Origin: Barnesiella intestinihominis YIT 11860
GTDB lineage: Bacteria > Bacteroidota > Bacteroidia > Bacteroidales > Barnesiellaceae
Length of the DNA: 64,000 nt
Reading direction: 5' to 3'
NCBI RefSeq assembly: GCF_000296465.1
Contig: NZ_JH815204.1
Location: 867,681 to 931,680, forward strand
Positions 1 to 64,000 of the stretch are shown here, piece after piece. Position numbers and translations under genes: made by a program. The notes beneath the pieces were generated by a model, which searched no databases, was not told the origin of the DNA, and was given only the letters and a program-made list of their open reading frames with translations. The number at the start of each line of letters is the position of its first letter. The stretch's first letter is position 1.

Positions 1-855
1 GGTATCAGTATAGACGGGCCACAAGAATTTCACGACGAATACCGATTGACCAAACAGGGAAGGCCCTCATTCGTAAATGTCATGCGAGGTATAAATCTGC
101 TTAATAAACATGGCATCGAATGGAATGCTATGGCAGTAGTTAACGACTTTAATGGGGACTATCCCTTAGATTTCTACCATTTTTTCAAGGACATCAGCTG
201 TAAATATATACAATTCACACCCATTGTCGAACGTATTCGGCAACATGAAGACGGGCGCATATTAGCCTCTCCCGATGAAGAATCAATAGACGGAGTAACA
301 GACTTCTCCGTCTCTCCGGAGCAATGGGGCAACTTTCTTTGTACGATATTCGACGAATGGGTTCGAAATGATGTAGGAGAATACTACATACAATTATTCG
401 ATGCCACTCTTGCCAATTGGGCCGGTGTAACACCCGGAATATGCTCTATGGCCGAAACTTGCGGTCATGCCGGAGTTATGGAATTTAATGGAGATGTGTA
501 CAGTTGCGACCATTTTGTATTTCCTGAGTATAAATTGGGAAACATATACACCCAATCTTTAATCGAAATGATGAATAGTCCCCGACAAATTGCTTTCGGT
601 CAAAACAAGCGCAATGCTCTGCCCCAACAATGTAAAGAGTGTGATTTTCTATTTGCCTGCCACGGAGAGTGCCCCAAAAACAGGTTTGTAAAAACGGCCA
701 CCGGAGAACCGGGATTAAATTATTTGTGCGCTGGTTATCACCGATTCTTTAAACACGCAGCTCCTTATATGGACTTCATGAAACACGAATTGGATAATCA
801 ACGCCCACCAGCCAATGTCATGCAATGGGTGAAACAAAATATCCCCGACAAATAG
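1..855 (+). CDS. Anaerobic sulfatase-maturating enzyme (radical SAM/SPASM), 3' part
   Basis: The reading frame is open from the first base, so the start and the radical-SAM CxxxCxxC cluster lie outside the window. The first visible residues, GISIDGPQEFHDEYR, match the conserved SIDGP segment of anaerobic sulfatase-maturating enzymes. The C-terminal half has the SPASM cysteines: CSMAETCGHAG, YSCDHFVFPE, CKECDFLFACHGECPKNRF and a final NYLCAGYHRFF. Family members oxidise the active-site Cys or Ser of sulfatases to formylglycine under anaerobic conditions, using S-adenosylmethionine and three [4Fe-4S] clusters. The only sulfatase in the window (48781-50322) has a Ser-type site and would need such an enzyme, though it is 48 kb away. 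A strong hairpin terminator follows directly. The family call is confident; the native substrate is inferred. Confidence 0.9.
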   Translation, partial: GISIDGPQEFHDEYRLTKQGRPSFVNVMRGINLLNKHGIEWNAMAVVNDFNGDYPLDFYHFFKDISCKYIQFTPIVERIRQHEDGRILASPDEESIDGVTDFSVSPEQWGNFLCTIFDEWVRNDVGEYYIQLFDATLANWAGVTPGICSMAETCGHAGVMEFNGDVYSCDHFVFPEYKLGNIYTQSLIEMMNSPRQIAFGQNKRNALPQQCKECDFLFACHGECPKNRFVKTATGEPGLNYLCAGYHRFFKHAAPYMDFMKHELDNQRPPANVMQWVKQNIPDK

Positions 856-892
856 AAAAAGGCTTTATACCGAATCGGTATAAAGCCTTTTT
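856..892. terminator. Bidirectional intrinsic terminator
   Basis: A perfect 12-bp stem (GGCTTTATACCG, loop AAT, CGGTATAAAGCC) is flanked by AAAAA on the left and TTTTT on the right. It can end transcription of the sulfatase-maturase gene on the plus strand and of the convergent GH172-type gene on the minus strand. Confidence 0.9.
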
Positions 893-908
893 CTCTCTTT
901 CAATAAAA

Positions 909-2885
909 TTATTCCATATAACAGAATACTTCATAGGCCGATTCGTTCCAACTCACAGGGCAGCCCTCTTCGCGAGATTCTGGAACAATGCGTATATTCA
1001 AAACCGATTTGTCGCGAGTAAGAGATTCCGGTATTTCAAACTCATCTTCAATCCAACGCTTGTACGGATTACTGTCCGCCAAATACCACACGCCGGCATC
1101 CTGTCCATCGACCCAAACTCTCGCACACTGTCTGGGAAGCTCCTGATCGCTGCATCGACGCAATCTTACTCCATGATTATTCGGTAATACTTTTACACGA
1201 AACGAACTCTCTCCGGTAAATTTATGAACCATAGCCGTAACTTCCACATCATCGGCATCACCTTCGAAACAAGAAGTCAGCATCTCCACAGACACATCTC
1301 CTTCTACTTTATATTTATGTCGTTTCAACGACTTCTTCGAGGCCATATCTATGCTATCGGTCTTAACTAAGGAAACTTTATCCTGCCCATAATAAAAAAC
1401 AATACCCAAATGTTCGAGATACTGGTTATTGCTCTCACCAGACTCTATATTAAAATCCAATTGCGAATAAAATGGATAGCTATCGCCTAAACACAATCGT
1501 GTCATCGACCAGGGATTATCGCTCAACCCGTCATAACCGCCCGACGGATTGCACTCGGCCGGAGTCGGGAATCCCCACCCGTAGCAAATATAACTTTCCG
1601 AACCATCGCTCTCAACCTGCGGCGTCTTAATCCCATCTATATGTATTCTTACATCTCCTTCACAAGTAATAATATGAGGACGTTCCCCATAACAAGTCAC
1701 ATGAGCGGCAACCATTTTCCCGGTTCCTTTTATCGACGCGATGGGGCTATCCGCCCCCGGTGTATGTTTACGAGTATAATAGTCAGAAGAACGAAAGTAA
1801 CCGCTATACTCTCTATCATAGCTATTCTCCCCTACTCCTACTTCAACAAAGCCCAAAGTAACGGTCTCTCCGCTCCTATTCTCCAACATTACATGGGCTC
1901 GTTCCCAAAACGGCATAGGGAAATAATTATAAAACCAACCGTCTGTCGTCGCTCCCATTAATAAATACCGGGTATTATTATATCCTAAGGAATTACCGAA
2001 AAAACAACCGATAGGACACAGAACATCTTCCCCTTCGTGATTATCCCACTTCACACGTATCCATACATCTTGCAATCTATCGGGATTCATACCGGCCATG
2101 TAAAGTTTCAACGAATTGATGACACCCCCCTCATGCACATCTATTATAGACAATGACTCCCCGGGTGCTAATTTCTTTTCCGACATACGAAACATTCTAT
2201 CCTTACCAATCTTCGGATCGACTCCCGTTTGTTTCCACTGACGAACCAAAGAACTATAATCCTCCTTTCCAGTAAAAGTCTCTATCCCTTGCGCAGTGGG
2301 ATAACTGTGATACACGACATGTCCCCAGCCACCTTGCCCTTTATCCCGGTGAGGTCCTTCGAGTTTAACGCTCGAAGTGATTCGGCAGCCATTACGAAAC
2401 GGCATAGGAACAAAACTGCGAACTACCCGGATAGGGCCTCGTCCATTATCCAAAGGACCGATGTAACACGATGCTTGTGGTTCGGTAAAAGGATATTTCT
2501 CTCCGAACTCCGACAAACGAATAGTAAAACGAGGGGTCTCCTCACCATCAAAGTAAAATCGAAATACGGGTTCTTCCGAACTCAGATAACGATGTTGTAC
2601 CATATTATAAATACAGCCGGCTCCCGCCACATCGAATATTACCCACTCTCTTTTCTTATCTTGATACAAGCTCCAATCCCAATCGGCATTACCACCTTTC
2701 TTATCGATACTGCCCTCGTACTTCACTTTCATTTCCCGATCCAATACTGGAAATCGAGCCACATCGGTCATGCGAGATAATCCATACGATTTTGAAGAAA
2801 CAGTTTCGGAGTATGCATTTCCAGTCACGGAAAATGGGAATAAAGCAGTCACTGCAAGTAATCTTATAAAAGCTTTTCTTTTCAT
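909..2885 (-). CDS. Secreted GH172-type (DUF2961) glycoside hydrolase
   Basis: Predicted protein of 658 residues beginning with a signal peptide (MKRKAFIRLLAVTALFPFSVTGNAYS). The first third has the DUF2961/GH172 pattern: SRMTDVARFPVLD, then GNADWDWSLYQ, EWVIFDVAGAGCIYNM and FRFYFDGEETPRF. Known GH172 enzymes act on fructose or arabinofuranose oligosaccharides (difructose anhydride synthase, alpha-D-arabinofuranosidase); the substrate here is unknown. A second beta-sandwich region with a WYLADSNPYKRWIEDEFEIP segment ends the protein. I chose ATG 2885 because the longer frame to 2936 lacks a signal peptide at its start and would begin upstream of the promoter at 2915-2947. The gene stands alone, convergent with the sulfatase-maturase gene. 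Confidence 0.8.
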   Translation of the reverse strand: MKRKAFIRLLAVTALFPFSVTGNAYSETVSSKSYGLSRMTDVARFPVLDREMKVKYEGSIDKKGGNADWDWSLYQDKKREWVIFDVAGAGCIYNMVQHRYLSSEEPVFRFYFDGEETPRFTIRLSEFGEKYPFTEPQASCYIGPLDNGRGPIRVVRSFVPMPFRNGCRITSSVKLEGPHRDKGQGGWGHVVYHSYPTAQGIETFTGKEDYSSLVRQWKQTGVDPKIGKDRMFRMSEKKLAPGESLSIIDVHEGGVINSLKLYMAGMNPDRLQDVWIRVKWDNHEGEDVLCPIGCFFGNSLGYNNTRYLLMGATTDGWFYNYFPMPFWERAHVMLENRSGETVTLGFVEVGVGENSYDREYSGYFRSSDYYTRKHTPGADSPIASIKGTGKMVAAHVTCYGERPHIITCEGDVRIHIDGIKTPQVESDGSESYICYGWGFPTPAECNPSGGYDGLSDNPWSMTRLCLGDSYPFYSQLDFNIESGESNNQYLEHLGIVFYYGQDKVSLVKTDSIDMASKKSLKRHKYKVEGDVSVEMLTSCFEGDADDVEVTAMVHKFTGESSFRVKVLPNNHGVRLRRCSDQELPRQCARVWVDGQDAGVWYLADSNPYKRWIEDEFEIPESLTRDKSVLNIRIVPESREEGCPVSWNESAYEVFCYME

Positions 2886-2914
2886 GGATAAAATTTTAAG
2901 ATATTTTCGATGTA

Positions 2915-2947
2915 CAAAAATACCTCTGTCTCTCAAATCAAGACAAA
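2915..2947 (-). promoter_or_regulatory. Bacteroides-type promoter for the GH172-type gene
   Basis: On the minus strand TATTTTTG (TAnnTTTG, 2915-2922) is preceded by TTTG (2944-2947) with 21 bases between, the expected spacing of the Bacteroides housekeeping -7/-33 promoter. It predicts a transcript start near 2908, just before ATG 2885. Confidence 0.65.
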
Positions 2948-2981
2948 TACTTTATTATCTATTCCTTATACTTTTATCCAC

Positions 2982-3011
2982 AAAAAAGGCCGGGTATCGA
3001 TATACCCGGCC
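2982..3011 (-). terminator. Intrinsic terminator after rlmD
   Basis: The stem GGCCGGGTAT/ATACCCGGCC is followed on the minus strand by TTTTTT. It lies 25 bases beyond the stop of the methyltransferase gene and separates it from the GH172-type gene. Confidence 0.9.
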
Positions 3012-3035
3012 TACACTTTCTCGAAATTTTAGATT

Positions 3036-4448
3036 TTATTCTTTCCTCACTAACAATACTACATTTTCTACATGGTGAGTATGAGGAAACATATCGACCG
3101 GCTGTACCCGCTCGACCTTGTATTTTGCATCTAACAAAGATAAATCGCGCGCCTGAGTGGCGGGATTACAACTTACATAAACGATACGTTCAGGAGAAGC
3201 GAACAATATAGTCTTAATCACATCGTCATGCATGCCGGCACGAGGCGGATCGGTAATGATGACTTCTGGACGACCATGCTCCTCTATAAAATCCTCGGTA
3301 AGAATGTCCTTCATATCGCCAGCATAAAACAAAGTATTATCCAACCCGTTTATACGGGCGTTTTCTTTGGCATCTTCTATCGCTTCGGGAACATACTCGA
3401 TACCTACCACCTTACGGGATTGTCTTGCCACAAAATTGGCAATAGTACCCGTGCCAGTATATAGATCATAAACCAACTCGGTTCCCGTCAATCCGGCGAA
3501 CTCTCTGGCAACCTTATATAACTCATAAGCCTGTTCGGAATTGGTTTGATAGAAAGACTTCGGTCCTATCTTGAATCGTAATCCTTCCATACTTTCCCAA
3601 ATATAATCTCTTCCCCGGAACACACAAACTTCCTGATCGGCAATCGTGTCGTTTCGTTTTTGATTGACAATATAAAGCAAAGACGTAATCTCGGGGAACG
3701 TATCCGCTATATGTTGCATCATTCGTTCGATACGCACCATATCGGGTTCGAAAAATACGACTATGAGCATAACCTCTCCTGTCGAAGAGGTCCGGATAAT
3801 AATATTCCGCATGAATCCTGTCTGCTCCCTCAAATCGAAAAACGGATAATGATTATCGATAGCATATTGTCTTATCGAGAGTCGAATGCGATTGGATATA
3901 TCGTCCTGCAACCAACACTTTTTTATGTCGAGGACTTTGTCGAACATACCGGGTATATGAAATCCCAACGCATTACGACAGTCGAATTCCTGTTCCGTCT
4001 GCAACTGTTCATAAGTCAACCACGACTTATTGGAAAATGAAAATTCGAGCTTGTTTCTATAATATTGTTGCTTGGTCGAACCTTTTGTAGGTAAAATTTC
4101 CGGCAAAGGGATTTTACCTATGCGGGTAAGATTGTCTTCCACTTGCTGCCGTTTAAATTGTAACTGATAGTCATAAGCCACATGTTGCCATTTACACCCG
4201 CCGCAAACACCGAAATGCTCGCAAAAAGGATTTACCCGCAAAGAAGAATAAGCGTGAAATTTCACGATACGTGCCTCGGCATAATTATGCTTCTTACGTA
4301 TCAATTGCAAATCCACTATATCTCCCGGTGCTGCAAAAGGGACGAATACTACCAAATCGTTCACTCGTGCCAAAGCCTTGCCTTCGGCTGCTACTCCGGT
4401 TATTTCTACCTGCTCCAACAAGGGTAGCTCTTTCTTTTTTCGTGCCAA
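3036..4448 (-). CDS. rlmD: 23S rRNA (uracil-5-)-methyltransferase, RlmD/RumA family
   Basis: Predicted cytoplasmic protein of 470 residues. An N-terminal TRAM RNA-binding domain (about residues 10-65) is followed by the iron-sulphur motif C76-x5-C82-x2-C85 (CEHFGVCGGC) with a further Cys in LDIKKCWLQ. The C-terminal SAM-dependent methyltransferase domain carries VYDLYTGTGTIANF (SAM binding), TDPPRAGMH and VYVSCNPATQARDL, where the Cys is the catalytic nucleophile that attacks C6 of uracil. Length and motifs are normal for the RumA/RlmD group, which makes m5U in 23S rRNA. RlmC, RlmCD and TrmA are related, so the exact target uridine is not certain. It is a single-gene unit with a terminator behind it. 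Confidence 0.9.
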   Translation of the reverse strand: MARKKKELPLLEQVEITGVAAEGKALARVNDLVVFVPFAAPGDIVDLQLIRKKHNYAEARIVKFHAYSSLRVNPFCEHFGVCGGCKWQHVAYDYQLQFKRQQVEDNLTRIGKIPLPEILPTKGSTKQQYYRNKLEFSFSNKSWLTYEQLQTEQEFDCRNALGFHIPGMFDKVLDIKKCWLQDDISNRIRLSIRQYAIDNHYPFFDLREQTGFMRNIIIRTSSTGEVMLIVVFFEPDMVRIERMMQHIADTFPEITSLLYIVNQKRNDTIADQEVCVFRGRDYIWESMEGLRFKIGPKSFYQTNSEQAYELYKVAREFAGLTGTELVYDLYTGTGTIANFVARQSRKVVGIEYVPEAIEDAKENARINGLDNTLFYAGDMKDILTEDFIEEHGRPEVIITDPPRAGMHDDVIKTILFASPERIVYVSCNPATQARDLSLLDAKYKVERVQPVDMFPHTHHVENVVLLVRKE

Positions 4449-4632
4449 AACAAAAAATTAATAAGTTACAAAGCCAAACAAAACAATACGAACCGAACAT
4501 CTAAATAAATTCGGCTATGCAATTATGCAGAAAACCACAGGTTCCACATTCGGCAAAGATAAGTATTTTTCACGAAAGAGACAGGTAAAGCAAATAAATA
4601 GTGCACAGCGTTAAAATTTGTAGCAAAATATT
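4449..4632. promoter_or_regulatory. Intergenic region with probable rlmD promoter
   Basis: Divergent spacer between rlmD (minus) and ppdK (plus). On the minus strand TATCTTTG (4554-4561) fits the TAnnTTTG -7 consensus and would give rlmD a leader of about 100 bases. No clear TTTG partner is seen at the ideal distance. I see no small gene here. Confidence 0.45.
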
Positions 4633-4662
4633 TTTGTGGTTTGCACGAATCCTTTATTTTTG
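4633..4662 (+). promoter_or_regulatory. Promoter of ppdK
   Basis: TTTG (4633-4636) and TATTTTTG (4655-4662) are separated by 18 bases, close to the Bacteroides -33/-7 arrangement. The predicted leader of about 85 bases runs to ATG 4754 and has no strong Shine-Dalgarno sequence. Confidence 0.6.
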
Positions 4663-4753
4663 CGTATTGTTTCTATACAAGATTTTCCGAATGGGTCACA
4701 AAGTCGAATAAAGGAAACAATATTTATACAAAATATCATATACTTATTTATTT

Positions 4754-7468
4754 ATGAAAAGAGTTTATACTTTTGGCAACGGTAAAGCAGAAGGCCGTGC
4801 CGACATGAAAAACCTGCTGGGCGGTAAAGGAGCCAACTTGGCGGAAATGAACTTAATTGGAGTTCCTGTTCCCCCCGGATTCACAATCACTACCGAAGTT
4901 TGTACCACATACACTCAGCAAGGGAAGGAAGCTGTTGTAAAAGAAATCAAAGGCGATGTAGAAAAGGCTATCGCTCATATCGAAAGCCTCACGGGCACGA
5001 AATTCGGAGATGCCTCGAATCCGCTATTGGTATCGGTTCGTTCGGGAGCTCGTGTTTCCATGCCCGGTATGATGGACACAGTATTGAACTTAGGTATGAA
5101 CGACGACGCCGTAGAAGCCATTGCTAAAAAATCGGGAAATGCGCGGTTTGCATGGGATTCCTATCGCCGATTCGTACAGATGTACGGCGATGTCGTACTG
5201 GGTATGAAGCCTAAAACGAAAGAAGACATCGATCCATTCGAAGAAGTGATGGACAAAGTCAAAGAGGCCAAAGGTATAAAGAGTGATACCGAACTCCAAG
5301 TAGAAGACCTCAAAGAATTAGTAAAACTCTTTAAAGCCGCCGTTAAAGAAAATACGGGAAAAGATTTTCCCGCTTCTCCCTGGGAACAATTATGGGGTGC
5401 TATCTGTGCCGTATTCGACAGCTGGATGAACGAACGCGCCATTCTCTACCGTCGTATGAACCAGATTCCCGAAGAATGGGGTACTGCCGTAAACGTGCAA
5501 GCTATGGTATTCGGCAATATGGGAAATACCTCGGCTACCGGTGTAGCATTCACTCGTGACGCTGCTACCGGCGAAGATATCTTTAACGGAGAGTACCTCA
5601 TCAATGCACAAGGAGAAGACGTAGTTGCCGGTGTACGCACCCCCCAACAAATCACACTCGAAGGATCTCGCCGCTGGGCTGCATTGCAAGGTATATCGGA
5701 AGAAGAACGTGCAACCAAATATCCTTCTCTCGAAGAGGCCATGCCCGAATGTGCAAAAGCACTTATCGAAACTCAACAAAAACTCGAAGACTACTTCAAA
5801 GATATGCAAGACCTCGAATTTACCATTCAAGATGGCAAATTGTGGTTATTGCAAACTCGTAACGGAAAGCGCACCGGAGCCGCTATGGTAAAAATTGCTA
5901 TGGATATGCTCCGCGCAGGAATTATCGACGAAAAAACAGCCTTGAAACGCATGGAGGCTCAAAAACTCGATGAACTATTGCACCCCGTATTCGACAAGGA
6001 TGCCATCAAACGCGTTAAAGTCGTAGCCAAAGGACTTCCTGCCTCGCCGGGGGCAGCAACCGGGCAAATCGTGTTCTTCGCCGACGACGCAGAGGCGTGG
6101 GCCGAAAAACGAAAAAAAGTAATCATGGTACGTATCGAAACCTCTCCCGAAGATTTGCGAGGCATGAGCGTGGCGCAAGGAATCCTTACTGCTCGTGGCG
6201 GTATGACTTCCCACGCAGCCGTAGTTGCCCGTGGTATGGGTAAATGCTGTGTATCGGGAGCCGGTGAAATAAAAGTCGATTATAAAGCCCGTACGGTAGA
6301 AATGGGTGGAAAAGTCTACAAAGAAGGCGATTGGATCTCTTTGAATGGTTCCACCGGAGATGTTTATGACGGACAAGTTCCTACCGTAGACGCTGATATG
6401 AGCGGGGATTTCGCAGCCATTATGAATTTGGCTGAAAAATATACCCGAGTAGACGTACGCACCAACGCAGATACTCCGCGCGATGCAGCGGTAGCCCGCA
6501 AATTCGGAGCAAAAGGTATCGGATTATGCCGTACAGAACACATGTTCTTCGAAGGCGACCGTATCAAAGCCATGCGCGAAATGATTCTGTCGAAAGACGA
6601 AGAGGGACGTCGCCACGCACTCGACAAGCTGTTGCCTATGCAACGCAGCGACTTCGAAGGAATATTCGAAGCTATGGACGGTCTGGGTGTAACCATTCGT
6701 CTGCTCGATCCTCCTCTACACGAATTCGTACCGCATCAATTGGCCACTCAAAAAGAATTGGCAGAAGAGATGGGTATGAGCATCGACGAAGTAAAATTAG
6801 CTTGCGATGCTTTGGAAGAATTTAACCCCATGTTGGGTCATCGCGGTTGCCGGTTAGGTTGTACCTATCCCGAAATAACCGAAATGCAGGCCCGAGCCAT
6901 CATCGAAGCTGCTTTGAACGTAAAAGCAAAAGGTATCGACGTTCACCCCGAAATCATGGTTCCCCTTGTAGGTGTTGTAGAAGAATTGAGAATGCAAGCC
7001 GAAGTTATTCACCGTACCGCTGCACAAGTATTCGAAGAACGCGGCGACACGGTTGCCTACAAAGTAGGTACGATGATCGAGGTTCCCCGTGCAGCCGTTA
7101 CAGCTGATCAAATTGCCGAAGTTGCCGACTTCTTCTCATTCGGCACGAACGACTTGACTCAAATGACGTTCGGCTATTCTCGTGATGATGCCGGTAAATT
7201 CTTAAAGATTTACAAAGAAAAAGGTATCCTCAAAACCGATCCGTTCGAAGTTCTCGACCAAAAAGGTGTAGGGCAACTCGTACGCATGGGCGTGGAAAAA
7301 GGCCGTTCCACCAAACCGTCGCTCAAAGTCGGTATTTGCGGTGAGCATGGTGGTGAACCTTCATCTGTGAAATTCTGTGCCAAACTCGGTATGAACTACG
7401 TATCTTGCAGTCCTTACCGTGTACCCATCGCACGTGTGGCTGCCGCCCAGGCTGCTATCGAAGATTAA
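4754..7468 (+). CDS. ppdK: Pyruvate, phosphate dikinase
   Basis: Predicted cytoplasmic enzyme of 904 residues interconverting pyruvate, ATP and phosphate with phosphoenolpyruvate, AMP and pyrophosphate. The N-terminal ATP-grasp domain begins with LLGGKGANLAEMN and PPGFTITTE. The central swivelling domain has GGMTSHAAVVARGMGKCC with the phosphorylated His at about residue 487. The C-terminal PEP-binding TIM barrel has GLCRTEHMFF, FGTNDLTQMTFGYSRDD and the CGEHGGEPSS motif with the catalytic Cys. The length is slightly above the usual 875 residues. In anaerobic Bacteroidales it can work in either direction between glycolysis and gluconeogenesis. It is flanked by its own promoter and terminator. 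Confidence 0.97.
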   Translation: MKRVYTFGNGKAEGRADMKNLLGGKGANLAEMNLIGVPVPPGFTITTEVCTTYTQQGKEAVVKEIKGDVEKAIAHIESLTGTKFGDASNPLLVSVRSGARVSMPGMMDTVLNLGMNDDAVEAIAKKSGNARFAWDSYRRFVQMYGDVVLGMKPKTKEDIDPFEEVMDKVKEAKGIKSDTELQVEDLKELVKLFKAAVKENTGKDFPASPWEQLWGAICAVFDSWMNERAILYRRMNQIPEEWGTAVNVQAMVFGNMGNTSATGVAFTRDAATGEDIFNGEYLINAQGEDVVAGVRTPQQITLEGSRRWAALQGISEEERATKYPSLEEAMPECAKALIETQQKLEDYFKDMQDLEFTIQDGKLWLLQTRNGKRTGAAMVKIAMDMLRAGIIDEKTALKRMEAQKLDELLHPVFDKDAIKRVKVVAKGLPASPGAATGQIVFFADDAEAWAEKRKKVIMVRIETSPEDLRGMSVAQGILTARGGMTSHAAVVARGMGKCCVSGAGEIKVDYKARTVEMGGKVYKEGDWISLNGSTGDVYDGQVPTVDADMSGDFAAIMNLAEKYTRVDVRTNADTPRDAAVARKFGAKGIGLCRTEHMFFEGDRIKAMREMILSKDEEGRRHALDKLLPMQRSDFEGIFEAMDGLGVTIRLLDPPLHEFVPHQLATQKELAEEMGMSIDEVKLACDALEEFNPMLGHRGCRLGCTYPEITEMQARAIIEAALNVKAKGIDVHPEIMVPLVGVVEELRMQAEVIHRTAAQVFEERGDTVAYKVGTMIEVPRAAVTADQIAEVADFFSFGTNDLTQMTFGYSRDDAGKFLKIYKEKGILKTDPFEVLDQKGVGQLVRMGVEKGRSTKPSLKVGICGEHGGEPSSVKFCAKLGMNYVSCSPYRVPIARVAAAQAAIED

Positions 7469-7489
7469 AAAGTACTTTGATAACTCTAT

Positions 7490-7523
7490 AAAAAAGGCTA
7501 ACATTATCTGTTAGCCTTTTTTA
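7490..7523 (+). terminator. Intrinsic terminator of ppdK
   Basis: The stem AAAAAAGGCTAAC/GTTAGCCTTTTTT with loop ATTATCT lies 22 bases after the ppdK stop and ends in a T run. Confidence 0.9.
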
Positions 7524-7614
7524 TATCCCCTCAATATCGACCCTTTCATACGATAATAAAAACACTGTAATCAAAAATTCATACCGAGAGAAGTTCAGTT
7601 CTCCTGTTTTTAAG

Positions 7615-7622
7615 TACCTTTG
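7615..7622 (+). promoter_or_regulatory. Promoter -7 element of the alkaline phosphatase gene
   Basis: TACCTTTG matches TAnnTTTG and lies 36 bases before ATG 7658. No convincing TTTG partner is seen about 20 bases upstream. Confidence 0.55.
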
Positions 7623-7657
7623 TTTCATCAAGTAAAACGGATCGAAATACAAACACG

Positions 7658-9028
7658 ATGAAAAAAACACTACTCTTTATTAGCCTTTTAATCCTTTCCG
7701 TCTTATCAACACAAGCCACTCGGCCCAAATATGTATTCTATATCATCGGCGATGGAATGGGCATAAATCAAGTTAACGGTACTGAAATGTTTTACGGGGA
7801 ACTGACCAGTAAGACAGGACCCTTACCGCTATTGTTTTCGAAATTCCCTTATACGACTTTTGTAAGCACATACTCTGCCAATCGAGGAGTAACAGACTCG
7901 GCAGCAGCTGGTACGGCATTGGCCTGCGGTGAAAAGACCAACAACAATACGATCGGTGTGGATGCAGACAGTCTACCTATATATAGTATAGCGGTGGCAG
8001 CACAAAAGAAAAACATACCTGTTGGAATTATTACCAGCGGAGAAATAGACGATGCCACTCCCGCCGCTTTTTTCGCTCACCAAATAAACCGTAATAACCG
8101 TTACGAAATAGGAGTCGATATGCTCGCCGCCGGATTTGATTTCTATGCAGGAGATAAATTTACACAACCGTCACCAGAAGGAAAAAAATCTCTATACGAT
8201 ATGATTCCAAAAGCCAACTATACATTGGCTCTCGGCATACAAGAATACAATCGCCAATCCCAGGTAGCCTCCAAAATGATTTTATTTCCCCAAAAAGACT
8301 TCCCTTACGCCATAGACCGTAAACCGGGAGATATTTGTTTAGCCGATCTCACCCGATGTGCAATAGACTTTCTGCAACAAAAAGGAAATGGTTTCTTTTT
8401 AATGATAGAGGGCTCCAAAATAGATTGGGCAGGACACTCCCGTGACGGAGCTACCAATTTCAGAGAAATAAAAGATTTGGAAGAATCGGTAAAATTGGCT
8501 TATGATTTTTATAGAAAGTATCCCGATGAAACCCTCATTATCGTTACAGCCGACCATGAAACCGGAGGCGTAGTATTAGGCAACGGAAATTACTCACTCA
8601 ACCTGCAAGCACTCCAATATCAAACGATGAGTGGAATAGCGTTTACAAAAGAAATAGAAAATCTGCGTAAACAAAACACCGAAATTTCATGGGAAACCAT
8701 ACAAAAGGCCCTATCCCATGCCTTTGGCTTTTGGAGCAAGCTCGACTTATCCCCCGAACAAGAAGCACATCTTAAAAAAATTTACGAAGAAACTATACAC
8801 AACCAACAAGGGGACTTAATAAAATCTCTATATGAAAACAATGAACCGATAGCCGAAGCCGCCAAAACGATTCTCAACGAAATAGCCGAAATCACATGGT
8901 CTTGCAGTTCTCACACAGCTGGTTATGTCCCGCTCTATGCGATCGGTTTAGGAGCAGAAAACTTTCAAGGGAAACTCGACAATACCGATGTACCCTTGCT
9001 AATAGCCCGAATTGCCGGCTACGAATAA
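7658..9028 (+). CDS. Secreted alkaline phosphatase
   Basis: Predicted protein of 456 residues with a signal peptide (MKKTLLFISLLILSVLSTQA), so it should act in the periplasm or outside the cell. It belongs to the alkaline phosphatase superfamily: YIIGDGMGINQVN gives the first metal-binding Asp, GVTDSAAAGTALACG contains the nucleophile Ser81, and MIEGSKIDWAGHSRD, TADHETGGV and SSHTAGYVPLYAIG supply the remaining Asp, Glu and His metal ligands. Family members release phosphate from phosphomonoesters using zinc and magnesium. No phosphate-starvation (PHO box) element is apparent. It is a single gene between the ppdK terminator and the cobalamin riboswitch. Substrate range cannot be read from the sequence. 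Confidence 0.92.
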   Translation: MKKTLLFISLLILSVLSTQATRPKYVFYIIGDGMGINQVNGTEMFYGELTSKTGPLPLLFSKFPYTTFVSTYSANRGVTDSAAAGTALACGEKTNNNTIGVDADSLPIYSIAVAAQKKNIPVGIITSGEIDDATPAAFFAHQINRNNRYEIGVDMLAAGFDFYAGDKFTQPSPEGKKSLYDMIPKANYTLALGIQEYNRQSQVASKMILFPQKDFPYAIDRKPGDICLADLTRCAIDFLQQKGNGFFLMIEGSKIDWAGHSRDGATNFREIKDLEESVKLAYDFYRKYPDETLIIVTADHETGGVVLGNGNYSLNLQALQYQTMSGIAFTKEIENLRKQNTEISWETIQKALSHAFGFWSKLDLSPEQEAHLKKIYEETIHNQQGDLIKSLYENNEPIAEAAKTILNEIAEITWSCSSHTAGYVPLYAIGLGAENFQGKLDNTDVPLLIARIAGYE

Positions 9029-9083
9029 TACAAAGACTAAGAAAAGAAAGCCTATCTATATATAAGATTTTTTAGAAAAAACA

Positions 9084-9113
9084 TTGTAAAATAAAATAAA
9101 GGAAATAACTTTG
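9084..9113 (+). promoter_or_regulatory. Promoter upstream of the cobalamin riboswitch
   Basis: TAACTTTG (9106-9113) fits TAnnTTTG, with a TTG at 9084-9086 at a spacing of 19. Transcription would begin near 9120, exactly at the start of the riboswitch aptamer. Confidence 0.65.
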
Positions 9114-9119
9114 TCCCTT

Positions 9120-9300
9120 GTAATCGGTTTGCTTTTATCGCGTTCGATAAAGCAATGAAAAGGGAATCGGGTGTAAATCCCGGACAGACCCGCTGCTGTG
9201 TAGTTCGATAGATTTTAGACAAACAACTACAATGCCACTAATCCAATGTGATTGGGAAGGCGTCTAAAATAGAACAAGTCAGAAGACCTGCCGGTTACAT
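9120..9300 (+). ncRNA. Cobalamin (AdoCbl-type) riboswitch
   Basis: The RNA leader has the conserved core in order: GGGAATCGGGTGTAAATCCC, GGACAGACCCGCTGCTGTG, GCCACT near 9233, GGGAAGGCG near 9255, and the closing AAGTCAGAAGACCTGCCGG (9276-9294). This is the standard B12-element layout. Two hairpins follow before the start codon: a GAAA-loop hairpin (about 9358-9378) and a perfect 10-bp stem GTTATAGAAA/TTTCTATAAC (9387-9412), the latter a candidate expression platform close to the MetE-like start. Binding of cobalamin is expected to lower expression of the downstream gene. Confidence 0.93.
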
Positions 9301-9443
9301 AATAAAATTTATCTCTTCGTGGATTAGGAGATAAAGCGAATACTTTTCCGATAGAAATTTTTTGCGAAAGCAAAAAAATACACCATGTTATAGAAACACG
9401 CTTTTCTATAACGTAGTTTATATATATGTAAAATGATGCAGTT

Positions 9444-10544
9444 ATGAGAAGAATGATTCCTTACAGTGTGGATATAACTGGGAATTTTGTTTATTCACCG
9501 CAATTAATCGAAGCACGCAAACAAGTTCAAGAAGGACTTCTAAATGCAGCACAATTACTGGAAATCGAAAATAAAGAAATCCAACACATTGTCGACACAT
9601 GTAAACAGATAGGTTTAAAATGCGTTACCGATGGAGATTATAGATCAAACGGATATACGGATTTTTTTCATCATCTTCAAAACATTTCCAAGCACGAAAC
9701 AGAACCAAACGATACGTCAGAAGAAAATGATAAATCCGTTATATGCGGGAAAATAGACTTCGACAATCATTTTTTATCGACGCCACCTGTCACAGAGCAC
9801 TTTACCTATTTGACAGGAATTATCGGAGGCGACATGTATGCAAAAGCTCTACTACCGTCCCCAATGACTTTATTAGCTGAATTAATCCGTCCTGAGAACC
9901 GTCTTAATACAGGAAGATATTATCCCGACATCGAAGTGCTCTCCCATGATATTGCACAGACCTACCAAAAAGTAATTAGAGAATTTTACAATATGGGATG
10001 CCGATTCCTACAATTCAGCGACTATACTTGGAACTTAACGGGAGGCTGCGATATTCAACAAATATCCGAAGCAAATAATACCGACCTCGCATCTCTGTCC
10101 ACCGTGCTTGCTCGTTTGACCGAACTCTGCTTAAACGACAAGCCCGACGATATGTGCATATCCTTACAATTCGACGAGAAATGGTGGAATACCCGAGATC
10201 GAGAGAAAATAGCAGAAGTACTACTCTCTACGCAAGCGAATGCCATAGCTTTCGACTTCGGTAATAGGGAAAATGAAAATATAGACTTTTCCATCTTGAA
10301 ACATTGTCAAAGCAAAGACGTTATATTAGGACTTGTATCGACTTCAAGTAGCCAACCGATATCTACCAGCACTATCACTCATCATATCGAAAATGCTGCA
10401 CGCCTTCTACCATTGGAGTCTCTTCATCTCAGTTGTCAAGGCAATTTCAGGAATTTATCGGGAAACAGTTCGATTTCAGAACAAGAAATGTGGAACAAAA
10501 TAGCGACAATGAAAAATATTGCAAAAACCGTTTGGGGAGAATAA
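9444..10544 (+). CDS. MetE C-terminal-like protein under B12 riboswitch control
   Basis: Predicted cytoplasmic protein of 366 residues resembling the C-terminal catalytic domain of cobalamin-independent methionine synthase (MetE/YxjG-like). Family features include the start PYSVDITGNFVYSP, CKQIGLKCVTDGDYRSNGYTDFF (residues 53-75), a PSPMTLL segment and a C-terminal VILGLVSTSSSQ...LHLSCQGNF...TVWGE. Control by a B12 riboswitch is typical of B12-free substitutes for MetH. However, the HxCxGN zinc-binding motif expected near residue 240 reads CISLQFDEKWWN, and the last Cys-Gly motif reads SCQGNF instead of PQCGF. If these placements are right, most zinc ligands are missing and methionine synthesis by the usual mechanism is doubtful. 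It may have another role in methyl or corrinoid metabolism. Fold confident, function uncertain. Confidence 0.75.
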   Translation: MRRMIPYSVDITGNFVYSPQLIEARKQVQEGLLNAAQLLEIENKEIQHIVDTCKQIGLKCVTDGDYRSNGYTDFFHHLQNISKHETEPNDTSEENDKSVICGKIDFDNHFLSTPPVTEHFTYLTGIIGGDMYAKALLPSPMTLLAELIRPENRLNTGRYYPDIEVLSHDIAQTYQKVIREFYNMGCRFLQFSDYTWNLTGGCDIQQISEANNTDLASLSTVLARLTELCLNDKPDDMCISLQFDEKWWNTRDREKIAEVLLSTQANAIAFDFGNRENENIDFSILKHCQSKDVILGLVSTSSSQPISTSTITHHIENAARLLPLESLHLSCQGNFRNLSGNSSISEQEMWNKIATMKNIAKTVWGE

Positions 10545-10566
10545 AACGGGCTTCCCGGTTTTTCTA
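10544..10566 (+). terminator. Possible terminator after the MetE-like gene
   Basis: An imperfect short hairpin (AAAACGGG, CTTC loop, CCCGGTTTTT, one bulge) ends in a T run immediately after the stop codon. The stem is weak. Confidence 0.5.
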
Positions 10567-10776
10567 CCTTTATATATGCAAAAAGTCTACCCCCACGAAT
10601 TTGCGATTGAATCGAAAATAGAGTATGGTTCGACATGAAAAACAAATATATTTGTTTTATCCTGCTCTTATCTTTCACTATCTTTGTACAGTATGCGAAA
10701 ATAGGATGCGGTTCTGCATAATCAAGTCGGAAATGCAATTTCCACTTGCCTTTGCACTCACCTTTCACTATCTTTG
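10567..10776 (+). promoter_or_regulatory. Intergenic region with two repeated promoter-like elements
   Basis: The 15-base string CTTTCACTATCTTTG occurs at 10672-10686 and again at 10762-10776, 90 bases apart. Each contains TATCTTTG, a perfect match to the TAnnTTTG -7 consensus. The second copy lies 31 bases before the GTG start of the exporter gene and has TTG at 10746-10748 at a spacing of 20, so it is the likely promoter. The first may be a second promoter or a duplication remnant. No small gene is supported. Confidence 0.5.
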
Positions 10777-10806
10777 CACGTCGAAAAATCAGTCAATACA
10801 ACAAAG

Positions 10807-11583
10807 GTGAACAGTATACACGAAGAACTTAAAGCCGTATCGCAGTTCCTTTCGGAATATGCTACATGTCTCATGGCTTCGGGAGTACATACGTCGAGAA
10901 TTGTACGCAATACAGCCCGTATAGCCGAATCGTTCGGTTTTGAAGCACACATGACCTTATTTCACAAAACAATCATAATGACTTTGCGGAATAAGGAAAA
11001 TACCCATGTATACAGTATGGTAAACACAGCAAAAGCCGGCGCTATAAACTTCGAAATCAATTCCGATTTGAGCGCTCTCAGTTGGGAAGCCTATGATAAC
11101 CATCTCCCTCTCGACCAGCTATGGGAAAAATATCATGCCATTACAAGCAAACCTCGATTAAATGCATGGCTGGTATGGGTATTAGTGGGATTCGCTAATG
11201 CATCTTTCTGCCGGTTATTCAGTGGAGACTGGATCGCCGTTGCAGCGGTTTTTGTTGCGACTCTTGTCGGATTTCGTCTCAAACAAGTATTAGGGAAACA
11301 CCATATCAATCACTACTTTATATTTACAATATCGGCGTTTGTCGCTTCTTTAATAGCCTCGGTAACTATGTGGCAGCAATGGGGAAACACACCGGATATA
11401 GCTATCGGTGCTAGTGTACTCTATTTGATTCCCGGTGTTCCATTAATCAATGGGATTATCGACATTATCGAGGGGCATGTATTGGCAGGAACAGCACGAC
11501 TCATCAATGCGTTTTTACTAATTATTTGTATTGCATTTGGAATGGCTATCACATTATTGATGATGGGAGGAAAACTATTATGA
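10807..11583 (+). CDS. Threonine/serine exporter family protein, ThrE N-terminal-type subunit
   Basis: Predicted inner-membrane protein of 258 residues, matching the larger component of split threonine/serine exporters (DUF1212/ThrE). The soluble N-terminal part has the family signature FLSEYATCLMASGVHTSRIVRNTARIAESFGF, followed by LFHKTIIMTL. At least four hydrophobic segments follow from about residue 115 (LNAWLVWVLVGFANASFCRLF, WIAVAAVFVATLVGF, YFIFTISAFVASLIASV, and SVLYLIPGVPLINGIIDIIEGH with the conserved PGVPLINGxxD motif). The start was set to GTG 10807 because it follows the -7 element by about 30 bases; a longer TTG-start frame would begin inside the promoter. The stop overlaps the next gene, indicating translational coupling. 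Substrate is inferred from the family. Confidence 0.87.
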   Translation: MNSIHEELKAVSQFLSEYATCLMASGVHTSRIVRNTARIAESFGFEAHMTLFHKTIIMTLRNKENTHVYSMVNTAKAGAINFEINSDLSALSWEAYDNHLPLDQLWEKYHAITSKPRLNAWLVWVLVGFANASFCRLFSGDWIAVAAVFVATLVGFRLKQVLGKHHINHYFIFTISAFVASLIASVTMWQQWGNTPDIAIGASVLYLIPGVPLINGIIDIIEGHVLAGTARLINAFLLIICIAFGMAITLLMMGGKLL

Positions 11584-12095
11584 CAGAATGGCAATTCATA
11601 GGTTCCGTCGCCGCCGATGCCATCGGTGCAGCCATAGCGGCAATCGGTTTTTCGGTTATATCCAATCCTCCTCGTCGAGTTATTCCGTGTACAGCCATAC
11701 TCGCTGCTATCGGCCACAGCATACGATTCGTACTACTGCAATACGCCGGATTAGATTTAGCCTCTGCATCATTCATCGCAGCATTTTCTATCGGGCTTCT
11801 CAGCCATTTTTCTGCCTACAAGCTCTTCTGCCCGGCCACGGTACTCTACATACCGGCATTGTTACCGATGATACCGGGAATGTATGCCTATCGCACTGTA
11901 TTTTCTCTTATCAAATTCCTTCAAAGCAGTAATAACGATAACGAAGCAATCCATTACCTTTTGGAGATTTTCAAAAACGGTATAACGACAGCCTCTGTTT
12001 TATTCGCATTAGCTGTCGGAGCAACTATACCTATATTCATTTTTTACAAACGAGCTTTCACGATGACGAGGGCCTCACGTCGAATCAAGAAATAA
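11580..12095 (+). CDS. Threonine/serine exporter family protein, small (DUF3815-type) subunit
   Basis: Predicted membrane protein of 171 residues with about five hydrophobic segments, including FIGSVAADAIGAAIAAIGFSVI and the family motif CPATVLYIPALLPMIPGMYAYRT, which mirrors the PGxPL motif of its partner. In Bacteroidales the ThrE exporter is commonly split into two adjacent genes, and these overlap by four bases (ATGA at 11580-11583). The frame stays open upstream to 11526, but the ATG at the overlap is the sensible start. The two proteins presumably form one transporter in the inner membrane. The C-terminus is basic (RASRRIKK), suggesting a cytoplasmic end. Confidence 0.85.
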   Translation: MTEWQFIGSVAADAIGAAIAAIGFSVISNPPRRVIPCTAILAAIGHSIRFVLLQYAGLDLASASFIAAFSIGLLSHFSAYKLFCPATVLYIPALLPMIPGMYAYRTVFSLIKFLQSSNNDNEAIHYLLEIFKNGITTASVLFALAVGATIPIFIFYKRAFTMTRASRRIKK

Positions 12096-12172
12096 GCCGA
12101 AACATATTTTTTTTGTTATATTAATATCATACTTTATTAAAATAGTACTTTATTTATATAAGTACACGCCCG

Positions 12173-12180
12173 TATCTTTG
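12173..12180 (+). promoter_or_regulatory. Promoter -7 element of the SGNH/LRR gene
   Basis: TATCTTTG matches TAnnTTTG and lies 29 bases before ATG 12209 in an AT-rich stretch. Confidence 0.55.
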
Positions 12181-12208
12181 TGGATAAATATTATTTATTA
12201 ATTAAACC

Positions 12209-15200
12209 ATGAAGACGGATATGAAAAAAACAATCCTCAGTACATTATGCTTCTTACTGGTTTCTTGCTTTATGTTTTTTACCGATGCAGGAACCAGAAT
12301 TGTCGTATTAGGCTCATCGACAGCAGCCGGAGCAGGCGTCTCCGACTCCAATAGAGCTTGGGTAAATCAGTATCGCACCTACCTGCAATCGATAGACCCT
12401 ACCAACACGGTTACCAATCTGGCCAAAGGTGGTTATACCACATGTGCAATCATGCCGACCGGAACCGATCCCTACGACACGGGAAACCATATTCTCGAAG
12501 TCGATACAGAAAGAAATATTACCAAAGCGCTCAGCCTGTCGCCGAACGCGATCATTATCAACATGCCCACCAACGATGTATCGAACGGTATTCCTGTCGC
12601 TACGCAAATGAAACATTTCGCCACTATCATAGATTTGGCGAAAGCTGCTGGTGTAAAAGTTTGGATTACCACTTCACAGCCCCATAATTTCGGGGAAAAG
12701 TATGATGGTCCATACAGCGAAGAACATCAACCCGACATTTGGAAGCAAGCAGCAAGAGATCAATTCAAAGAACTGACAGATAGCATATTGAATAAATATG
12801 GCGAATACGCACTCGACTTCTACACTCCCATAGCGACCGAAGACGGATATAGCTTTATACGCACCGAATACGATTCTGGTGACGGTGTGCATTTGAATGA
12901 TGCCGCTCATGACATTTTATTTAATATCGTCAAAAATGCCAATATCCCCGAAATAGCAGGGAGTACCCCGGTAGAAATATCTACGACTCCCATCTATATT
13001 AACTTCGGTCCTGCCGAAGCCGGACTCGATAGCTGGAATAATGTTAACAACCAAGCCAGCGGATATAGAGTCGACATGCTGAATGATTCCACTGGAAACG
13101 CAACGACCGTTTCGATAGAAATTACTACCGGTTTTACCCATGCGGCCAACAACGGCAGTAACTCTGCTATTTGGGACATGAACACAGCCATTTCGACAAG
13201 TAATTTCAGTTCCAATGGAGAAAATCCCGTTTTGACAATATCTGGCTTAAACCCGACTGCAACTTATTCTTTCCAAACTTTCGGTTCTCGGGCAGGCGAT
13301 GGAAATAGAGAAACAACCTATACCTATGCGGGAGAAAATAGCGGAAGTGCGACCATCGACGCAGCTTCCAACACTTCGTCGGTCGCTACCGTAAAGGGCA
13401 TAAAACCCACGGCACAAGGAGTCGTTGTATTGACTATCGGTAAAAGCAGTAACAACACTTCGGGATTTTCCTATATCAACGCCATGCGAATAGTCGCTGA
13501 AAAAGGAGAACCTCAACCCGATGTACCCGAAGGGGTTATCCGAGTAGACGTTGCCGGGACTCTATCCTCTCTGCTTTCTGCCACAACCGATACGATCACA
13601 ACACTTATTTTACAAGGCGATTTAAATAGCTCGGACATAAAAACAATTCGAGAACTTCCTTCTTTGAAATATCTCGATATGCTGAATAGTAAAATCGTGT
13701 CGGGTGGCGAAGCTTATTTAAACGGAATGAAAACCGTCGAAAATGTTTTTCCCAAAGAAATGTTCCTAAGCAATACAGTCATCGAAACCGTTATCTTACC
13801 GAAAGAAGCTGTTGAAGTCGCCTATCACGCATTTTTCGGTTGCTCTACTCTGAAAAAAGTCGTTCTACCGGAAACTGTACGTCGATTCGGGAACGATGTT
13901 TTCAGCGGGTGTACAAACTTAGAAGAAATAAATATGCCGGCCATCGCCGAATCTTTGGGAACCGGTGTATTTTATAACTGTAAGAAACTAACCTCTATCA
14001 GCATTCCCGAAGGGATAACAATCCTCCCCGGAGGTACATTCTACGGCTGTTCCACTTTGGAAAGTGTTACCCTACCCAGCACCCTTGAAAAAATAGACGG
14101 AGATTGGATTTTCGCGAACTGTCATGCGTTGAAAGCTATTGCTTTCCCCAAAACCATTCAATCGATTTCACCGGGGACATTTTACGACTGCCGCTCTTTG
14201 TCGACAATCGAATGTAAATCGCTCACTCCACCGGTTACAGCTACCGGTAACGGCGACTCCCCTTTTACCGGAGCTTTCAAACCTGAAAACTGTACACTCA
14301 AAGTTCCTTTTACGTCGATCTCGGTTTATAAAGAATCTAGCATTTATGGGATCATGAACACAATCGTTCCTTTGGCGAATATCACAGCCGACAATGAGGA
14401 AGTTTCACCGGAGACTACCGATCTATTAGCGACAGCTAAAAAGATAACCATATCGGGGTCAACACCTGATGCTCTGGAAATACAAGCGTTATTTGCTTCG
14501 AACGAAAAAGTCACATCTATCGATATGACCGGAGTTATCGAATATTTCGAAGTCCCCGTTGCAGCAAATCCCAACTGCTTGGTCTATGCACCGGCTTCTG
14601 CCCAAGTCGAAAATAACAACGTAGTTATTAATGGAACCGCTAAAAAAATCGTGTTGACCGATGCAATGCCTTTCGAAGCCCCCACTGCATTTCATGCCGA
14701 TGCCATCAGTTATACCCGCACGATCGAAGAAAGTCTGACGACAAATGCACAAGAGACAACCGGCTGGCGAGGGATTGTTTTACCCTTCGATGTTTCGACA
14801 ATCCAAGCTCGAAATAAAGCGGGAGAACAAGTAGAACTCAGTGCTTATAATGCAGAAGGTGAATACGATACTTCCAAGAATCCGTTCTGGCTCAGAGAAC
14901 TTACAACCGAAGGTTTTGCAGCTACACAAACATTCTCTGCCAATACTCCGTATATCATTTGTTTCCCGAATTCTTCCGAGTTAGACGAACACATCAACAT
15001 CATCGGAGACGTTACATTCAGTGCTTCTAATGCCGAGATTACAGCAACTCCGGTATTTAATGCCGTCGAAGGAAAAGATTTTGACATGATAGCAACTTTG
15101 CAAACCGTATCGGCTACCGAGGGAATATATGCAATCAATAATACCGGAAGTTCATTTGTTAACAACAGCCGCGATATCGCTCCTTTTGAATGTTATGTTA

Positions 15201-15469
15201 TATGTAAACAAGGGAGTACGGATGCTCCCGATTCCTTCGATTTACCGGCCAAACTGCCTACTGCAATCGACAACGAAACCGTAACCGGTTCAAAAATCTA
15301 CACCGCCGACGGGAATCTGGTTATCATCTCGAATGAACCCACCGAAATAGCTGTGTATAACATAACCGGACAAATGGTTCTCATGCAAAAAGTAGAAGCC
15401 GGAAAAACCATTGTTAACGACATTCCTCACGGAGTTTATATCGTAAACGGTCAAAAGATCATTTTATAA
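12209..15469 (+). CDS. Large secreted SGNH hydrolase with BspA-type leucine-rich repeats and sorting tail
   Basis: Predicted secreted protein of 1086 residues with a hydrophobic leader. Residues 28-250 form an SGNH/GDSL esterase domain: VVLGSSTAAGAG with putative nucleophile Ser37 (GSS rather than GDS), INMPTNDVS in place of the GxND block, and DGVHLNDAAH with Asp225 and His228. A beta-sandwich (about 260-430) begins IYINFGPAEAGLDSWNN and ends FSYINAMRIVAE. BspA-like leucine-rich repeats follow (about 480-700, repeating AFxGCSTLKKVVLPETV). The last 60 residues (IAVYNITGQMVL, GVYIVNGQKIIL) resemble type IX or DUF6383 sorting domains. Related esterases remove acetyl groups from plant polysaccharides; the repeats could bind partners. 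The substrate is not evident and the gene stands alone. Confidence 0.75.
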   Translation: MKTDMKKTILSTLCFLLVSCFMFFTDAGTRIVVLGSSTAAGAGVSDSNRAWVNQYRTYLQSIDPTNTVTNLAKGGYTTCAIMPTGTDPYDTGNHILEVDTERNITKALSLSPNAIIINMPTNDVSNGIPVATQMKHFATIIDLAKAAGVKVWITTSQPHNFGEKYDGPYSEEHQPDIWKQAARDQFKELTDSILNKYGEYALDFYTPIATEDGYSFIRTEYDSGDGVHLNDAAHDILFNIVKNANIPEIAGSTPVEISTTPIYINFGPAEAGLDSWNNVNNQASGYRVDMLNDSTGNATTVSIEITTGFTHAANNGSNSAIWDMNTAISTSNFSSNGENPVLTISGLNPTATYSFQTFGSRAGDGNRETTYTYAGENSGSATIDAASNTSSVATVKGIKPTAQGVVVLTIGKSSNNTSGFSYINAMRIVAEKGEPQPDVPEGVIRVDVAGTLSSLLSATTDTITTLILQGDLNSSDIKTIRELPSLKYLDMLNSKIVSGGEAYLNGMKTVENVFPKEMFLSNTVIETVILPKEAVEVAYHAFFGCSTLKKVVLPETVRRFGNDVFSGCTNLEEINMPAIAESLGTGVFYNCKKLTSISIPEGITILPGGTFYGCSTLESVTLPSTLEKIDGDWIFANCHALKAIAFPKTIQSISPGTFYDCRSLSTIECKSLTPPVTATGNGDSPFTGAFKPENCTLKVPFTSISVYKESSIYGIMNTIVPLANITADNEEVSPETTDLLATAKKITISGSTPDALEIQALFASNEKVTSIDMTGVIEYFEVPVAANPNCLVYAPASAQVENNNVVINGTAKKIVLTDAMPFEAPTAFHADAISYTRTIEESLTTNAQETTGWRGIVLPFDVSTIQARNKAGEQVELSAYNAEGEYDTSKNPFWLRELTTEGFAATQTFSANTPYIICFPNSSELDEHINIIGDVTFSASNAEITATPVFNAVEGKDFDMIATLQTVSATEGIYAINNTGSSFVNNSRDIAPFECYVICKQGSTDAPDSFDLPAKLPTAIDNETVTGSKIYTADGNLVIISNEPTEIAVYNITGQMVLMQKVEAGKTIVNDIPHGVYIVNGQKIIL

Positions 15470-15504
15470 TCAATTCTCCAATTTAGATTTTTGTTTTCAC
15501 AGCG

Positions 15505-15541
15505 AATTGCTCGGAGCCACATGGCTCTGAGCAATTTTTTT
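15505..15541 (+). terminator. Intrinsic terminator after the SGNH/LRR gene
   Basis: The stem AATTGCTC(G)GAGCC/GGCTC(T)GAGCAATT with an ACAT loop is followed by a run of seven Ts. Confidence 0.9.
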
Positions 15542-16111
15542 GTATTGAGATTCTGTACTTCACTTCCTATTTGCTTATATCATTTCTTTTACCCCCTTCG
15601 TCACTACGTAACACCTCCCCTATTTGAGGCAGAGTATTTCCTCTTCTCCTATGTGTTGTATAATGATATATTTTCTTCCCAACCGCGGGAAGGACAAACG
15701 ACTCAGTAGAAATTTAGTGGGAATAGACCTGAATTTTAATGAATGAAATGGATTGTATTTCTCCTTCTCCCCCCGCTTCGATTCTTCATCGAAGATAGAG
15801 GATTGGAAAGATTCCATAAATTTTTTGACTGTAAAGATTAATCCTTTTACTCTGAGAGGACTTCCCCAAACACCCCGTAATGCTACGGAGCAAGACAGGA
15901 GAAAAGAGCTGTGGGACTCACCATGTTCAAACAAAACCTCGCCCTATTTCTTCCGCCGGCAAGTGCCCTCTCGACCCTATTAAAAGCGTTTTTCCTTAGC
16001 GGGTGTACCTTACTTTACCTTTTCTTACTCCCTCTCCTCCAACCTATATGAACTTCACTATATTGCTCCGCGACACAGCAGAGGAGACTTTAATCCTCTC
16101 GCCTGCGACAC
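15542..16111. other. Gene-free stretch with possible decayed or dispersed repeat
   Basis: About 570 bases without a credible gene. A minus-strand frame of 104 codons (15620-15934) has unusual composition, no signal or domain, and looks accidental. The stretch contains an imperfect palindrome CTTCGATTCTTCATCGAAG near 15776-15794, GC-rich strings near 15950 and pyrimidine-rich tracts unlike the flanking genes. It may be a dispersed intergenic repeat. No element boundaries or transposase are visible. Confidence 0.35.
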
Positions 16112-16143
16112 AAAAAAAGAGGGAGCAGCATACAGCCGCCCCC
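16112..16143 (-). terminator. Intrinsic terminator of the minus-strand GH5/CBM-like unit
   Basis: On the minus strand GGGGGCGGC pairs with GCTGCTCCC, allowing two G-U pairs, and is followed within three bases by seven Ts. It lies 30 bases past the stop of the gene at 16174-17454. Confidence 0.8.
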
Positions 16144-16173
16144 ACTTCATAAACACACTATCTATTCCACCTA

Positions 16174-17454
16174 TTAGAATACAGCAACTTTTGTACGATT
16201 AACAATATAAATACCTTTGGGTACTTCTACCGTATGACGACCGCTCGACAACATTTGCGAAGAAACGATTCTTCCATCTACACTATACACAGTCACCTGC
16301 ATATCTTTTTGCAAATCTACATTGATACAACCATTGGCTCCGTAAACTTTCACATCATCGGTTACCACCTCCGAAACAGCACCAGTCGAAGAGCTGGGGA
16401 TCAAGACCAAATTGTCATACAAATACGATAAGTCGGACTTCATCAAACGAAGATACATGGTTCTGACAGATTTAGCCTCATCGGTAATCATAGCCGGATC
16501 AATTTTCAATTCTACGTCCAACCACTCGCCCGGAGTATAATCGCCGATACCAGCGCCTTCTTGTCCGGTACTTGCATCAACCGTATAACCAAACTTGATG
16601 TGTGAGCCACCATCGGTACGAACACCCATCTCAATAGGACACCACTCGAAGCCACTTTCCAAAAAGCAGACTTGCAACTTGATTCCAGAATAATCATTCC
16701 ACGTTTTACCAGCAGGAAGAGCCTCTGTAAACGTAACGGGAGAACATTCGCCTCCATTCACCTTTAAAGCCTTCGATGACGTATTGATACCGGTCGTGTA
16801 AGGATTCTCGGCCACTTCGCAAGACCCCGACCACGGCATTCCACAACGAGGAGTCGTACCTAAATCCATAGTCTCGAAAGTAAAGATAGTATTGGGATCG
16901 GCAACTTGTTCTTTCTCGATTAAACGAATATTATCAATGGCATAATTGAACGCTTGACGCCCCACCTTAATCAACAAACTTGTACTAGCATGATTACCGT
17001 CCAAATAAGTAGCCAAAATTGTTTCATCAAAATTGAAATCGAGCGACATCCAAGTATTATACGTAGCGTCTCCCCATGAATTCTGAGCTACTTGAAAAGT
17101 TTTCTCTTGGGTATCATTATCAACCAATCCTAATTCATTACCGACCCATGTGATATTTTCCGACCCTTCCAACACAGCAAGTTGTAAACGAACACCTGTA
17201 TAATCGGCCAATGTCTTTCCTTCCGGCAAGTTCAATGGAATAGCCACATTGGCAAATTCGGTACTGACTACTTTCAACACTTTTGTCGACGAGTTATCGC
17301 TCGACGAACAAGGATTGTCTATTAACTCGGCTGTACCGCCCCATGCAGCATTCGCACCATTCAACCCAGACTCAAAATCGTTTACCATATAGGTTTGAGC
17401 CTGCATACCTACTGCTATACAAGCAGCACACAAAAGAGATAATGTTTTTTTCAT
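16174..17454 (-). CDS. Secreted protein with two carbohydrate-binding-like beta-sandwich modules
   Basis: Predicted protein of 426 residues with signal peptide MKKTLSLLCAACIAVGMQAQ. Two modules of about 160-170 residues follow (about 22-185 and 190-355). The first is nearly the same as the N-terminal module of the neighbouring GH5 protein (shared NDFESG, AWGG, IDNP, KVLKV, MKVGRQ-like, IDNIxLIEK); the second is a diverged copy ending YLYDNLVLIP. The final 60 residues (VTVYSVDGRIVSS, KGIYIVNRTKVAVF) form a type IX/DUF6383-like sorting tail. No catalytic domain is seen. The layout suggests a non-catalytic glycan-binding protein working with the GH5 enzyme, with which it probably shares a transcript (gap 185 bases). 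Binding is inferred from module sharing, not from a recognised family. Confidence 0.65.
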   Translation of the reverse strand: MKKTLSLLCAACIAVGMQAQTYMVNDFESGLNGANAAWGGTAELIDNPCSSSDNSSTKVLKVVSTEFANVAIPLNLPEGKTLADYTGVRLQLAVLEGSENITWVGNELGLVDNDTQEKTFQVAQNSWGDATYNTWMSLDFNFDETILATYLDGNHASTSLLIKVGRQAFNYAIDNIRLIEKEQVADPNTIFTFETMDLGTTPRCGMPWSGSCEVAENPYTTGINTSSKALKVNGGECSPVTFTEALPAGKTWNDYSGIKLQVCFLESGFEWCPIEMGVRTDGGSHIKFGYTVDASTGQEGAGIGDYTPGEWLDVELKIDPAMITDEAKSVRTMYLRLMKSDLSYLYDNLVLIPSSSTGAVSEVVTDDVKVYGANGCINVDLQKDMQVTVYSVDGRIVSSQMLSSGRHTVEVPKGIYIVNRTKVAVF

Positions 17455-17639
17455 GTTATCTACTATTTAAGTTAAACATTTTTATATCCATAGAATTACA
17501 GTTCTATTTCATATGTAAAATTAAAATAAACATTCGACGTAACAGAATTATAAAAAAGAAAAGTGTAGTACTCTTTTATCTAAGACTAATACTATATTAT
17601 CATTTTTAACAATTATATTTATTACAAGATAACAAGCTG

Positions 17640-19394
17640 TTAATTAACGACAATTTTTATATGTTCCACCATATAAAATCCCGGTAAAAGAGTTAAATAA
17701 ACAGGCGAATTTGGCAATACCGATACTTTATGTACCAATACTCCCGATAGATTCCACACACTTACTTCACAAGGCTTTTCACTCTTCAATGTAATCTCCC
17801 TACCCATACAGGAAACTTTCAATCCGCTTCCCGATATATCCGCACGTTCTTCGATTCCAGATTCATTTCCGGCAGTAACCGTATATTTTTCCAAAACAGA
17901 CATCTGCGGACGATCCACGGTATAATTATTAGAAGGCTGTACAGCCAATTTATAATCACCCCAACGAGGGCCTGCCGACCAATAGGTTCCCGGCACACCG
18001 TTATCCCGCAAATAGATCAACAGATTTTCCAGTGTCTCCAACCAACGAGGATCATCGTCGGGAACTCCATATTCACCCAACAACCCTCGCTTATTATATC
18101 GCTTCAACCACTCCACGAAATACTTTGCACGCTCAACACCCGTATTAGCCGTAACACCATCGGCATCATAAGAATTTAAATATTGACCGGAATAATCCTT
18201 ATCAAAATAAAGATGTGCCTGAAATATGAGATTATCCGACGGATCTACCAATGTCCTAAGATTATCGCTATACTCGACCCAAAAACGTGCAGAACTGAAT
18301 GAATCGCCGCATACGATAATAGGAGTTTCCGTATCTACTTCTCGAATAGCATCGATAACTACCTGAGCTATATTCACCCAGGGAGCCGAAGGATGCATAG
18401 AATAAGGCTCGTTCATAATATCGTATCCCCAAATATTATTATAATCCTTGAACTCCTGCGCCAATTTTCTCCACACATCGGCCAAATGTTCGGCAGTAAG
18501 GTTGGACGACTCCCCTATTAACGTATAGGTTTTCCCACCATCGAACGAATAACGAGCAAAGTTATGTAGATCGAGAATTACAGGCATACCTCTATTCTCG
18601 GCAGCCTGAACAAAAGTTTTCATTTTAGACAACTCCGTTGCATCCAAAGGTCCGTTCATTACACGTTGGATACGTTCCCAACGAAATGGAAAACGGATAA
18701 GGTTCAATCCCTTCCCCTTAAAATAATCGAGGTCCTTATACGTTGGATACCCATAATGAGTACCATCTACCCCGGGATAAATACCGCCGAACTCTGCCCC
18801 CGATAAATTCACTCCAAAATAATTTTGAGTTCCGTCCCCTACATACTCTGCCTTTTCAATCAGCTCGATATTGTCTATAATATAGATAAATTTCTGACGC
18901 CCTACTTTCATCAATAAGCTCAACTCATCTGTATGTTCACCGGCAAGCCAAGCCGAAAGAATCGTTTCGTCCAACCAGAATTCAAGCGTTATCCATGTAT
19001 TTAACTCACCGGTTTGCCAAGAAGCCGAACCCGGCCAGCATTTATTTCCCACATTATCTTGTACACCCAAATCACACCCTACCCAATGTATATTCTCGCC
19101 ACACGCATCGATAACAGCCAATTGTAACCGCACACCCATATAGTCCGTCAAAACCTTACCATTAGGCAAGGTAAACGGAATCGAAGTCGCTGCAAATTCA
19201 CTGCTACTTACCTTCAAAACCTTCGACGAAGAATTATTTACATCTTTCAAAGGATTATCAATCCATTCGCAAACCCCGCCCCATGCATTACCGGCTCCAC
19301 CGAGCCCCGATTCAAAATCATTGACTAAAAACTTATCATTAGCACTTGCAATCAATACGAAAAATAAGAATACAGATGATAGCAATTTTCTCAT
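17640..19394 (-). CDS. Secreted GH5 (subfamily 5-like) endo-glycanase with N-terminal beta-sandwich module
   Basis: Predicted protein of 584 residues. A signal peptide (MRKLLSSVFLFFVLIASAND) is followed by a beta-sandwich module (about 21-185) shared with the next gene. The GH5 TIM barrel (about 190-500) starts FGVNLSGAEFGGIYPGVDGTHYG and contains LNLIRFPFRWERIQ, VILDLHNFARY, the acid/base Glu329 in DIMNEP and the nucleophile Glu441 in GEYGVP. A C-terminal sorting-like tail (SVWNLSGVLV, GFYMVEHIKIVVN) ends it. GH5 members of this type cleave beta-1,4-glucan or related beta-linked backbones; glucan versus glucomannan cannot be settled here. The catalytic domain is very close to that at 62623-63717. 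Confidence 0.88.
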   Translation of the reverse strand: MRKLLSSVFLFFVLIASANDKFLVNDFESGLGGAGNAWGGVCEWIDNPLKDVNNSSSKVLKVSSSEFAATSIPFTLPNGKVLTDYMGVRLQLAVIDACGENIHWVGCDLGVQDNVGNKCWPGSASWQTGELNTWITLEFWLDETILSAWLAGEHTDELSLLMKVGRQKFIYIIDNIELIEKAEYVGDGTQNYFGVNLSGAEFGGIYPGVDGTHYGYPTYKDLDYFKGKGLNLIRFPFRWERIQRVMNGPLDATELSKMKTFVQAAENRGMPVILDLHNFARYSFDGGKTYTLIGESSNLTAEHLADVWRKLAQEFKDYNNIWGYDIMNEPYSMHPSAPWVNIAQVVIDAIREVDTETPIIVCGDSFSSARFWVEYSDNLRTLVDPSDNLIFQAHLYFDKDYSGQYLNSYDADGVTANTGVERAKYFVEWLKRYNKRGLLGEYGVPDDDPRWLETLENLLIYLRDNGVPGTYWSAGPRWGDYKLAVQPSNNYTVDRPQMSVLEKYTVTAGNESGIEERADISGSGLKVSCMGREITLKSEKPCEVSVWNLSGVLVHKVSVLPNSPVYLTLLPGFYMVEHIKIVVN

Positions 19395-19504
19395 GGTATA
19401 TTCCTTTCTACTAAAACTTTTACAAAGGAAGTTTTTGATTCAGGCAAATACTACATCTTTTTTATCCTATACTGACACTTTAACCAATCGACCCTCAAAT
19501 AATA

Positions 19505-19545
19505 AAGAAGGTGCACCGCTAAGCGGCACACCTTCTTTGTCTTTT
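19505..19545. terminator. Hairpin terminator at the end of the sus operon
   Basis: The stem AAGAAGGTG/CACCTTCTT with an inner ACCGCT/AGCGGC pairing lies between the truncated oxidoreductase gene (ending 19558) and the GH5 gene (starting 19394). The better T run is on the plus strand, but the minus side is also T-rich, so it probably ends or attenuates the long minus-strand operon. Confidence 0.65.
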
Positions 19546-19557
19546 TTATTATTCTTA

Positions 19558-20142
19558 TTATTCCAGACAAACAGCACTCTCTATCGGATATGAAGTTTTA
19601 TCTTTCAACCCGCTCAAAAAAGACAAAAAATCTTTTATACGAGCAATCATATTGTTTACTCCCAACGAGCTACGCCCGACCTGTACTACACCAGACATTC
19701 TATGTGTTGCATCGACAAGAGGCTGTATCTCTTCCGGCGATAAACACTGGGATATCTCGATATAAATATTTTTATCATACTCACAAGCCTTCAAAAAGAA
19801 CTTGTCTTGTTCCTCTTTCGATACAGCGATAAGTACAATATCCAAATCTCTCCGGTCTAGCATTTTGCAATAATCATTATATAACAAAGGAGCCTTATCT
19901 TGAATCGATGTAATTTCTCTTTCCGCACTCTCTGCCAAAGTAGTCTTTTCGTCGAATACAGCCACACATCTAGCTTCACCGGTTGATATAAAAGTCTTCA
20001 AAACATTTACACCGATGGAATCGCAACCCACTAACCCGATATTGTAAATCGCCATAGGAGAAATATCATCTATACCTTGCGCCCGAAGCGAAACATTACC
20101 CGTTAAAAGCAAAAGCAAACAACAGAAACTTTTATACCCCAT
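19558..20142 (-). CDS. Truncated, degenerate Gfo/Idh/MocA-like protein with signal peptide
   Basis: Predicted protein of 194 residues with an apparent signal peptide (MGYKSFCCLLLLLTGNVSLRAQ). Residues 34-170 align by pattern with the Rossmann domain of Gfo/Idh/MocA oxidoreductases: YNIGLVGCDSIGVNVL, RCVAVFDEKTTLAE, YNDYCKMLDRRDLDIVLIAVSKEEQ, NIYIEISQCLSPEE and GVVQVGRSS. The nucleotide-binding loop is altered, and the conserved EKP motif with its catalytic Lys reads EIS. The whole C-terminal substrate domain (about 200 residues) is absent although the reading frame is intact. It is the last gene of the operon, 14 bases after the FAD oxidoreductase gene. It is either a decaying remnant or a small non-catalytic exported protein. 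Confidence 0.65.
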   Translation of the reverse strand: MGYKSFCCLLLLLTGNVSLRAQGIDDISPMAIYNIGLVGCDSIGVNVLKTFISTGEARCVAVFDEKTTLAESAEREITSIQDKAPLLYNDYCKMLDRRDLDIVLIAVSKEEQDKFFLKACEYDKNIYIEISQCLSPEEIQPLVDATHRMSGVVQVGRSSLGVNNMIARIKDFLSFLSGLKDKTSYPIESAVCLE

Positions 20143-20156
20143 AATACCGTATAAAT

Positions 20157-22016
20157 TTATCTGATCAAATCATAAACGGCTTGAAGAATATCTCGACGAG
20201 ATTTCCCTTTAAATTTTTCTATCGTTATACCCGACATCGTGCTCCAAGATTTAGCCGTATCCCTATCCATAGGTCCGTCCAAATCGGCGACCCAATCGGT
20301 TATATACCCTCGAAGTCCCATATATTGAACCATCTCGAAATCTGGACTATCGACGGTTATATCCTTAAAATACATTAAGGTAGTTTTTTCTTTTAGCAAC
20401 TCCGCTTGAATATCCTCTATATCGAGCTCTTTCACCGATTTATTCTGCTCAATCGCAAGAGCGGCAGCTATACCCGCAGCCTGTCCCAATGCCATCCAAC
20501 AAGGCTCCATACGCAAAGTAGAAAAGCCTACATGAGTAGCAGAAGCAGGTACTGGAATCAACAAATTATTGACTTTTTTCGGCAGAATCACGCCAAAAGG
20601 AACCGTATAGACCGACGCTTGATAGTTAAAGAATCCGTCCAAAGCAATCTTACCTTTCTCCCGTTTATGAACAGCATGTGAATCAAGAGCATAATGACTA
20701 GCAGTAATGCTATTGCTATACAAAGGGGGACGTTTCCCTTTCGCCACGGGATAAGCATCATTCGCTGTAAAAAAATGTTCTCCATGTAAACGACGCCCCT
20801 CTCTCACATAAACTTGTCTCGGGAAATTGCCATTATCGATATACTCGTCTTTTGCCAGTCCCCATTCTCTAACATTATCTCGAAAAGCTTTCGGAAGTGC
20901 TTCATCATTTTGGGCAAACCACAATAATCCTAACGTATACTCTTTCAATCTTTGAGCAAATCTATCTCGCCATTGCCAATTTTCTTCGGGCCATTGCCAA
21001 TTTTCTTCGGGTAAATCTGTCGAGATTAGAGCTAAATGCTGGTTATTTGCATCCGTTTTTCCGTTAGGTAAATCAACCATATTCGTAATTTTCGCTATTC
21101 CCCAAGGATCGCCCGGTATTTGTGTAGTTCCTCCATTTTCGATATGTCTTCGGTTAGCTACCTGCATCTCAGGAGTAACACTCAACATCTCTACTCCGGC
21201 GAATGTACCTGTATAAACGTCCTCTACCAAAGAAAGGTATTCCTTACGATTATATCTCTTAGGCTTCTCTGGCAAAATACGATTAGATGGATCATTCGTC
21301 AAACAAAGGCGATAATTATATGCCTGAATATTTCCATCGCCTTCATTAGTCGTTCCTTCTAATTCAGGGCCCAACCACAATTTATAAAGACGCCCTGCTC
21401 CTATTTCATTATATTCGTCCTTACCTTCGCGGCCTATCGAATACGGAACTCCTGCCGCTGCTCCTAAATCACCTTCATAAGTCGCATCTATAAACACTTT
21501 ACCACTATACTGTTCCCATTTCTTGGTATCCCTGTTGTATATTCTGATACATTGAATCTCAGCACCGTCCATCGCAACATTCTTCGTTTCGGAATCGAAT
21601 TGGCGCATGGTCAAAACAGTAATATTCTTTCTCTCCGGTTCAAGCATCTTTTCAAAAACCAAAGCCGCTACATGAGGCTCAAAATGATACCCATCGCTAC
21701 AAACCTTCACCTGTTCGGAGTCTTTCCCGTATTTTTCTATATAATAATCCAGTACATGATTCACAAACTCTCGGAACAAACCGGTAGTAGCTCCCCGCGT
21801 CGCAATATCGGTAGCCCCCAATCCATTAGCGGGAAGCCCTCCAATATGTGCCGAACGTTCTAAAACCACCACTTTTTTCCCTTCTCTCGATGCTGCGATA
21901 GCAGACATAATTCCCCCCGGAGTTCCACCTACCACGACCACATCGTAATAATTGTTTTGGGCAAACAAGATAATCGGAAAGAATATAAACAAAATTTTCA
22001 ACAGTACCTTTTTCAT
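20157..22016 (-). CDS. Secreted FAD-dependent oxidoreductase (PF12831-like)
   Basis: Predicted protein of 619 residues with a signal peptide (MKKVLLKILFIFFPIILFAQ). The dinucleotide-binding motif VVVVGGTPGGIMSAIAASREGKKVVVLE is followed by GGLPANGLGATD, and VFIDATYEGDLGAAAGVPYSIGRE and FSTLRMEPCWMALGQAAGIAAALA complete the FAD_oxidored fold. Homologues are often annotated as xanthan lyase or FAD-dependent oxidoreductase in polysaccharide loci; their reaction is generally not established. ATG 22016 was chosen because it begins the signal peptide and lies just after the upstream stop (22018); the frame extends to 22040 with overlap. An in-frame 21-bp tandem duplication encodes PEENWQW twice. 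Confidence 0.8.
   Translation of the reverse strand: MKKVLLKILFIFFPIILFAQNNYYDVVVVGGTPGGIMSAIAASREGKKVVVLERSAHIGGLPANGLGATDIATRGATTGLFREFVNHVLDYYIEKYGKDSEQVKVCSDGYHFEPHVAALVFEKMLEPERKNITVLTMRQFDSETKNVAMDGAEIQCIRIYNRDTKKWEQYSGKVFIDATYEGDLGAAAGVPYSIGREGKDEYNEIGAGRLYKLWLGPELEGTTNEGDGNIQAYNYRLCLTNDPSNRILPEKPKRYNRKEYLSLVEDVYTGTFAGVEMLSVTPEMQVANRRHIENGGTTQIPGDPWGIAKITNMVDLPNGKTDANNQHLALISTDLPEENWQWPEENWQWRDRFAQRLKEYTLGLLWFAQNDEALPKAFRDNVREWGLAKDEYIDNGNFPRQVYVREGRRLHGEHFFTANDAYPVAKGKRPPLYSNSITASHYALDSHAVHKREKGKIALDGFFNYQASVYTVPFGVILPKKVNNLLIPVPASATHVGFSTLRMEPCWMALGQAAGIAAALAIEQNKSVKELDIEDIQAELLKEKTTLMYFKDITVDSPDFEMVQYMGLRGYITDWVADLDGPMDRDTAKSWSTMSGITIEKFKGKSRRDILQAVYDLIR
20971..21011. repeat. 21-bp in-frame tandem duplication
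   Basis: The 20-base string CATTGCCAATTTTCTTCGGG appears at 20971-20990 and again at 20992-21011, a period of 21. On the minus strand it adds one extra PEENWQW heptad to the FAD oxidoreductase without changing frame. Confidence 0.95.
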
Positions 22017-22017
22017 T

Positions 22018-23658
22018 TCAATATTGCTCTTTGGGTTCATACAAGTTTTTCAAATCGTCCATATCGAATCCACTCACAGTCAAAACAGACATGGATAACG
22101 GTAAATGTGCCATACCATCAATGATAGGTATCTCTATGGTACGACCAAATATATCAACCCCAGTCAATGACTTCGTATACTTTACCGGGATAAGTTCCTC
22201 TTTTTCATCAGCCTCTCTCCAAATACTCAGTACAGGGGCTCCGCTCTCTTTTTCATTCTCGTAAATAAAACCATAAGTTTTGCGATCTTTTGCTAAGTAC
22301 TTTCCTATCGGCTTCAAATATCGATAGTTATTAACCATATTGGCGAATGCTACCGCTGCCGGCTTAACAGTCAACATAGTATTATATCGAAGTATACCGA
22401 ATCCCGACTCTGGATGATGAACGCCGAAAGGCTCTTCCACCAATTCATACCAAAACATTTTTCCCGCCCCAAAATAAAGCTGTACCAAATAATTACGTAC
22501 CAAATACTGGGCCTGTTGATATTCCGTTACAGGTGGGAAATGACGACGTATACTATCGGGAAGATAAGTTGTCCACCCGGTTTCGGTTACCCAAATCTCG
22601 GTCGGGATATTCCGTTTTTTAAGCATCTCTTTCTGCATTTTATAAAAGCCATCATAGAATGGAGATGTTTCGGGATATTTCCTCCACAATATATATGGGT
22701 GTATCGCTGTAAAATCGATATGATTGGCGACATCTTCCCGATTGTCGTCGAAATATTCGATCCACTCTTCCTCTCCGGGCCAAATCAATTTTATATCCCC
22801 GTTTACCGCTTTAATAGAATCATGCATCTGTTTCACCAGATCGGTAAAAGGGACACCCCAACCCTGCGGACGCCATTTCTGTCCTTGCGGATGGGGCCAT
22901 CGTTTATTCCACCCTGCAAAATTACTAGGCTCGTTTTGCGACTCATAAACAAGAATACGATTCTCATTCATCTCGACATATTTTTTGATATTCGTCACAT
23001 CTTCGTCCCAACGCCAGATACCATTTTCATCTTGCCAGCCATGATTGGCATCCACATAGTCTAAAATAGGCAACCAACAAATATTGTGACGGTCTAAATA
23101 ATCGATAAAAGGATCGGGCGTATTTCTCGCAGTACCGATAAAATCTTTCCATCTCGCAACATCTCTGACCCAAGCAATACCCAATGCTTGCTGAATCTCG
23201 GCCACCCGCCAGTCTCCATAACGAGCATAATGAGCTCCTACGCCAAACGGAGAATCGTAATCTTTCTTCGTAAGGGTCACATCGGGTATCACGCCAAAAC
23301 CTTCCTGTTTCGAGAATATGACTTTATCTCCGTGTAAAAAACTTACGCTCAAATAATAATAGCCCAATTCCGAGAACTGGAACGGAACGTAATAATACCG
23401 TTCGAAAGGACTCGACAGCGTGTACGTTTTCTTATAACCAATCGGTTTTTTATCGATATCCACTATCTCGACCACAACCTTATAGGTAATATCGTTATTT
23501 GCTTTTATAACCTTACAAACTGAATTCCCAGACTCGTTTTTATGATAAACAGCACCTAACTTATTAAATGTAATATCTATAATATTCTCCTGAGATTTCC
23601 CGAAAACTACTGTCACAGCTAAAAAAAACATCGTGACAAATCCAATTATTCTTCTCAT
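22018..23658 (-). CDS. Secreted clan GH-A glycoside hydrolase with N-terminal beta-sandwich
   Basis: Predicted protein of 546 residues with a signal peptide (MRRIIGFVTMFFLAVTVVFG). Residues about 25-125 are a beta-rich domain; residues 135-470 are a TIM barrel of the GH39/GH5 type. VYESQNEPSNFAGWN supplies the likely acid/base Glu243, and EIWVTETGW the likely nucleophile Glu359; DFTAIHPYILW is a typical strand motif between them. I cannot place it in a numbered GH family with confidence. It sits 17 bases from the GH92 gene and 1 base from the FAD oxidoreductase gene, so it is operonic. The context suggests trimming of the same alpha-mannose-containing glycan, but the substrate is unknown. Confidence 0.72.
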   Translation of the reverse strand: MRRIIGFVTMFFLAVTVVFGKSQENIIDITFNKLGAVYHKNESGNSVCKVIKANNDITYKVVVEIVDIDKKPIGYKKTYTLSSPFERYYYVPFQFSELGYYYLSVSFLHGDKVIFSKQEGFGVIPDVTLTKKDYDSPFGVGAHYARYGDWRVAEIQQALGIAWVRDVARWKDFIGTARNTPDPFIDYLDRHNICWLPILDYVDANHGWQDENGIWRWDEDVTNIKKYVEMNENRILVYESQNEPSNFAGWNKRWPHPQGQKWRPQGWGVPFTDLVKQMHDSIKAVNGDIKLIWPGEEEWIEYFDDNREDVANHIDFTAIHPYILWRKYPETSPFYDGFYKMQKEMLKKRNIPTEIWVTETGWTTYLPDSIRRHFPPVTEYQQAQYLVRNYLVQLYFGAGKMFWYELVEEPFGVHHPESGFGILRYNTMLTVKPAAVAFANMVNNYRYLKPIGKYLAKDRKTYGFIYENEKESGAPVLSIWREADEKEELIPVKYTKSLTGVDIFGRTIEIPIIDGMAHLPLSMSVLTVSGFDMDDLKNLYEPKEQY

Positions 23659-23675
23659 ACGGCAACATTATTATA

Positions 23676-25889
23676 TTACTTCAACACTCTTTTCACCGGT
23701 TCATCGGTCATTGTAAATACCAAATGACCTCCACTCATTATATCCTCATGCTTGATCGTCAACCCTCTCACCGGCTTTCCATTCAATTCGACCGATTTGA
23801 CATATTTATTCTTTCTGGAAAGATTCTTCGCCTCTACGACAAATGCTCTGTCTTCCGTCAACTGAATGGATATTTTATCCATTTGTGGAGCTCCTAAAAC
23901 ATACTCTCCACTAATCGGATCTACCGGATAAAATCCCATCGAAGAAAAAATATACCATGCAGACATCTGTCCACAATCGTCGTTTCCACACAAACCATCG
24001 GGTTTTGGTTTATAGAATCGTTCGAATATCTCTGGTATCAACTCTTGGGTTTTCCACGGTTGATCCACGTAATTATACAAATAAACGACATGATGACTCG
24101 GCTCATTCCCATGTGCATACTGCCCGATAAATCCACTGACGTCCGAGACAAAGCCTGTATTCTCGGCTATCGTATCCAACATAAACAACGAGTCCAATTT
24201 CATAGCAAAAGATTCCTTTCCACCCATTAAATCAATTAAACCCGCCACATCGTGTTGCACATGCCAAGTATATTGCCATGCGTTACCTTCGGTATAATCC
24301 CCACCGCAGCTGGCTGCATGAGACAACAAAAACGGATTAAACGGAAAACGCCATTTTCCTTTCGAGTCCTTTCCTCTCATCAACTTCGTGCCGGGATCAA
24401 ATAACGATTTATATGCACTGGCCCGTTTCATAAAAAACTCATAATCCTTATCCTTACCCATTGCTTTTGCCATTTGCGCAGCACAATAATCATCGTAGGC
24501 GGACTCTAATGTCCGGGATACCGATTCTACCGTAGTTATATCAAATGGATAATAACCATATTTATCATAAGTTTCCCAATCCGATTTTTTATGACTCACC
24601 GTCAACGAAGCCTTAATCGCATTATAGGCATCTTCTGGACTAAATCCTTTAAACCCTTTTAAATAGGCATCGACAACGACAGGAACCGCATGATTGGCTA
24701 TCATGCAATATGTCTCTTTATCCCATAACGTCCAAACCGGCAAATGCCCTTGTACCTTCTGATAATCCAACAAACTATTTATCATTCCGGGTACTCGTTT
24801 GGGGATCAAAATCGTATAAAGAGGGTGTGCAGCCCGATAGGTATCCCACAAAGAAAACGTCGAATAATATGTGCCTGATTTAGAAACGAACACACTGTCA
24901 TTAACACCTCTATACTTTCCATCTATATCGGCAATATCGTTAGGCTGAATATACAGATGATATAACGATGTATAAAAATTTGTTTTTTGCTCTTTCGTTC
25001 CTGACACAGAAACTTTCGACAACAATTCCCTCCATAAATCCTGACTCTCTTTTTTAACCGCTTCGAAATCCCAATCGGGACTCTCAGTTAACAAAGCACT
25101 TTGAGCCCCCTCGATACCAACTGTTGAAAGAGCGACTTTTATCTGTACCGATTCTCCCGATTCTAAATCAAACTCTAAAATCATTCGTTTGGCTTTCTCC
25201 CCTTCACGAGCTGGCAATATCTCCTTCACGGTATAAGGCTTATCGAACTTTACCACATAAAAGAAATGGCGTCGTACCCAATTTTTAACTTCTTGATGTC
25301 CGGTTATAGTCCAATTATCAGGCATATTCATGTCGGCATACAAAACATGTGTTTTCAAATGGTCCTGATTATACACGACTCCACTTTGCATATCCAACAA
25401 CATTCGTGCGGGCGCATCAGAATTATAAGTACATACATAATAAGTGGTACGCTGTGTCGCTGTCACCTCGACATCTATATCCGAATCGGTCAATTTCACC
25501 TTATAATATGCGGGTGATGCCGTTTGAGTCGCTTTATCATATGCACTTTTATATATGCCATTTTTCACATCTCCGCTAAAAGGGAATATCAATACATCTC
25601 CCAAATCGGGACAACCGGTTCCATTCAAATGATTTTGGGCAAATCCCATGATAGAATCGTCTGCAATATTAAATCCCGAACAGTATTTCCACTCATCGTT
25701 CCCTGTTTCTGGACTTGCTTGTATAAACCCAAATGGCACACATGCTCCGGGAAAAGTATGTCCATTATCGGCATTCCCTATAAACGGATTAACAAAAGAA
25801 AGCACGTCTTCATTTCCATCAGATGAAGAAATATTATTACATGCAGTAACCAACAAAACTCCTGATAATATCCACAATAAATTTCTCAT
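23676..25889 (-). CDS. GH92 exo-alpha-mannosidase, lipoprotein
   Basis: Predicted protein of 737 residues with a lipoprotein signal (LLWILSGVLLVTAC). GH92 landmarks are all present: FVNPFIGNADNGHTFPGACVPFGF at the N-terminus, GFAQNHLNGTGCPDLGD, then GNEPSHHVVYLYNYVDQPWKTQE (containing the general acid Glu) and GNDDCGQMSAWYIFSSMGFYPVDP (catalytic-base Asp region). GH92 enzymes are calcium-dependent inverting exo-alpha-mannosidases, active on alpha-1,2, 1,3, 1,4 or 1,6 linkages in N-glycans, fungal mannan or bacterial glycans. The linkage cannot be assigned here. It is part of the sus operon between two clan GH-A hydrolases. The lipid anchor suggests the periplasm or cell surface. Confidence 0.95.
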   Translation of the reverse strand: MRNLLWILSGVLLVTACNNISSSDGNEDVLSFVNPFIGNADNGHTFPGACVPFGFIQASPETGNDEWKYCSGFNIADDSIMGFAQNHLNGTGCPDLGDVLIFPFSGDVKNGIYKSAYDKATQTASPAYYKVKLTDSDIDVEVTATQRTTYYVCTYNSDAPARMLLDMQSGVVYNQDHLKTHVLYADMNMPDNWTITGHQEVKNWVRRHFFYVVKFDKPYTVKEILPAREGEKAKRMILEFDLESGESVQIKVALSTVGIEGAQSALLTESPDWDFEAVKKESQDLWRELLSKVSVSGTKEQKTNFYTSLYHLYIQPNDIADIDGKYRGVNDSVFVSKSGTYYSTFSLWDTYRAAHPLYTILIPKRVPGMINSLLDYQKVQGHLPVWTLWDKETYCMIANHAVPVVVDAYLKGFKGFSPEDAYNAIKASLTVSHKKSDWETYDKYGYYPFDITTVESVSRTLESAYDDYCAAQMAKAMGKDKDYEFFMKRASAYKSLFDPGTKLMRGKDSKGKWRFPFNPFLLSHAASCGGDYTEGNAWQYTWHVQHDVAGLIDLMGGKESFAMKLDSLFMLDTIAENTGFVSDVSGFIGQYAHGNEPSHHVVYLYNYVDQPWKTQELIPEIFERFYKPKPDGLCGNDDCGQMSAWYIFSSMGFYPVDPISGEYVLGAPQMDKISIQLTEDRAFVVEAKNLSRKNKYVKSVELNGKPVRGLTIKHEDIMSGGHLVFTMTDEPVKRVLK

Positions 25890-25931
25890 AATATAAGATA
25901 TCTAAAAAATTAGCAATTCAACCCGACAAGA

Positions 25932-28487
25932 TTAAGACTTTATCACTTTCTGCTTTTTTATACAGTTGCCCGACTCATCGAGAACACTCAGTATATAAGC
26001 ACCCGCAGGCAAGTTATCCATATCGACAGTGTAAACTTTGTCATATACTCTGCCCGAATAGACACAATTGCCCATCATATCGAACAAGGAAACTTTTCCT
26101 ATTTCCGTATCGGAATAAATCGTTAAATTCCTAATTACAGGATTCGGGAATGCACGAATCTGGAAATCATCGTTTTTCATATCCTCCACAGAAGACTCTG
26201 GATGTTCCCCTATTTCAATAATATAAGGATGATTGGAGATATCCAACTCTATTGAATTCACATTGTTCAATACCATTTCGGGAGCAGTCCCCTTAGTCGG
26301 ATTATAAACCCATACCTCGTCATAAGTTTGATCAAAACCGACAGTTATCCGATCGCTACCACCTTCATACTTCTCTCCCCAGATGACCAATTCAAAGGTC
26401 CCGTTATTCTTTTGGAGCAATAAATCATGAACAGTTATCGTGCGGCCTGTAATAGAATAAGTTAATTCACCCGGTTCGTCAATATCTTTATCATCTTTTA
26501 GAATAGTCGTTAGATTATGAAGATAATGAGCCGATTGTCTCGGATTATAAAACTTATCGTAAAAACCGAAACTTTGGTTTCCCGATTCATCTCGTCGGTC
26601 GGTCAGCAAATACATGGCCGTGTAATCAAATCCCTGAGCGAATTGCGCAAGATAAAGCGACATATATAATAATCCCTGCATCTCTTCCGTCACAGCATCG
26701 CTTATCGTAGACCCAGTTTCAGTTGTGACACGGGGTAACGCCTCTAACTCCTCATCGGTCAAATACCCTTTGTATTTATTTAACCACGTCACACCGAAAT
26801 GCCGATACAGCACATCGCAACCCGGTGGCACATTCGTACTCGGCTCAGCGGCTCTCCATGTCTGATTATTTTGTGGAAACTTGAAACTCGGATGATTAAA
26901 ATAGTTGTGTAAATTAGCGACATCGGCAAAAGTTACTCCTCTGAATTCCTCGGGAACTGCCATATCGTCCTCTGGAACTTTGAGATACTGTAACCCGACA
27001 TTTTCTCCCGAAGCTCCACCATACGTAAGGCTCCAAACCGGATAATTATACCCGTCTTTCCCCAACACGGGATCGGCTTTCACATCTTCATACAACTTCT
27101 TCTGCATACGAGCCACCGGCTTCCAATTATTTTTTCCTTCTTTATTCCCTCCGCCGACTTCTCCTTCAAAAATTACATACCAATTTCTATTATTAGGCTC
27201 GTTGTTCCCTTCGATCGCAATAATTGCGTCCGGAGAGGTCGCATCGATAATTCGCTTGACATTATTTATTAAATTGGGAATATTCCGTTCCTGTCCCCCG
27301 GCTCCCAGCCCTGCACTGAATCGAATACCGGCATTATCATACAATTGTTTATACGAAGCTATCGACGTGCCGGCTCCCGGTAACGAAGTCTCCGGCAGAT
27401 TAGTAAGTGAACTCACACTGCCCCCCACACTCGTACGAATCCACCGAGCACCCAAATATCGCATAATCTCCTCGGTGGTATTCACATTTTCACCCCTACT
27501 GTTTATCGATGTATTCATGCCAATGGAATTGAGAAACCGATTGGCCGGCACAGCTTTGAACGTTCCACTTATATCTTCAACCACCTCGTAAGGACACGGT
27601 GACAAACTATTAAAATCAATCAGGCTGGTCGACCGCCCCAACTGTACCGTGGCTTCTTCGTTCAATATACCAGCCATTTCATAATATTTGATTTTACAAA
27701 ATCCGATAACATTGTCATCAGAGGGCTCTTCTGGTATCGCACCGTTATCTAAAATAGAAACATTACCCCCTAAATGTTTTAAAGAACCAAAACCGTTCAA
27801 TCGCTGCAAAGACCGATTATTCGTCAGCACCAAATCTCCTCCGATATAAGTCAAAGGCATGTTCTCTGTATTATCCCCATTGGTGAAATAATAAAGACGA
27901 CTACACCCATCGACCACAAAATCACCTTCTACTTTTTCCAAATAAGGGAATATCTTTTGTGGTTTATTCATTGCAGTGGTTATATTGGTCAACTTCAAAT
28001 CGCCCTGTACCTCACGTATCTTCGAAAAAGATTTATCAAGATGTGCCGTAGCCGCCCCCGTCATGACTTGGGGACAATTTTCTATAATAAAATCGCCATG
28101 AATAACCGAGAACTTATCTTCATCGGCAAATGCATCCATATCGCTCAATACAGGACAATCCCTAAACACAAAACCGGCTTCACTACAATCGATCACATCT
28201 ATCAACCCTGTTGTAGTAGTCAATTGAGAAAGACCTTCCATCGTCAACGTTCCCGTAATTTTCTTTACTCTATCGGTCAATTTCAAAATCTCTGACTCTG
28301 GAATCATCTCGCTTCCCTCCGGTTCAATCAAAGTCAAATTCTCAACAGTCTCTTCCACCGAACCGGCCGTAAACTCCTTTAACTCCGAAAGCCCATTCAA
28401 CGTGTAACTGTTTTGGGCGGCAACAAATCCGCACATTACATACGGAATAACCAACACCCTAAAAATACTACTACATATCTTTTTCAT
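25932..28487 (-). CDS. Secreted clan GH-A hydrolase with N-terminal L-domain-like repeats and sorting domain
   Basis: Predicted protein of 851 residues with a signal peptide (to about VAAQ, residue 25). Residues 26-260 are leucine-rich or receptor-L-domain-like repeats (KITGTLTMEGL, VIHGDFIIENCP, EVQGDLKLTNI, KVEGDFVVDGC, YIGGDLVLTNN, LGGNVSILDNG), which form a short right-handed helix in known proteins. Residues about 315-690 are a clan GH-A-like barrel with a likely acid/base Glu430 (AIEGNNEPNNRNW) and nucleophile Glu590 (VTTETGS). A type IX-type domain closes it (FPNPVIRNLTIYS, GNCVYSG, PAGAYILSVLDESGN). I do not recognise a named GH family. It could instead be a glycan-binding protein built on a hydrolase fold. 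It lies directly after the PKD lipoprotein gene. Confidence 0.68.
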   Translation of the reverse strand: MKKICSSIFRVLVIPYVMCGFVAAQNSYTLNGLSELKEFTAGSVEETVENLTLIEPEGSEMIPESEILKLTDRVKKITGTLTMEGLSQLTTTTGLIDVIDCSEAGFVFRDCPVLSDMDAFADEDKFSVIHGDFIIENCPQVMTGAATAHLDKSFSKIREVQGDLKLTNITTAMNKPQKIFPYLEKVEGDFVVDGCSRLYYFTNGDNTENMPLTYIGGDLVLTNNRSLQRLNGFGSLKHLGGNVSILDNGAIPEEPSDDNVIGFCKIKYYEMAGILNEEATVQLGRSTSLIDFNSLSPCPYEVVEDISGTFKAVPANRFLNSIGMNTSINSRGENVNTTEEIMRYLGARWIRTSVGGSVSSLTNLPETSLPGAGTSIASYKQLYDNAGIRFSAGLGAGGQERNIPNLINNVKRIIDATSPDAIIAIEGNNEPNNRNWYVIFEGEVGGGNKEGKNNWKPVARMQKKLYEDVKADPVLGKDGYNYPVWSLTYGGASGENVGLQYLKVPEDDMAVPEEFRGVTFADVANLHNYFNHPSFKFPQNNQTWRAAEPSTNVPPGCDVLYRHFGVTWLNKYKGYLTDEELEALPRVTTETGSTISDAVTEEMQGLLYMSLYLAQFAQGFDYTAMYLLTDRRDESGNQSFGFYDKFYNPRQSAHYLHNLTTILKDDKDIDEPGELTYSITGRTITVHDLLLQKNNGTFELVIWGEKYEGGSDRITVGFDQTYDEVWVYNPTKGTAPEMVLNNVNSIELDISNHPYIIEIGEHPESSVEDMKNDDFQIRAFPNPVIRNLTIYSDTEIGKVSLFDMMGNCVYSGRVYDKVYTVDMDNLPAGAYILSVLDESGNCIKKQKVIKS

Positions 28488-28510
28488 CGTATAAAAATTA
28501 AATTATCTGT

Positions 28511-29368
28511 TTAATTACTTTTCACAGAAACCGTATTGGTTACCGTAACCGTCTCGCCTGTAATCCCCCTTACCGTCAATGTTACATTATAATCGCCAAC
28601 AGCTCCATATTGATGTTTCGGATTAATTTCATGCGAAATCGCCGACCCATCTCCAAAATCCCAAGAGAAAGGCTCCTCGCCCGAAAAGAAATCCCAATAA
28701 AGAGAAGAATTAGTAAATACGAACGTATCGAATGAGCTACCGTCGAGTTGTGTAGTAAATGTAGCTACTGGTATCGTTATTTTCGTATCAATCAATATAA
28801 TGCCTGTATTCAGCTGTTTATTCACACGATTATTCTCATCAGAAATCACAATACCCATAGCATACTTTTTAGGAGCATCTTTTCTCAAAAAATCCAATGC
28901 CACGGAGACATCAAAAGTCGTTTCGTTTTTCCCATCGGGTATTTGGATATTTTGTGGTATTTGAAGGACATATTCAGAAGGCAAAACTTCCACATCGGTC
29001 AAAACACCATTATCTATCAAAGTTTGAACCGTATCCGTATTCAACATTACCGAAACATTTACAGAGCCTTTAATAGTTTTTCCCGTACCCGAACGATAAA
29101 TACCCAACGGAATAACAAAGGCATTATCGGCGTTCCTCACTGTATATTTCATCGGTTGTCCCGGCGTAGGAGAAACCCACGCCGTCGATGCTCCTTCTTC
29201 AATCGTATAGATACCGTCAGGTGAAATACTCCCATTAACAGCAATCGGTAAATAAACCAAAGATTCGGGATAAGGAATATCTACAATTTCATCGTATTGA
29301 CATGATGTAGCAAACAAAAAGCAAATTGCAGTCACAAGTAAAAGACGATTTTTTATCATTGATTTCAT
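28511..29368 (-). CDS. Surface glycan-binding lipoprotein with PKD domain
   Basis: Predicted protein of 285 residues with a lipoprotein signal (LLLVTAICFLFATSC). The N-terminal region resembles DUF1735-type (BT_3987-like) domains of Sus-associated surface proteins: ESLVYLPIAVNGSISPDGIYTI, NTDTVQTLIDNG, PSEYVLQIPQNIQIPDGKNE and KYAMGIVISDENNRVNKQLNTGIILID. A PKD domain follows at about 200-283 (WDFGDGSAISHEINPKHQYGAVGDYNVTLTV). Proteins of this kind bind glycans next to SusCD on the cell surface. It lies 30 bases after the second susD gene, the usual position of a SusE-like binding protein. Binding target unknown. Confidence 0.78.
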   Translation of the reverse strand: MKSMIKNRLLLVTAICFLFATSCQYDEIVDIPYPESLVYLPIAVNGSISPDGIYTIEEGASTAWVSPTPGQPMKYTVRNADNAFVIPLGIYRSGTGKTIKGSVNVSVMLNTDTVQTLIDNGVLTDVEVLPSEYVLQIPQNIQIPDGKNETTFDVSVALDFLRKDAPKKYAMGIVISDENNRVNKQLNTGIILIDTKITIPVATFTTQLDGSSFDTFVFTNSSLYWDFFSGEEPFSWDFGDGSAISHEINPKHQYGAVGDYNVTLTVRGITGETVTVTNTVSVKSN

Positions 29369-29398
29369 CTTATTTCGTGTTTATTAGTTATTATCTCT

Positions 29399-31129
29399 TT
29401 ACCAAAGTGGATTCTGTACCCAACCGGTCGTATTAAGATCGGCCTGAGGAATCGGATATAAATACATTTTCGGCTCGAATGTTCTTTTTTCCACCTCAAT
29501 GGGTTTATATTCGAACTCTTCATCTGAAATTTTCGTTATTTCCACGCCCCGAAGCGGTGCGCCCAATGTCTCTGGCGCAATCATCCAACGACGCACATCC
29601 CAAAAACGATGATCCTCGAAAGCCAATTCCACCCGACGTTCGTTCCGAATCTTTTCTCTCAACTCCTCTTTCGATATAGCCGTAGGTACAGCCGGCATTT
29701 CAACACCGACTCGATTCCTCACTTGATTCAAAGCCCTGACGGCATTTAACCGGTAACCAACATTACCCGTAGGCCCATAAGCCTCATTCATGGCTTCTGC
29801 ATAACTCAATAAGATTTCGGCGTATCTCATTATTACCCAATGATGCACACTCGTACGGTTCTGCAACAAATCTAAATTAGGATCTATGAATTTATAAATA
29901 TAATAGCCGGTACGCGTGGCATGAATAACACCCTTTCCATCTCGACCGCCGGTCCATGCTTCGATCGTACGATCCTTGAATTCCACGTTATTCGTCAAAA
30001 TCGACATCGCTAACCGAGGGTCTCTATTGGCATAAGGATTGGACTTATGCTCCGGATTATTCCAATCAAACGGAGTACCGTCAATCATCTCATAAGCATC
30101 CACCAAATTCTGTGAAGGCGTATTCCCGCTCTGTCCCAAATTATATCCAACCGGATAATTATTCTTTTCAAAAGTATTGGTCGAACCGTATCGTCTGTCG
30201 AATATTATCTCACCATTCTGATAATCCCGTATTAAACGATACTCGTCCATCGGATATTTATTTCCCAAAGTCGTAATAAAATCGTTACAAGCCGCAGCGG
30301 CCTCCTCCCAACGTTCTTGCTGGCTCTTCCCGTCTTGCATGGAAATATATTCTTTATGAGTATAACCGGGAGCCCACTCCTCTGGCTTATTAAACAAATC
30401 GCTAGCCGCATAAAGTAAAGCTCTACACTTCAACCCCATAGCAGCTCCTTTCGTTGCACGACCCAAATTATTGGCAACGTCGGTCATTCTATCGGGAGCC
30501 TGTAAAACTGCCGCAGCCGAGTCGCACTCACTGACAATAAACCTTATACAAGCAGATAAGGAATCTCTCGAAAAAGTCGACAAATCGGATTTCAAACCCA
30601 GCGGTTCCGTTATAATAGGAACACCGCCATACCGTTTCACCAATTCGAAATAATAGTAAGCTCTCAAAAAACGAGCCTCATATTTCCATCGATGAATATT
30701 ATTCAATCGATTCTGATAATCTTGCTGTTTTGTAGGGTCATATTTCAAATAATCCAAATCGACCTCGTCAGATTCTTTCAAAAATAAATTCGCAGCAAAT
30801 ATTCCTTCAAAGTTACGTTCCCACGCCGATCCGTCTGGATTATTATTGGCATTCCAGCTACCTACGTTAAAACCATGAATAGAAGCTGTTTCCAAAGTAT
30901 ATTCAGCCTCGTCGCTCGCAGCCGCCATCATTGCACCGTCCAGATAAGAAAGGCCGTCTGGCAAATAAGAATAAAGACCTATCGATCGAGCCAATGTATT
31001 ATTATACGAAACATTAGCAAACTCTTCTGTTAAATTAGTCTCCGCCTTAGGATCGAGGAGATCGTCACACGAATAGAAAACTACCGAAAACAATAGCCCG
31101 ACAATAACCGGAATCTTATATGGTTTCAT
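29399..31129 (-). CDS. SusD/RagB-family glycan-binding lipoprotein (pair 2)
   Basis: Predicted outer-membrane lipoprotein of 576 residues; the signal ends VVFYSCDDLLDPKAETNLTEEF. Family markers include RWKYEARFLRAYYYFELVKRYGGVPII, PYANRDPRLAMSILTNN, VMRYAEILLSYAEAMNEAYGP-like text and EKIRNERRVELAFEDHRFWDVRRWM. SusD proteins cap the SusC transporter from outside and capture oligosaccharides. It lies 17 bases downstream of the short susC gene and surely pairs with it. Length and order are normal for the family. Confidence 0.95.
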   Translation of the reverse strand: MKPYKIPVIVGLLFSVVFYSCDDLLDPKAETNLTEEFANVSYNNTLARSIGLYSYLPDGLSYLDGAMMAAASDEAEYTLETASIHGFNVGSWNANNNPDGSAWERNFEGIFAANLFLKESDEVDLDYLKYDPTKQQDYQNRLNNIHRWKYEARFLRAYYYFELVKRYGGVPIITEPLGLKSDLSTFSRDSLSACIRFIVSECDSAAAVLQAPDRMTDVANNLGRATKGAAMGLKCRALLYAASDLFNKPEEWAPGYTHKEYISMQDGKSQQERWEEAAAACNDFITTLGNKYPMDEYRLIRDYQNGEIIFDRRYGSTNTFEKNNYPVGYNLGQSGNTPSQNLVDAYEMIDGTPFDWNNPEHKSNPYANRDPRLAMSILTNNVEFKDRTIEAWTGGRDGKGVIHATRTGYYIYKFIDPNLDLLQNRTSVHHWVIMRYAEILLSYAEAMNEAYGPTGNVGYRLNAVRALNQVRNRVGVEMPAVPTAISKEELREKIRNERRVELAFEDHRFWDVRRWMIAPETLGAPLRGVEITKISDEEFEYKPIEVEKRTFEPKMYLYPIPQADLNTTGWVQNPLW

Positions 31130-31146
31130 AATACTTAATTTTAATA

Positions 31147-33960
31147 TTAAAGTTGAACACTAAGTCCTAAACTCACCGTCCTCATTGCCGGATAACCGGT
31201 CATAGTCTCCGGGTCGGTAAATCCGTCCATATGGTCTAACGAGAACAAGTTAGTCCCATTCATGAAAACTCTTACTCCTTCAATTTTTATCTTTCGAGTC
31301 AAATTCTTCGGAATTGTATACCCTATCTCCAAAGAACGAAGTTTCAAAAAATCACCGTTCTTCTGCCAAAAAGAAGAAGACTGATAATTGTTCAGATTAT
31401 TGGAGGCCGAAAGCCGAGGATAAGTAGCTGTCGATTTTGTATCCTCTGTCCACCTATTCAGTGCAATAGAAGAAATCTGTCCATCATTCTGGAAGGCTTC
31501 GAAATATGAGCCGCTCCAATAAACCGACCGATTCAAAGCTCCTTGAAATAAAACATCGAAATCAAAACCCTTATATGTCAATCCCGCATGCAAACCCAAA
31601 GTACACTCAGGGACATCGGTATAACCTATGGCTTTAAAATCTTCCGAATCGATTCTTTTATCGTTATTTAAATCGGCATACTTCAAATCGCCCGGTTGAA
31701 CCGCTGCAAAAGTCTGCTTCGGCGAACTATCTATTTCGTTTTGGTCGTTAAAGAACCCCAGTGCTTCTAACAAAAACGGTTGATCAACCCTATGCCCGGT
31801 TCTATACTGATAAGCATAATTTTGAGGAGCCTCGGCATTATACAATATTTTATTTCTTGCAAACCAAGCACTTGCCTCCACAAACCAGGTCAAATCTTTG
31901 GTTTCTTTTCCGGTATAACGCACCACAGCCTCGAATCCTTGGTTACTCACCCGCCCTATATTCAATTCAGGACGCTTGAATCCTACAAAACTAGGAAGTA
32001 CATCATACGGCATCGTCAAAATATCATATCGCTTTTCTTTGAAATAATCAGCCGTAATGCTTAATCTATCGAAAAGAACGGCATCGATACCGATATTAAA
32101 TTTTCTGTCTTTTTCCCATGTAGCATCTGGATTGGCATAATAATTCTGAACGTAATAATACGATGCAGCATTCGACTGACCGAGATAATAGTTTCCACCT
32201 GTATAATACTGATTATACGGGAATCTTGTAGATCCGTTATCTTTATTCCCTGTGAGTCCATACGAAGCCCTCAATTTAAGGTAATCTACTATTTTGTTAC
32301 CTTTTAGGAACTCTTCATTAGAAATCACATACCCCAACGATCCGGCCGGAAAAAATCCAAAACGTTTTCCGCGTGCATAATTATCGTTGCCCGAGTAAGC
32401 AAAGGAAAACTCTGCAACGTACCGCTTATCGTAAGAATAAGTCAAGCGACCACCCGAAACGATATCCTTATACGGTAAATCGGTAGATGATACGTTATAT
32501 TCCTCATAACCACCCATCAACATAGCATCCACATGATGCTCTCCGAAAACCCTATCATAGTTCACAAAACCATGAACGACAAAATTCCGCCATTGATTAT
32601 ACGCACTTTCGCTTATAGACATAGAAGAGGTTTCACCAAACTGTTGTCCGGACATATCATATCGGGCATAATCCCTAGATGCTATGGTATACGATTTATA
32701 TATCGTATTGAAACCGACCGCTCCCGAAATACTCAACCCCGGGGTAATCATACCCAAATCGCCTATTAACTTAGCGGACAATTGTGCAGATCGCTTATTC
32801 GTAGAATAATATCCTGTTTCTGTAATCTCTGCCCACGGATTATAATAGGCAGAATTACCTCCTATTTGGCCATTTTCATGATAAATCGGAAACGCATTGG
32901 GCGGAAGTTTTGCAATTAAATTGAATACATTCGTACTATATTCACCGCTTACGTCATTCCTTACTCGCCCAGGATTCACACGATCCTCTACACTTCCCCC
33001 CAAAGTAAATTCCGAAGAGATGCGTTTCGACAATTTCACATCGACATTCGTCCTGAAATTATATCGCGTATACGAAAAGTCCTTCGTATAATCCGACTCT
33101 TTTTCTGTACCCTTATATAATCCCTTATTCGTCGCGACATTCAATAAAACGAAGTATCGTACGACATCGGAACCACCTCTTGCCGACAAATCATAGTCGG
33201 CAAGAGGCGAAAGAGTTCGAAGCAGTTGATTATACCAATTCACATTCGGATACCTATATTTATCCGTTCCATTCTTATAAGCCTCCAAATCGGCAGGAGA
33301 ATACACCTCAGAGCCCGGACCTAAATCGTTAACCATAGCTTCGTTGTATAACTGGGCATAGTCATACGATCCTAAAAAATCCGGTAACCTCATGGCCTGC
33401 TGCATACCGAAGCGAATGCCCAGTTTCAGTTCCAAAGGTGCATTCACACCTCTCTTTGTCTTTACAAGCAATACACCATTGGCAGCCTTATTCCCATATA
33501 TCGCCGCAGAGGCAGCATCCTTTAACAAATTAACCGACTCTATTTCCTGAGGCGTCAACTGTTGAAATAATTCCAACGTAGAAGGGAAACCGTCAATTAT
33601 AATAGTAACGTCCCGCCCTGTTCCAAACGTGCTTATACCGCGAGCATGCAACGTAGGGGCATCGTTCCCGGGCTCTCCACTCTGTTGACCCACTGTAAGT
33701 CCCGGAAGTCTCGCATATAAAGTATTTGCAACATTCGTGGTAAACGACTTCGACATTTCATCTCCCTTTACAGAAGATATCGCACCTGTCATTTCCCATT
33801 CTGCCCGCTCTCCATAAGCAATCGGAATCATTTTCTCAGAAAACGTCGAATCGGTATGAACCACCTGAGCAGATAAAAGCCCAGTAAACAACAAACCTTG
33901 AACCAGCAAAAATATTTTATGCTTCATGAGGCAATCTTTCTTTATCTTCATGTTGATCAT
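31147..33960 (-). CDS. Short SusC/RagA-type TonB-dependent outer-membrane transporter (pair 2)
   Basis: Predicted protein of 937 residues; the probable signal peptide begins at an inner Met (MKHKIFLLVQGLLFTGLLSAQ, ATG 33927), although ATG 33951 or 33960 is possible. The plug domain (ARLPGLTVGQQSGEPGNDAPTLHARG, IIIDGFPS, INLLKDAASAAIYG-like VNLLKDAASAAIYGNKAANGVLLVKTKRG) and a beta-barrel are present to the C-terminal VSLGLSVQL. Unlike its neighbour, it lacks both the STN and the carboxypeptidase-regulatory-like domain, and the usual DEVVVVGYG TonB-box region is reduced to KMIPIAYGERAEWEMTG. It should import oligosaccharides with its SusD partner, but its coupling to TonB may differ. It cannot itself signal through an STN domain. 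Confidence 0.92.
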   Translation of the reverse strand: MINMKIKKDCLMKHKIFLLVQGLLFTGLLSAQVVHTDSTFSEKMIPIAYGERAEWEMTGAISSVKGDEMSKSFTTNVANTLYARLPGLTVGQQSGEPGNDAPTLHARGISTFGTGRDVTIIIDGFPSTLELFQQLTPQEIESVNLLKDAASAAIYGNKAANGVLLVKTKRGVNAPLELKLGIRFGMQQAMRLPDFLGSYDYAQLYNEAMVNDLGPGSEVYSPADLEAYKNGTDKYRYPNVNWYNQLLRTLSPLADYDLSARGGSDVVRYFVLLNVATNKGLYKGTEKESDYTKDFSYTRYNFRTNVDVKLSKRISSEFTLGGSVEDRVNPGRVRNDVSGEYSTNVFNLIAKLPPNAFPIYHENGQIGGNSAYYNPWAEITETGYYSTNKRSAQLSAKLIGDLGMITPGLSISGAVGFNTIYKSYTIASRDYARYDMSGQQFGETSSMSISESAYNQWRNFVVHGFVNYDRVFGEHHVDAMLMGGYEEYNVSSTDLPYKDIVSGGRLTYSYDKRYVAEFSFAYSGNDNYARGKRFGFFPAGSLGYVISNEEFLKGNKIVDYLKLRASYGLTGNKDNGSTRFPYNQYYTGGNYYLGQSNAASYYYVQNYYANPDATWEKDRKFNIGIDAVLFDRLSITADYFKEKRYDILTMPYDVLPSFVGFKRPELNIGRVSNQGFEAVVRYTGKETKDLTWFVEASAWFARNKILYNAEAPQNYAYQYRTGHRVDQPFLLEALGFFNDQNEIDSSPKQTFAAVQPGDLKYADLNNDKRIDSEDFKAIGYTDVPECTLGLHAGLTYKGFDFDVLFQGALNRSVYWSGSYFEAFQNDGQISSIALNRWTEDTKSTATYPRLSASNNLNNYQSSSFWQKNGDFLKLRSLEIGYTIPKNLTRKIKIEGVRVFMNGTNLFSLDHMDGFTDPETMTGYPAMRTVSLGLSVQL

Positions 33961-33972
33961 AGTACATCTGAA

Positions 33973-35796
33973 TTAATAACCTGGATTCTGTATCAAATAT
34001 CCCTTATTAACCTCGTTCGTAGAAAACGGGTGCAAATACATTTTTTTCGTAAATGTACGGTTCTCATACAAATAGGGCGTATAGCGGAACTCTTGCGGAC
34101 TCGAATTAATCCAATAAATCTTAATGCCATACATAGCTCCACTCATCACTCCTTCTTGCTCGGCAATCATCCAACGACGCACATCCCAAAAACGATGGTT
34201 ATCGAACGCTAATTCAATAGCTCGTTCATTACGAACCAATTCCCTAAAATCGGAATAGATTCCACTACCCGACAAAATAGCCGGTTGTCCCGAACGCTCG
34301 CGAATAATATTTATAGCCTCTCTTGCCGAATATTTATAACCATGTTTATCGTCCGGTCCATAAGCCTCATTCATAGCCTCGGCAAAATTCAAATAAATTT
34401 CGTTCAATTGGAAAAGTGTAGAATTGGGAACAGGCTCTTGGTTATCGGGACGCATGATAGACGGAGAGACTAACTTATGCAACCAAAATCCTCCATAACA
34501 ATCCTTGATATGCTTGCCGGCCGCAACGCCCAGTTCTTCATTGGCTTCCCAAAGCTGAACCTCGGGCGTCTGTGAATTCCACCAAGATAAATTATATGCG
34601 ATAGTCTGTGCAAAACGTCTATCCAAATTTGCCAACTTCGCTTGTAAATCATCGCCACCGTTCCATTCGACCTTATTACCATCACGATCTTCATACTTAC
34701 GCACAAAGTTCAACAAAGGCGTCGTCCCGTTTGTACCCGAACTACCGGCAATAATCGAGCCCGGAATAATACCCGACCACGGACGATTCCAACAACCCAT
34801 ACCCTGAGCGGCCTTCTCGGCTAAAATAATCTCGGGATTATCATACACCTCCCAACTATATTGATAATTGGCATCCACTCCCTGATCGGTAATCAAATAA
34901 CAACCATTCGTTTCCGCCCAGCGAATGCAAGAATCGGCAACTGCGGCAGCACGCTCCCACCACACCATATTTTTAGGTTCGTTCAAACAAATGAGATTAT
35001 TATTCGTCCCAAAATCCATATAAGGCTCGTTGGTATTAAACAACGGACTAGCTGCATAAAGCAATACCTTAGACTTTAACGCCAACGCTACTCCCTTATG
35101 AACACGCCCCCTCAGATTCTGCAAAGCATTATCGAGCAAAGCCGGATAAGCCTCGTCAATATCCTGCAAGATGAAAAAAAGCATCTCCCTTAAACTGGCA
35201 CGAGGTATTTTCAAATTATCGTCCAACTGCAAGCGTTCCCGAATAATAGGCATCCCGCCATAACGCTTCATCATCTCAAAATAATTCAACGCTCTTATCA
35301 GCTTAGCCTCGGCTATCAACTGGTCTCTATATTCAGGAGTAATATCGGGGACATCATAAATCCTGTCCAAAAGAACCGTTATCTTCCTGATAGCTACAAA
35401 ACGATAATCAAATCGAGAATCATCGGTACGATTAGCCGAGATAGAACCCTCGTTCCACCAGTTCATGCGATACCAGTTGGCACACGTTTCGGCCTCATCG
35501 CAAGCTCCGGCGAAAATGTTCTCGTCCCTATTGGAATAAACATTCGAGTTTGCCGAAGCATACCCTAAATTAGAATGGATACCCATCTGATAAATACTCG
35601 TTAAGAATGTCTCCACTTGTGTTCTCGATGAAAATATAGTATCTTCTGTCACATCTCCTCCCGGCGGTTTCTCCAAATAGTTTCCCATCATATCTTCGCA
35701 CGATACGACAGCGACCGGCAACACCAGAACTAATAAGATTAGTAAGGGAGAAACAAGCTGTTTAAGCCTTTTCAAATTTATATTCTTTAAATACAT
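33973..35796 (-). CDS. SusD/RagB-family glycan-binding lipoprotein (pair 1)
   Basis: Predicted outer-membrane lipoprotein of 607 residues. ATG 35796 gives MYLKNINLKRLKQLVSPLLILLVLVLPVAVVSC with a lipidated Cys; the frame extends to a TTG at 35826 but without sense as a signal peptide. SusD markers are LIAEAKLIRALNYFEMMKRYGGMPIIRERL, KVLLYAASPLFN, LNEIYLNFAEAMNEAYGPDD and LVRNERAIELAFDNHRFWDVRRWM. It lies 30 bases after the large susC gene and 13 bases before the second susC. It should bind the same glycan class as its SusC partner at the cell surface. Confidence 0.94.
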   Translation of the reverse strand: MYLKNINLKRLKQLVSPLLILLVLVLPVAVVSCEDMMGNYLEKPPGGDVTEDTIFSSRTQVETFLTSIYQMGIHSNLGYASANSNVYSNRDENIFAGACDEAETCANWYRMNWWNEGSISANRTDDSRFDYRFVAIRKITVLLDRIYDVPDITPEYRDQLIAEAKLIRALNYFEMMKRYGGMPIIRERLQLDDNLKIPRASLREMLFFILQDIDEAYPALLDNALQNLRGRVHKGVALALKSKVLLYAASPLFNTNEPYMDFGTNNNLICLNEPKNMVWWERAAAVADSCIRWAETNGCYLITDQGVDANYQYSWEVYDNPEIILAEKAAQGMGCWNRPWSGIIPGSIIAGSSGTNGTTPLLNFVRKYEDRDGNKVEWNGGDDLQAKLANLDRRFAQTIAYNLSWWNSQTPEVQLWEANEELGVAAGKHIKDCYGGFWLHKLVSPSIMRPDNQEPVPNSTLFQLNEIYLNFAEAMNEAYGPDDKHGYKYSAREAINIIRERSGQPAILSGSGIYSDFRELVRNERAIELAFDNHRFWDVRRWMIAEQEGVMSGAMYGIKIYWINSSPQEFRYTPYLYENRTFTKKMYLHPFSTNEVNKGYLIQNPGY

Positions 35797-35826
35797 GGTA
35801 TAATATTTTAGGTCGTTACTATCCAA

Positions 35827-38800
35827 TTAAAAATTAACATTGATCCCGAAGTTGAATACCCGTGTAACAGGATAAGGTTCGCTATTCGTCACTCCGGCAT
35901 TGGCGACTTCGGGATCCTGTCCGGGTAACATATCGGTCCATGTCAATAAATTGCTTCCATTTACATAGATTCTAATAGAACCAATACCTGCTTTCTTCAA
36001 AGATTCTTGTCTGAATGTATAACCGACTTCTACGTTTTTCAAACGGAGGTATGAAGCATCTTCCAACCAATAAGTCGATGTCAGGTAATTATGTCCTACT
36101 CCATTCACACCATAGCGAGGATAAACGATTTTCTGGTTATTGACAAAACGCTCGTAACTCCAACTCTTCAACAAATCACGATTAGCTCCCGTATATTCGT
36201 AAAAGCCCCGCATAATACGACGAGAAGGCATATTGGACACGTGAGTCGCCCCCTGAAACAGCAATGAAATATCGAGATTTTTATAAGACCCTCCTAATGA
36301 AATTCCATACATGATTTCCGGAAAATTGGAATACCCGATAGGAACTTGGTCATCGTCATTAATTTTGCCGTCACCGTTAATATCCACATAACGAACATCT
36401 CCCGGCTGTATCTTATTATTATTGTTAGCCATCACATACTCGGGTCGTCCTGCGGCATTTATCTCTTCCCAAGAGTTGAAAATTCCATCGGCCACATAAC
36501 CAAAGAATTGCCCGTAACGTAATCCTGTCCGATAGAGATAATCTTCATTACGGATAACTTCGTCTTGTTCCAAAATCTTATTATGGGCATACGTAAAATT
36601 AGCTTTTACAAAATAGCTCCAATCACCGATACGATCGCCGACAGAAATTTCTCCGTCCCAACCAGAATTTCTCATGCGACCCATATTATAAGCCGGAAGA
36701 TTCGATGCCGAAATACCGATGATAGTAGGAACCGTATTACGGTTACAAAGGATATTATCCCGATACTCCATAAAGTAATCGAACGTTAAACCTATACGAT
36801 CTCCCCAAAATTTAACATCGGCCCCGACATTCCATTTGATTGCTTTCTCCCATGTCAAATCAGGATTACCGGCCTTACTCTCGTTAGACCCCACATATCC
36901 CACATATGACGAACCCACTTCTCCAAAATAATACGAATTACTACCCGTATAGGTATATACCGATGGCAAATATAAAAAGCGGTCCCCACCGATTTTATCG
37001 TTACCTACGGTTCCATACGACCCTCTTATTTTCAAGAATGACAAGACTTCATTTCGAGGGAAATAAGGCTCCTCGGTCAAAACCCACCCCAACGAATACG
37101 CAGGAAACCACCCGAAACGTTTGCCCGGGGCAAAATTCTCAGTACCGTTATATCCTACGTTTACTTCGGCCAAATAACGGTTGCCGTAATTGTACGTAAC
37201 CCGACCGACCAATCCTTGATATCCATTAGGAATATTATACTTTAATGTAGGATTATAATATTTCCCTTGATTGTACAAGACCAATCCCGTTACCGTATGC
37301 TCCCCGAACTTGCCAGTATATTCCGCTCCGATTTCCGAATAAATGCGTATATTCCTGCTATTTGTTCCTTGATAAGTCAATTTCCCGGGATCGGTAGACG
37401 GAACAAAAATCAACTCATCGCCGGCTCTTCGCAAGTCATAGGTTATTCCACGGTCATTATAGGTCTTCGTTTCTGTACTATAACTCTTGTAAGAAAGAGC
37501 TCCACGCAAAGAAAGTCCTTTCAATAAATAATCCATTTTATACGTGAACCGTCCCGATAAATTCAAATTATTTTCATACTTCGATTTCCAACCTCTCGTA
37601 TAAGGACTGGCAGGATTTCGCCCGCTACCGAATACATCGGTTATCGTCACAACCTTGTTGTCAATTACTCCCGGTGCAGCATTAGACGGTGTCGAATTCA
37701 ACGACTCCATAATTTGTCCTGTACTCCAATTAGGGTTCTGCAAATTTCCCATCTGGTTAGAAATATCTAAACTCAACAACAGATTTTTCGTAACATTTAT
37801 ATCGAAATTCGAACGCATATTATAGCGTCTGAATGCAATTTGATAGCTATACCCCGGGTCATATATACCGGTATCCAACATACCGTTCTGCGTAAACACA
37901 CCCAATGAAACAAAATATTTCACCCGCTCGGTTCCCCCGCTCACATTAAAGTTTGTCTGAGTCTGAGTCGAGAAATCCTTCAACATATAATCATACCAAT
38001 TGATATCTGGATAAAACAGAGGATCAGAACCGGTTCGATATGCTTCGATAGCTTCCTCCGAGTAACGTGGAATATACGATAACTGTGAATAATAATCGTA
38101 AGCCTGAGCCTCATTATAAGCCCTTGCATATTCATACGAATTCATCGGTTCGGGCAAAAACGGGAAATTCGTGATAGCGACATTTGTCGAAAAACTAATT
38201 TTCGGTTTTCCCAACTCACCACGCTTTGTCGTAATCAAAATAACACCATTCGCACCTCTCACACCATATACGGCAGTCGCCGAAGCATCTTTCAAAATAG
38301 ACAACGACTCCACTTCGTTCGGGTCTATATCGTTCAAGTTATTCACTTCGATACCATCTACCATTATCAAAGGATTCTGTGATTCCGCATCACTGGCGAA
38401 AGTACCGACACCGCGTATACGCAACGTAGACATGTCTTGCCCTGGTTCACCGCTTCGTTGCACACTCAACAATCCGGGAATCCTACCGCCGAGTGCATTG
38501 CTAATATTAGCTTGCGGCGATTGTAAAAGATCCTTTGTGGTTACCATAGAGATAGAACCGGTAACCGTTTCTTTTTTCTGTGAACTATAACCGACAACAA
38601 CGATGTCGTCCAACGTATTGGCAACCTCCTCCAAAACAAATTGGAACCGGGTTTGTGAACCGACCTTTACCTGCTGAGGATTATATCCTATATAAGAGGC
38701 TTCCAATACATCTCCGGGGGAAACTTCCAGCTTAAATGCCCCGTTTATATCGGCCATAGAACCAATCGTCGTCCCCAATACCCGAACACTGGCGCCAATC

Positions 38801-39249
38801 AACGGTTCGTTATTGGCATCGAAAACGGTTCCCGTAATCTGTATCTTATTTGACTTTACAGCCTGAGCCTTACTTTTCGGCGACGATTTCTCTACCAGAA
38901 ATAAACTCACTTGACGTTTATTCTTTATTTCATAAGAAATATTCGTTGTACTGAAAATCTGGTTCAAGACAGTAACAACCGGCGTATTATTGACTGTAAC
39001 ATTCACCCTTTTAGACAATTCGGAGTTCAAATTATCCGTATAGAAAAAAACATAATAATTGGTCGACTTCTCAATTTGAGACAAAACACTTTTAATAGGA
39101 ACATTTCTCAAATTGAGAGATACATTGGTTTGCTGGCCCCATGCATACGGGAACATACCCAGCAAAAAAAGTAATAGAATCGAACGTTTCAATTTATTAC
39201 AGAAATGCCCTCTCCCATACATTCCAAATAGATTTTTCCAAGGTAACAT
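35827..39249 (-). CDS. SusC/RagA-type TonB-dependent transporter with STN signalling domain (pair 1)
   Basis: Predicted protein of 1140 residues. The start is set at ATG 39249 (MLPWKNLFGMYG); the longer frame begins at a TTG. After the leader (LLLFLLGMFPYAWG) comes an STN domain (VSLNLRNVPIKSVLSQIEKSTNYYVFFYTDN), then a carboxypeptidase-regulatory-like domain (ITGTVFDANNEPLIGASVRVLGT), the TonB box DDIVVVGYSSQKKE, the plug (LSILKDASATAVYGVRGANGVILITTKRG) and the barrel. An STN domain passes a ligand signal to a FecR anti-sigma factor, and fecR lies just upstream. It is thus the expected sensor and transporter of the locus. Length is normal for STN-containing SusC proteins. Confidence 0.96.
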   Translation of the reverse strand: MLPWKNLFGMYGRGHFCNKLKRSILLLFLLGMFPYAWGQQTNVSLNLRNVPIKSVLSQIEKSTNYYVFFYTDNLNSELSKRVNVTVNNTPVVTVLNQIFSTTNISYEIKNKRQVSLFLVEKSSPKSKAQAVKSNKIQITGTVFDANNEPLIGASVRVLGTTIGSMADINGAFKLEVSPGDVLEASYIGYNPQQVKVGSQTRFQFVLEEVANTLDDIVVVGYSSQKKETVTGSISMVTTKDLLQSPQANISNALGGRIPGLLSVQRSGEPGQDMSTLRIRGVGTFASDAESQNPLIMVDGIEVNNLNDIDPNEVESLSILKDASATAVYGVRGANGVILITTKRGELGKPKISFSTNVAITNFPFLPEPMNSYEYARAYNEAQAYDYYSQLSYIPRYSEEAIEAYRTGSDPLFYPDINWYDYMLKDFSTQTQTNFNVSGGTERVKYFVSLGVFTQNGMLDTGIYDPGYSYQIAFRRYNMRSNFDINVTKNLLLSLDISNQMGNLQNPNWSTGQIMESLNSTPSNAAPGVIDNKVVTITDVFGSGRNPASPYTRGWKSKYENNLNLSGRFTYKMDYLLKGLSLRGALSYKSYSTETKTYNDRGITYDLRRAGDELIFVPSTDPGKLTYQGTNSRNIRIYSEIGAEYTGKFGEHTVTGLVLYNQGKYYNPTLKYNIPNGYQGLVGRVTYNYGNRYLAEVNVGYNGTENFAPGKRFGWFPAYSLGWVLTEEPYFPRNEVLSFLKIRGSYGTVGNDKIGGDRFLYLPSVYTYTGSNSYYFGEVGSSYVGYVGSNESKAGNPDLTWEKAIKWNVGADVKFWGDRIGLTFDYFMEYRDNILCNRNTVPTIIGISASNLPAYNMGRMRNSGWDGEISVGDRIGDWSYFVKANFTYAHNKILEQDEVIRNEDYLYRTGLRYGQFFGYVADGIFNSWEEINAAGRPEYVMANNNNKIQPGDVRYVDINGDGKINDDDQVPIGYSNFPEIMYGISLGGSYKNLDISLLFQGATHVSNMPSRRIMRGFYEYTGANRDLLKSWSYERFVNNQKIVYPRYGVNGVGHNYLTSTYWLEDASYLRLKNVEVGYTFRQESLKKAGIGSIRIYVNGSNLLTWTDMLPGQDPEVANAGVTNSEPYPVTRVFNFGINVNF

Positions 39250-39285
39250 AAGTTTTTCTGTATTAGTAGTTAACAAGTTTTATAA

Positions 39286-40506
39286 TTAACTTCTCTTCTT
39301 CAATAAAATAGTATTTCCGTTCATTTCATACGACATGGGAACCGTTTTAGAATCGGCCTTTTCCAATGAAATCGTACGGGAAATAGTTTCCAATACGTCT
39401 TTCGGATCATCGAACAAAACCAACTTTCCACTGCATTTCAAATCTTTAATATCCTTTTCGCAATCGATATAAAGGTCATAATGTCTGGAAATTTTCGCCA
39501 ATATCATCGACAACGGCTGGCTGCGGAATTGGAGCAATCCATCTTTCCAACTAATAAAATCATACGTATTCGCCGCAGTAATATCCATAGAGTTGCTCGC
39601 CAAAGTCAGCATATGGTCAGGTTGCAAAATTTTCTTTTTCGATTCATCATTCGATTGAACCTCGACCAATCCTTCAACCAAGACAACAGACTGAGCCAAC
39701 TCATCGTGATAAGCCATCACACTAAATCGAGTACCCAATGCCCTCACACTCATTTCCGAAGTTTTTACAAAAAACGGCCTTTCGGCATCTTTGGCAATCT
39801 CGATGTAAATTTCGCCATCGACATATACTTCCCGTTTATTCTTCTCAAAAGTTGTCGGGAAACGAAACGTCGAGCCCGAATTGACCCAAACCTTCGAACC
39901 GTCTTCCAATACCAAATGAGAAGCTCTGCGACCCTTAGGCACGATCAATTCATTATATTCGACCTTACTATCGTTTACATCTACTGCATATCGTTCGTCC
40001 TGCTGGTTTATTGACGAAATAGTCGCCTCGCCACCTCCATACAACACATCGTCCCCCTCTTCAAGAGGAATCGTCCTTTCCCCAGCAATGACCAATCGGG
40101 TATCTTTCTCAAAATTAGATCGGTTCTTCTCTATCGTCGCTACTTGATTATCGGAAGTAAAAGGGGCAAAAAAAGAATAAACACCTACCGAAAGTAAAGC
40201 GACGACACATGCCGCTGCAAAAATTTTATAAAAGCCCACATACAAACGATGCCTCCGTATCGATTTCACTTGATCGTTGACATGCTCCAAAAGTTCCAGC
40301 TTCTCTTGCTCGGAATAAGTTTCATCATCGAATGTCATAGACAAAAGAAGTTGTTTCGCCGCTTCAATTTCTTGTTTTTTCTCAGGATTCTCTAAAACAT
40401 AATTATCCCAAAATTCAACATCGTCGTCGGTCAAAAGCAAAACACTTCTTAAAAACGAATCATCTTTAAGAAAATCAAGAATATTATATTCTGCCCTTGT
40501 TTTCAT
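39286..40506 (-). CDS. FecR-family anti-sigma factor
   Basis: Predicted inner-membrane protein of 406 residues. The cytoplasmic N-terminus (about 1-83) contacts the sigma factor; a single membrane segment follows (FYKIFAAACVVALLSVGVYSF). The periplasmic FecR domain has VPKGRRASHLVLEDGSKVWVNSGSTFRFP, REVYVDGEIYIEIAKDAERPFFVKTSEMSVRALGTRFSVMAY and VVLVEGLVEVQ; the DUF4974-type C-terminus (LQFRSQPLSMILAKISRHYDLYIDC, LEKADSKTVPMSYEMNGNTILLKKR) should receive the STN domain of SusC. The gene lies between the sigma factor and susC, the standard order for trans-envelope control of Bacteroidales polysaccharide loci. A variant of the proposed ECF promoter lies 46 bases before its start. Confidence 0.95.
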   Translation of the reverse strand: MKTRAEYNILDFLKDDSFLRSVLLLTDDDVEFWDNYVLENPEKKQEIEAAKQLLLSMTFDDETYSEQEKLELLEHVNDQVKSIRRHRLYVGFYKIFAAACVVALLSVGVYSFFAPFTSDNQVATIEKNRSNFEKDTRLVIAGERTIPLEEGDDVLYGGGEATISSINQQDERYAVDVNDSKVEYNELIVPKGRRASHLVLEDGSKVWVNSGSTFRFPTTFEKNKREVYVDGEIYIEIAKDAERPFFVKTSEMSVRALGTRFSVMAYHDELAQSVVLVEGLVEVQSNDESKKKILQPDHMLTLASNSMDITAANTYDFISWKDGLLQFRSQPLSMILAKISRHYDLYIDCEKDIKDLKCSGKLVLFDDPKDVLETISRTISLEKADSKTVPMSYEMNGNTILLKKRS

Positions 40507-40551
40507 CTCTATCGTTTGGATATATTTTTTTTCAAATTTCTTTTATTATAC

Positions 40552-40578
40552 AGACGACAAAATCCATTTTTTGTCCCC
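40552..40578 (-). promoter_or_regulatory. Putative ECF-sigma promoter (variant) upstream of fecR
   Basis: On the minus strand GGGGACA-N13-GTCGTCT lies between the sigma gene stop and the fecR start. It has the same spacing as the three GGGTATA-N13-ATCGTCT elements at 44362, 45979 and 48652, with five of seven bases conserved in the upstream box and six of seven in the downstream box. It would let fecR and the sus genes be induced separately from the sigma gene. Confidence 0.5.
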
Positions 40579-40595
40579 TCTTTTTCCAATTTTCT

Positions 40596-41156
40596 TTACC
40601 ATAAACAGATTATTATAAAAAGAAAAGCCACTTTCAACTTTCGCATTTTACCAATTGCTCTCGACACGGCTTTTCTTGAAGACTGTATGGTCATGTGCAT
40701 AAGAGAGGCGATCTCTTCATACTCCAACTCATGAATGAATCGCAGATATATAATCTCCCGTTGTCTACCGGTAAGAGAACTGAGTAATTTATTCAATTTT
40801 CCTTCTATTTCTTTCTTATCCTCCTCGGCTATCAACTCATTCAATATATTCCATTTTATAGTGAATTTATATTGATAATCATCTATACTACAAGTATCTA
40901 CCGATACTTTCAACATATCTAATAAATTATTCTTCAAAGACCTGAATAAATAATATTTCAAGTTCCTCACTTCGCTAAGGCTCCTCCGATTAAGATATAG
41001 TTTAACAAAGACATCTTGAATGGCATCTTTCAATACTTCTTTTTCAAATCCCAAACTTCTGCCATATTGCAAAAGAAGATCGACATACTTATTATAAATA
41101 AAAGTGAATGCCGCATCATCTCCATCGACAAATCTTTGAAAAACGACCTCATCCAT
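40596..41156 (-). CDS. ECF-type RNA polymerase sigma-70 factor (FecI-like)
   Basis: Predicted protein of 186 residues. Sigma region 2 covers about residues 10-85 (AAFTFIYNKYVDLLLQYGRSLGFEKEVLKDAIQDVFVKLYLNR, NLKYYLFRSLKNNLLDML) and region 4 about 125-178 (LSSLTGRQREIIYLRFIHELEYEEIASLMHMTIQSSRKAVSRAIGKMRK, with the helix-turn-helix). Regions 1 and 3 are absent, as in ECF factors. Paired with the downstream fecR and an STN-type susC, it should redirect RNA polymerase when the glycan signal arrives. The terminator upstream (41214-41245) separates it from the beta-helix gene. The C-terminus ends in a hydrophobic AFLFIIICLW tail, common in such Bacteroidales factors. Confidence 0.95.
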   Translation of the reverse strand: MDEVVFQRFVDGDDAAFTFIYNKYVDLLLQYGRSLGFEKEVLKDAIQDVFVKLYLNRRSLSEVRNLKYYLFRSLKNNLLDMLKVSVDTCSIDDYQYKFTIKWNILNELIAEEDKKEIEGKLNKLLSSLTGRQREIIYLRFIHELEYEEIASLMHMTIQSSRKAVSRAIGKMRKLKVAFLFIIICLW

Positions 41157-41213
41157 TGTTTCTGTTATTTTTCGATAAATTTAAAATCTAACACTACAAA
41201 CCCAATTTCCTCG

Positions 41214-41245
41214 AAAAAAGGACTGCACCGGATAGTGGTGCAGTC
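41214..41245 (-). terminator. Intrinsic terminator after the first beta-helix gene
   Basis: The stem GACTGCACC/GGTGCAGTC is followed on the minus strand by CTTTTTT. It separates the beta-helix gene (41260-42705) from the sigma factor gene. Confidence 0.88.
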
Positions 41246-41259
41246 ACTCTTCCCAAAAA

Positions 41260-42705
41260 CTATTTATATACAAATACCATCTTCGAGACTTCATATCTCC
41301 GGGAGGCATATATCTTCTTTATCAAATAAATTCCTGTGGATTGAGGTTTTTCTAACCGAAGGCCCGACAAGGTAAAATATTGAATTTCTATTACAGGCTC
41401 ATCAGACTCGATAAAACTCGATTCTACGGAACTCGGAAGCCCGTCATATTCATAAGCGCCCATATCCACTGTTCCATTAACAACCCGCTCTTTTCCGGCT
41501 AAATCTTTATCATAATCGCCAATAGCCTCGTTATTTCCCGCATTTATCGCCGGACTCGAAGATTGAAGCATATAAGTTCCATCGACAAACTGAGGTTCGG
41601 CATTGAGATTGCCTACACCGCCCTCGGATTCAGGCCATATCGTATATGTAACTTCCGCCGTCGATTCGGGTCCCAGAAAAACGTTAGATCCGGCTGGTGT
41701 CGATTCAGACCGAGCGACATTATCGACAACGATACAATTCACAACCTCCGAACTGCCTTTATTTCCAAACCCTATACCACCGCCGCGGCCACTCGTCGCA
41801 TCGTTTCCTACGACCGTACAATTTATTACATGAGCCACAATCTCTTCCCCAGCCGGTTCGGTTACCATGCTACAATCTATTCCGCCTCCATAATTGGCAT
41901 TATTGGCCGTCCCGCCAATTTTATTGCCCTCGACCAAACAGTTCACGACATAGCCCGTTTTAATCGAAACACCACCTCCATTATTACCTCCTGTCGATGT
42001 ATTGTTCGATTCGTCTGCGACACAATGATTATTTCGTATAATGGAATTCAATAAATACCCACCATCTAAACAGACTCCGCCTCCGACACCCGGTTTCTTT
42101 CCATCGGCTGCTATGGCTATATTATTCTCAACGATACAATTCTTTACGATTCCGCGAGCATACACGCCTCCGCCCACACCTTTAATGGAGCCATCGGTTT
42201 TTGATCCATAATTATCGTGGACGATACAATATTCTATCATTCCATCGGGGTGGTCGATATAAACACCACCGGCACGACCTGCGGCTCCCGCAGTAGAATT
42301 ATAAGCATCCCCACCCGATATATCGAACCCTACAAAGTAAGACGCCGTCTTAAAATACAATACCCGGCGACCACTGCCTTTCAAAAAAGTCTCAATATTG
42401 TCCAACTGATAAGAAACAGGTTTTTCACTCTCTGTACCCTCACAATTTCCATACACCTTCACATCGGCTCTATTACAAGTAAAACTGGCCCCCTCTGGAG
42501 CTACGTATGTTCCTTTCTTTACAAAGATTTCGTCTCCCTCCGACAATTTGGTCGACGTCAATATTGCATTCAACGAAGTAGAGGTTTCCCAACTCAATCC
42601 GTCACTGTCTTCACTACCGTCTGGGGTAACAAAATATTTTACAGCATATGCGCTTTGAAATGAAAATACTGTAAAAACTAAAAAGCTAAGTAGATTTGTT
42701 TTCAT
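41260..42705 (-). CDS. Secreted right-handed beta-helix protein (copy 1)
   Basis: Predicted protein of 481 residues with a signal peptide (MKTNLLSFLVFTVFSFQSAYA). It opens with KYFVTPDGSEDSDGLSWETSTSLNAIL and GDEIFVKKGTYV, the usual cap of pectate-lyase-like or choice-of-anchor-Q beta-helix proteins, followed by helix turns rich in GGGVYxxG and NCIVENNIA (about 110-370). The tail (IQYFTLSGLRLEKPQSTGIYLIKK, EVSKMVFVYK) is a sorting-like C-terminus shared with copies 2 and 3. Related folds include polysaccharide lyases, depolymerases and adhesins; I see no decisive catalytic motif. It is the most diverged of the three paralogues and keeps an ATCGTCT box upstream, but not the matching GGGTATA box. 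Confidence 0.8.
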   Translation of the reverse strand: MKTNLLSFLVFTVFSFQSAYAVKYFVTPDGSEDSDGLSWETSTSLNAILTSTKLSEGDEIFVKKGTYVAPEGASFTCNRADVKVYGNCEGTESEKPVSYQLDNIETFLKGSGRRVLYFKTASYFVGFDISGGDAYNSTAGAAGRAGGVYIDHPDGMIEYCIVHDNYGSKTDGSIKGVGGGVYARGIVKNCIVENNIAIAADGKKPGVGGGVCLDGGYLLNSIIRNNHCVADESNNTSTGGNNGGGVSIKTGYVVNCLVEGNKIGGTANNANYGGGIDCSMVTEPAGEEIVAHVINCTVVGNDATSGRGGGIGFGNKGSSEVVNCIVVDNVARSESTPAGSNVFLGPESTAEVTYTIWPESEGGVGNLNAEPQFVDGTYMLQSSSPAINAGNNEAIGDYDKDLAGKERVVNGTVDMGAYEYDGLPSSVESSFIESDEPVIEIQYFTLSGLRLEKPQSTGIYLIKKIYASRRYEVSKMVFVYK

Positions 42706-42811
42706 GATATAAAGATTTAACGGTGACTGAAAAAGGGGTATTCGGCAAGCAATAGCCTGAGACGATATCGGAATTCCCTACCGAATACACCCAAACAAAA
42801 CATCGAAATAT
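42706..42811 (-). promoter_or_regulatory. Leader of beta-helix copy 1 with partial promoter element and inverted repeat
   Basis: On the minus strand ATCGTCT (42760-42766) lies 55 bases before the start codon, but the base positions 20 upstream of it do not read GGGTATA. The inverted repeat GTATTCGG/CCGAATAC (42738-42745 and 42781-42788) brackets it. It may be a diverged version of the ECF promoter or a site for another regulator. Confidence 0.35.
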
Positions 42812-44321
42812 TTATTTAATCGTGATGAACACCTTCTCGGTAATTATTTGCTTCGTATCGAAGGTCTTCTTAACGATATAAAGTCCTGAAACACTGGGAT
42901 AAGTAACCTCTACACCCTGCAACGTGTAATACTGAGTACGTACCACTTCTCCCTCTTGAATTTCAACATCATCTATGGCACTACCGTCCGTTACCTCATA
43001 AGCACCTAAATCGACCGACGCACCGAATATACGGGCATTACCAGCCAAATCGGTATCATATCCTTCGATAGCAGGATCATCACCGGCATCGATACAAGGG
43101 CTACCTTCTGCCAAACGATAATTTCCTCCTGCTACATCGACAAATTTTGGATCGGAAGTAATTGCGCTGGCACTGACCGTTTTTTCAGGTACACAAATGG
43201 CTCCGATAGTCACTCTTTCCGGTAATTTACCATCTGTTTGAGGGTTACCGAAACGAATATTGGCATTACCTGTACCATAATCGTCTTCACGACATGTATT
43301 GTTCCATGCGATACAGTTGGCAACAGTAGCAGTCATACCGTCGGCATTTGTCGTCTGAAATCCGATACCGCCACCCAATCCTTGAACATGGTTCTTCGCA
43401 ACGGTACAGTTAATCACATAAGCATCTTTTTCAGTACAACAGACGCCTCCACCTACCGATTGATTATTCAGCGACCCATTCACCGAATTCCCGACAACAA
43501 GGCTATTAATTAATTTACCCGACTTGATGGCGATACCGCCTCCTTGACTTTGGAAAGAATCCCCATCGTCGGTTGGAGTCGTACTGTTATTACGAATGAT
43601 ACAATTCAATACAATGGCATTATCGGGATTACACCCATTTCCCTCGGTTGCATCCAAGCAAATACCGCCTCCGATACCCGTAGACCAAGTTTTCGACGTA
43701 TCTTCCCACGGAGCAGTAGTCGCAATGTTGTTTTCAATAATACAATTAATTTTCCAACCTACCATTCAAGACATAAAGGCCTCCGCCAACACCTTTTAGA
43801 GCTTTCCCATTGGAACCTAAAATATTTTTAGAGCCATCGACACCTATATTATCATGAATATTGCAATACTTCAAAGTTGCCCCTCCATCATTAATATAGA
43901 CACCACCGCCACGACCGACTCCTGTGGTCTCCGTCGATGCATCTCCACCAGATATATCCAGTCCATAAATTTCCGATGCCTTTCCGTCCAAATAAAGTAC
44001 CCGTTTTCCTCCGGGACCCTTCAAAAAAGTTTCGAGCCCTTCGGCTGTCGTATACGTAGGCGGTTCGGTTTCCGTGCCGACACAATTCCCATAAACTTTG
44101 GCAGCAGCCCTCAACTTAAAACTACCCGTATACGTCCCCTTAGCGACAAAAACTTCGTCACCGGCAGCGGCCCAACTAAGAGCATCTTCCAAACTGGCAG
44201 CACTACTCCACGATGTTCCATCGCCCGAACCGGATTCTGTCACATAAATAACATCGGCATTCATTGTCGAAAAACCTCCGGCCAGCAATAACGCTCCCAC
44301 TAGTAAAAATTTTTTCTCCAT
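42812..44321 (-). pseudogene. Secreted right-handed beta-helix protein (copy 2), frameshifted
   Basis: The gene is split into two overlapping frames: 44321-43746 (191 codons) encodes the signal peptide and first helix turns, ending NGRLEN, and 43765-42812 carries on with INCIIENNIATTAPW through to the C-terminal sorting-like tail. Intact copy 3 reads NGRLENCIVENNIATTDPW across the same place. The break is a tandem AATT duplication at 43744-43751, which adds four bases and makes a TAA stop. Removing four bases restores a 501-residue protein, against 496 in copy 3. The rest shows no other damage, so the break is recent, reversible, or a sequencing error. The upstream promoter element is intact. 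Confidence 0.85.
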
Positions 44322-44361
44322 GTCATTTAAATTTAAGATTAGTAAATATTACTATTATTTG

Positions 44362-44388
44362 AGACGATGGGTATAAAATTTTATACCC
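44362..44388 (-). promoter_or_regulatory. Putative ECF-sigma promoter of beta-helix copy 2
   Basis: On the minus strand GGGTATA-N13-ATCGTCT, 41 bases before ATG 44321. CGTC-containing -10 boxes about 16 bases after a -35 box are typical of ECF sigma factors. The spacer here also makes the site part of a perfect palindrome (44366-44391). Confidence 0.65.
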
Positions 44389-44391
44389 ATC
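44366..44391. repeat. Perfect 26-base palindrome overlapping the promoter
   Basis: The arms GATGGGTATAAAA and TTTTATACCCATC are complementary without a loop. It lies 45 bases after the stop of copy 3 and covers the -35 box of copy 2. It has no T run on the minus side, so it is a poor terminator. It may serve as a regulator site or RNA-processing hairpin. Confidence 0.75.
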
Positions 44392-44452
44392 ATTCTCAAA
44401 CTATTTTCTAAGTTTTTTATTTATTCACCATACTATTTCGAAAGGCTCGAAG

Positions 44453-45943
44453 TCATTTGACCGAAATAAAGTTTTTTTCAACAACTACTTTCTTGGTATC
44501 ATACGTCTTCTTGACAATATAGAGTCCCGATACAGACGGGGAAGTCACTTCGATTCCCTGCATCGTGTAATACTGAACACGAACGATTTCACCGCCATTG
44601 GTTTCGGCGGTTTCTATGGCACTGCCGTCATTAACTTCATACGGTCCTAAATCAACAGCTGCTCCAAAAATACGGGCATTACCGTCCAAATCGGTATCAT
44701 ACCCTTCGATAGCGGGATCATCGCCGGCATCGATACAGGGGCTACCCTCAGCTAAACGGAAATTACCGTTCGCTGCATCAACAAACATAGGATCGGAGGT
44801 AATTGCACTGGCACTTACTGTATTCTCTGGAACACATACCACATTGATGGTTACTCGGTTGGGAAGTTCTCCGTCGGTTTGAGCGTTTCCGTAACGAATA
44901 TTGGCATTACCTGTACCATAATCGTCATCTCGACAAGTGTTACCCCATGCGATACAGTTTGATACGACAGCCCTCATTCCATCTGCATTTTGAGACTGGA
45001 ATCCGAAACCGCCACCCAATCCTTTTACATGATTGTCATAGGCTGTACAATTAATTATATAAGCCTCCTTTTCGGTAGTACACACACCACCGCCGACATT
45101 TTGGTTATTATTCGATCCATTCACCCTATTCCCTACGATAAGACTATTAATCAAATACCCCGACTTAATGGCAATACCACCCCCTTGATGATAATAAGAA
45201 CTTTCGTCATCATCTGGAGTTGTATAATTATTCCGTATTATACAATTAACGACTACGGCATCTCCCGGATCGCCAGAAGATTCCAAGCAAACACCACCGC
45301 CAACACCCATTGACCATACGGAATTATCTTCTTTCAGCCACGGATCTGTCGTCGCGATGTTATTCTCAACGATACAGTTTTCCAACCGACCGTTCCACAC
45401 ATAAGCACCACCGCCAACACCTCTCTGTGGAATACGATTTCCCTCCAACAAACGTTTAGTCCCGTCGATAGCTTTATTATCGTGTATGCGACAATACTTG
45501 GCCACACCGCCCCCGCTATTGATATAAAGTCCGCCGCCACGAGCTACACCGGTAGTCTCTTCCGAAGCGTCCCCGCCAGATATATCAAAGCCATAAATCG
45601 CTGCCCCTCCGTCCAAAAGGACGACACGTTTACCATCGCCTTTCAAAAAAGTTTCAAGACCTTCGGCCGAAGTATATGTAGGCGGTTCGGTTTCAGTCCC
45701 CTCACAGTTACCATATACGGTTGCTGCCACTTTCAACGCAAAACTACCGGTATAAGTACCTTTTGCCACATAAATCTCATCTCCTTTCGCAGCCCATGAA
45801 AGAGCATCCGCCAAAGGAGCGGCACTATTCCACGACATACCGTCACCCACGCCGTTTTCGGTCACATAAATAACTTCGGCATTCATTGTTGACAAACCTC
45901 CGATCAACATCAATACACCCGCAAGTAAAAAAAGCCTTTTCAT
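44453..45943 (-). CDS. Secreted right-handed beta-helix protein (copy 3)
   Basis: Predicted protein of 496 residues with a signal peptide (MKRLFLLAGVLMLIGGLSTMNA). The cap VIYVTENGVGDGMSWNSAAPLADALSWAAKGDEIYVAKGTYTGSF is followed by beta-helix turns (FDISGGDASEETTG, GVGGGAYVWNGRLENCIVENNIA, GIAIKSGYLINSLIVGN, GVCTTEKEAYIINCTAYDNHVKGLGGGFGF). Choice-of-anchor-Q-like residues GSPCIDAGDDPAIEGYDTDLDGNARIFGAAVDLGPYEV precede the sorting-like tail (VQYYTMQGIEVTSPSVSGLYIVKK). It is the intact sister of frameshifted copy 2, with near-identical stretches. Function as adhesin, glycan binder or depolymerase is open. A consensus ECF-type promoter lies 36 bases before the start. Confidence 0.82.
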   Translation of the reverse strand: MKRLFLLAGVLMLIGGLSTMNAEVIYVTENGVGDGMSWNSAAPLADALSWAAKGDEIYVAKGTYTGSFALKVAATVYGNCEGTETEPPTYTSAEGLETFLKGDGKRVVLLDGGAAIYGFDISGGDASEETTGVARGGGLYINSGGGVAKYCRIHDNKAIDGTKRLLEGNRIPQRGVGGGAYVWNGRLENCIVENNIATTDPWLKEDNSVWSMGVGGGVCLESSGDPGDAVVVNCIIRNNYTTPDDDESSYYHQGGGIAIKSGYLINSLIVGNRVNGSNNNQNVGGGVCTTEKEAYIINCTAYDNHVKGLGGGFGFQSQNADGMRAVVSNCIAWGNTCRDDDYGTGNANIRYGNAQTDGELPNRVTINVVCVPENTVSASAITSDPMFVDAANGNFRLAEGSPCIDAGDDPAIEGYDTDLDGNARIFGAAVDLGPYEVNDGSAIETAETNGGEIVRVQYYTMQGIEVTSPSVSGLYIVKKTYDTKKVVVEKNFISVK

Positions 45944-45978
45944 GTCACTAAAATTTAAGATTAATAATTATGTTGTAA

Positions 45979-46005
45979 AGACGATATATTCGCAATTTTA
46001 TACCC
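45979..46005 (-). promoter_or_regulatory. Putative ECF-sigma promoter of beta-helix copy 3
   Basis: GGGTATA-N13-ATCGTCT on the minus strand, 36 bases before ATG 45943 and 24 bases after the stop of the GH31 gene. The boxes and spacing are the same as at 44362 and 48652. Confidence 0.7.
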
Positions 46006-46028
46006 ACTTCTCCCTATTAAAGTATTAC

Positions 46029-48614
46029 TCATTTGGCAAAAGGACTTACCAAATCATCTTTTAACGTGATTTCCATAGCTTCTTGAAAATGGGTCTTGAA
46101 ATAATTTATATAATGACAGAAATTGTCAGGGTCATACGAAACCTTCAAATTCGTTTCGGAACAGAAACCGGTAACTTCGGGCACGACATAATTACCGGCA
46201 TATTTAAATTTTCGATTGGCGATAGCTCGATGCAAAGTTTTCAATTGTTTAATCATTCCATCGTTTACATCAACAACATTCGCTTTATCAAACTCAACCA
46301 CAATTTCGTACGACTTATTACAATCGGCATTCGATATAGGAATCGAAACCATGAACTCTTTACCGCAATATGACCATTCACTGGAATTGGGCAACACCGT
46401 ATAATTTACCTTCATGCCATTTAAGCTAACCGATCGAGGCATTTCGGCTCCATACAACCGGACGAGATAATCTTTCGAATGGTTCATTCCTCGATAATGA
46501 CCCTCTCTCGGAGCAATCTTAATCCGTTGAATACGATTTTCCAATTGCGACGTTACCCGTGTTGTAGCATACTCCGCAGCATATCTCTGATCATTACCTG
46601 CATCTTCATAAATAGAAAACTCACCCGCCGCACCCGGGAAAATACCGATAATTTGTTTCTTCGGATTATCGTCCAAACTATTCACCTCTTTTCCATACAT
46701 GGGAATTACAGCACCGGCTTTAACATAAATAGGATATTCTTCGATAGAAAATTGTCGGATAAGTTCCTGTCCGCCGTTCAATAACGTACCCGTATGCCAT
46801 TCATACCAGTCGTTACCGGCCGGAAGCCAAACCTTCACATCAGATACCCCATTCTCCATCGGAGCCCCGATTGGAGCTACCAAAATATTATCCCCGAACA
46901 TGTACTGGCGAGAATAAGTATATGCCCGCTCGTCTTCGGGATAATCATAATACATCGGGCGGCACAGCGAAACTCCTGTTTCATAAGTCTCCCTTGCCAT
47001 CGTATAGATATAAGGGACTAATTGATAACGCAATCTTACAGCGTTATACAATGCGTCGAAATATTCGTCGCGGTATCTCCATATCTCTTTTACCAACGAT
47101 GGATCCTTATTTGAGTGCGTTCTCAAAATCGGGCTCAAAGCGCCATATTGTACCCAACGGACATACATCTCAGGATCAAATTGATAAATATTATCGTCTT
47201 CGATGAACTTATGCCCTCCTATATCGTGACTCCAATATCCATAAAGAACATTCGAAGCCGTATTGGTAAAATAGGGCTGATATTCGAGCGTATTCCACGT
47301 AATATAAGCATCTCCCGAAAAACCTATTTGATAACGATGATTTCCCAAGCCTCCCCAACGGTGATAAATCAATGGACGCTTATCGGTATTGCGTTCCATA
47401 TCTTCAAAGAAAGTATAATTGAGCCACCAAGTGTTATTCAGTTTCTCTATATCCTTATCGAAAACCCATTGCTGCCAATCGAGCCACCAAAAATCCACAC
47501 CTTGCTGTTCAATAGGATGCAACACGACATCGAACAACGTACTCATAAACTTCTTATTAGAGCCTTGCCACGGAATATTTTCATGAGTAGATATATCGAA
47601 ATTCATACGTTTCGCAAAATCTTTGTATTGGCTTTCAAAGGGAGCGATACCCGATGCCGGATGCAAATTCAAGGTCGTTTTCAGATGCTTCGACTTGGCC
47701 CAGTCAAAAAATTGATCGGGATCGGGAAACAAACGCTTCTCCCATGTATAACCGGTCCAATGTTTACGTTGTCCCCATTTGTCCGGTTTGGCGAATAAAC
47801 TATCGGTCTCATGCCAATCCATATCGACAACCAACACATCTAACGGAATATTGAATTTCTCGAATTGCGAAACCACATCTCTCATCTCATTGTCGGAATA
47901 TGCCCAATAACGCGACCACCAATACCCGAATACGAAACGAGGAGGCAGTGGTACTTTTCCGGCAAAAAGAGTAAAATCTTTGAGGGCAGCTTTATAATCC
48001 GAACCATAAGCCATAAAATACCAATCTTGTACCGTTCTGTTCTCCCGCTCTTTTACCCACGAAAAATCGCTATTATCGAACAACAAACCGGACGAATCGT
48101 TGATAAGAGTCCAACCGTCACGAGACAAAATACCGTCCTCCAACTGTAACTCGTGCCTCGGTTCGTTCCTCTTAATAAAGGTCGTACCGTCCATACGATC
48201 CAATGTGCGGGCAGTCCCTTTCAAATTCTGCTTTTGAGTAACACTCGGATTCCACGTAAAGGCTCTTTTTTTGTTCAGATATTTTATCTCTAAATTTTCT
48301 TTTGAAAATTTCCCTGTATTCAATTTATATGTCAGTTCCAATTCGTCCGTTCGAATCGTCAATTTACCTCCCCTTATAATTTTCTTAAACTCAGGGACCG
48401 GCAAATTCCGATTAATCACAATAAACGAACGCTCATCGGTGAACCTATGCAAAGAATCCCACTCCATACGGATAACACGCGGTGTCAAAACGGTAAATCG
48501 CACATCACCTTCCTCGACTACGGCTGCCGGATTAGCAACAGCATCGTTACCTGAACTATAAGCGACTAAGGGAAATAAAATCACGAAAAAGAAAAACAAA
48601 ACATTTTTTTTCAT
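46029..48614 (-). CDS. Secreted GH31 alpha-glycosidase
   Basis: Predicted protein of 861 residues with a signal peptide (MKKNVLFFFFVILFPLVAYS). The start is ATG 48614; the longer frame begins at a TTG. The N-terminal beta-sandwich precedes a TIM barrel with FVFGYWWSRYWAYSDNEM, PLDVLVVDMDWHETD, the likely nucleophile Asp379 in VDFWWLDWQQW and the acid/base Asp435 in GFSGDAYITWNTLEYQPYF. A DUF5110-like region follows (FPGAAGEFSIYEDAGNDQRY). GH31 includes alpha-glucosidases, alpha-xylosidases and others; the WLDW variant of the nucleophile motif does not identify the substrate for me. Its promoter element, shared with the beta-helix genes, suggests control by the neighbouring ECF sigma factor. 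Confidence 0.92.
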   Translation of the reverse strand: MKKNVLFFFFVILFPLVAYSSGNDAVANPAAVVEEGDVRFTVLTPRVIRMEWDSLHRFTDERSFIVINRNLPVPEFKKIIRGGKLTIRTDELELTYKLNTGKFSKENLEIKYLNKKRAFTWNPSVTQKQNLKGTARTLDRMDGTTFIKRNEPRHELQLEDGILSRDGWTLINDSSGLLFDNSDFSWVKERENRTVQDWYFMAYGSDYKAALKDFTLFAGKVPLPPRFVFGYWWSRYWAYSDNEMRDVVSQFEKFNIPLDVLVVDMDWHETDSLFAKPDKWGQRKHWTGYTWEKRLFPDPDQFFDWAKSKHLKTTLNLHPASGIAPFESQYKDFAKRMNFDISTHENIPWQGSNKKFMSTLFDVVLHPIEQQGVDFWWLDWQQWVFDKDIEKLNNTWWLNYTFFEDMERNTDKRPLIYHRWGGLGNHRYQIGFSGDAYITWNTLEYQPYFTNTASNVLYGYWSHDIGGHKFIEDDNIYQFDPEMYVRWVQYGALSPILRTHSNKDPSLVKEIWRYRDEYFDALYNAVRLRYQLVPYIYTMARETYETGVSLCRPMYYDYPEDERAYTYSRQYMFGDNILVAPIGAPMENGVSDVKVWLPAGNDWYEWHTGTLLNGGQELIRQFSIEEYPIYVKAGAVIPMYGKEVNSLDDNPKKQIIGIFPGAAGEFSIYEDAGNDQRYAAEYATTRVTSQLENRIQRIKIAPREGHYRGMNHSKDYLVRLYGAEMPRSVSLNGMKVNYTVLPNSSEWSYCGKEFMVSIPISNADCNKSYEIVVEFDKANVVDVNDGMIKQLKTLHRAIANRKFKYAGNYVVPEVTGFCSETNLKVSYDPDNFCHYINYFKTHFQEAMEITLKDDLVSPFAK

Positions 48615-48651
48615 GGATATCAATTTAAGCTATAACAGTTTTTATGAGTTA

Positions 48652-48678
48652 AGACGATAAAACCAGAAAAATATACCC
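48652..48678 (-). promoter_or_regulatory. Putative ECF-sigma promoter of the GH31 gene
   Basis: GGGTATA-N13-ATCGTCT on the minus strand, 38 bases before ATG 48614. The spacer sequence differs from the other sites, while both boxes are identical, which argues for selection rather than recent duplication. Confidence 0.7.
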
Positions 48679-48752
48679 AACTTTATATATTCAATTTATC
48701 AATATGATTCAACCGAATAACAACTGCCATTTTTAATAATCCCTTTTTTATC

Positions 48753-48760
48753 TATCTTTG
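48753..48760 (+). promoter_or_regulatory. Promoter -7 element of the sulfatase gene
   Basis: TATCTTTG fits TAnnTTTG and lies 21 bases before ATG 48781, implying a very short leader and control by the housekeeping sigma factor rather than the ECF factor. Confidence 0.6.
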
Positions 48761-48780
48761 TATTTACAAAATGAATAACC

Positions 48781-50322
48781 ATGAATAAATCATTATTGAC
48801 ACTAAGTTTAATACCCATAGCCTCGGTAATGCATACATACGGTACAAGCCATGTACCCGATAACCGTCCGAATATCATTTTATTTTTGGTAGACGATATG
48901 GGGTGGCAAGATACGTCTCTCCCCTTTTGGACCCAAAGAACCATGTATAACGAGCGTTATGAAACGCCCAATATGGAAAAATTGGCTCAGCAGGGTATGA
49001 TGTTCACTCAGGCCTATGCTTCCAGTATAAGTTCTCCCACCCGATGCAGCTTGATGACCGGGTGTAATGCCTCGCGCCATCGAGTCACGAACTGGACTCT
49101 ACGGAAAAACACGAAAACCGATGCCGTCAGCAATACTCTGGAAGTTCCCGATTGGAACTACAACGGCATAGCACAAGTTCATGGAACAAACAATACCTTT
49201 ATTGCTACTTCTTTCGTGCAATTGTTAAAAGACAACGGTTACCACACGATCCACTGCGGGAAAGCCCATTGGGGTGCAATAGATACTCCCGGAGAGAGTC
49301 CCTACCATTTCGGATTCGAGACCAACATTGCAGGACATGCGGCCGGTGGCCCGGCAACTTACCTGAGCGAGCGTAATTATGGATACGACGAAGCAGGCAA
49401 TTCTACATCGCTGTTCTCCGTCCCGGGATTAGAAAAATATTGGGGAACAGGCACATTTATGACAGAAGCTCTCACCCAAGAAGCCTTAAAAGCCCTCGAT
49501 AAAGCTAAAAAATACAATCAACCGTTTTACCTCTACATGTCGCATTATGCCATTCATGTTCCCATAGACAAAGATGTCCGTTTCTACGACAAATACAAAA
49601 AGAAAGGATTGTCGGACAAAGAAGCGGCTTATGCTTCGCTCATCGAAGGAATGGACAAAAGTTTAGGAGATATTATGGATTGGCTGGAAAAGAATGGTGA
49701 AGCCGACAATACCATCGTTATATTCATGAGTGACAATGGAGGATATGCGACAGGAAGCGGTTGGAGGGACGAACCTCTGTATACCCAAAATTTCCCGTTA
49801 AAATGTGGAAAGGGCTCTGCATACGAAGGAGGAATACGCGAACCTATGATCGTCCGTTGGCCCGGCACGGTACAACCCGGCACACGGTGCAACGACTATT
49901 TGATTATAGAAGATTTCTATCCTTCCATTCTCGAAATGGCCGGTATCGACGATTACGATGTTCCACAAGAAATTGATGGTATCAGTTTTGTTCCTCTGCT
50001 AAAACAGACCAAAAATCATTCGCAGGGACGCAGCCTTTATTGGAATTGTCCGAATATATGGGGAGAAAAAGGACCGGGAATAGGACCGTCCTGTACCATT
50101 CGAAAAGACAATTGGAAAATGATTTACTTCTACGAAACCGGAGAAAAAGAACTATACGACATACCGAACGATACAGAGGAGAATAACAACGTGGCAGCTT
50201 TATATCCTCAAATAATAAACAAGTTATCCAAAGAGCTCGGCAAATTCTTACGACAAACGAACGGACAACGCCCCTCTTTTAAAAAAACAGGGAAACCTTG
50301 TCCCTGGCCGGACGAAATTTAA
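48781..50322 (+). CDS. Secreted sulfatase (S1 family, Ser-type)
   Basis: Predicted protein of 513 residues with a signal peptide (to about HTYG). Metal-binding Asps sit in NIILFLVDDMGWQD; the active-site signature is S84-S-P-T-R88 followed by CSLMTG, so Ser84 is the residue to become formylglycine. FIVxMSDNGGY-like text (IVIFMSDNGGYATGSGW) supplies further metal ligands, and GKAHWG lies between. Ser-type sulfatases depend on anaerobic maturases such as that at the window start. Hydrolysis of a sulfate ester on a sugar is expected; carbohydrate sulfatases of this group are common in Bacteroidales. It is transcribed opposite to its neighbours and stands alone between two minus-strand units. Confidence 0.93.
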   Translation: MNKSLLTLSLIPIASVMHTYGTSHVPDNRPNIILFLVDDMGWQDTSLPFWTQRTMYNERYETPNMEKLAQQGMMFTQAYASSISSPTRCSLMTGCNASRHRVTNWTLRKNTKTDAVSNTLEVPDWNYNGIAQVHGTNNTFIATSFVQLLKDNGYHTIHCGKAHWGAIDTPGESPYHFGFETNIAGHAAGGPATYLSERNYGYDEAGNSTSLFSVPGLEKYWGTGTFMTEALTQEALKALDKAKKYNQPFYLYMSHYAIHVPIDKDVRFYDKYKKKGLSDKEAAYASLIEGMDKSLGDIMDWLEKNGEADNTIVIFMSDNGGYATGSGWRDEPLYTQNFPLKCGKGSAYEGGIREPMIVRWPGTVQPGTRCNDYLIIEDFYPSILEMAGIDDYDVPQEIDGISFVPLLKQTKNHSQGRSLYWNCPNIWGEKGPGIGPSCTIRKDNWKMIYFYETGEKELYDIPNDTEENNNVAALYPQIINKLSKELGKFLRQTNGQRPSFKKTGKPCPWPDEI

Positions 50323-50345
50323 GACATAATTACAGGACTATTAAC

Positions 50346-50375
50346 AAGGGCAATAGATAGATGTCTATTGCCCTT
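50346..50375. terminator. Hairpin between convergent sulfatase and esterase genes
   Basis: The stem AAGGGCAATAG/CTATTGCCCTT with an eight-base loop lies between the sulfatase stop (50322) and the stop of the convergent esterase gene (50396). A perfect 11-bp stem at this place suggests a shared terminator, although the T run is weak. Confidence 0.7.
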
Positions 50376-50395
50376 CATGTTTTCTAACGGAAATA

Positions 50396-52327
50396 TTATT
50401 CTATCTTGATTTCAAAAGGTGTAGCCGGAAGTCCTACCGAATTATATAAATTGGCATCATCGGGATTATCGCCCCATGCATACCGCACCGACACCGGGTC
50501 TATCACATCGGGACATGAAAGAACAACCCGATCTTTCCCCGCCACCTTAGCCTGCACCCATTTATATACTCCATCATTTCCGGCAACGGCGAAACTCATT
50601 AAATATCCATATTTGTTTTTTACAATCAGCCCATCAGCTACATTGTCGAATTGTACGGCAATTTTGTCTTGCACCCGACGAACGGTCTTAGGCATAGGAC
50701 TTTCACAAACCACATCGGAAAATCCATAATCATTATGAAGGGCATGCAAAGCCAATCTACGTCCTACCTCCTGTTTATTTTTAGGGTGAATGTCTTTTGC
50801 TTCTCCTATATCGATAATTACGGCCTGACCGGTATGAGATAAAGAAAGTGTTTGCGTTTGGGCTTCACGAACTTGCGCCCACAAACTTTCCGAAGGGACT
50901 TCAACTGCATCCATATAATTAGCAAGTTGAACCCAATAAAATGGAAAGTCTTTCCCCCATTTTTTTCTCCAATCATTAATCATAGCAGGGAACAGGTGGT
51001 AATACTCTTTGGCTCGATTGGTATTATTTTCACCCTGATACCATATAACTCCTCGCATACTCAATCCCACCAAAGGATTAACCATAGCATTATAAAGTAA
51101 TGAGGGATAAGCATTAGGCCCATATTCTACAAAATCGAAATCGGAATTTGAAGCTGAAATTTTATATTTCCATTTTCCGGATAAAGGAATAGTCTTATCC
51201 CCGACCTTCAAATAAATTTCATTCGCCGGGCCATACAAACCTCCACCGCCTCTATAATCCGATATTTTTAAAGTAATCTCATTCGATTCTTTCAAGACAC
51301 CGGCAGGAACACTGTATAGGCGTCGCACGTCGTAACCGACGGTCTCTCCTATTTTTTGTCCATTAATCCATGTAATATCGTCATCGTCAATCACATGCAA
51401 ACTCAAAACCGCCTCTTTCCCTATATAATTCTCCGACAATGTAAAACGACAGGTTTGCCACACCACTCCATCGAGAGAGACCAGTCCTTCTTCGGACCAT
51501 AGTCCGGGAACACTTACTTCTTTCCAATCGTCTTTGGAATACGAAGGCAAATACCACTTTTCAGAAATACCCGGTTCGGCTTTCATCGATTCGACAAATT
51601 TGGCTCGATTTTCATCGCTACGGCGAACGTATTCCTCGAATTGCGAAGAACGCATACGATCTTGCAATCGTTTATATTTGGGGAACTTGTCGATAGCATC
51701 CATACTCATCCAGCTTTCAATATCGGTTCCACCCCACGAAGTATTGATAAAACCGATAGGAACACCCAATTTTCGATATAACTCACGGGCGAAGAAATAA
51801 CCTACTGCCGAAAAATCACCGGCACTCCCCGAATCACATACTCTCCACTCACCCTGCAAATCGGAAAGCGGACGATGCGACATCTCTTGCTTCACATTAA
51901 ACGAACGCAAAAAAGAATAATTCTCGGCGTCTGCAATCTCTTTTTCGGCATTCATCGCAGCATGTAAACGGAATTCCATATTGGATTGCCCGCTACATAT
52001 CCAAACTTCACCCAGCAAAACATCGTCGAAAGCGAGGCGCTCTTTTTCCCCTTTCACGATTAACGTATAAGGGCCACCGGCCTCCATAGGACGCAAAGTT
52101 GCGTACCATTTACCCGATGCATCGGCACGGACACTCGTCTTCTGCCCATTCAGTTCGACAGTAACTTTTTCTTTCGGGCTCGCACTCCCCCATAAATTGA
52201 TTGCCTCGTTTCGCTGTAAAACCATGTGGTCGGCAAAGATGTGAGGCATGGAAAGTTCGGCCGAAAGCCTTGCAGAAAACATTCCACATAGGAAAACCAA
52301 TATCAAAAACGAGAAAGCCTTTTTCAT
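50396..52327 (-). CDS. Secreted sialate O-acetylesterase-type (SASA) carbohydrate esterase
   Basis: Predicted protein of 643 residues with a signal peptide (MKKAFSFLILVFLCGMFSARLSA). The SASA/SGNH pattern is clear: LPHIFADHMVLQRN-like start, EVWICSGQSNMEF with nucleophile Ser115, YFFARELYRKLGVPIGFINTSWGGTDIESWM, and GVIWYQGENNTNRAKEYYHLFPAMINDWRKKWG. A beta-sandwich insertion (about 270-390) lies between. Such enzymes remove acetyl groups from sialic acid or from plant and bacterial polysaccharides. In this operon, with GH5, GH2 and GH130 enzymes, deacetylation of a backbone or side sugar is more likely than action on sialic acid. It is the last gene of the second operon, 18 bases after the GH78 gene. 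Confidence 0.9.
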   Translation of the reverse strand: MKKAFSFLILVFLCGMFSARLSAELSMPHIFADHMVLQRNEAINLWGSASPKEKVTVELNGQKTSVRADASGKWYATLRPMEAGGPYTLIVKGEKERLAFDDVLLGEVWICSGQSNMEFRLHAAMNAEKEIADAENYSFLRSFNVKQEMSHRPLSDLQGEWRVCDSGSAGDFSAVGYFFARELYRKLGVPIGFINTSWGGTDIESWMSMDAIDKFPKYKRLQDRMRSSQFEEYVRRSDENRAKFVESMKAEPGISEKWYLPSYSKDDWKEVSVPGLWSEEGLVSLDGVVWQTCRFTLSENYIGKEAVLSLHVIDDDDITWINGQKIGETVGYDVRRLYSVPAGVLKESNEITLKISDYRGGGGLYGPANEIYLKVGDKTIPLSGKWKYKISASNSDFDFVEYGPNAYPSLLYNAMVNPLVGLSMRGVIWYQGENNTNRAKEYYHLFPAMINDWRKKWGKDFPFYWVQLANYMDAVEVPSESLWAQVREAQTQTLSLSHTGQAVIIDIGEAKDIHPKNKQEVGRRLALHALHNDYGFSDVVCESPMPKTVRRVQDKIAVQFDNVADGLIVKNKYGYLMSFAVAGNDGVYKWVQAKVAGKDRVVLSCPDVIDPVSVRYAWGDNPDDANLYNSVGLPATPFEIKIE

Positions 52328-52345
52328 ATAAATATCGATTAAAGA

Positions 52346-55003
52346 TTAATGTGTTGCGGTTTCTAATTTAAGTTTATGACTCCCCGCAAAGAAGATGGTA
52401 TCGCCGTTATACGTCACATTGTCTCCCAACGGGGTAAACGTCGCCGACACACATTCGGGCAAATCGAACTCATAAAGAATATTACCCTCGTCGTCCCGTT
52501 TCCACGAAGTCGAAATGCAACCGTAAGGTGTCTCATGTTCGATTTCGAGATAGTCCAAATTTTCGGGGAAATACGGACGTAGTGAAACATGCCGGAAAGC
52601 CGGGTTCGATTCATCGATTCTCAAACCTCCCAACGTTTTATACAACCATGCCCCGATCTCACCGAACATGATATGATTCAACGAATTATCGATAACGACA
52701 TCGATTCGCCAATTTTCATGTAAGGTCGTCGCCCCGTTCTTTATCCAATACCCCCAAGAAGGATATGTTTCTTGTGTAGCCACCCGATAGGCTGTTTCGG
52801 GATAACCGTTATCAGATAAGGCTCCGAGGAGAGCTTTACTACCCAGCAACCCTACATCGATATGACACGAATCCTGTACGACTCTGCGGTTCAACTGCTC
52901 TGCCACTTTCTCCCTATATCCATCGGGAACAATATTCCAATAAAGAGGCATAGCCAACTCTGTTTGAGTACCCGATGCATAAAGACCGGTCTCTTTGTCC
53001 AAATAACGGTCGTTGATCGATTCTTTTATCCTATTGGCAAGCGCTTCGTAATAAACCGCATCATCGACATAACCGAAGAGTTTAGCAGCTTTCGCCATAA
53101 TAGATACATCGGTATAATAATAAATAGAAGTAGTCAAAGTCACATCGCTTTTACTTCTCACCGGGATCCAATCGCCAAGTCCCCAATCGGTCAAGTTATC
53201 TTTGGAAATAGACTCGATATAAGCTACATATTTCTTCGCCGAAGGATACATACGCCGCATAAGAGTCTCATCACCATAAAACCGGTAAATTTCCCACGGG
53301 ATAATGATAGACGCACTTGTCCAATCCACGCCGTTCGCCCAATCGAATCCCCATACCGAAGTCGGTACGATACAAGGATAAACACCATTTTCACGTTGCT
53401 CGTCTATAAAATCGAGTAACCACTTCTCATAAACCGTAATCGCATCGAAATTATACAAAGCCGTCTCTATGGCAATGTGTGCATCGCCCGTCCAACCATT
53501 TTTCTCCCGTTGCGGACAATCCGTAGGATAACCGAACAAATTATCCAAATAGGAATTATTGGTGGCCGTCCATATTTTGTTCAACAAATCGGACGAAGAA
53601 CGAAACCGTCCTATCTCCGGCACATCGCTGTGCATCTTCAATGCTACGATACTATTTTCGTCGAGAGCTATCGGTTCGGACGAAGTCACCTCTACATATT
53701 GGAAACCCTTATAATTGAACTTAGGAGTAAATCGAGTCTCCCCGTCCCTCAATATGACGATATCCGTTTGAAACGGGTCGCTGTCGTCGGTCGGACGATA
53801 ATGGTAATCGATATTCGCTAAATTCACCGTACCGTCTTCATTCAGCATCTCCCCATGTTTCAATCGTAAAACAATGCCCGCTTTCCCCTCTACCGAAAGT
53901 TCCACCGTTCCCGCCATATTCTCAGGGAAATGATAGACAAAACAAGTATCGTTTATTTTTACAAACCGTGAAGCGTTGTGACGGACGATTTCCTTCACCG
54001 GCACAGTTAATTGAGCCTCTATTCGCTGGGTAGGAGCAGATACTTCCTTAGCATTTTTCCATTGTGAAACATCGATTCCCGATGTATTCCAACCCTCGAT
54101 TTCCTGCCGTGCATCGTAGTGTTCCGCCGTATAAATGCTGTTGAATATCACAGGACTGTCGGTCGTTACCCAGCTACTATCGGTCGATATAGTTTCGATA
54201 CTTCCGTCGGCATACTCGACTCGTACTTGCATAATAAATGCAGGGCGGTTACGCCACGAGGCTTTATCGAAAAACCAAACTGCCGTGGATTGATGATTAT
54301 ACCACCCGTTTCCCAATTGTACCCCGATGACGTTCTCTCCCTCCGACAAATTGGGCGTTATATCATACATAACCGATAATACCCTTTTGTCGAAATGAGT
54401 GTACATAGGATCCAAGAAATGGTCCCCTATGCGTGAACCATTCACAGAAAGTTCATATAAACCGGCAGCGGCGATAACCGCATAAGCATGTTTTACGTTT
54501 CTCCTCACTTCGAAATCCTTTCGGAAATAAGGAGACGGGCGATAATCCTTATCATGGCCATCGCTAATCCATCGTGCATCGCCCCATTCTTGGGGAGACA
54601 TCATACCTGTGGTGAACGACGACAGCGGTGAGCAAACAAAGCGATCCTCTCTTTTCGTTTTATATCCGACTTTCCAATAATATTTAGTCCAAGATTGCAG
54701 CGAATCGCCGGCGTAAACAATCCTGCGGATATCACTCGGAAGCTCGCCGCTATCCCAACATTGGCCAGAGCCGTCTATCACTGCCATACTATCGGCAGAG
54801 ACCCATACCCGACAAGACTCTATCGAATCTGTCTCCACAACCGGGATTTTCCACGACAATCTCGGCGAAGACATATCGATTCCCAACGGTTCCGACAAAT
54901 ATTCACACATTAAGGAATACGGAACCTCAGGACTTGTACTGCAAGCCGCCAATATACAACCGGATAATATGCTCAATCCGTAACTAAATACCCTGTTCAT
55001 CAT
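52346..55003 (-). CDS. GH78 alpha-L-rhamnosidase, lipoprotein
   Basis: Predicted protein of 885 residues with a lipoprotein signal (YGLSILSGCILAAC). Features of bacterial alpha-L-rhamnosidases appear in order: CEYLSEPLGIDMSSPRLSWKI, RKDFEVRRNVKHAYAVIAAAGLYELSVNGSRIGDHFLDPMYT, GVQLGNGWYNHQ, MAGTVELSVEG, then the (alpha/alpha)6 barrel with FGYPTDCPQREKNGWTGDAHIAIETALYNFD, WANGVDWTSASIIIPW and GATTLHENW. It releases terminal alpha-rhamnose. Its place between a sugar transporter gene and an esterase gene suggests rhamnose side groups on the target glycan. Specificity for linkage is not visible. Confidence 0.95.
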   Translation of the reverse strand: MMNRVFSYGLSILSGCILAACSTSPEVPYSLMCEYLSEPLGIDMSSPRLSWKIPVVETDSIESCRVWVSADSMAVIDGSGQCWDSGELPSDIRRIVYAGDSLQSWTKYYWKVGYKTKREDRFVCSPLSSFTTGMMSPQEWGDARWISDGHDKDYRPSPYFRKDFEVRRNVKHAYAVIAAAGLYELSVNGSRIGDHFLDPMYTHFDKRVLSVMYDITPNLSEGENVIGVQLGNGWYNHQSTAVWFFDKASWRNRPAFIMQVRVEYADGSIETISTDSSWVTTDSPVIFNSIYTAEHYDARQEIEGWNTSGIDVSQWKNAKEVSAPTQRIEAQLTVPVKEIVRHNASRFVKINDTCFVYHFPENMAGTVELSVEGKAGIVLRLKHGEMLNEDGTVNLANIDYHYRPTDDSDPFQTDIVILRDGETRFTPKFNYKGFQYVEVTSSEPIALDENSIVALKMHSDVPEIGRFRSSSDLLNKIWTATNNSYLDNLFGYPTDCPQREKNGWTGDAHIAIETALYNFDAITVYEKWLLDFIDEQRENGVYPCIVPTSVWGFDWANGVDWTSASIIIPWEIYRFYGDETLMRRMYPSAKKYVAYIESISKDNLTDWGLGDWIPVRSKSDVTLTTSIYYYTDVSIMAKAAKLFGYVDDAVYYEALANRIKESINDRYLDKETGLYASGTQTELAMPLYWNIVPDGYREKVAEQLNRRVVQDSCHIDVGLLGSKALLGALSDNGYPETAYRVATQETYPSWGYWIKNGATTLHENWRIDVVIDNSLNHIMFGEIGAWLYKTLGGLRIDESNPAFRHVSLRPYFPENLDYLEIEHETPYGCISTSWKRDDEGNILYEFDLPECVSATFTPLGDNVTYNGDTIFFAGSHKLKLETATH

Positions 55004-55020
55004 CGCTTATATCTATATAA

Positions 55021-56436
55021 TTAGATTTTATTTTGTTCGGCACTCTCACGACGATTCTCCAAATCGGAAGAAATCTCGGACAATCGTTTTTCGCTCAAAG
55101 GATACCTCGAAATAAAAAGTGCCGATATTCCGGTCGCTATGGCCGGGAATATACTCATCATCAAACAAATCCCGGTCAATGCCGATTCTGATTGTATTGT
55201 ATTGGCCTCGAACCCGAAATAGAACAACAGCCAACCGGTCAAAGAGCCACCCAATGTCCACCCCAATTTCTGAGACATCGACGACGATGAAAAGATAAGG
55301 CCCGTAGCCCGACGCCCGGTCTTCCATTCCGAGTAATCCGATATATCGGCATACATCGACCACAACAACGGAGAAACAATACCGGCACAAATACTAATGA
55401 TGATTTGCAACGCCAATATTCCATAAATGCCGTCTTTGGGTAAGAAATAGAATAGGATACTGAATATGGTAGCCCCTACCGTCGCCGTCAAAAAAGTATA
55501 TTTTTTACCCATCAACCGTGTAAACGTAGGAACCAACATAATACCCAATATGTTAGCAGCTTGTCCCAAAACAAGATAAATGGTGATGAGCGTAACCGAA
55601 GCACTCATAAAGGTAAAAGAGAACGTGTCGGAGGCCTCTACATAATATTTGAAATAATAGACTGCCGAACCGTCTCGTAAAGAATTAAACCCGATAACCA
55701 TGATACCGGCCACCAAAAGAATCCACCACGGTTTGTTCGTAGCCAAATCTTTCACATCGTCTTTCAAAGATGTTTTCTCTTCTTTGATAGGCTTTATCCG
55801 TTCTTTTGTCCACGAAAAAGTAAGGAAAAACATAATAGCCGCCAATATGGCAAAAACGACGGCAGCCATTTGCCAACCGAATGCCTGTGACGGAACGCCG
55901 TCGACTATTTTCATTTTACTGAATATATCGACCAACGGCTCTATCAGGAACAACACCAAAATACTCCCCCCGAATGCAAAAGTCATTCGGTATGAAGACA
56001 ATGATGTACGAGTCTGCGGGTCGGGCGACATTACCCCTAACAACGAAGCGTATGGCACATTGACAAACGAGTACACCATCATCATGAGCGTATAAGTGAC
56101 ATAAGCATATACGATTTTCGATATTTCGGAATCTCCACCCCATGACGAAAAAGTCAATATGCCGCATAACCCGAAAGGTATGGCTCCCCATAACAAATAA
56201 GGGCGGAATTTTCCGAAACGAGAGTGCGTACGATCGCCTAAAATCCCGATAAAAGGATCGAGGAATGTATCCCAGATACGGGTAATCAAGAACATGGTTC
56301 CCACTACCGCTGCCGAGATTCCCACCACGTCGGTATAGAAAAATAACAAATACATGGTGAAGAGCTTCCAAAACATGGAAGAGGCGGCATCACCCAGACC
56401 ATACCCTATTTTTTCCCTTAATTTTACGTGTTCCAT
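55021..56436 (-). CDS. GPH/MelB-type sugar:cation symporter (MFS)
   Basis: Predicted inner-membrane protein of 471 residues with about twelve hydrophobic segments. The family opening LREKIGYGLGDAASSMFWKLFTMYLLFFYTDVVGI and WDTFLDPFIGILGDRTHSRFGKFRPYLLWGAIPFG (with the cation-site Asp residues) are typical of the glycoside-pentoside-hexuronide group. SMYADISDYSEWKTGRRATGLIFSSSSMSQKLGWTLGGSLTGWLL is a second signature. It should import a disaccharide or oligosaccharide from the periplasm for the cytoplasmic GH130 phosphorylase encoded 7 bases upstream. Tight spacing indicates one transcript. The cargo (perhaps mannosyl-glucose or mannobiose) is inferred from this neighbour. Confidence 0.93.
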   Translation of the reverse strand: MEHVKLREKIGYGLGDAASSMFWKLFTMYLLFFYTDVVGISAAVVGTMFLITRIWDTFLDPFIGILGDRTHSRFGKFRPYLLWGAIPFGLCGILTFSSWGGDSEISKIVYAYVTYTLMMMVYSFVNVPYASLLGVMSPDPQTRTSLSSYRMTFAFGGSILVLFLIEPLVDIFSKMKIVDGVPSQAFGWQMAAVVFAILAAIMFFLTFSWTKERIKPIKEEKTSLKDDVKDLATNKPWWILLVAGIMVIGFNSLRDGSAVYYFKYYVEASDTFSFTFMSASVTLITIYLVLGQAANILGIMLVPTFTRLMGKKYTFLTATVGATIFSILFYFLPKDGIYGILALQIIISICAGIVSPLLWSMYADISDYSEWKTGRRATGLIFSSSSMSQKLGWTLGGSLTGWLLFYFGFEANTIQSESALTGICLMMSIFPAIATGISALFISRYPLSEKRLSEISSDLENRRESAEQNKI

Positions 56437-56442
56437 GATATC

Positions 56443-57612
56443 TTATTTCAATATTTTTTTATTATGATCGACCATAGCGATAATAGTCCGTACCGATTCT
56501 ATCGAACGCAATCCGTCGACAGGCGTATGCAAGCAATAATCCACCAAACGGTCTACTGTCGATTCGGCAACGTGCATACGCGTATCGGACGAAGCATAGT
56601 ATATGTACACTTTCCCGTCTTCATCGGCAATCCAACCATTGGAAAACAAAACATTCGAAACATCTCCTATGCGTTCTTCATCGACCGGGGCCATGAAATA
56701 TCCGGCAGGCTCTGCAATCATTTTGGTCGGATCCTCCAAAGAAGTCATGTAAAGATAGAGCACATAGCGCAATCCGGCAGCACAACAACGAACCCCATGA
56801 GCAAGATGCAACCACCCTTTTTCAGTCTTAATCGGGTGAGGACCCTCTCCATTTTTCACTTCTTTAATCGTATGATATTCCCGTTTATTGATAATTACTT
56901 CGTCGTGTACCTCTGCATGGCAAATATCATCGACCAAAGCCCAGCCTATGCCTCCACCGTTTCCCGTATCGATGAAACCGTCTTGCGGACGGGTATAAAG
57001 AGCATATTTCCCATTCACGAACTCGGGATGCAAAACGACATTACGCTGCTGGCTACGAGTCTTTAAATCGGGAAGACGCTCCCACGTTTTCAAATCTTTC
57101 GTACGAGCGATTCCGGCCGAAGCAACTGCTGCCGACAAATCTCCCGGACGTGCATTGGGATCTTTGCGTTCGGCACAAAAGATACCGTAAATCCAGCCAT
57201 CTTCATGTGCAGTAAGACGCATGTCATACATATTGGTATCGGGAATATCTGTTTCGGGCATCAAAATAGGATAGTCCCAAAAACGAAATCCGTCCACCGG
57301 GCTATCACTCTCGGCCACTGCAAAGAAAGACTTACGATCATCGCCTTCCACTCGCACCACCAAGTAATACTTTCCGTTCAATTTAATAGCACCCGAATTC
57401 ATCGTCGCATTGATACCGATACGCTCCTCCATATAGGGATTGGTCTTCTCGTCGAAGTCATATCTCCAAATCAAAGGAGCATGTTCGGCAGTCAACACAG
57501 GATACTTATATCGAACGTAAACCCCGTTGTTTTTATTGCATTTCTCGTTTTTTCTTGAAATAAGAGCCTCATACTCTTTTCTCAATCTCTCTAACTCTTG
57601 TACCATAACCAT
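56443..57612 (-). CDS. GH130 beta-1,4-mannosyl-glucose phosphorylase-like enzyme
   Basis: Predicted cytoplasmic protein of 389 residues without a signal peptide. GH130 features: [52 protein letters not shown], the probable acid Asp130 in [69 protein letters not shown] and a C-terminal [16 protein letters not shown]. The size and N-terminal helix resemble GH130 subfamily 1, whose characterised members split 4-O-beta-mannosyl-glucose with phosphate into mannose-1-phosphate and glucose. In mannan catabolism this follows epimerisation of mannobiose; no epimerase gene is seen in the window. The alternative is direct supply of mannosyl-glucose from a glucomannan. Confidence 0.9.
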
Positions 57613-57639
57613 ATAATATCTTAATAAATAATCTTATAA

Positions 57640-58995
57640 TCAACGGGCTATCAAAACCCAGTCATTTCCTCGTCCTTGTGTTGGCGATACGACTTCAAAA
57701 GCCTCACTTGTCTCGATATTTTTATAAAATATTAGTTCCCCGTTACGCGGATTAAACCACTCCAACCGAACGTTTTTTCGTTGAGTCCAACCGGACAGAT
57801 TTACCGTTATGCTGTGACCATAAGGCATATAAAATAAAACATAATCTTTTCCACCGTATGCCACAGCATAATCGTCATCGGTCTGTTCCGGTCGTTCTAT
57901 CAAATGTTGCAATGGTCTTCCTCGGAAAAAATCGATAGCCTCACACAATTTTCTAAAATGTATCATATCGCAAGCCCCGGCTAAATCCAGGCTTTCTTTC
58001 CAAGTTGTTTGCGCATCTATCATCGGAGAATACTTATCGGAATACATCTGCCACACTTCATTACAACCGTAAGTATATCCGCAAGCTCCGCTAAACATAC
58101 TTTGATACAATGTCATACGGACATCGAAATCATCGAATCTACCATTCTCCGATTTAAAATCGATAGGTATATTCTCATACCGAGGCTCCCCATCTAAGAC
58201 CGGTTTGATCGGCTGTTTCTGTAAATCGTTCAGTAGCAATCGCCTATATATGGCATAATCGCGTTGAGCATGTCCGCTTTGGAACATATTGAAATCGAGC
58301 CAAGTCTCATCATGGAACCAAAAAGAAGAAGAATGTTCTCCTTGCGGGTGATAAGTCATTAAATGCCGTTTATCACACTCCTTAATGCCCTCGGCCATCG
58401 CTTTCCAAACGGTAAAGTTCTTACCCTCTCCGCTACGGTCTCCGCCGATAATCCATATAATATTGGGAGTGTCGGCATATCGACGTCCGAGCCATCGGCC
58501 GTACTCACGAGCATTCGCCTCGTCGAATATCTCTGGTCCCGCACCCCATTGTTTATCCACTTTATCACCCCACGTAGGAAGTAATCCCACATAAAGCCCT
58601 TTCTCCCCGGCTATTTCTAAAACACGATCTACCCACTTGAAATAATCAGGATCGGGAGTAGACGGAGAACCGTTTATCAATGGCCTGTTAATCCCGTCCG
58701 AACCATCGAGCTCGGACAATATAACCGTTTGAATCACCGTAAACCCTTTGGTTCGACGATTTTCCATATACAGTTCCACCTCTGGTTCGTTCAATCGATA
58801 AATCAACTCCCAAGCCGTATCTCCCAAATAGAGAAACGGAGTTCCATCGGTATGTTGCAAAAAACGCCCGTTGGGAGACACACACAAGTCTCCGTGAGAA
58901 AAATCGACCGATTTACCCGACCAACTATCCGCTCGTACTTCGACAAGAGCCGGGACAATCCATGCAAGAAACAATATGAATACATGCCGGGGCAT
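57640..58995 (-). CDS. Secreted DUF4038/GH140-like glycoside hydrolase
   Basis: Predicted protein of 451 residues with a signal peptide (MPRHVFILFLAWIVPALVEVRA). The barrel starts LCVSPNGRFLQHTDGTPFLYLGDTAWELIYRL and continues with GFTVIQTVILSELDG, YVGLLPTWGDKVDKQWG, NIIWIIGGDRSGEGKNFTVWKAM, LMTYHPQGEHSSSFWFHDETWLDFNMFQSGH and PVLDGEPRYENIP, the pattern of DUF4038. A C-terminal beta domain resembling the DUF5060-associated collagen-binding-like module (VLFYMPYGHSITVNLSGWTQRKNVRLEWFNPRNGE) follows. GH140, the characterised branch, releases apiose in pectin rhamnogalacturonan II, but many DUF4038 proteins have other or unknown activity. Here the neighbours are beta-mannan-type enzymes, so apiose is not assured. 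Confidence 0.82.
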   Translation of the reverse strand: MPRHVFILFLAWIVPALVEVRADSWSGKSVDFSHGDLCVSPNGRFLQHTDGTPFLYLGDTAWELIYRLNEPEVELYMENRRTKGFTVIQTVILSELDGSDGINRPLINGSPSTPDPDYFKWVDRVLEIAGEKGLYVGLLPTWGDKVDKQWGAGPEIFDEANAREYGRWLGRRYADTPNIIWIIGGDRSGEGKNFTVWKAMAEGIKECDKRHLMTYHPQGEHSSSFWFHDETWLDFNMFQSGHAQRDYAIYRRLLLNDLQKQPIKPVLDGEPRYENIPIDFKSENGRFDDFDVRMTLYQSMFSGACGYTYGCNEVWQMYSDKYSPMIDAQTTWKESLDLAGACDMIHFRKLCEAIDFFRGRPLQHLIERPEQTDDDYAVAYGGKDYVLFYMPYGHSITVNLSGWTQRKNVRLEWFNPRNGELIFYKNIETSEAFEVVSPTQGRGNDWVLIAR

Positions 58996-59002
58996 ATTGA
59001 TC

Positions 59003-60028
59003 TTATTTTTGCGTTGTCAAATATTTACCCACTACTTCCATCTGCGGACGGTCTTTCCCGTCTACCGGAGTAATCGCCATAAATTCGTCTTTCGGCCACC
59101 ACGGTCCGGCAGCCCAATAACAACCGTTTATATCGTTTTCCTGCAAGTAAGACAGAAATTTATCCAATACAAGGTTCCAACGCGAATCACTATCGGGAAT
59201 ACCATACTCACCGACCATGCCTTCGAATTTATTGGCTTTCAGCCATTCCACAAAGGGACGCACACGGTCTATACCCTTTTCAAGATAGCAAGAATCTTCA
59301 TCATATCCACGTTTGTAAGTACCAGAAGCATCTGCATCGAAATAGACATGTGCCTCGAATGCCAACTTATCGGCAGGATCTTTCAAATATTTCAACGTAT
59401 CGCTAAGTTCAACCCAACGTTCAGCCGAACTCCAATGATTGCCCCCCACCATAATACGAGTATCCATATCGACCGTACGAATGGAGTCTATACACAATTG
59501 CGCCATCTCGAACCAAGTTGTGCAAGAATCCAAATCATGAGGTTCGTTCATCAACCCATAAGCATAAATATTGTCAAATGATTTAAATTCCGTAGCCAGC
59601 GATTTCCAGAACGAAGCCAAATGTTCCGGTGTCAACCCGTTTGTCCCGATAATCGTATGCTCGCCATTCATATAACGACGACAATAGTTATGCAAGTCCA
59701 ACATGACAACCATGTCTCGCTCTGCTGCCGCAGCAACAAAATCTTTCATTTTGTCGAGATCATGACGATTCAGTTCTCCGTTCAATTCATATTGTAAACG
59801 TTCCCATTTAAATGGGAAACGCACTAATTTCAATCCCTTCTCATTCCAATAATCCAAATCGGAAGCCTGAGGATAGGTATAATCGGTATTATATACACCC
59901 GGGAAATTAGAACCGAAGTCGGCACAAGCCATATTTACACCATAAGGTTTACCTTCCGTTTTAGCTACCTTATTGCTACAACTGCACAATAACAAACCTA
60001 ACGCAACTACAAAAACTACTCTTTTCAT
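59003..60028 (-). CDS. GH5 (subfamily 5-like) endo-glycanase, lipoprotein (second copy)
   Basis: Predicted protein of 341 residues with a lipoprotein signal (VVFVVALGLLLCSC). It is a compact GH5 barrel: YGVNMACADFGSNFPGVYNTDYTYP, LKLVRFPFKWERLQ, VVMLDLHNYCRRY, acid/base Glu162 in GLMNEPHD and nucleophile Glu274 in VGEYGIP. It lacks the extra beta-sandwich of the enzyme at 17640-19394 and is the most diverged of the three GH5 paralogues in the window (FACADFGSNFPGVYNTDY instead of SGAEFGxxYPGVDGTHY). It lies 16 bases after the beta-mannosidase gene. The lipid anchor suggests surface or periplasmic endo-action on a beta-linked backbone. Confidence 0.87.
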   Translation of the reverse strand: MKRVVFVVALGLLLCSCSNKVAKTEGKPYGVNMACADFGSNFPGVYNTDYTYPQASDLDYWNEKGLKLVRFPFKWERLQYELNGELNRHDLDKMKDFVAAAAERDMVVMLDLHNYCRRYMNGEHTIIGTNGLTPEHLASFWKSLATEFKSFDNIYAYGLMNEPHDLDSCTTWFEMAQLCIDSIRTVDMDTRIMVGGNHWSSAERWVELSDTLKYLKDPADKLAFEAHVYFDADASGTYKRGYDEDSCYLEKGIDRVRPFVEWLKANKFEGMVGEYGIPDSDSRWNLVLDKFLSYLQENDINGCYWAAGPWWPKDEFMAITPVDGKDRPQMEVVGKYLTTQK

Positions 60029-60043
60029 ACAATATCTGTTTTC

Positions 60044-62614
60044 CTAATTTATATTCCAACCTTTCACACAAACCGGATAATCGACATTCACCTCGATAAT
60101 TTGCGACTCTCCCGGATCGAGCCACAAATAGTTTTTCGACGCAATAAATTCATGAGCATATCTGGGGGATTCCACATAAACACCTATGGCCGGCAGTTTC
60201 CCGACATTCGTCACCGTTATCTGTCGCCCATCTCTCTTCATAGTAATCTCTGTACGAGGCATCGACATAATTATCCCTCGACGAACTTCATAATTGGTAA
60301 AATAATAATTACGAGATAATCGTTTACCCTCCGAACAAACATCGACAACAAAAAACAGCATGGTCGATTTCGTCTGTGCTCGATTCAAATTGAGATTACC
60401 CAATTTTTTTACGGTTTCCAATTCGCTATGCCCATCGAAGTCCCGACATACGACAGTATCCAATCGATCATTATAAACTGTCACCGATACCGTGTAATCT
60501 TTACCGTTCAACTGACGGCAGTCGTCGAGTAAATACAACGGCAACGATACTTCTTGGCTCGACAAATTCGTCCGGTCGAAAAGCAAAACTCCCGTCAATG
60601 GTGCAAAAGATTTCTGCACGAAATAATGTACCGGTTTAATCGCTCCGTAGTAATCGACACTCGACCAAGAGACACCCGGATAATTATCGTTCATCTTGTA
60701 ATAAAGAGCTCCGGTTGTTTCGGGCCACAAAGTACGAGCCCGTTCCAACGTATGCCTTACTCCGACAACTTGTGCGAGCTGAGACCCCGTAATAAATTCG
60801 GCCAATGTGGTATCGGGCATGAAGTATCCCGAATATTGCGAGAGCTTGCCAAACTCTCCCATTGTCCCGAAAATAGGAGTATGATGACGGAAATGATCGC
60901 CCGGACGAGACGGCCATCTATCTTTCTCTTCGGCCAAATAACGTCTCACACTCTCTATATGCGGTAGAGAAGCAATTCCGAACTCTCCCCAAAACGGAGA
61001 AGTCATATTTAAATTATGATTCAAATGAGCATCGTCCCACCAGCAATTGTAATTATGATCGCTGCCGCCCCATGCCTCTCCTCGGTGAAACGGGCGGGAA
61101 CCGTCGAGCTCCAAGCTCAAACGCCCCATCATATCGATAGCCGGCCCGAAAGGTTTATCCGATTCGTTACCGGCGCCCCACATAACCAAAGAGGGGTGGT
61201 TTCGGATACGTTTCATATTCCTCACTACCGTCTCCTGTAACATATCGAACGGTTGCGTATTATGGCTGTTCCACGCCGTAGGCCACTCTTGTATCACCAT
61301 AATGCCATACTTATCGCACAATTCATAAAAATCATCGGTTTCGGGCAATCCTCCACCCCACGCTCTCATCATCTGAATATGCTGACTTTTAGCGATACTT
61401 AACAAGCGGTCATATTTTTCTCGCGAAAAATCCATCAAAGCATCCATCGTACACCAACCGGTTCCCTTCACAAACATAGGTTTACCATTAATGACGAAAG
61501 TCCAATTATAACGGTCTTCTCGCTCGCCTCCCGGAAACGGAGCCATGTCGATCGTACGAATACCGAACGATGTCTTTTCCACATCGGGGCGAGCTCCGTT
61601 ACGAGGAATAAATGCGACTGTCATATCGTAAAGAGACTGTTCTCCCATATCATTAGGCCACCAAAGGCGGGGAGCATCTATTTTGAAATCGAATGAAAAC
61701 TGTTCGGTTTTCTTCGACGAATTAATTTCATGTTCAAAGAATTGAGGAGCACCTTCAAAATTTTTAGGCACGACCCTAATTTGTAATTTACCTTTTAGCG
61801 GTGCATTTATTTTTTTGAGAGTCACTGCCAACCGCATATCGCCCTGCAAAGAACGGGTCGATACAAAAGGCGCCTCTATTTCCACCGGAGCCTGTGATTC
61901 CAATTTTACCGAACGCCAAATTCCCAATGACGGAATTTGAGCATAGTGCCAACCATAAACACAATTAAACACCACGGTATACTTCCAACTTTCATTAGCG
62001 TTAGGAGGCCAATTCCCTAAAAACATCTGAGGAATCGGATCGAGTTTCACCACAAGCGTGTTTTCCTTTTTCAAATATTTCTTCACAGCGAAATCGGGTC
62101 CTCCGAACATTCCCTCGTGAGAACCCAGTTTTTTCCCATTCAGCCAAACGGTACAACGATTCGCTACACCGCCGAATGAAAGAATAGGATTTTCAAGCGG
62201 TTCATTCAATGTAAATTTTTTACTAAACCACCATGTCTTGTAACTCTGTTGCTCGGCGATCGAGTCATTTTGCCCGATATAAGGATCGGGGATAATACGA
62301 TTCATCAACAATGCAGTATGTACACTTCCCGGTACAACAGCCTCCACGGCATCGGTCCAAACGTCTTTAAGACGGAATTTTTCATCGCCGCCTTCGGCCA
62401 TGAGCCATATTCCATCGAGAGAGAGAGACTCTGGACTTCGAACTGTATCGACCGACAAAACCGGAATCATCGAGATTCCCGGCAACTCCGAGAGAGTATA
62501 TTTCGCAGCAAAACTTTCCCTATCTATTTCGTCTAAGGATTTCCCGGCTTGAACGGGAAATCCTGACAAAATAGACATTAAAACAAGAAAACTACCTGTG
62601 ATGAATCTTTTCAT
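60044..62614 (-). CDS. GH2 beta-mannosidase
   Basis: Predicted protein of 856 residues with a signal peptide (to about PVQAG). GH2 sugar-binding and immunoglobulin-like domains (about 60-360) precede the barrel: MFVKGTGWCTMDAL, MMRAWGGGLPETDDFYELCDKYGIMVIQEW, acid/base Glu484 in VMWGAGNESDKPFG and nucleophile Glu544 in PFWGEFGIASLP. The GTGWCTMDALMD and WGGGLPETDDFYxLCDxxGI strings are characteristic of beta-mannosidases within GH2. It should remove terminal beta-mannose from oligosaccharides in the periplasm. Neighbouring GH5 genes on both sides (gaps of 15 and 8 bases) indicate a dedicated beta-mannan or glucomannan operon. Confidence 0.92.
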   Translation of the reverse strand: MKRFITGSFLVLMSILSGFPVQAGKSLDEIDRESFAAKYTLSELPGISMIPVLSVDTVRSPESLSLDGIWLMAEGGDEKFRLKDVWTDAVEAVVPGSVHTALLMNRIIPDPYIGQNDSIAEQQSYKTWWFSKKFTLNEPLENPILSFGGVANRCTVWLNGKKLGSHEGMFGGPDFAVKKYLKKENTLVVKLDPIPQMFLGNWPPNANESWKYTVVFNCVYGWHYAQIPSLGIWRSVKLESQAPVEIEAPFVSTRSLQGDMRLAVTLKKINAPLKGKLQIRVVPKNFEGAPQFFEHEINSSKKTEQFSFDFKIDAPRLWWPNDMGEQSLYDMTVAFIPRNGARPDVEKTSFGIRTIDMAPFPGGEREDRYNWTFVINGKPMFVKGTGWCTMDALMDFSREKYDRLLSIAKSQHIQMMRAWGGGLPETDDFYELCDKYGIMVIQEWPTAWNSHNTQPFDMLQETVVRNMKRIRNHPSLVMWGAGNESDKPFGPAIDMMGRLSLELDGSRPFHRGEAWGGSDHNYNCWWDDAHLNHNLNMTSPFWGEFGIASLPHIESVRRYLAEEKDRWPSRPGDHFRHHTPIFGTMGEFGKLSQYSGYFMPDTTLAEFITGSQLAQVVGVRHTLERARTLWPETTGALYYKMNDNYPGVSWSSVDYYGAIKPVHYFVQKSFAPLTGVLLFDRTNLSSQEVSLPLYLLDDCRQLNGKDYTVSVTVYNDRLDTVVCRDFDGHSELETVKKLGNLNLNRAQTKSTMLFFVVDVCSEGKRLSRNYYFTNYEVRRGIIMSMPRTEITMKRDGRQITVTNVGKLPAIGVYVESPRYAHEFIASKNYLWLDPGESQIIEVNVDYPVCVKGWNIN

Positions 62615-62622
62615 ATCTCTGA

Positions 62623-63717
62623 TTAATATACTTGTACCGTAGTCTTATATTTCAACAACGTTGCCAACTGAGGACGATCTACCGTATAATTATCGGTAGG
62701 TTGTACAGCCAATTTATAATTGCCCCAACGAGGGCCGGCCGACCAATAAGTGCCATTCACACCGTTTTCCTGCAAATACTTCAAAGCGGAATCGAGAATA
62801 TCCAGCCAACGACCGTCGTCATCGGGCACACCATACTCCCCTACAAAACCACGTTTGCCGTTTTCTTTCAACCATTCGACGAAAGGCCGCAAACGAACCA
62901 CACCGGTTTGAATAGTCGCACCGTCTTCATCATACGACTTAGAATAATTTCCAGATGCATCCGAATCAAAATACACGTGAGCTTGGAAAATCATGTTGTC
63001 ACAGGGATCGACCAAAGTCTTCAAATTATCGCTCACCTCTTTCCAACGGCTCGCAGAACTGAATTCATCACCACTGATAACCAGCATAGTCTCGGTATCG
63101 ACTTCGCGAATGGCATTGATACAGGCTTGTGCAATCTTCACCCACGGTGTCGTTTTCAGCATGGCATTCGGCTCATTCATGATATCATAACCCCAGATAC
63201 ATTTGTAATCTTTGAACTCCGCAGCCAATTTTTTCCATACATCGCAGAAGTTCTCAACCGTACATTGAGCATTGCCGATAACAACGAACTGATTATCGTC
63301 AGAGTTCACACCATTGGAATAGACGCAATAACGACCGAAGTTGTGCATATCGAGCAAGACTTTCATGTTCAAGTCCTCGGCTGCTTGCACGAATTCTTTC
63401 ATCTTGGCCAATTCCGTAGTGATAAGCGGGCCATTCATTTCGCTTTGGATACGCTCCCAACGAAACGGGAAACGAATCATACGCAGTCCCTTCTCCTTGA
63501 AATACTCCAAGTCTTTTTTGGTGGGATAGCCATAGTGCGTGCCGTCAACACCGGGATATACATTACCAAACTCGGCTCCCGACATATTCACACCGAAGTA
63601 TTCGGTATGTTCGGTTCCACCACCATTACCGCCGTCTCCCCCGGGGCCATCTTCATTGCCGCAAGAAGTCATCAATGCAGCGGCAAAAACAAATGTCAAA
63701 ATTTTTTTAATCTTCAT
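62623..63717 (-). CDS. GH5 (subfamily 5-like) endo-glycanase, lipoprotein (third copy)
   Basis: Predicted protein of 364 residues with lipoprotein signal (ILTFVFAAALMTSC) and a glycine-rich linker (NEDGPGGDGGNGGGTEH) that should hold the enzyme away from the outer membrane. The GH5 barrel (YFGVNMSGAEFGNVYPGVDGTHYGYP, MIRFPFRWERIQ, VLLDMHNFGRY) has acid/base Glu182 in DIMNEPNA and nucleophile Glu294 in VGEYGVPDDD. It is strikingly close to the catalytic domain of the 584-residue enzyme at 17640-19394, down to YWSAGPRWGxYKLAVQPxxNYTVDRPQ. A lipid-anchored, linker-bearing form suggests surface endo-cleavage before import. It precedes the beta-mannosidase gene by 8 bases. Confidence 0.9.
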   Translation of the reverse strand: MKIKKILTFVFAAALMTSCGNEDGPGGDGGNGGGTEHTEYFGVNMSGAEFGNVYPGVDGTHYGYPTKKDLEYFKEKGLRMIRFPFRWERIQSEMNGPLITTELAKMKEFVQAAEDLNMKVLLDMHNFGRYCVYSNGVNSDDNQFVVIGNAQCTVENFCDVWKKLAAEFKDYKCIWGYDIMNEPNAMLKTTPWVKIAQACINAIREVDTETMLVISGDEFSSASRWKEVSDNLKTLVDPCDNMIFQAHVYFDSDASGNYSKSYDEDGATIQTGVVRLRPFVEWLKENGKRGFVGEYGVPDDDGRWLDILDSALKYLQENGVNGTYWSAGPRWGNYKLAVQPTDNYTVDRPQLATLLKYKTTVQVY

Positions 63718-63749
63718 AGAAATAAATAGTGTATAGTTTAATTAAAGCG

Positions 63750-63786
63750 ATAAGCCGGGGCAGGACGTTGTCCTACCCGACTTATC
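63750..63786 (-). terminator. Hairpin between the window-edge gene and the GH5 gene
   Basis: The stem GATAAG(T)CGGG...AGGAC/GTCCT...CCGGCTTATC, read on the minus strand, lies just after the stop of the window-edge gene. Its T run is weak, so it may attenuate or stabilise rather than fully end the operon transcript. Confidence 0.55.
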
Positions 63787-63796
63787 ACAGTTATTC

Positions 63797-64000
63797 TCAG
63801 CCTATTTTTTTAGAAAAGCGGAAGTTGCACATGCTCAGGTCGAAATCCATGGCATCGGTCGGCGTGAATACAATTTTCCACTCCGTGTTATCCGGTGCCG
63901 GGCTACAGCCATCGGGAAGAATCGTATTTTCACTTACCTCGTCCAAGCCTATGCGCATAGTACGCCACCCGCCATAGGTATTGACAGGAATTCCACTCGC
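63797..64000 (-). CDS. C-terminal end of an unidentified, probably surface glycan-binding protein (partial)
   Basis: An open minus-strand frame enters from the right edge and ends with TGA at 63797-63799, giving 67 residues. The visible part (VNTYGGWRTMRIGLDEVSEN, NTEWKIVFTPTDAMDFDLSMCNFRFSKK) is beta-rich with aromatic residues, like the C-terminal modules of Sus-associated glycan-binding lipoproteins. Its place directly upstream of a lipid-anchored GH5 gene fits a SusE-like or surface glycan-binding protein, with a SusCD pair likely beyond the window. The family cannot be named from this fragment. Confidence 0.5.
   Translation of the reverse strand, partial: ASGIPVNTYGGWRTMRIGLDEVSENTILPDGCSPAPDNTEWKIVFTPTDAMDFDLSMCNFRFSKKIG

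Follow-up and report, generated by a model that had tools for sequence, protein, structure and literature searches.

Cell-surface signalling of the FecI/FecR/FecA type, known from Escherichia coli among other bacteria and reviewed in PMC9249621, shares with the Barnesiella locus studied here an ECF sigma factor, an anti-sigma factor with a FecR domain, a TonB-dependent receptor with a signalling domain and, in our case as a predicted feature, a transport operon as target. In Bacteroides, the BT1877/BT1876 pair of PUL24 is an ECF sigma/anti-sigma pair that controls a PUL (PMC11501099), and in the established model (PMC3878776 and PMC11501099), substrate passing through SusC signals via the FecR-like anti-sigma factor and the sigma factor is released. 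These PULs resemble the Barnesiella locus in holding sigma, anti-sigma, susC, susD and enzyme genes together, with a SusC signal that is relayed, here by prediction, via the anti-sigma factor. The kind of system (ECF/FecR/SusC) is therefore already known.

There are 50 ECF sigma factors in Bacteroides thetaiotaomicron, nearly half of them in PULs, and one, SigW-1 (BT1817), acts on genes of PUL59 at a distance (PMC12596196), much as the Barnesiella sigma factor would act on PUL genes from afar. In Flavobacterium psychrophilum, a CGT core in the -10 region of the SM6 promoters, also present in the Barnesiella sites, has been attributed to an ECF sigma factor (PMC9723704). Gut Bacteroidales can hold dozens of ECF sigma factors whose promoters are mostly unknown, and PMC3878776 regards ECF promoters as hard to predict when start-site data are lacking.

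Locus organization and candidate promoter sites

The window, i.e. the whole 64,000-nucleotide stretch of the Barnesiella intestinihominis YIT 11860 genome analysed here, carries, in the order of minus-strand transcription, genes for a GH31 enzyme, beta-helix copies 3, 2 and 1, an ECF sigma factor, FecR, an STN-bearing SusC and SusD (Table 1). Nine Barnesiella genomes, including this one, were compared, and a sigma orthologue was found in three of them: our own, G002 (86% identity) and G008 (90%), with the same order of sigma, FecR, STN-SusC and SusD genes in the latter two.

Table 1. Features of the sigma locus and of its candidate distal target (window coordinates unless a contig is given)
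Feature	Coordinates	Strand	Description
Genes after susD	19558..33960	-	closely spaced; likely single operon
SusD-like lipoprotein	33973..35826	-	
SusC-like transporter	35827..39276	-	STN signalling domain; PF07660, PF07715
FecR-like anti-sigma factor	39286..40506	-	PF04773 and PF16344 (C-terminal FecR domain)
Promoter site 4 (candidate)	40552..40578	-	GGGGACA-N13-GTCGTCT; 45 bases 5' of fecR, between sigma and fecR
ECF sigma factor	40596..41156	-	186 aa; regions 2 and 4
Beta-helix copy 1	41260..42705	-	without site
Beta-helix copy 2	42812..44321	-	frameshifted; ORFs 43746-44321 and 42812-43765
Promoter site 1 (candidate)	44362..44388	-	GGGTATA-N13-ATCGTCT; 40 bases 5' of beta-helix copy 2
Beta-helix copy 3	44453..45943	-	secreted, 496 aa; choice-of-anchor Q family (NCBIfam NF041518)
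Promoter site 2 (candidate)	45979..46005	-	GGGTATA-N13-ATCGTCT; 35 bases 5' of beta-helix copy 3
GH31 enzyme	46029..48614	-	Pfam; nearest solved structures annotated alpha-xylosidase (7wj9)
Promoter site 3 (candidate)	48652..48678	-	GGGTATA-N13-ATCGTCT; 37 bases 5' of GH31 start codon (48614)
Fifth site (candidate)	G000:C1:692941-692967		GGGTAAA-N13-ATCGTCT; outside window, intergenic, 5' of secreted GH5/GH39-like enzyme gene

The original prediction had recognized a sigma factor and its FecR partner at 39286-41156, with which the Pfam domains agree. The sigma protein matches PF04542 and PF08281/PF04545 over its 186 residues, has no region 3 match, and scores above the cut-off of TIGR02937 (sigma70-ECF), which places it in the ECF sigma-70 family; with the nearest NCBIfam model, TIGR02985 (Sig70_bacteroi1), it reaches 85.7 bits, below the membership cut-off of 126.4. 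The adjacent sigma factor, FecR-domain anti-sigma factor, STN-bearing SusC and SusD together have the make-up of an ECF/FecR/STN-SusC trans-envelope signalling system. The genes that follow susD encode a second SusC/SusD pair, a BT_3987-N/PKD surface protein and an LRR protein with a T9SS tail, then a GH92 enzyme, an unknown protein, an FAD oxidoreductase and, at the end of the run, a short GFO/IDH-like protein; most of this order is also found in G008. Because the gaps from fecR to position 19558 are all shorter than 45 bases, a single operon read from site 4 is likely, and, judging from the sequence, site 4 is likely to drive fecR-susC-susD together with the genes downstream.

Three minus-strand genes had been predicted to share identical pairs of 7-base boxes separated by 13 bases, and the three pairs were indeed found (sites 1 to 3). 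The distances of 36-41 bases from box to start codon given at that time are close to those obtained when counting from the end of the -10 box, namely 40, 35 and 37. The spacers differ between the sites, as had been said, yet both beta-helix spacers begin with AAATT. What the original prediction had overlooked is site 4, in the gap between sigma and fecR, which has 3 mismatches to GGGTATA-N13-ATCGTCT and differs from the other three sites at these three box positions. The sigma gene is not preceded by a site of this kind, and beta-helix copy 1 has none in any of the three sigma-bearing Barnesiella species. Two boxes at fixed spacing, a -10 box of the CGTC type, a suitable distance to the gene and specificity in the whole genome characterize the sites as putative ECF-type promoters. 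Site 1 is in addition overlapped by a 26-base perfect palindrome (GATGGGTATAAAATTTTATACCCATC, 44366-44391), of which the G002 version has one central mismatch; the palindrome creates a -35-like box on the opposite strand as well.

Specificity of the motif

A search of the whole genome, as had been proposed, detected GGGTATA-N13-ATCGTCT as an exact match only 3 times in 3,441,698 bases, always at the locus, within 4.3 kb and on the same strand. The count of two-mismatch matches leads to a chance expectation of about 0.034 exact matches (P ~6e-6 for at least three), and the one-mismatch count gives P ~2.6e-4 for at least three (expectation range 0.03-0.12), both P values leaving out the clustering of the three sites within 4.3 kb on one strand. 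Random scatter of the motif over the genome, the outcome that was to speak against the prediction, was not observed, exact matches being confined to the locus. The proposed search with one or two mismatches in the same genome was productive in one case, the distal glycosidase site described below; the other matches retrieved lie mostly inside ORFs, and none is convincing. The wider pattern GGGKANA-N13-NYCGTCT yielded 6 matches in this genome, of which five are the sites of the proposed regulon and one lies inside an ORF. Across the nine Barnesiella genomes, GGGKATA-N13-RTCGTCT gave 9 matches, each of them at the locus in one of the three sigma-bearing genomes, and no match in the six without the sigma gene. 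Elsewhere among 393 Bacteroidales genomes, the exact consensus occurs outside Barnesiella as scattered single matches, with two in G213, on different contigs.

Conservation across Barnesiella

When the five sites (four at the locus and the distal one) were traced in G002 and G008, four were found to be kept in both genomes and the fifth in one, site 1 being kept in G002 and lost in G008. The orthologues of site 2 read GGGTATA..GTCGTCT and those of site 4 GGGGATA..GTCGTCT in both genomes, whereas site 3 is GGGTATA..ATCGTCT in G002 vs GGGTATG..GTCGTCT in G008. The locus sites of the three species, 11 in all, follow the consensus GGG(T/G)A(T/C)(A/G)-N13-(A/G)TCGTCT, and the gap between the boxes is exactly 13 in every one of them. 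Between different genes, their boxes are 90% alike vs 33% for the spacers. Between species, the spacers of the GH31 and copy 3 sites are 41-46% alike and their boxes 90-95%, with better kept spacers at the fecR and copy 2 sites (77% and 92%). Motif and sigma gene occur together, with the motif in 3/3 genomes that have the sigma gene vs 0/6 that lack it, a small test because only three Barnesiella genomes have this sigma factor.

A distal glycosidase gene as candidate target

The fifth site has a single mismatch and is, among the one-mismatch matches of this genome that were retrieved, the one that is intergenic with a gene close behind. The gene has two in-frame ATG codons, of which the one located 37 bases past the box is the likelier start; the protein read from it has 427 residues and a secreted-like N-terminus. 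It shows weak GH5 similarity in Pfam, and its best relative in the PDB is the GH39 enzyme PslG. All three sigma-bearing Barnesiella genomes have the gene, and the six others lack it. Its site is kept in all three with the 13-base gap (GGGTAAA..ATCGTCT, GGGTAGA..TCCGTCT and GGGTAGA..TTCGTCT), while spacer and flanks diverge.

GH31, beta-helix genes and their neighbourhood

The beta-helix proteins belong to the choice-of-anchor Q family, are essentially confined to the locus in this genome, and have secreted-like N-termini. No sequence relatives of the beta-helix protein were found in the PDB. A structure model predicts a parallel beta-helix, mostly with good confidence for residues 24-335 (mean pLDDT over the full length only 62.6), and its fold matches, of low TM-score, are of the pectate-lyase, pectin-methylesterase and phage-tailspike types; the modelled folds would fit either glycan binding or glycan cleavage. 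Copy 2 reads as two ORFs because of a 4-base insertion at 43740-43766 (AATTAATTG), where copy 3 and the relatives are in frame. The gene is intact in G002 and G008, and its break may represent a real pseudogene, a strain variant or an assembly error. Copy 1 could possibly be read through from copy 2; the stretch separating the two (42706-42811) contains an inverted repeat that resembles a hairpin and has a T-run behind it.

A sulfatase gene is divergent from GH31. In G002 (L053:3543-5099) and also in G008, an extra beta-helix gene, absent from the window, is located between GH31 and copy 3. This gene lacks a site; it is probably transcribed after GH31 and, in its G002 copy, ends in a DUF6383 tail. 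A further minus-strand cluster of the window (50396-63717), comprising GH78, GH130, two GH5-type, GH2, apiosidase-like, SASA esterase and MFS genes, is without the promoter motif and is probably a separate glycan locus.

Sigma relatedness and gap boxes in other Bacteroidales

Outside Barnesiella, homologues of the sigma factor with 31-51% identity were found in 24 of the 393 Bacteroidales genomes searched, and a search in the rest of the class, with a sample of 395 genomes and E <= 1e-33, added no new homologues. At 4/5 loci with at least 40% sigma identity, the coding strand of the sigma-to-fecR gap contains the -10 box RTCGTCT, in contrast to 0/25 gaps of homologues below 40% (expected 0.09; P ~2e-6), and each of the four has a -35-like box at exactly 13 bases (GGGAACA, GGGAACG, GTCTACA and GTCCACG). 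A later sample, comprising 22 gaps of further sigma homologues from the family of G113 fetched after this first count, contained RTCGTCT in 9 gaps vs 0.38 expected, with P ~3e-10, a value that overstates independence because the loci of this sample are mutually related. Most of the nine have a -35-like box of the same type at exactly 13 bases, which is GGGGACA in three. The other 13 gaps are without the exact -10 box; several of them are nearly gapless, and three show GGGAACA or GGGGACA plus a near variant of the -10 box. At two relatives more distant than G002 and G008 (L148 and L154), the boxes are identical to those of site 4. More distant homologues have other box pairs, which differ by sigma clade; in one such clade, the gaps at L098, L105 and L110 contain GATTACA-N13-(G/T)TTGTAT, which, on the basis of these three gaps, suggests a second box code.

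A Mantel-type correlation between gap-box similarity and sigma identity was also calculated (r 0.28, reached in 0/5000 permutations) but is not relied on: the spacing control gave r 0.18-0.33 at all spacings from 3 to 24 with no peak at 13, so that this test alone reflects mainly relatedness. It counts as weak support and was superseded by directly counting near and far loci and by the later sample. Around the sigma homologues of G113, G172, G357 and G342, only the single site in the sigma-fecR gap was found, and the extra targets therefore look like a later growth in Barnesiella, to which a multi-promoter regulon appears to be particular among the genomes examined. At the tandem position G000:C1:811361 and 812519 of our own genome (L040 and L042), two FecR-domain genes follow one putative sigma gene, an unusual arrangement.

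Proposed regulon and alternative explanations

Taken together, the sequence data are best explained if the FecI-like ECF sigma factor (40596-41156) has GGG(T/G)A(T/C)A-N13-(A/G)TCGTCT as its -35/-10 promoter and the five operons as its regulon, a reading to which we assign a probability of about 0.86. The ECF-type promoter of the original prediction is supported by specificity in the genome, footprints across species, co-occurrence with the sigma gene and co-variation of box and sigma factor. The regulon envisaged there is supported for the beta-helix and GH31 sites and is probably too small, as fecR-susCD and an unlinked secreted glycosidase would have to be added. By analogy with known ECF/FecR/SusC systems, the STN-type SusC would sense a glycan, its uptake would be signalled via FecR, and the sigma factor, thus freed, would read the sites and fire five promoters. 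The targets would be fecR-susCD with the genes behind it, forming a loop by which importer and brake would both increase; GH31; beta-helix copy 3; beta-helix copy 2 and perhaps, by read-through, copy 1; and the unlinked secreted GH5/GH39-like enzyme. The three deviating box positions of the fecR site, the loss of site 1 in G008, the broken copy 2 of the window and the lack of a site at copy 1 count against the regulon reading, as do the 13 gaps of the later sample without the exact -10 box.

The sites could be ECF promoters that are read by one or several others of the roughly dozen FecR-linked ECF sigma factors of the genome, which contains eleven FecR stretches besides the one at the locus; ECF specificities may overlap, as for the Flavobacterium SM6 promoters (PMC9723704). 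We regard this as unlikely, given that the motif occurs only in congeners with this very sigma factor, that a site lies in the gap between this sigma gene and its own fecR, with related boxes in the same gap of relatives, and that the motif was not found in the gaps of ten paralogous ECF/FecR loci of the genome. Even less probable is that the boxes are no promoter and instead are bound by a DNA-binding regulator, be it SusR-like, of the HTCS type or another. The palindrome that overlaps site 1, also seen with a mismatch in G002, would suit such a regulator, but the remaining sites are non-palindromic, and all consist of two unlike boxes whose orientation is fixed and which lie 35-45 bases upstream of the start codon, whereas PMC3878776 describes SusR and HTCS sites as spaced direct repeats; no such regulator was found among the window genes examined. 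Simple inheritance of the boxes through duplication of the beta-helix gene, to which the ~70% identity of copies 2 and 3 and some common 5'-UTR sequence would lend themselves, is highly improbable, as the unrelated GH31, fecR and distal glycosidase genes have the same boxes, which stay while spacers and flanks diverge.

The promoter of this sigma factor appears sufficiently defined for its targets to be listed genome-wide and in three species, providing a complete, testable target set for a regulator of a type that usually has no known targets, and including a distal enzyme that linking by gene neighbourhood could not have reached. The site 5' of fecR-susC is conserved, and related boxes at the same place in relatives point to a broader rule, which we consider slightly better than an even bet: FecI-like PUL sigma factors of Bacteroidales would have a promoter code that can be read in their sigma-to-fecR gap, its -10 and -35 boxes always standing 13 bases apart and co-evolving with the sigma factor, so that the targets of each sigma factor, unlinked genes such as those of secreted glycosidases included, could be read from sequence; the Barnesiella regulon would have expanded from a single autoregulatory site to five promoters, including those of secreted beta-helix proteins. 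The same reading, which uses the gap before fecR and boxes that track sigma relatedness, is directly testable and could serve for other factors of this kind.

Comparison with known systems

No cognate promoter for a PUL ECF/FecR pair was found in the open-access literature, although a group-level motif may exist in the 2021 ECF reclassification. Likewise, the link between beta-helix proteins and ECF control, said to be undescribed in the original prediction, was not found in the open-access literature on PULs; it offers a first handle on the purpose of these secreted proteins. Unlike in FecI/FecR/FecA, a SusC-like glycan importer is the receptor in Barnesiella, fecR is part of the operon predicted to be induced, and the proposed targets extend to beta-helix proteins and glycosidases. 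For the ECF-controlled PULs of Bacteroides, the accessible portions of the published accounts give no cognate -35/-10 boxes, whereas motif, footprint and full target list can be proposed for Barnesiella. The motif reported for SigW-1 did not reach significance and is similar to a TGTT-type -10 (PMC12596196), from which the Barnesiella boxes, seen across species, differ. The SM6 promoters precede other genes, including T9SS and envelope genes, and their assignment to a sigma factor is tentative. With respect to the open-access literature, the novelty in Barnesiella consists of the cognate promoter, of beta-helix proteins and an unlinked enzyme as proposed targets, and of a rule by which promoters of this kind may be read.
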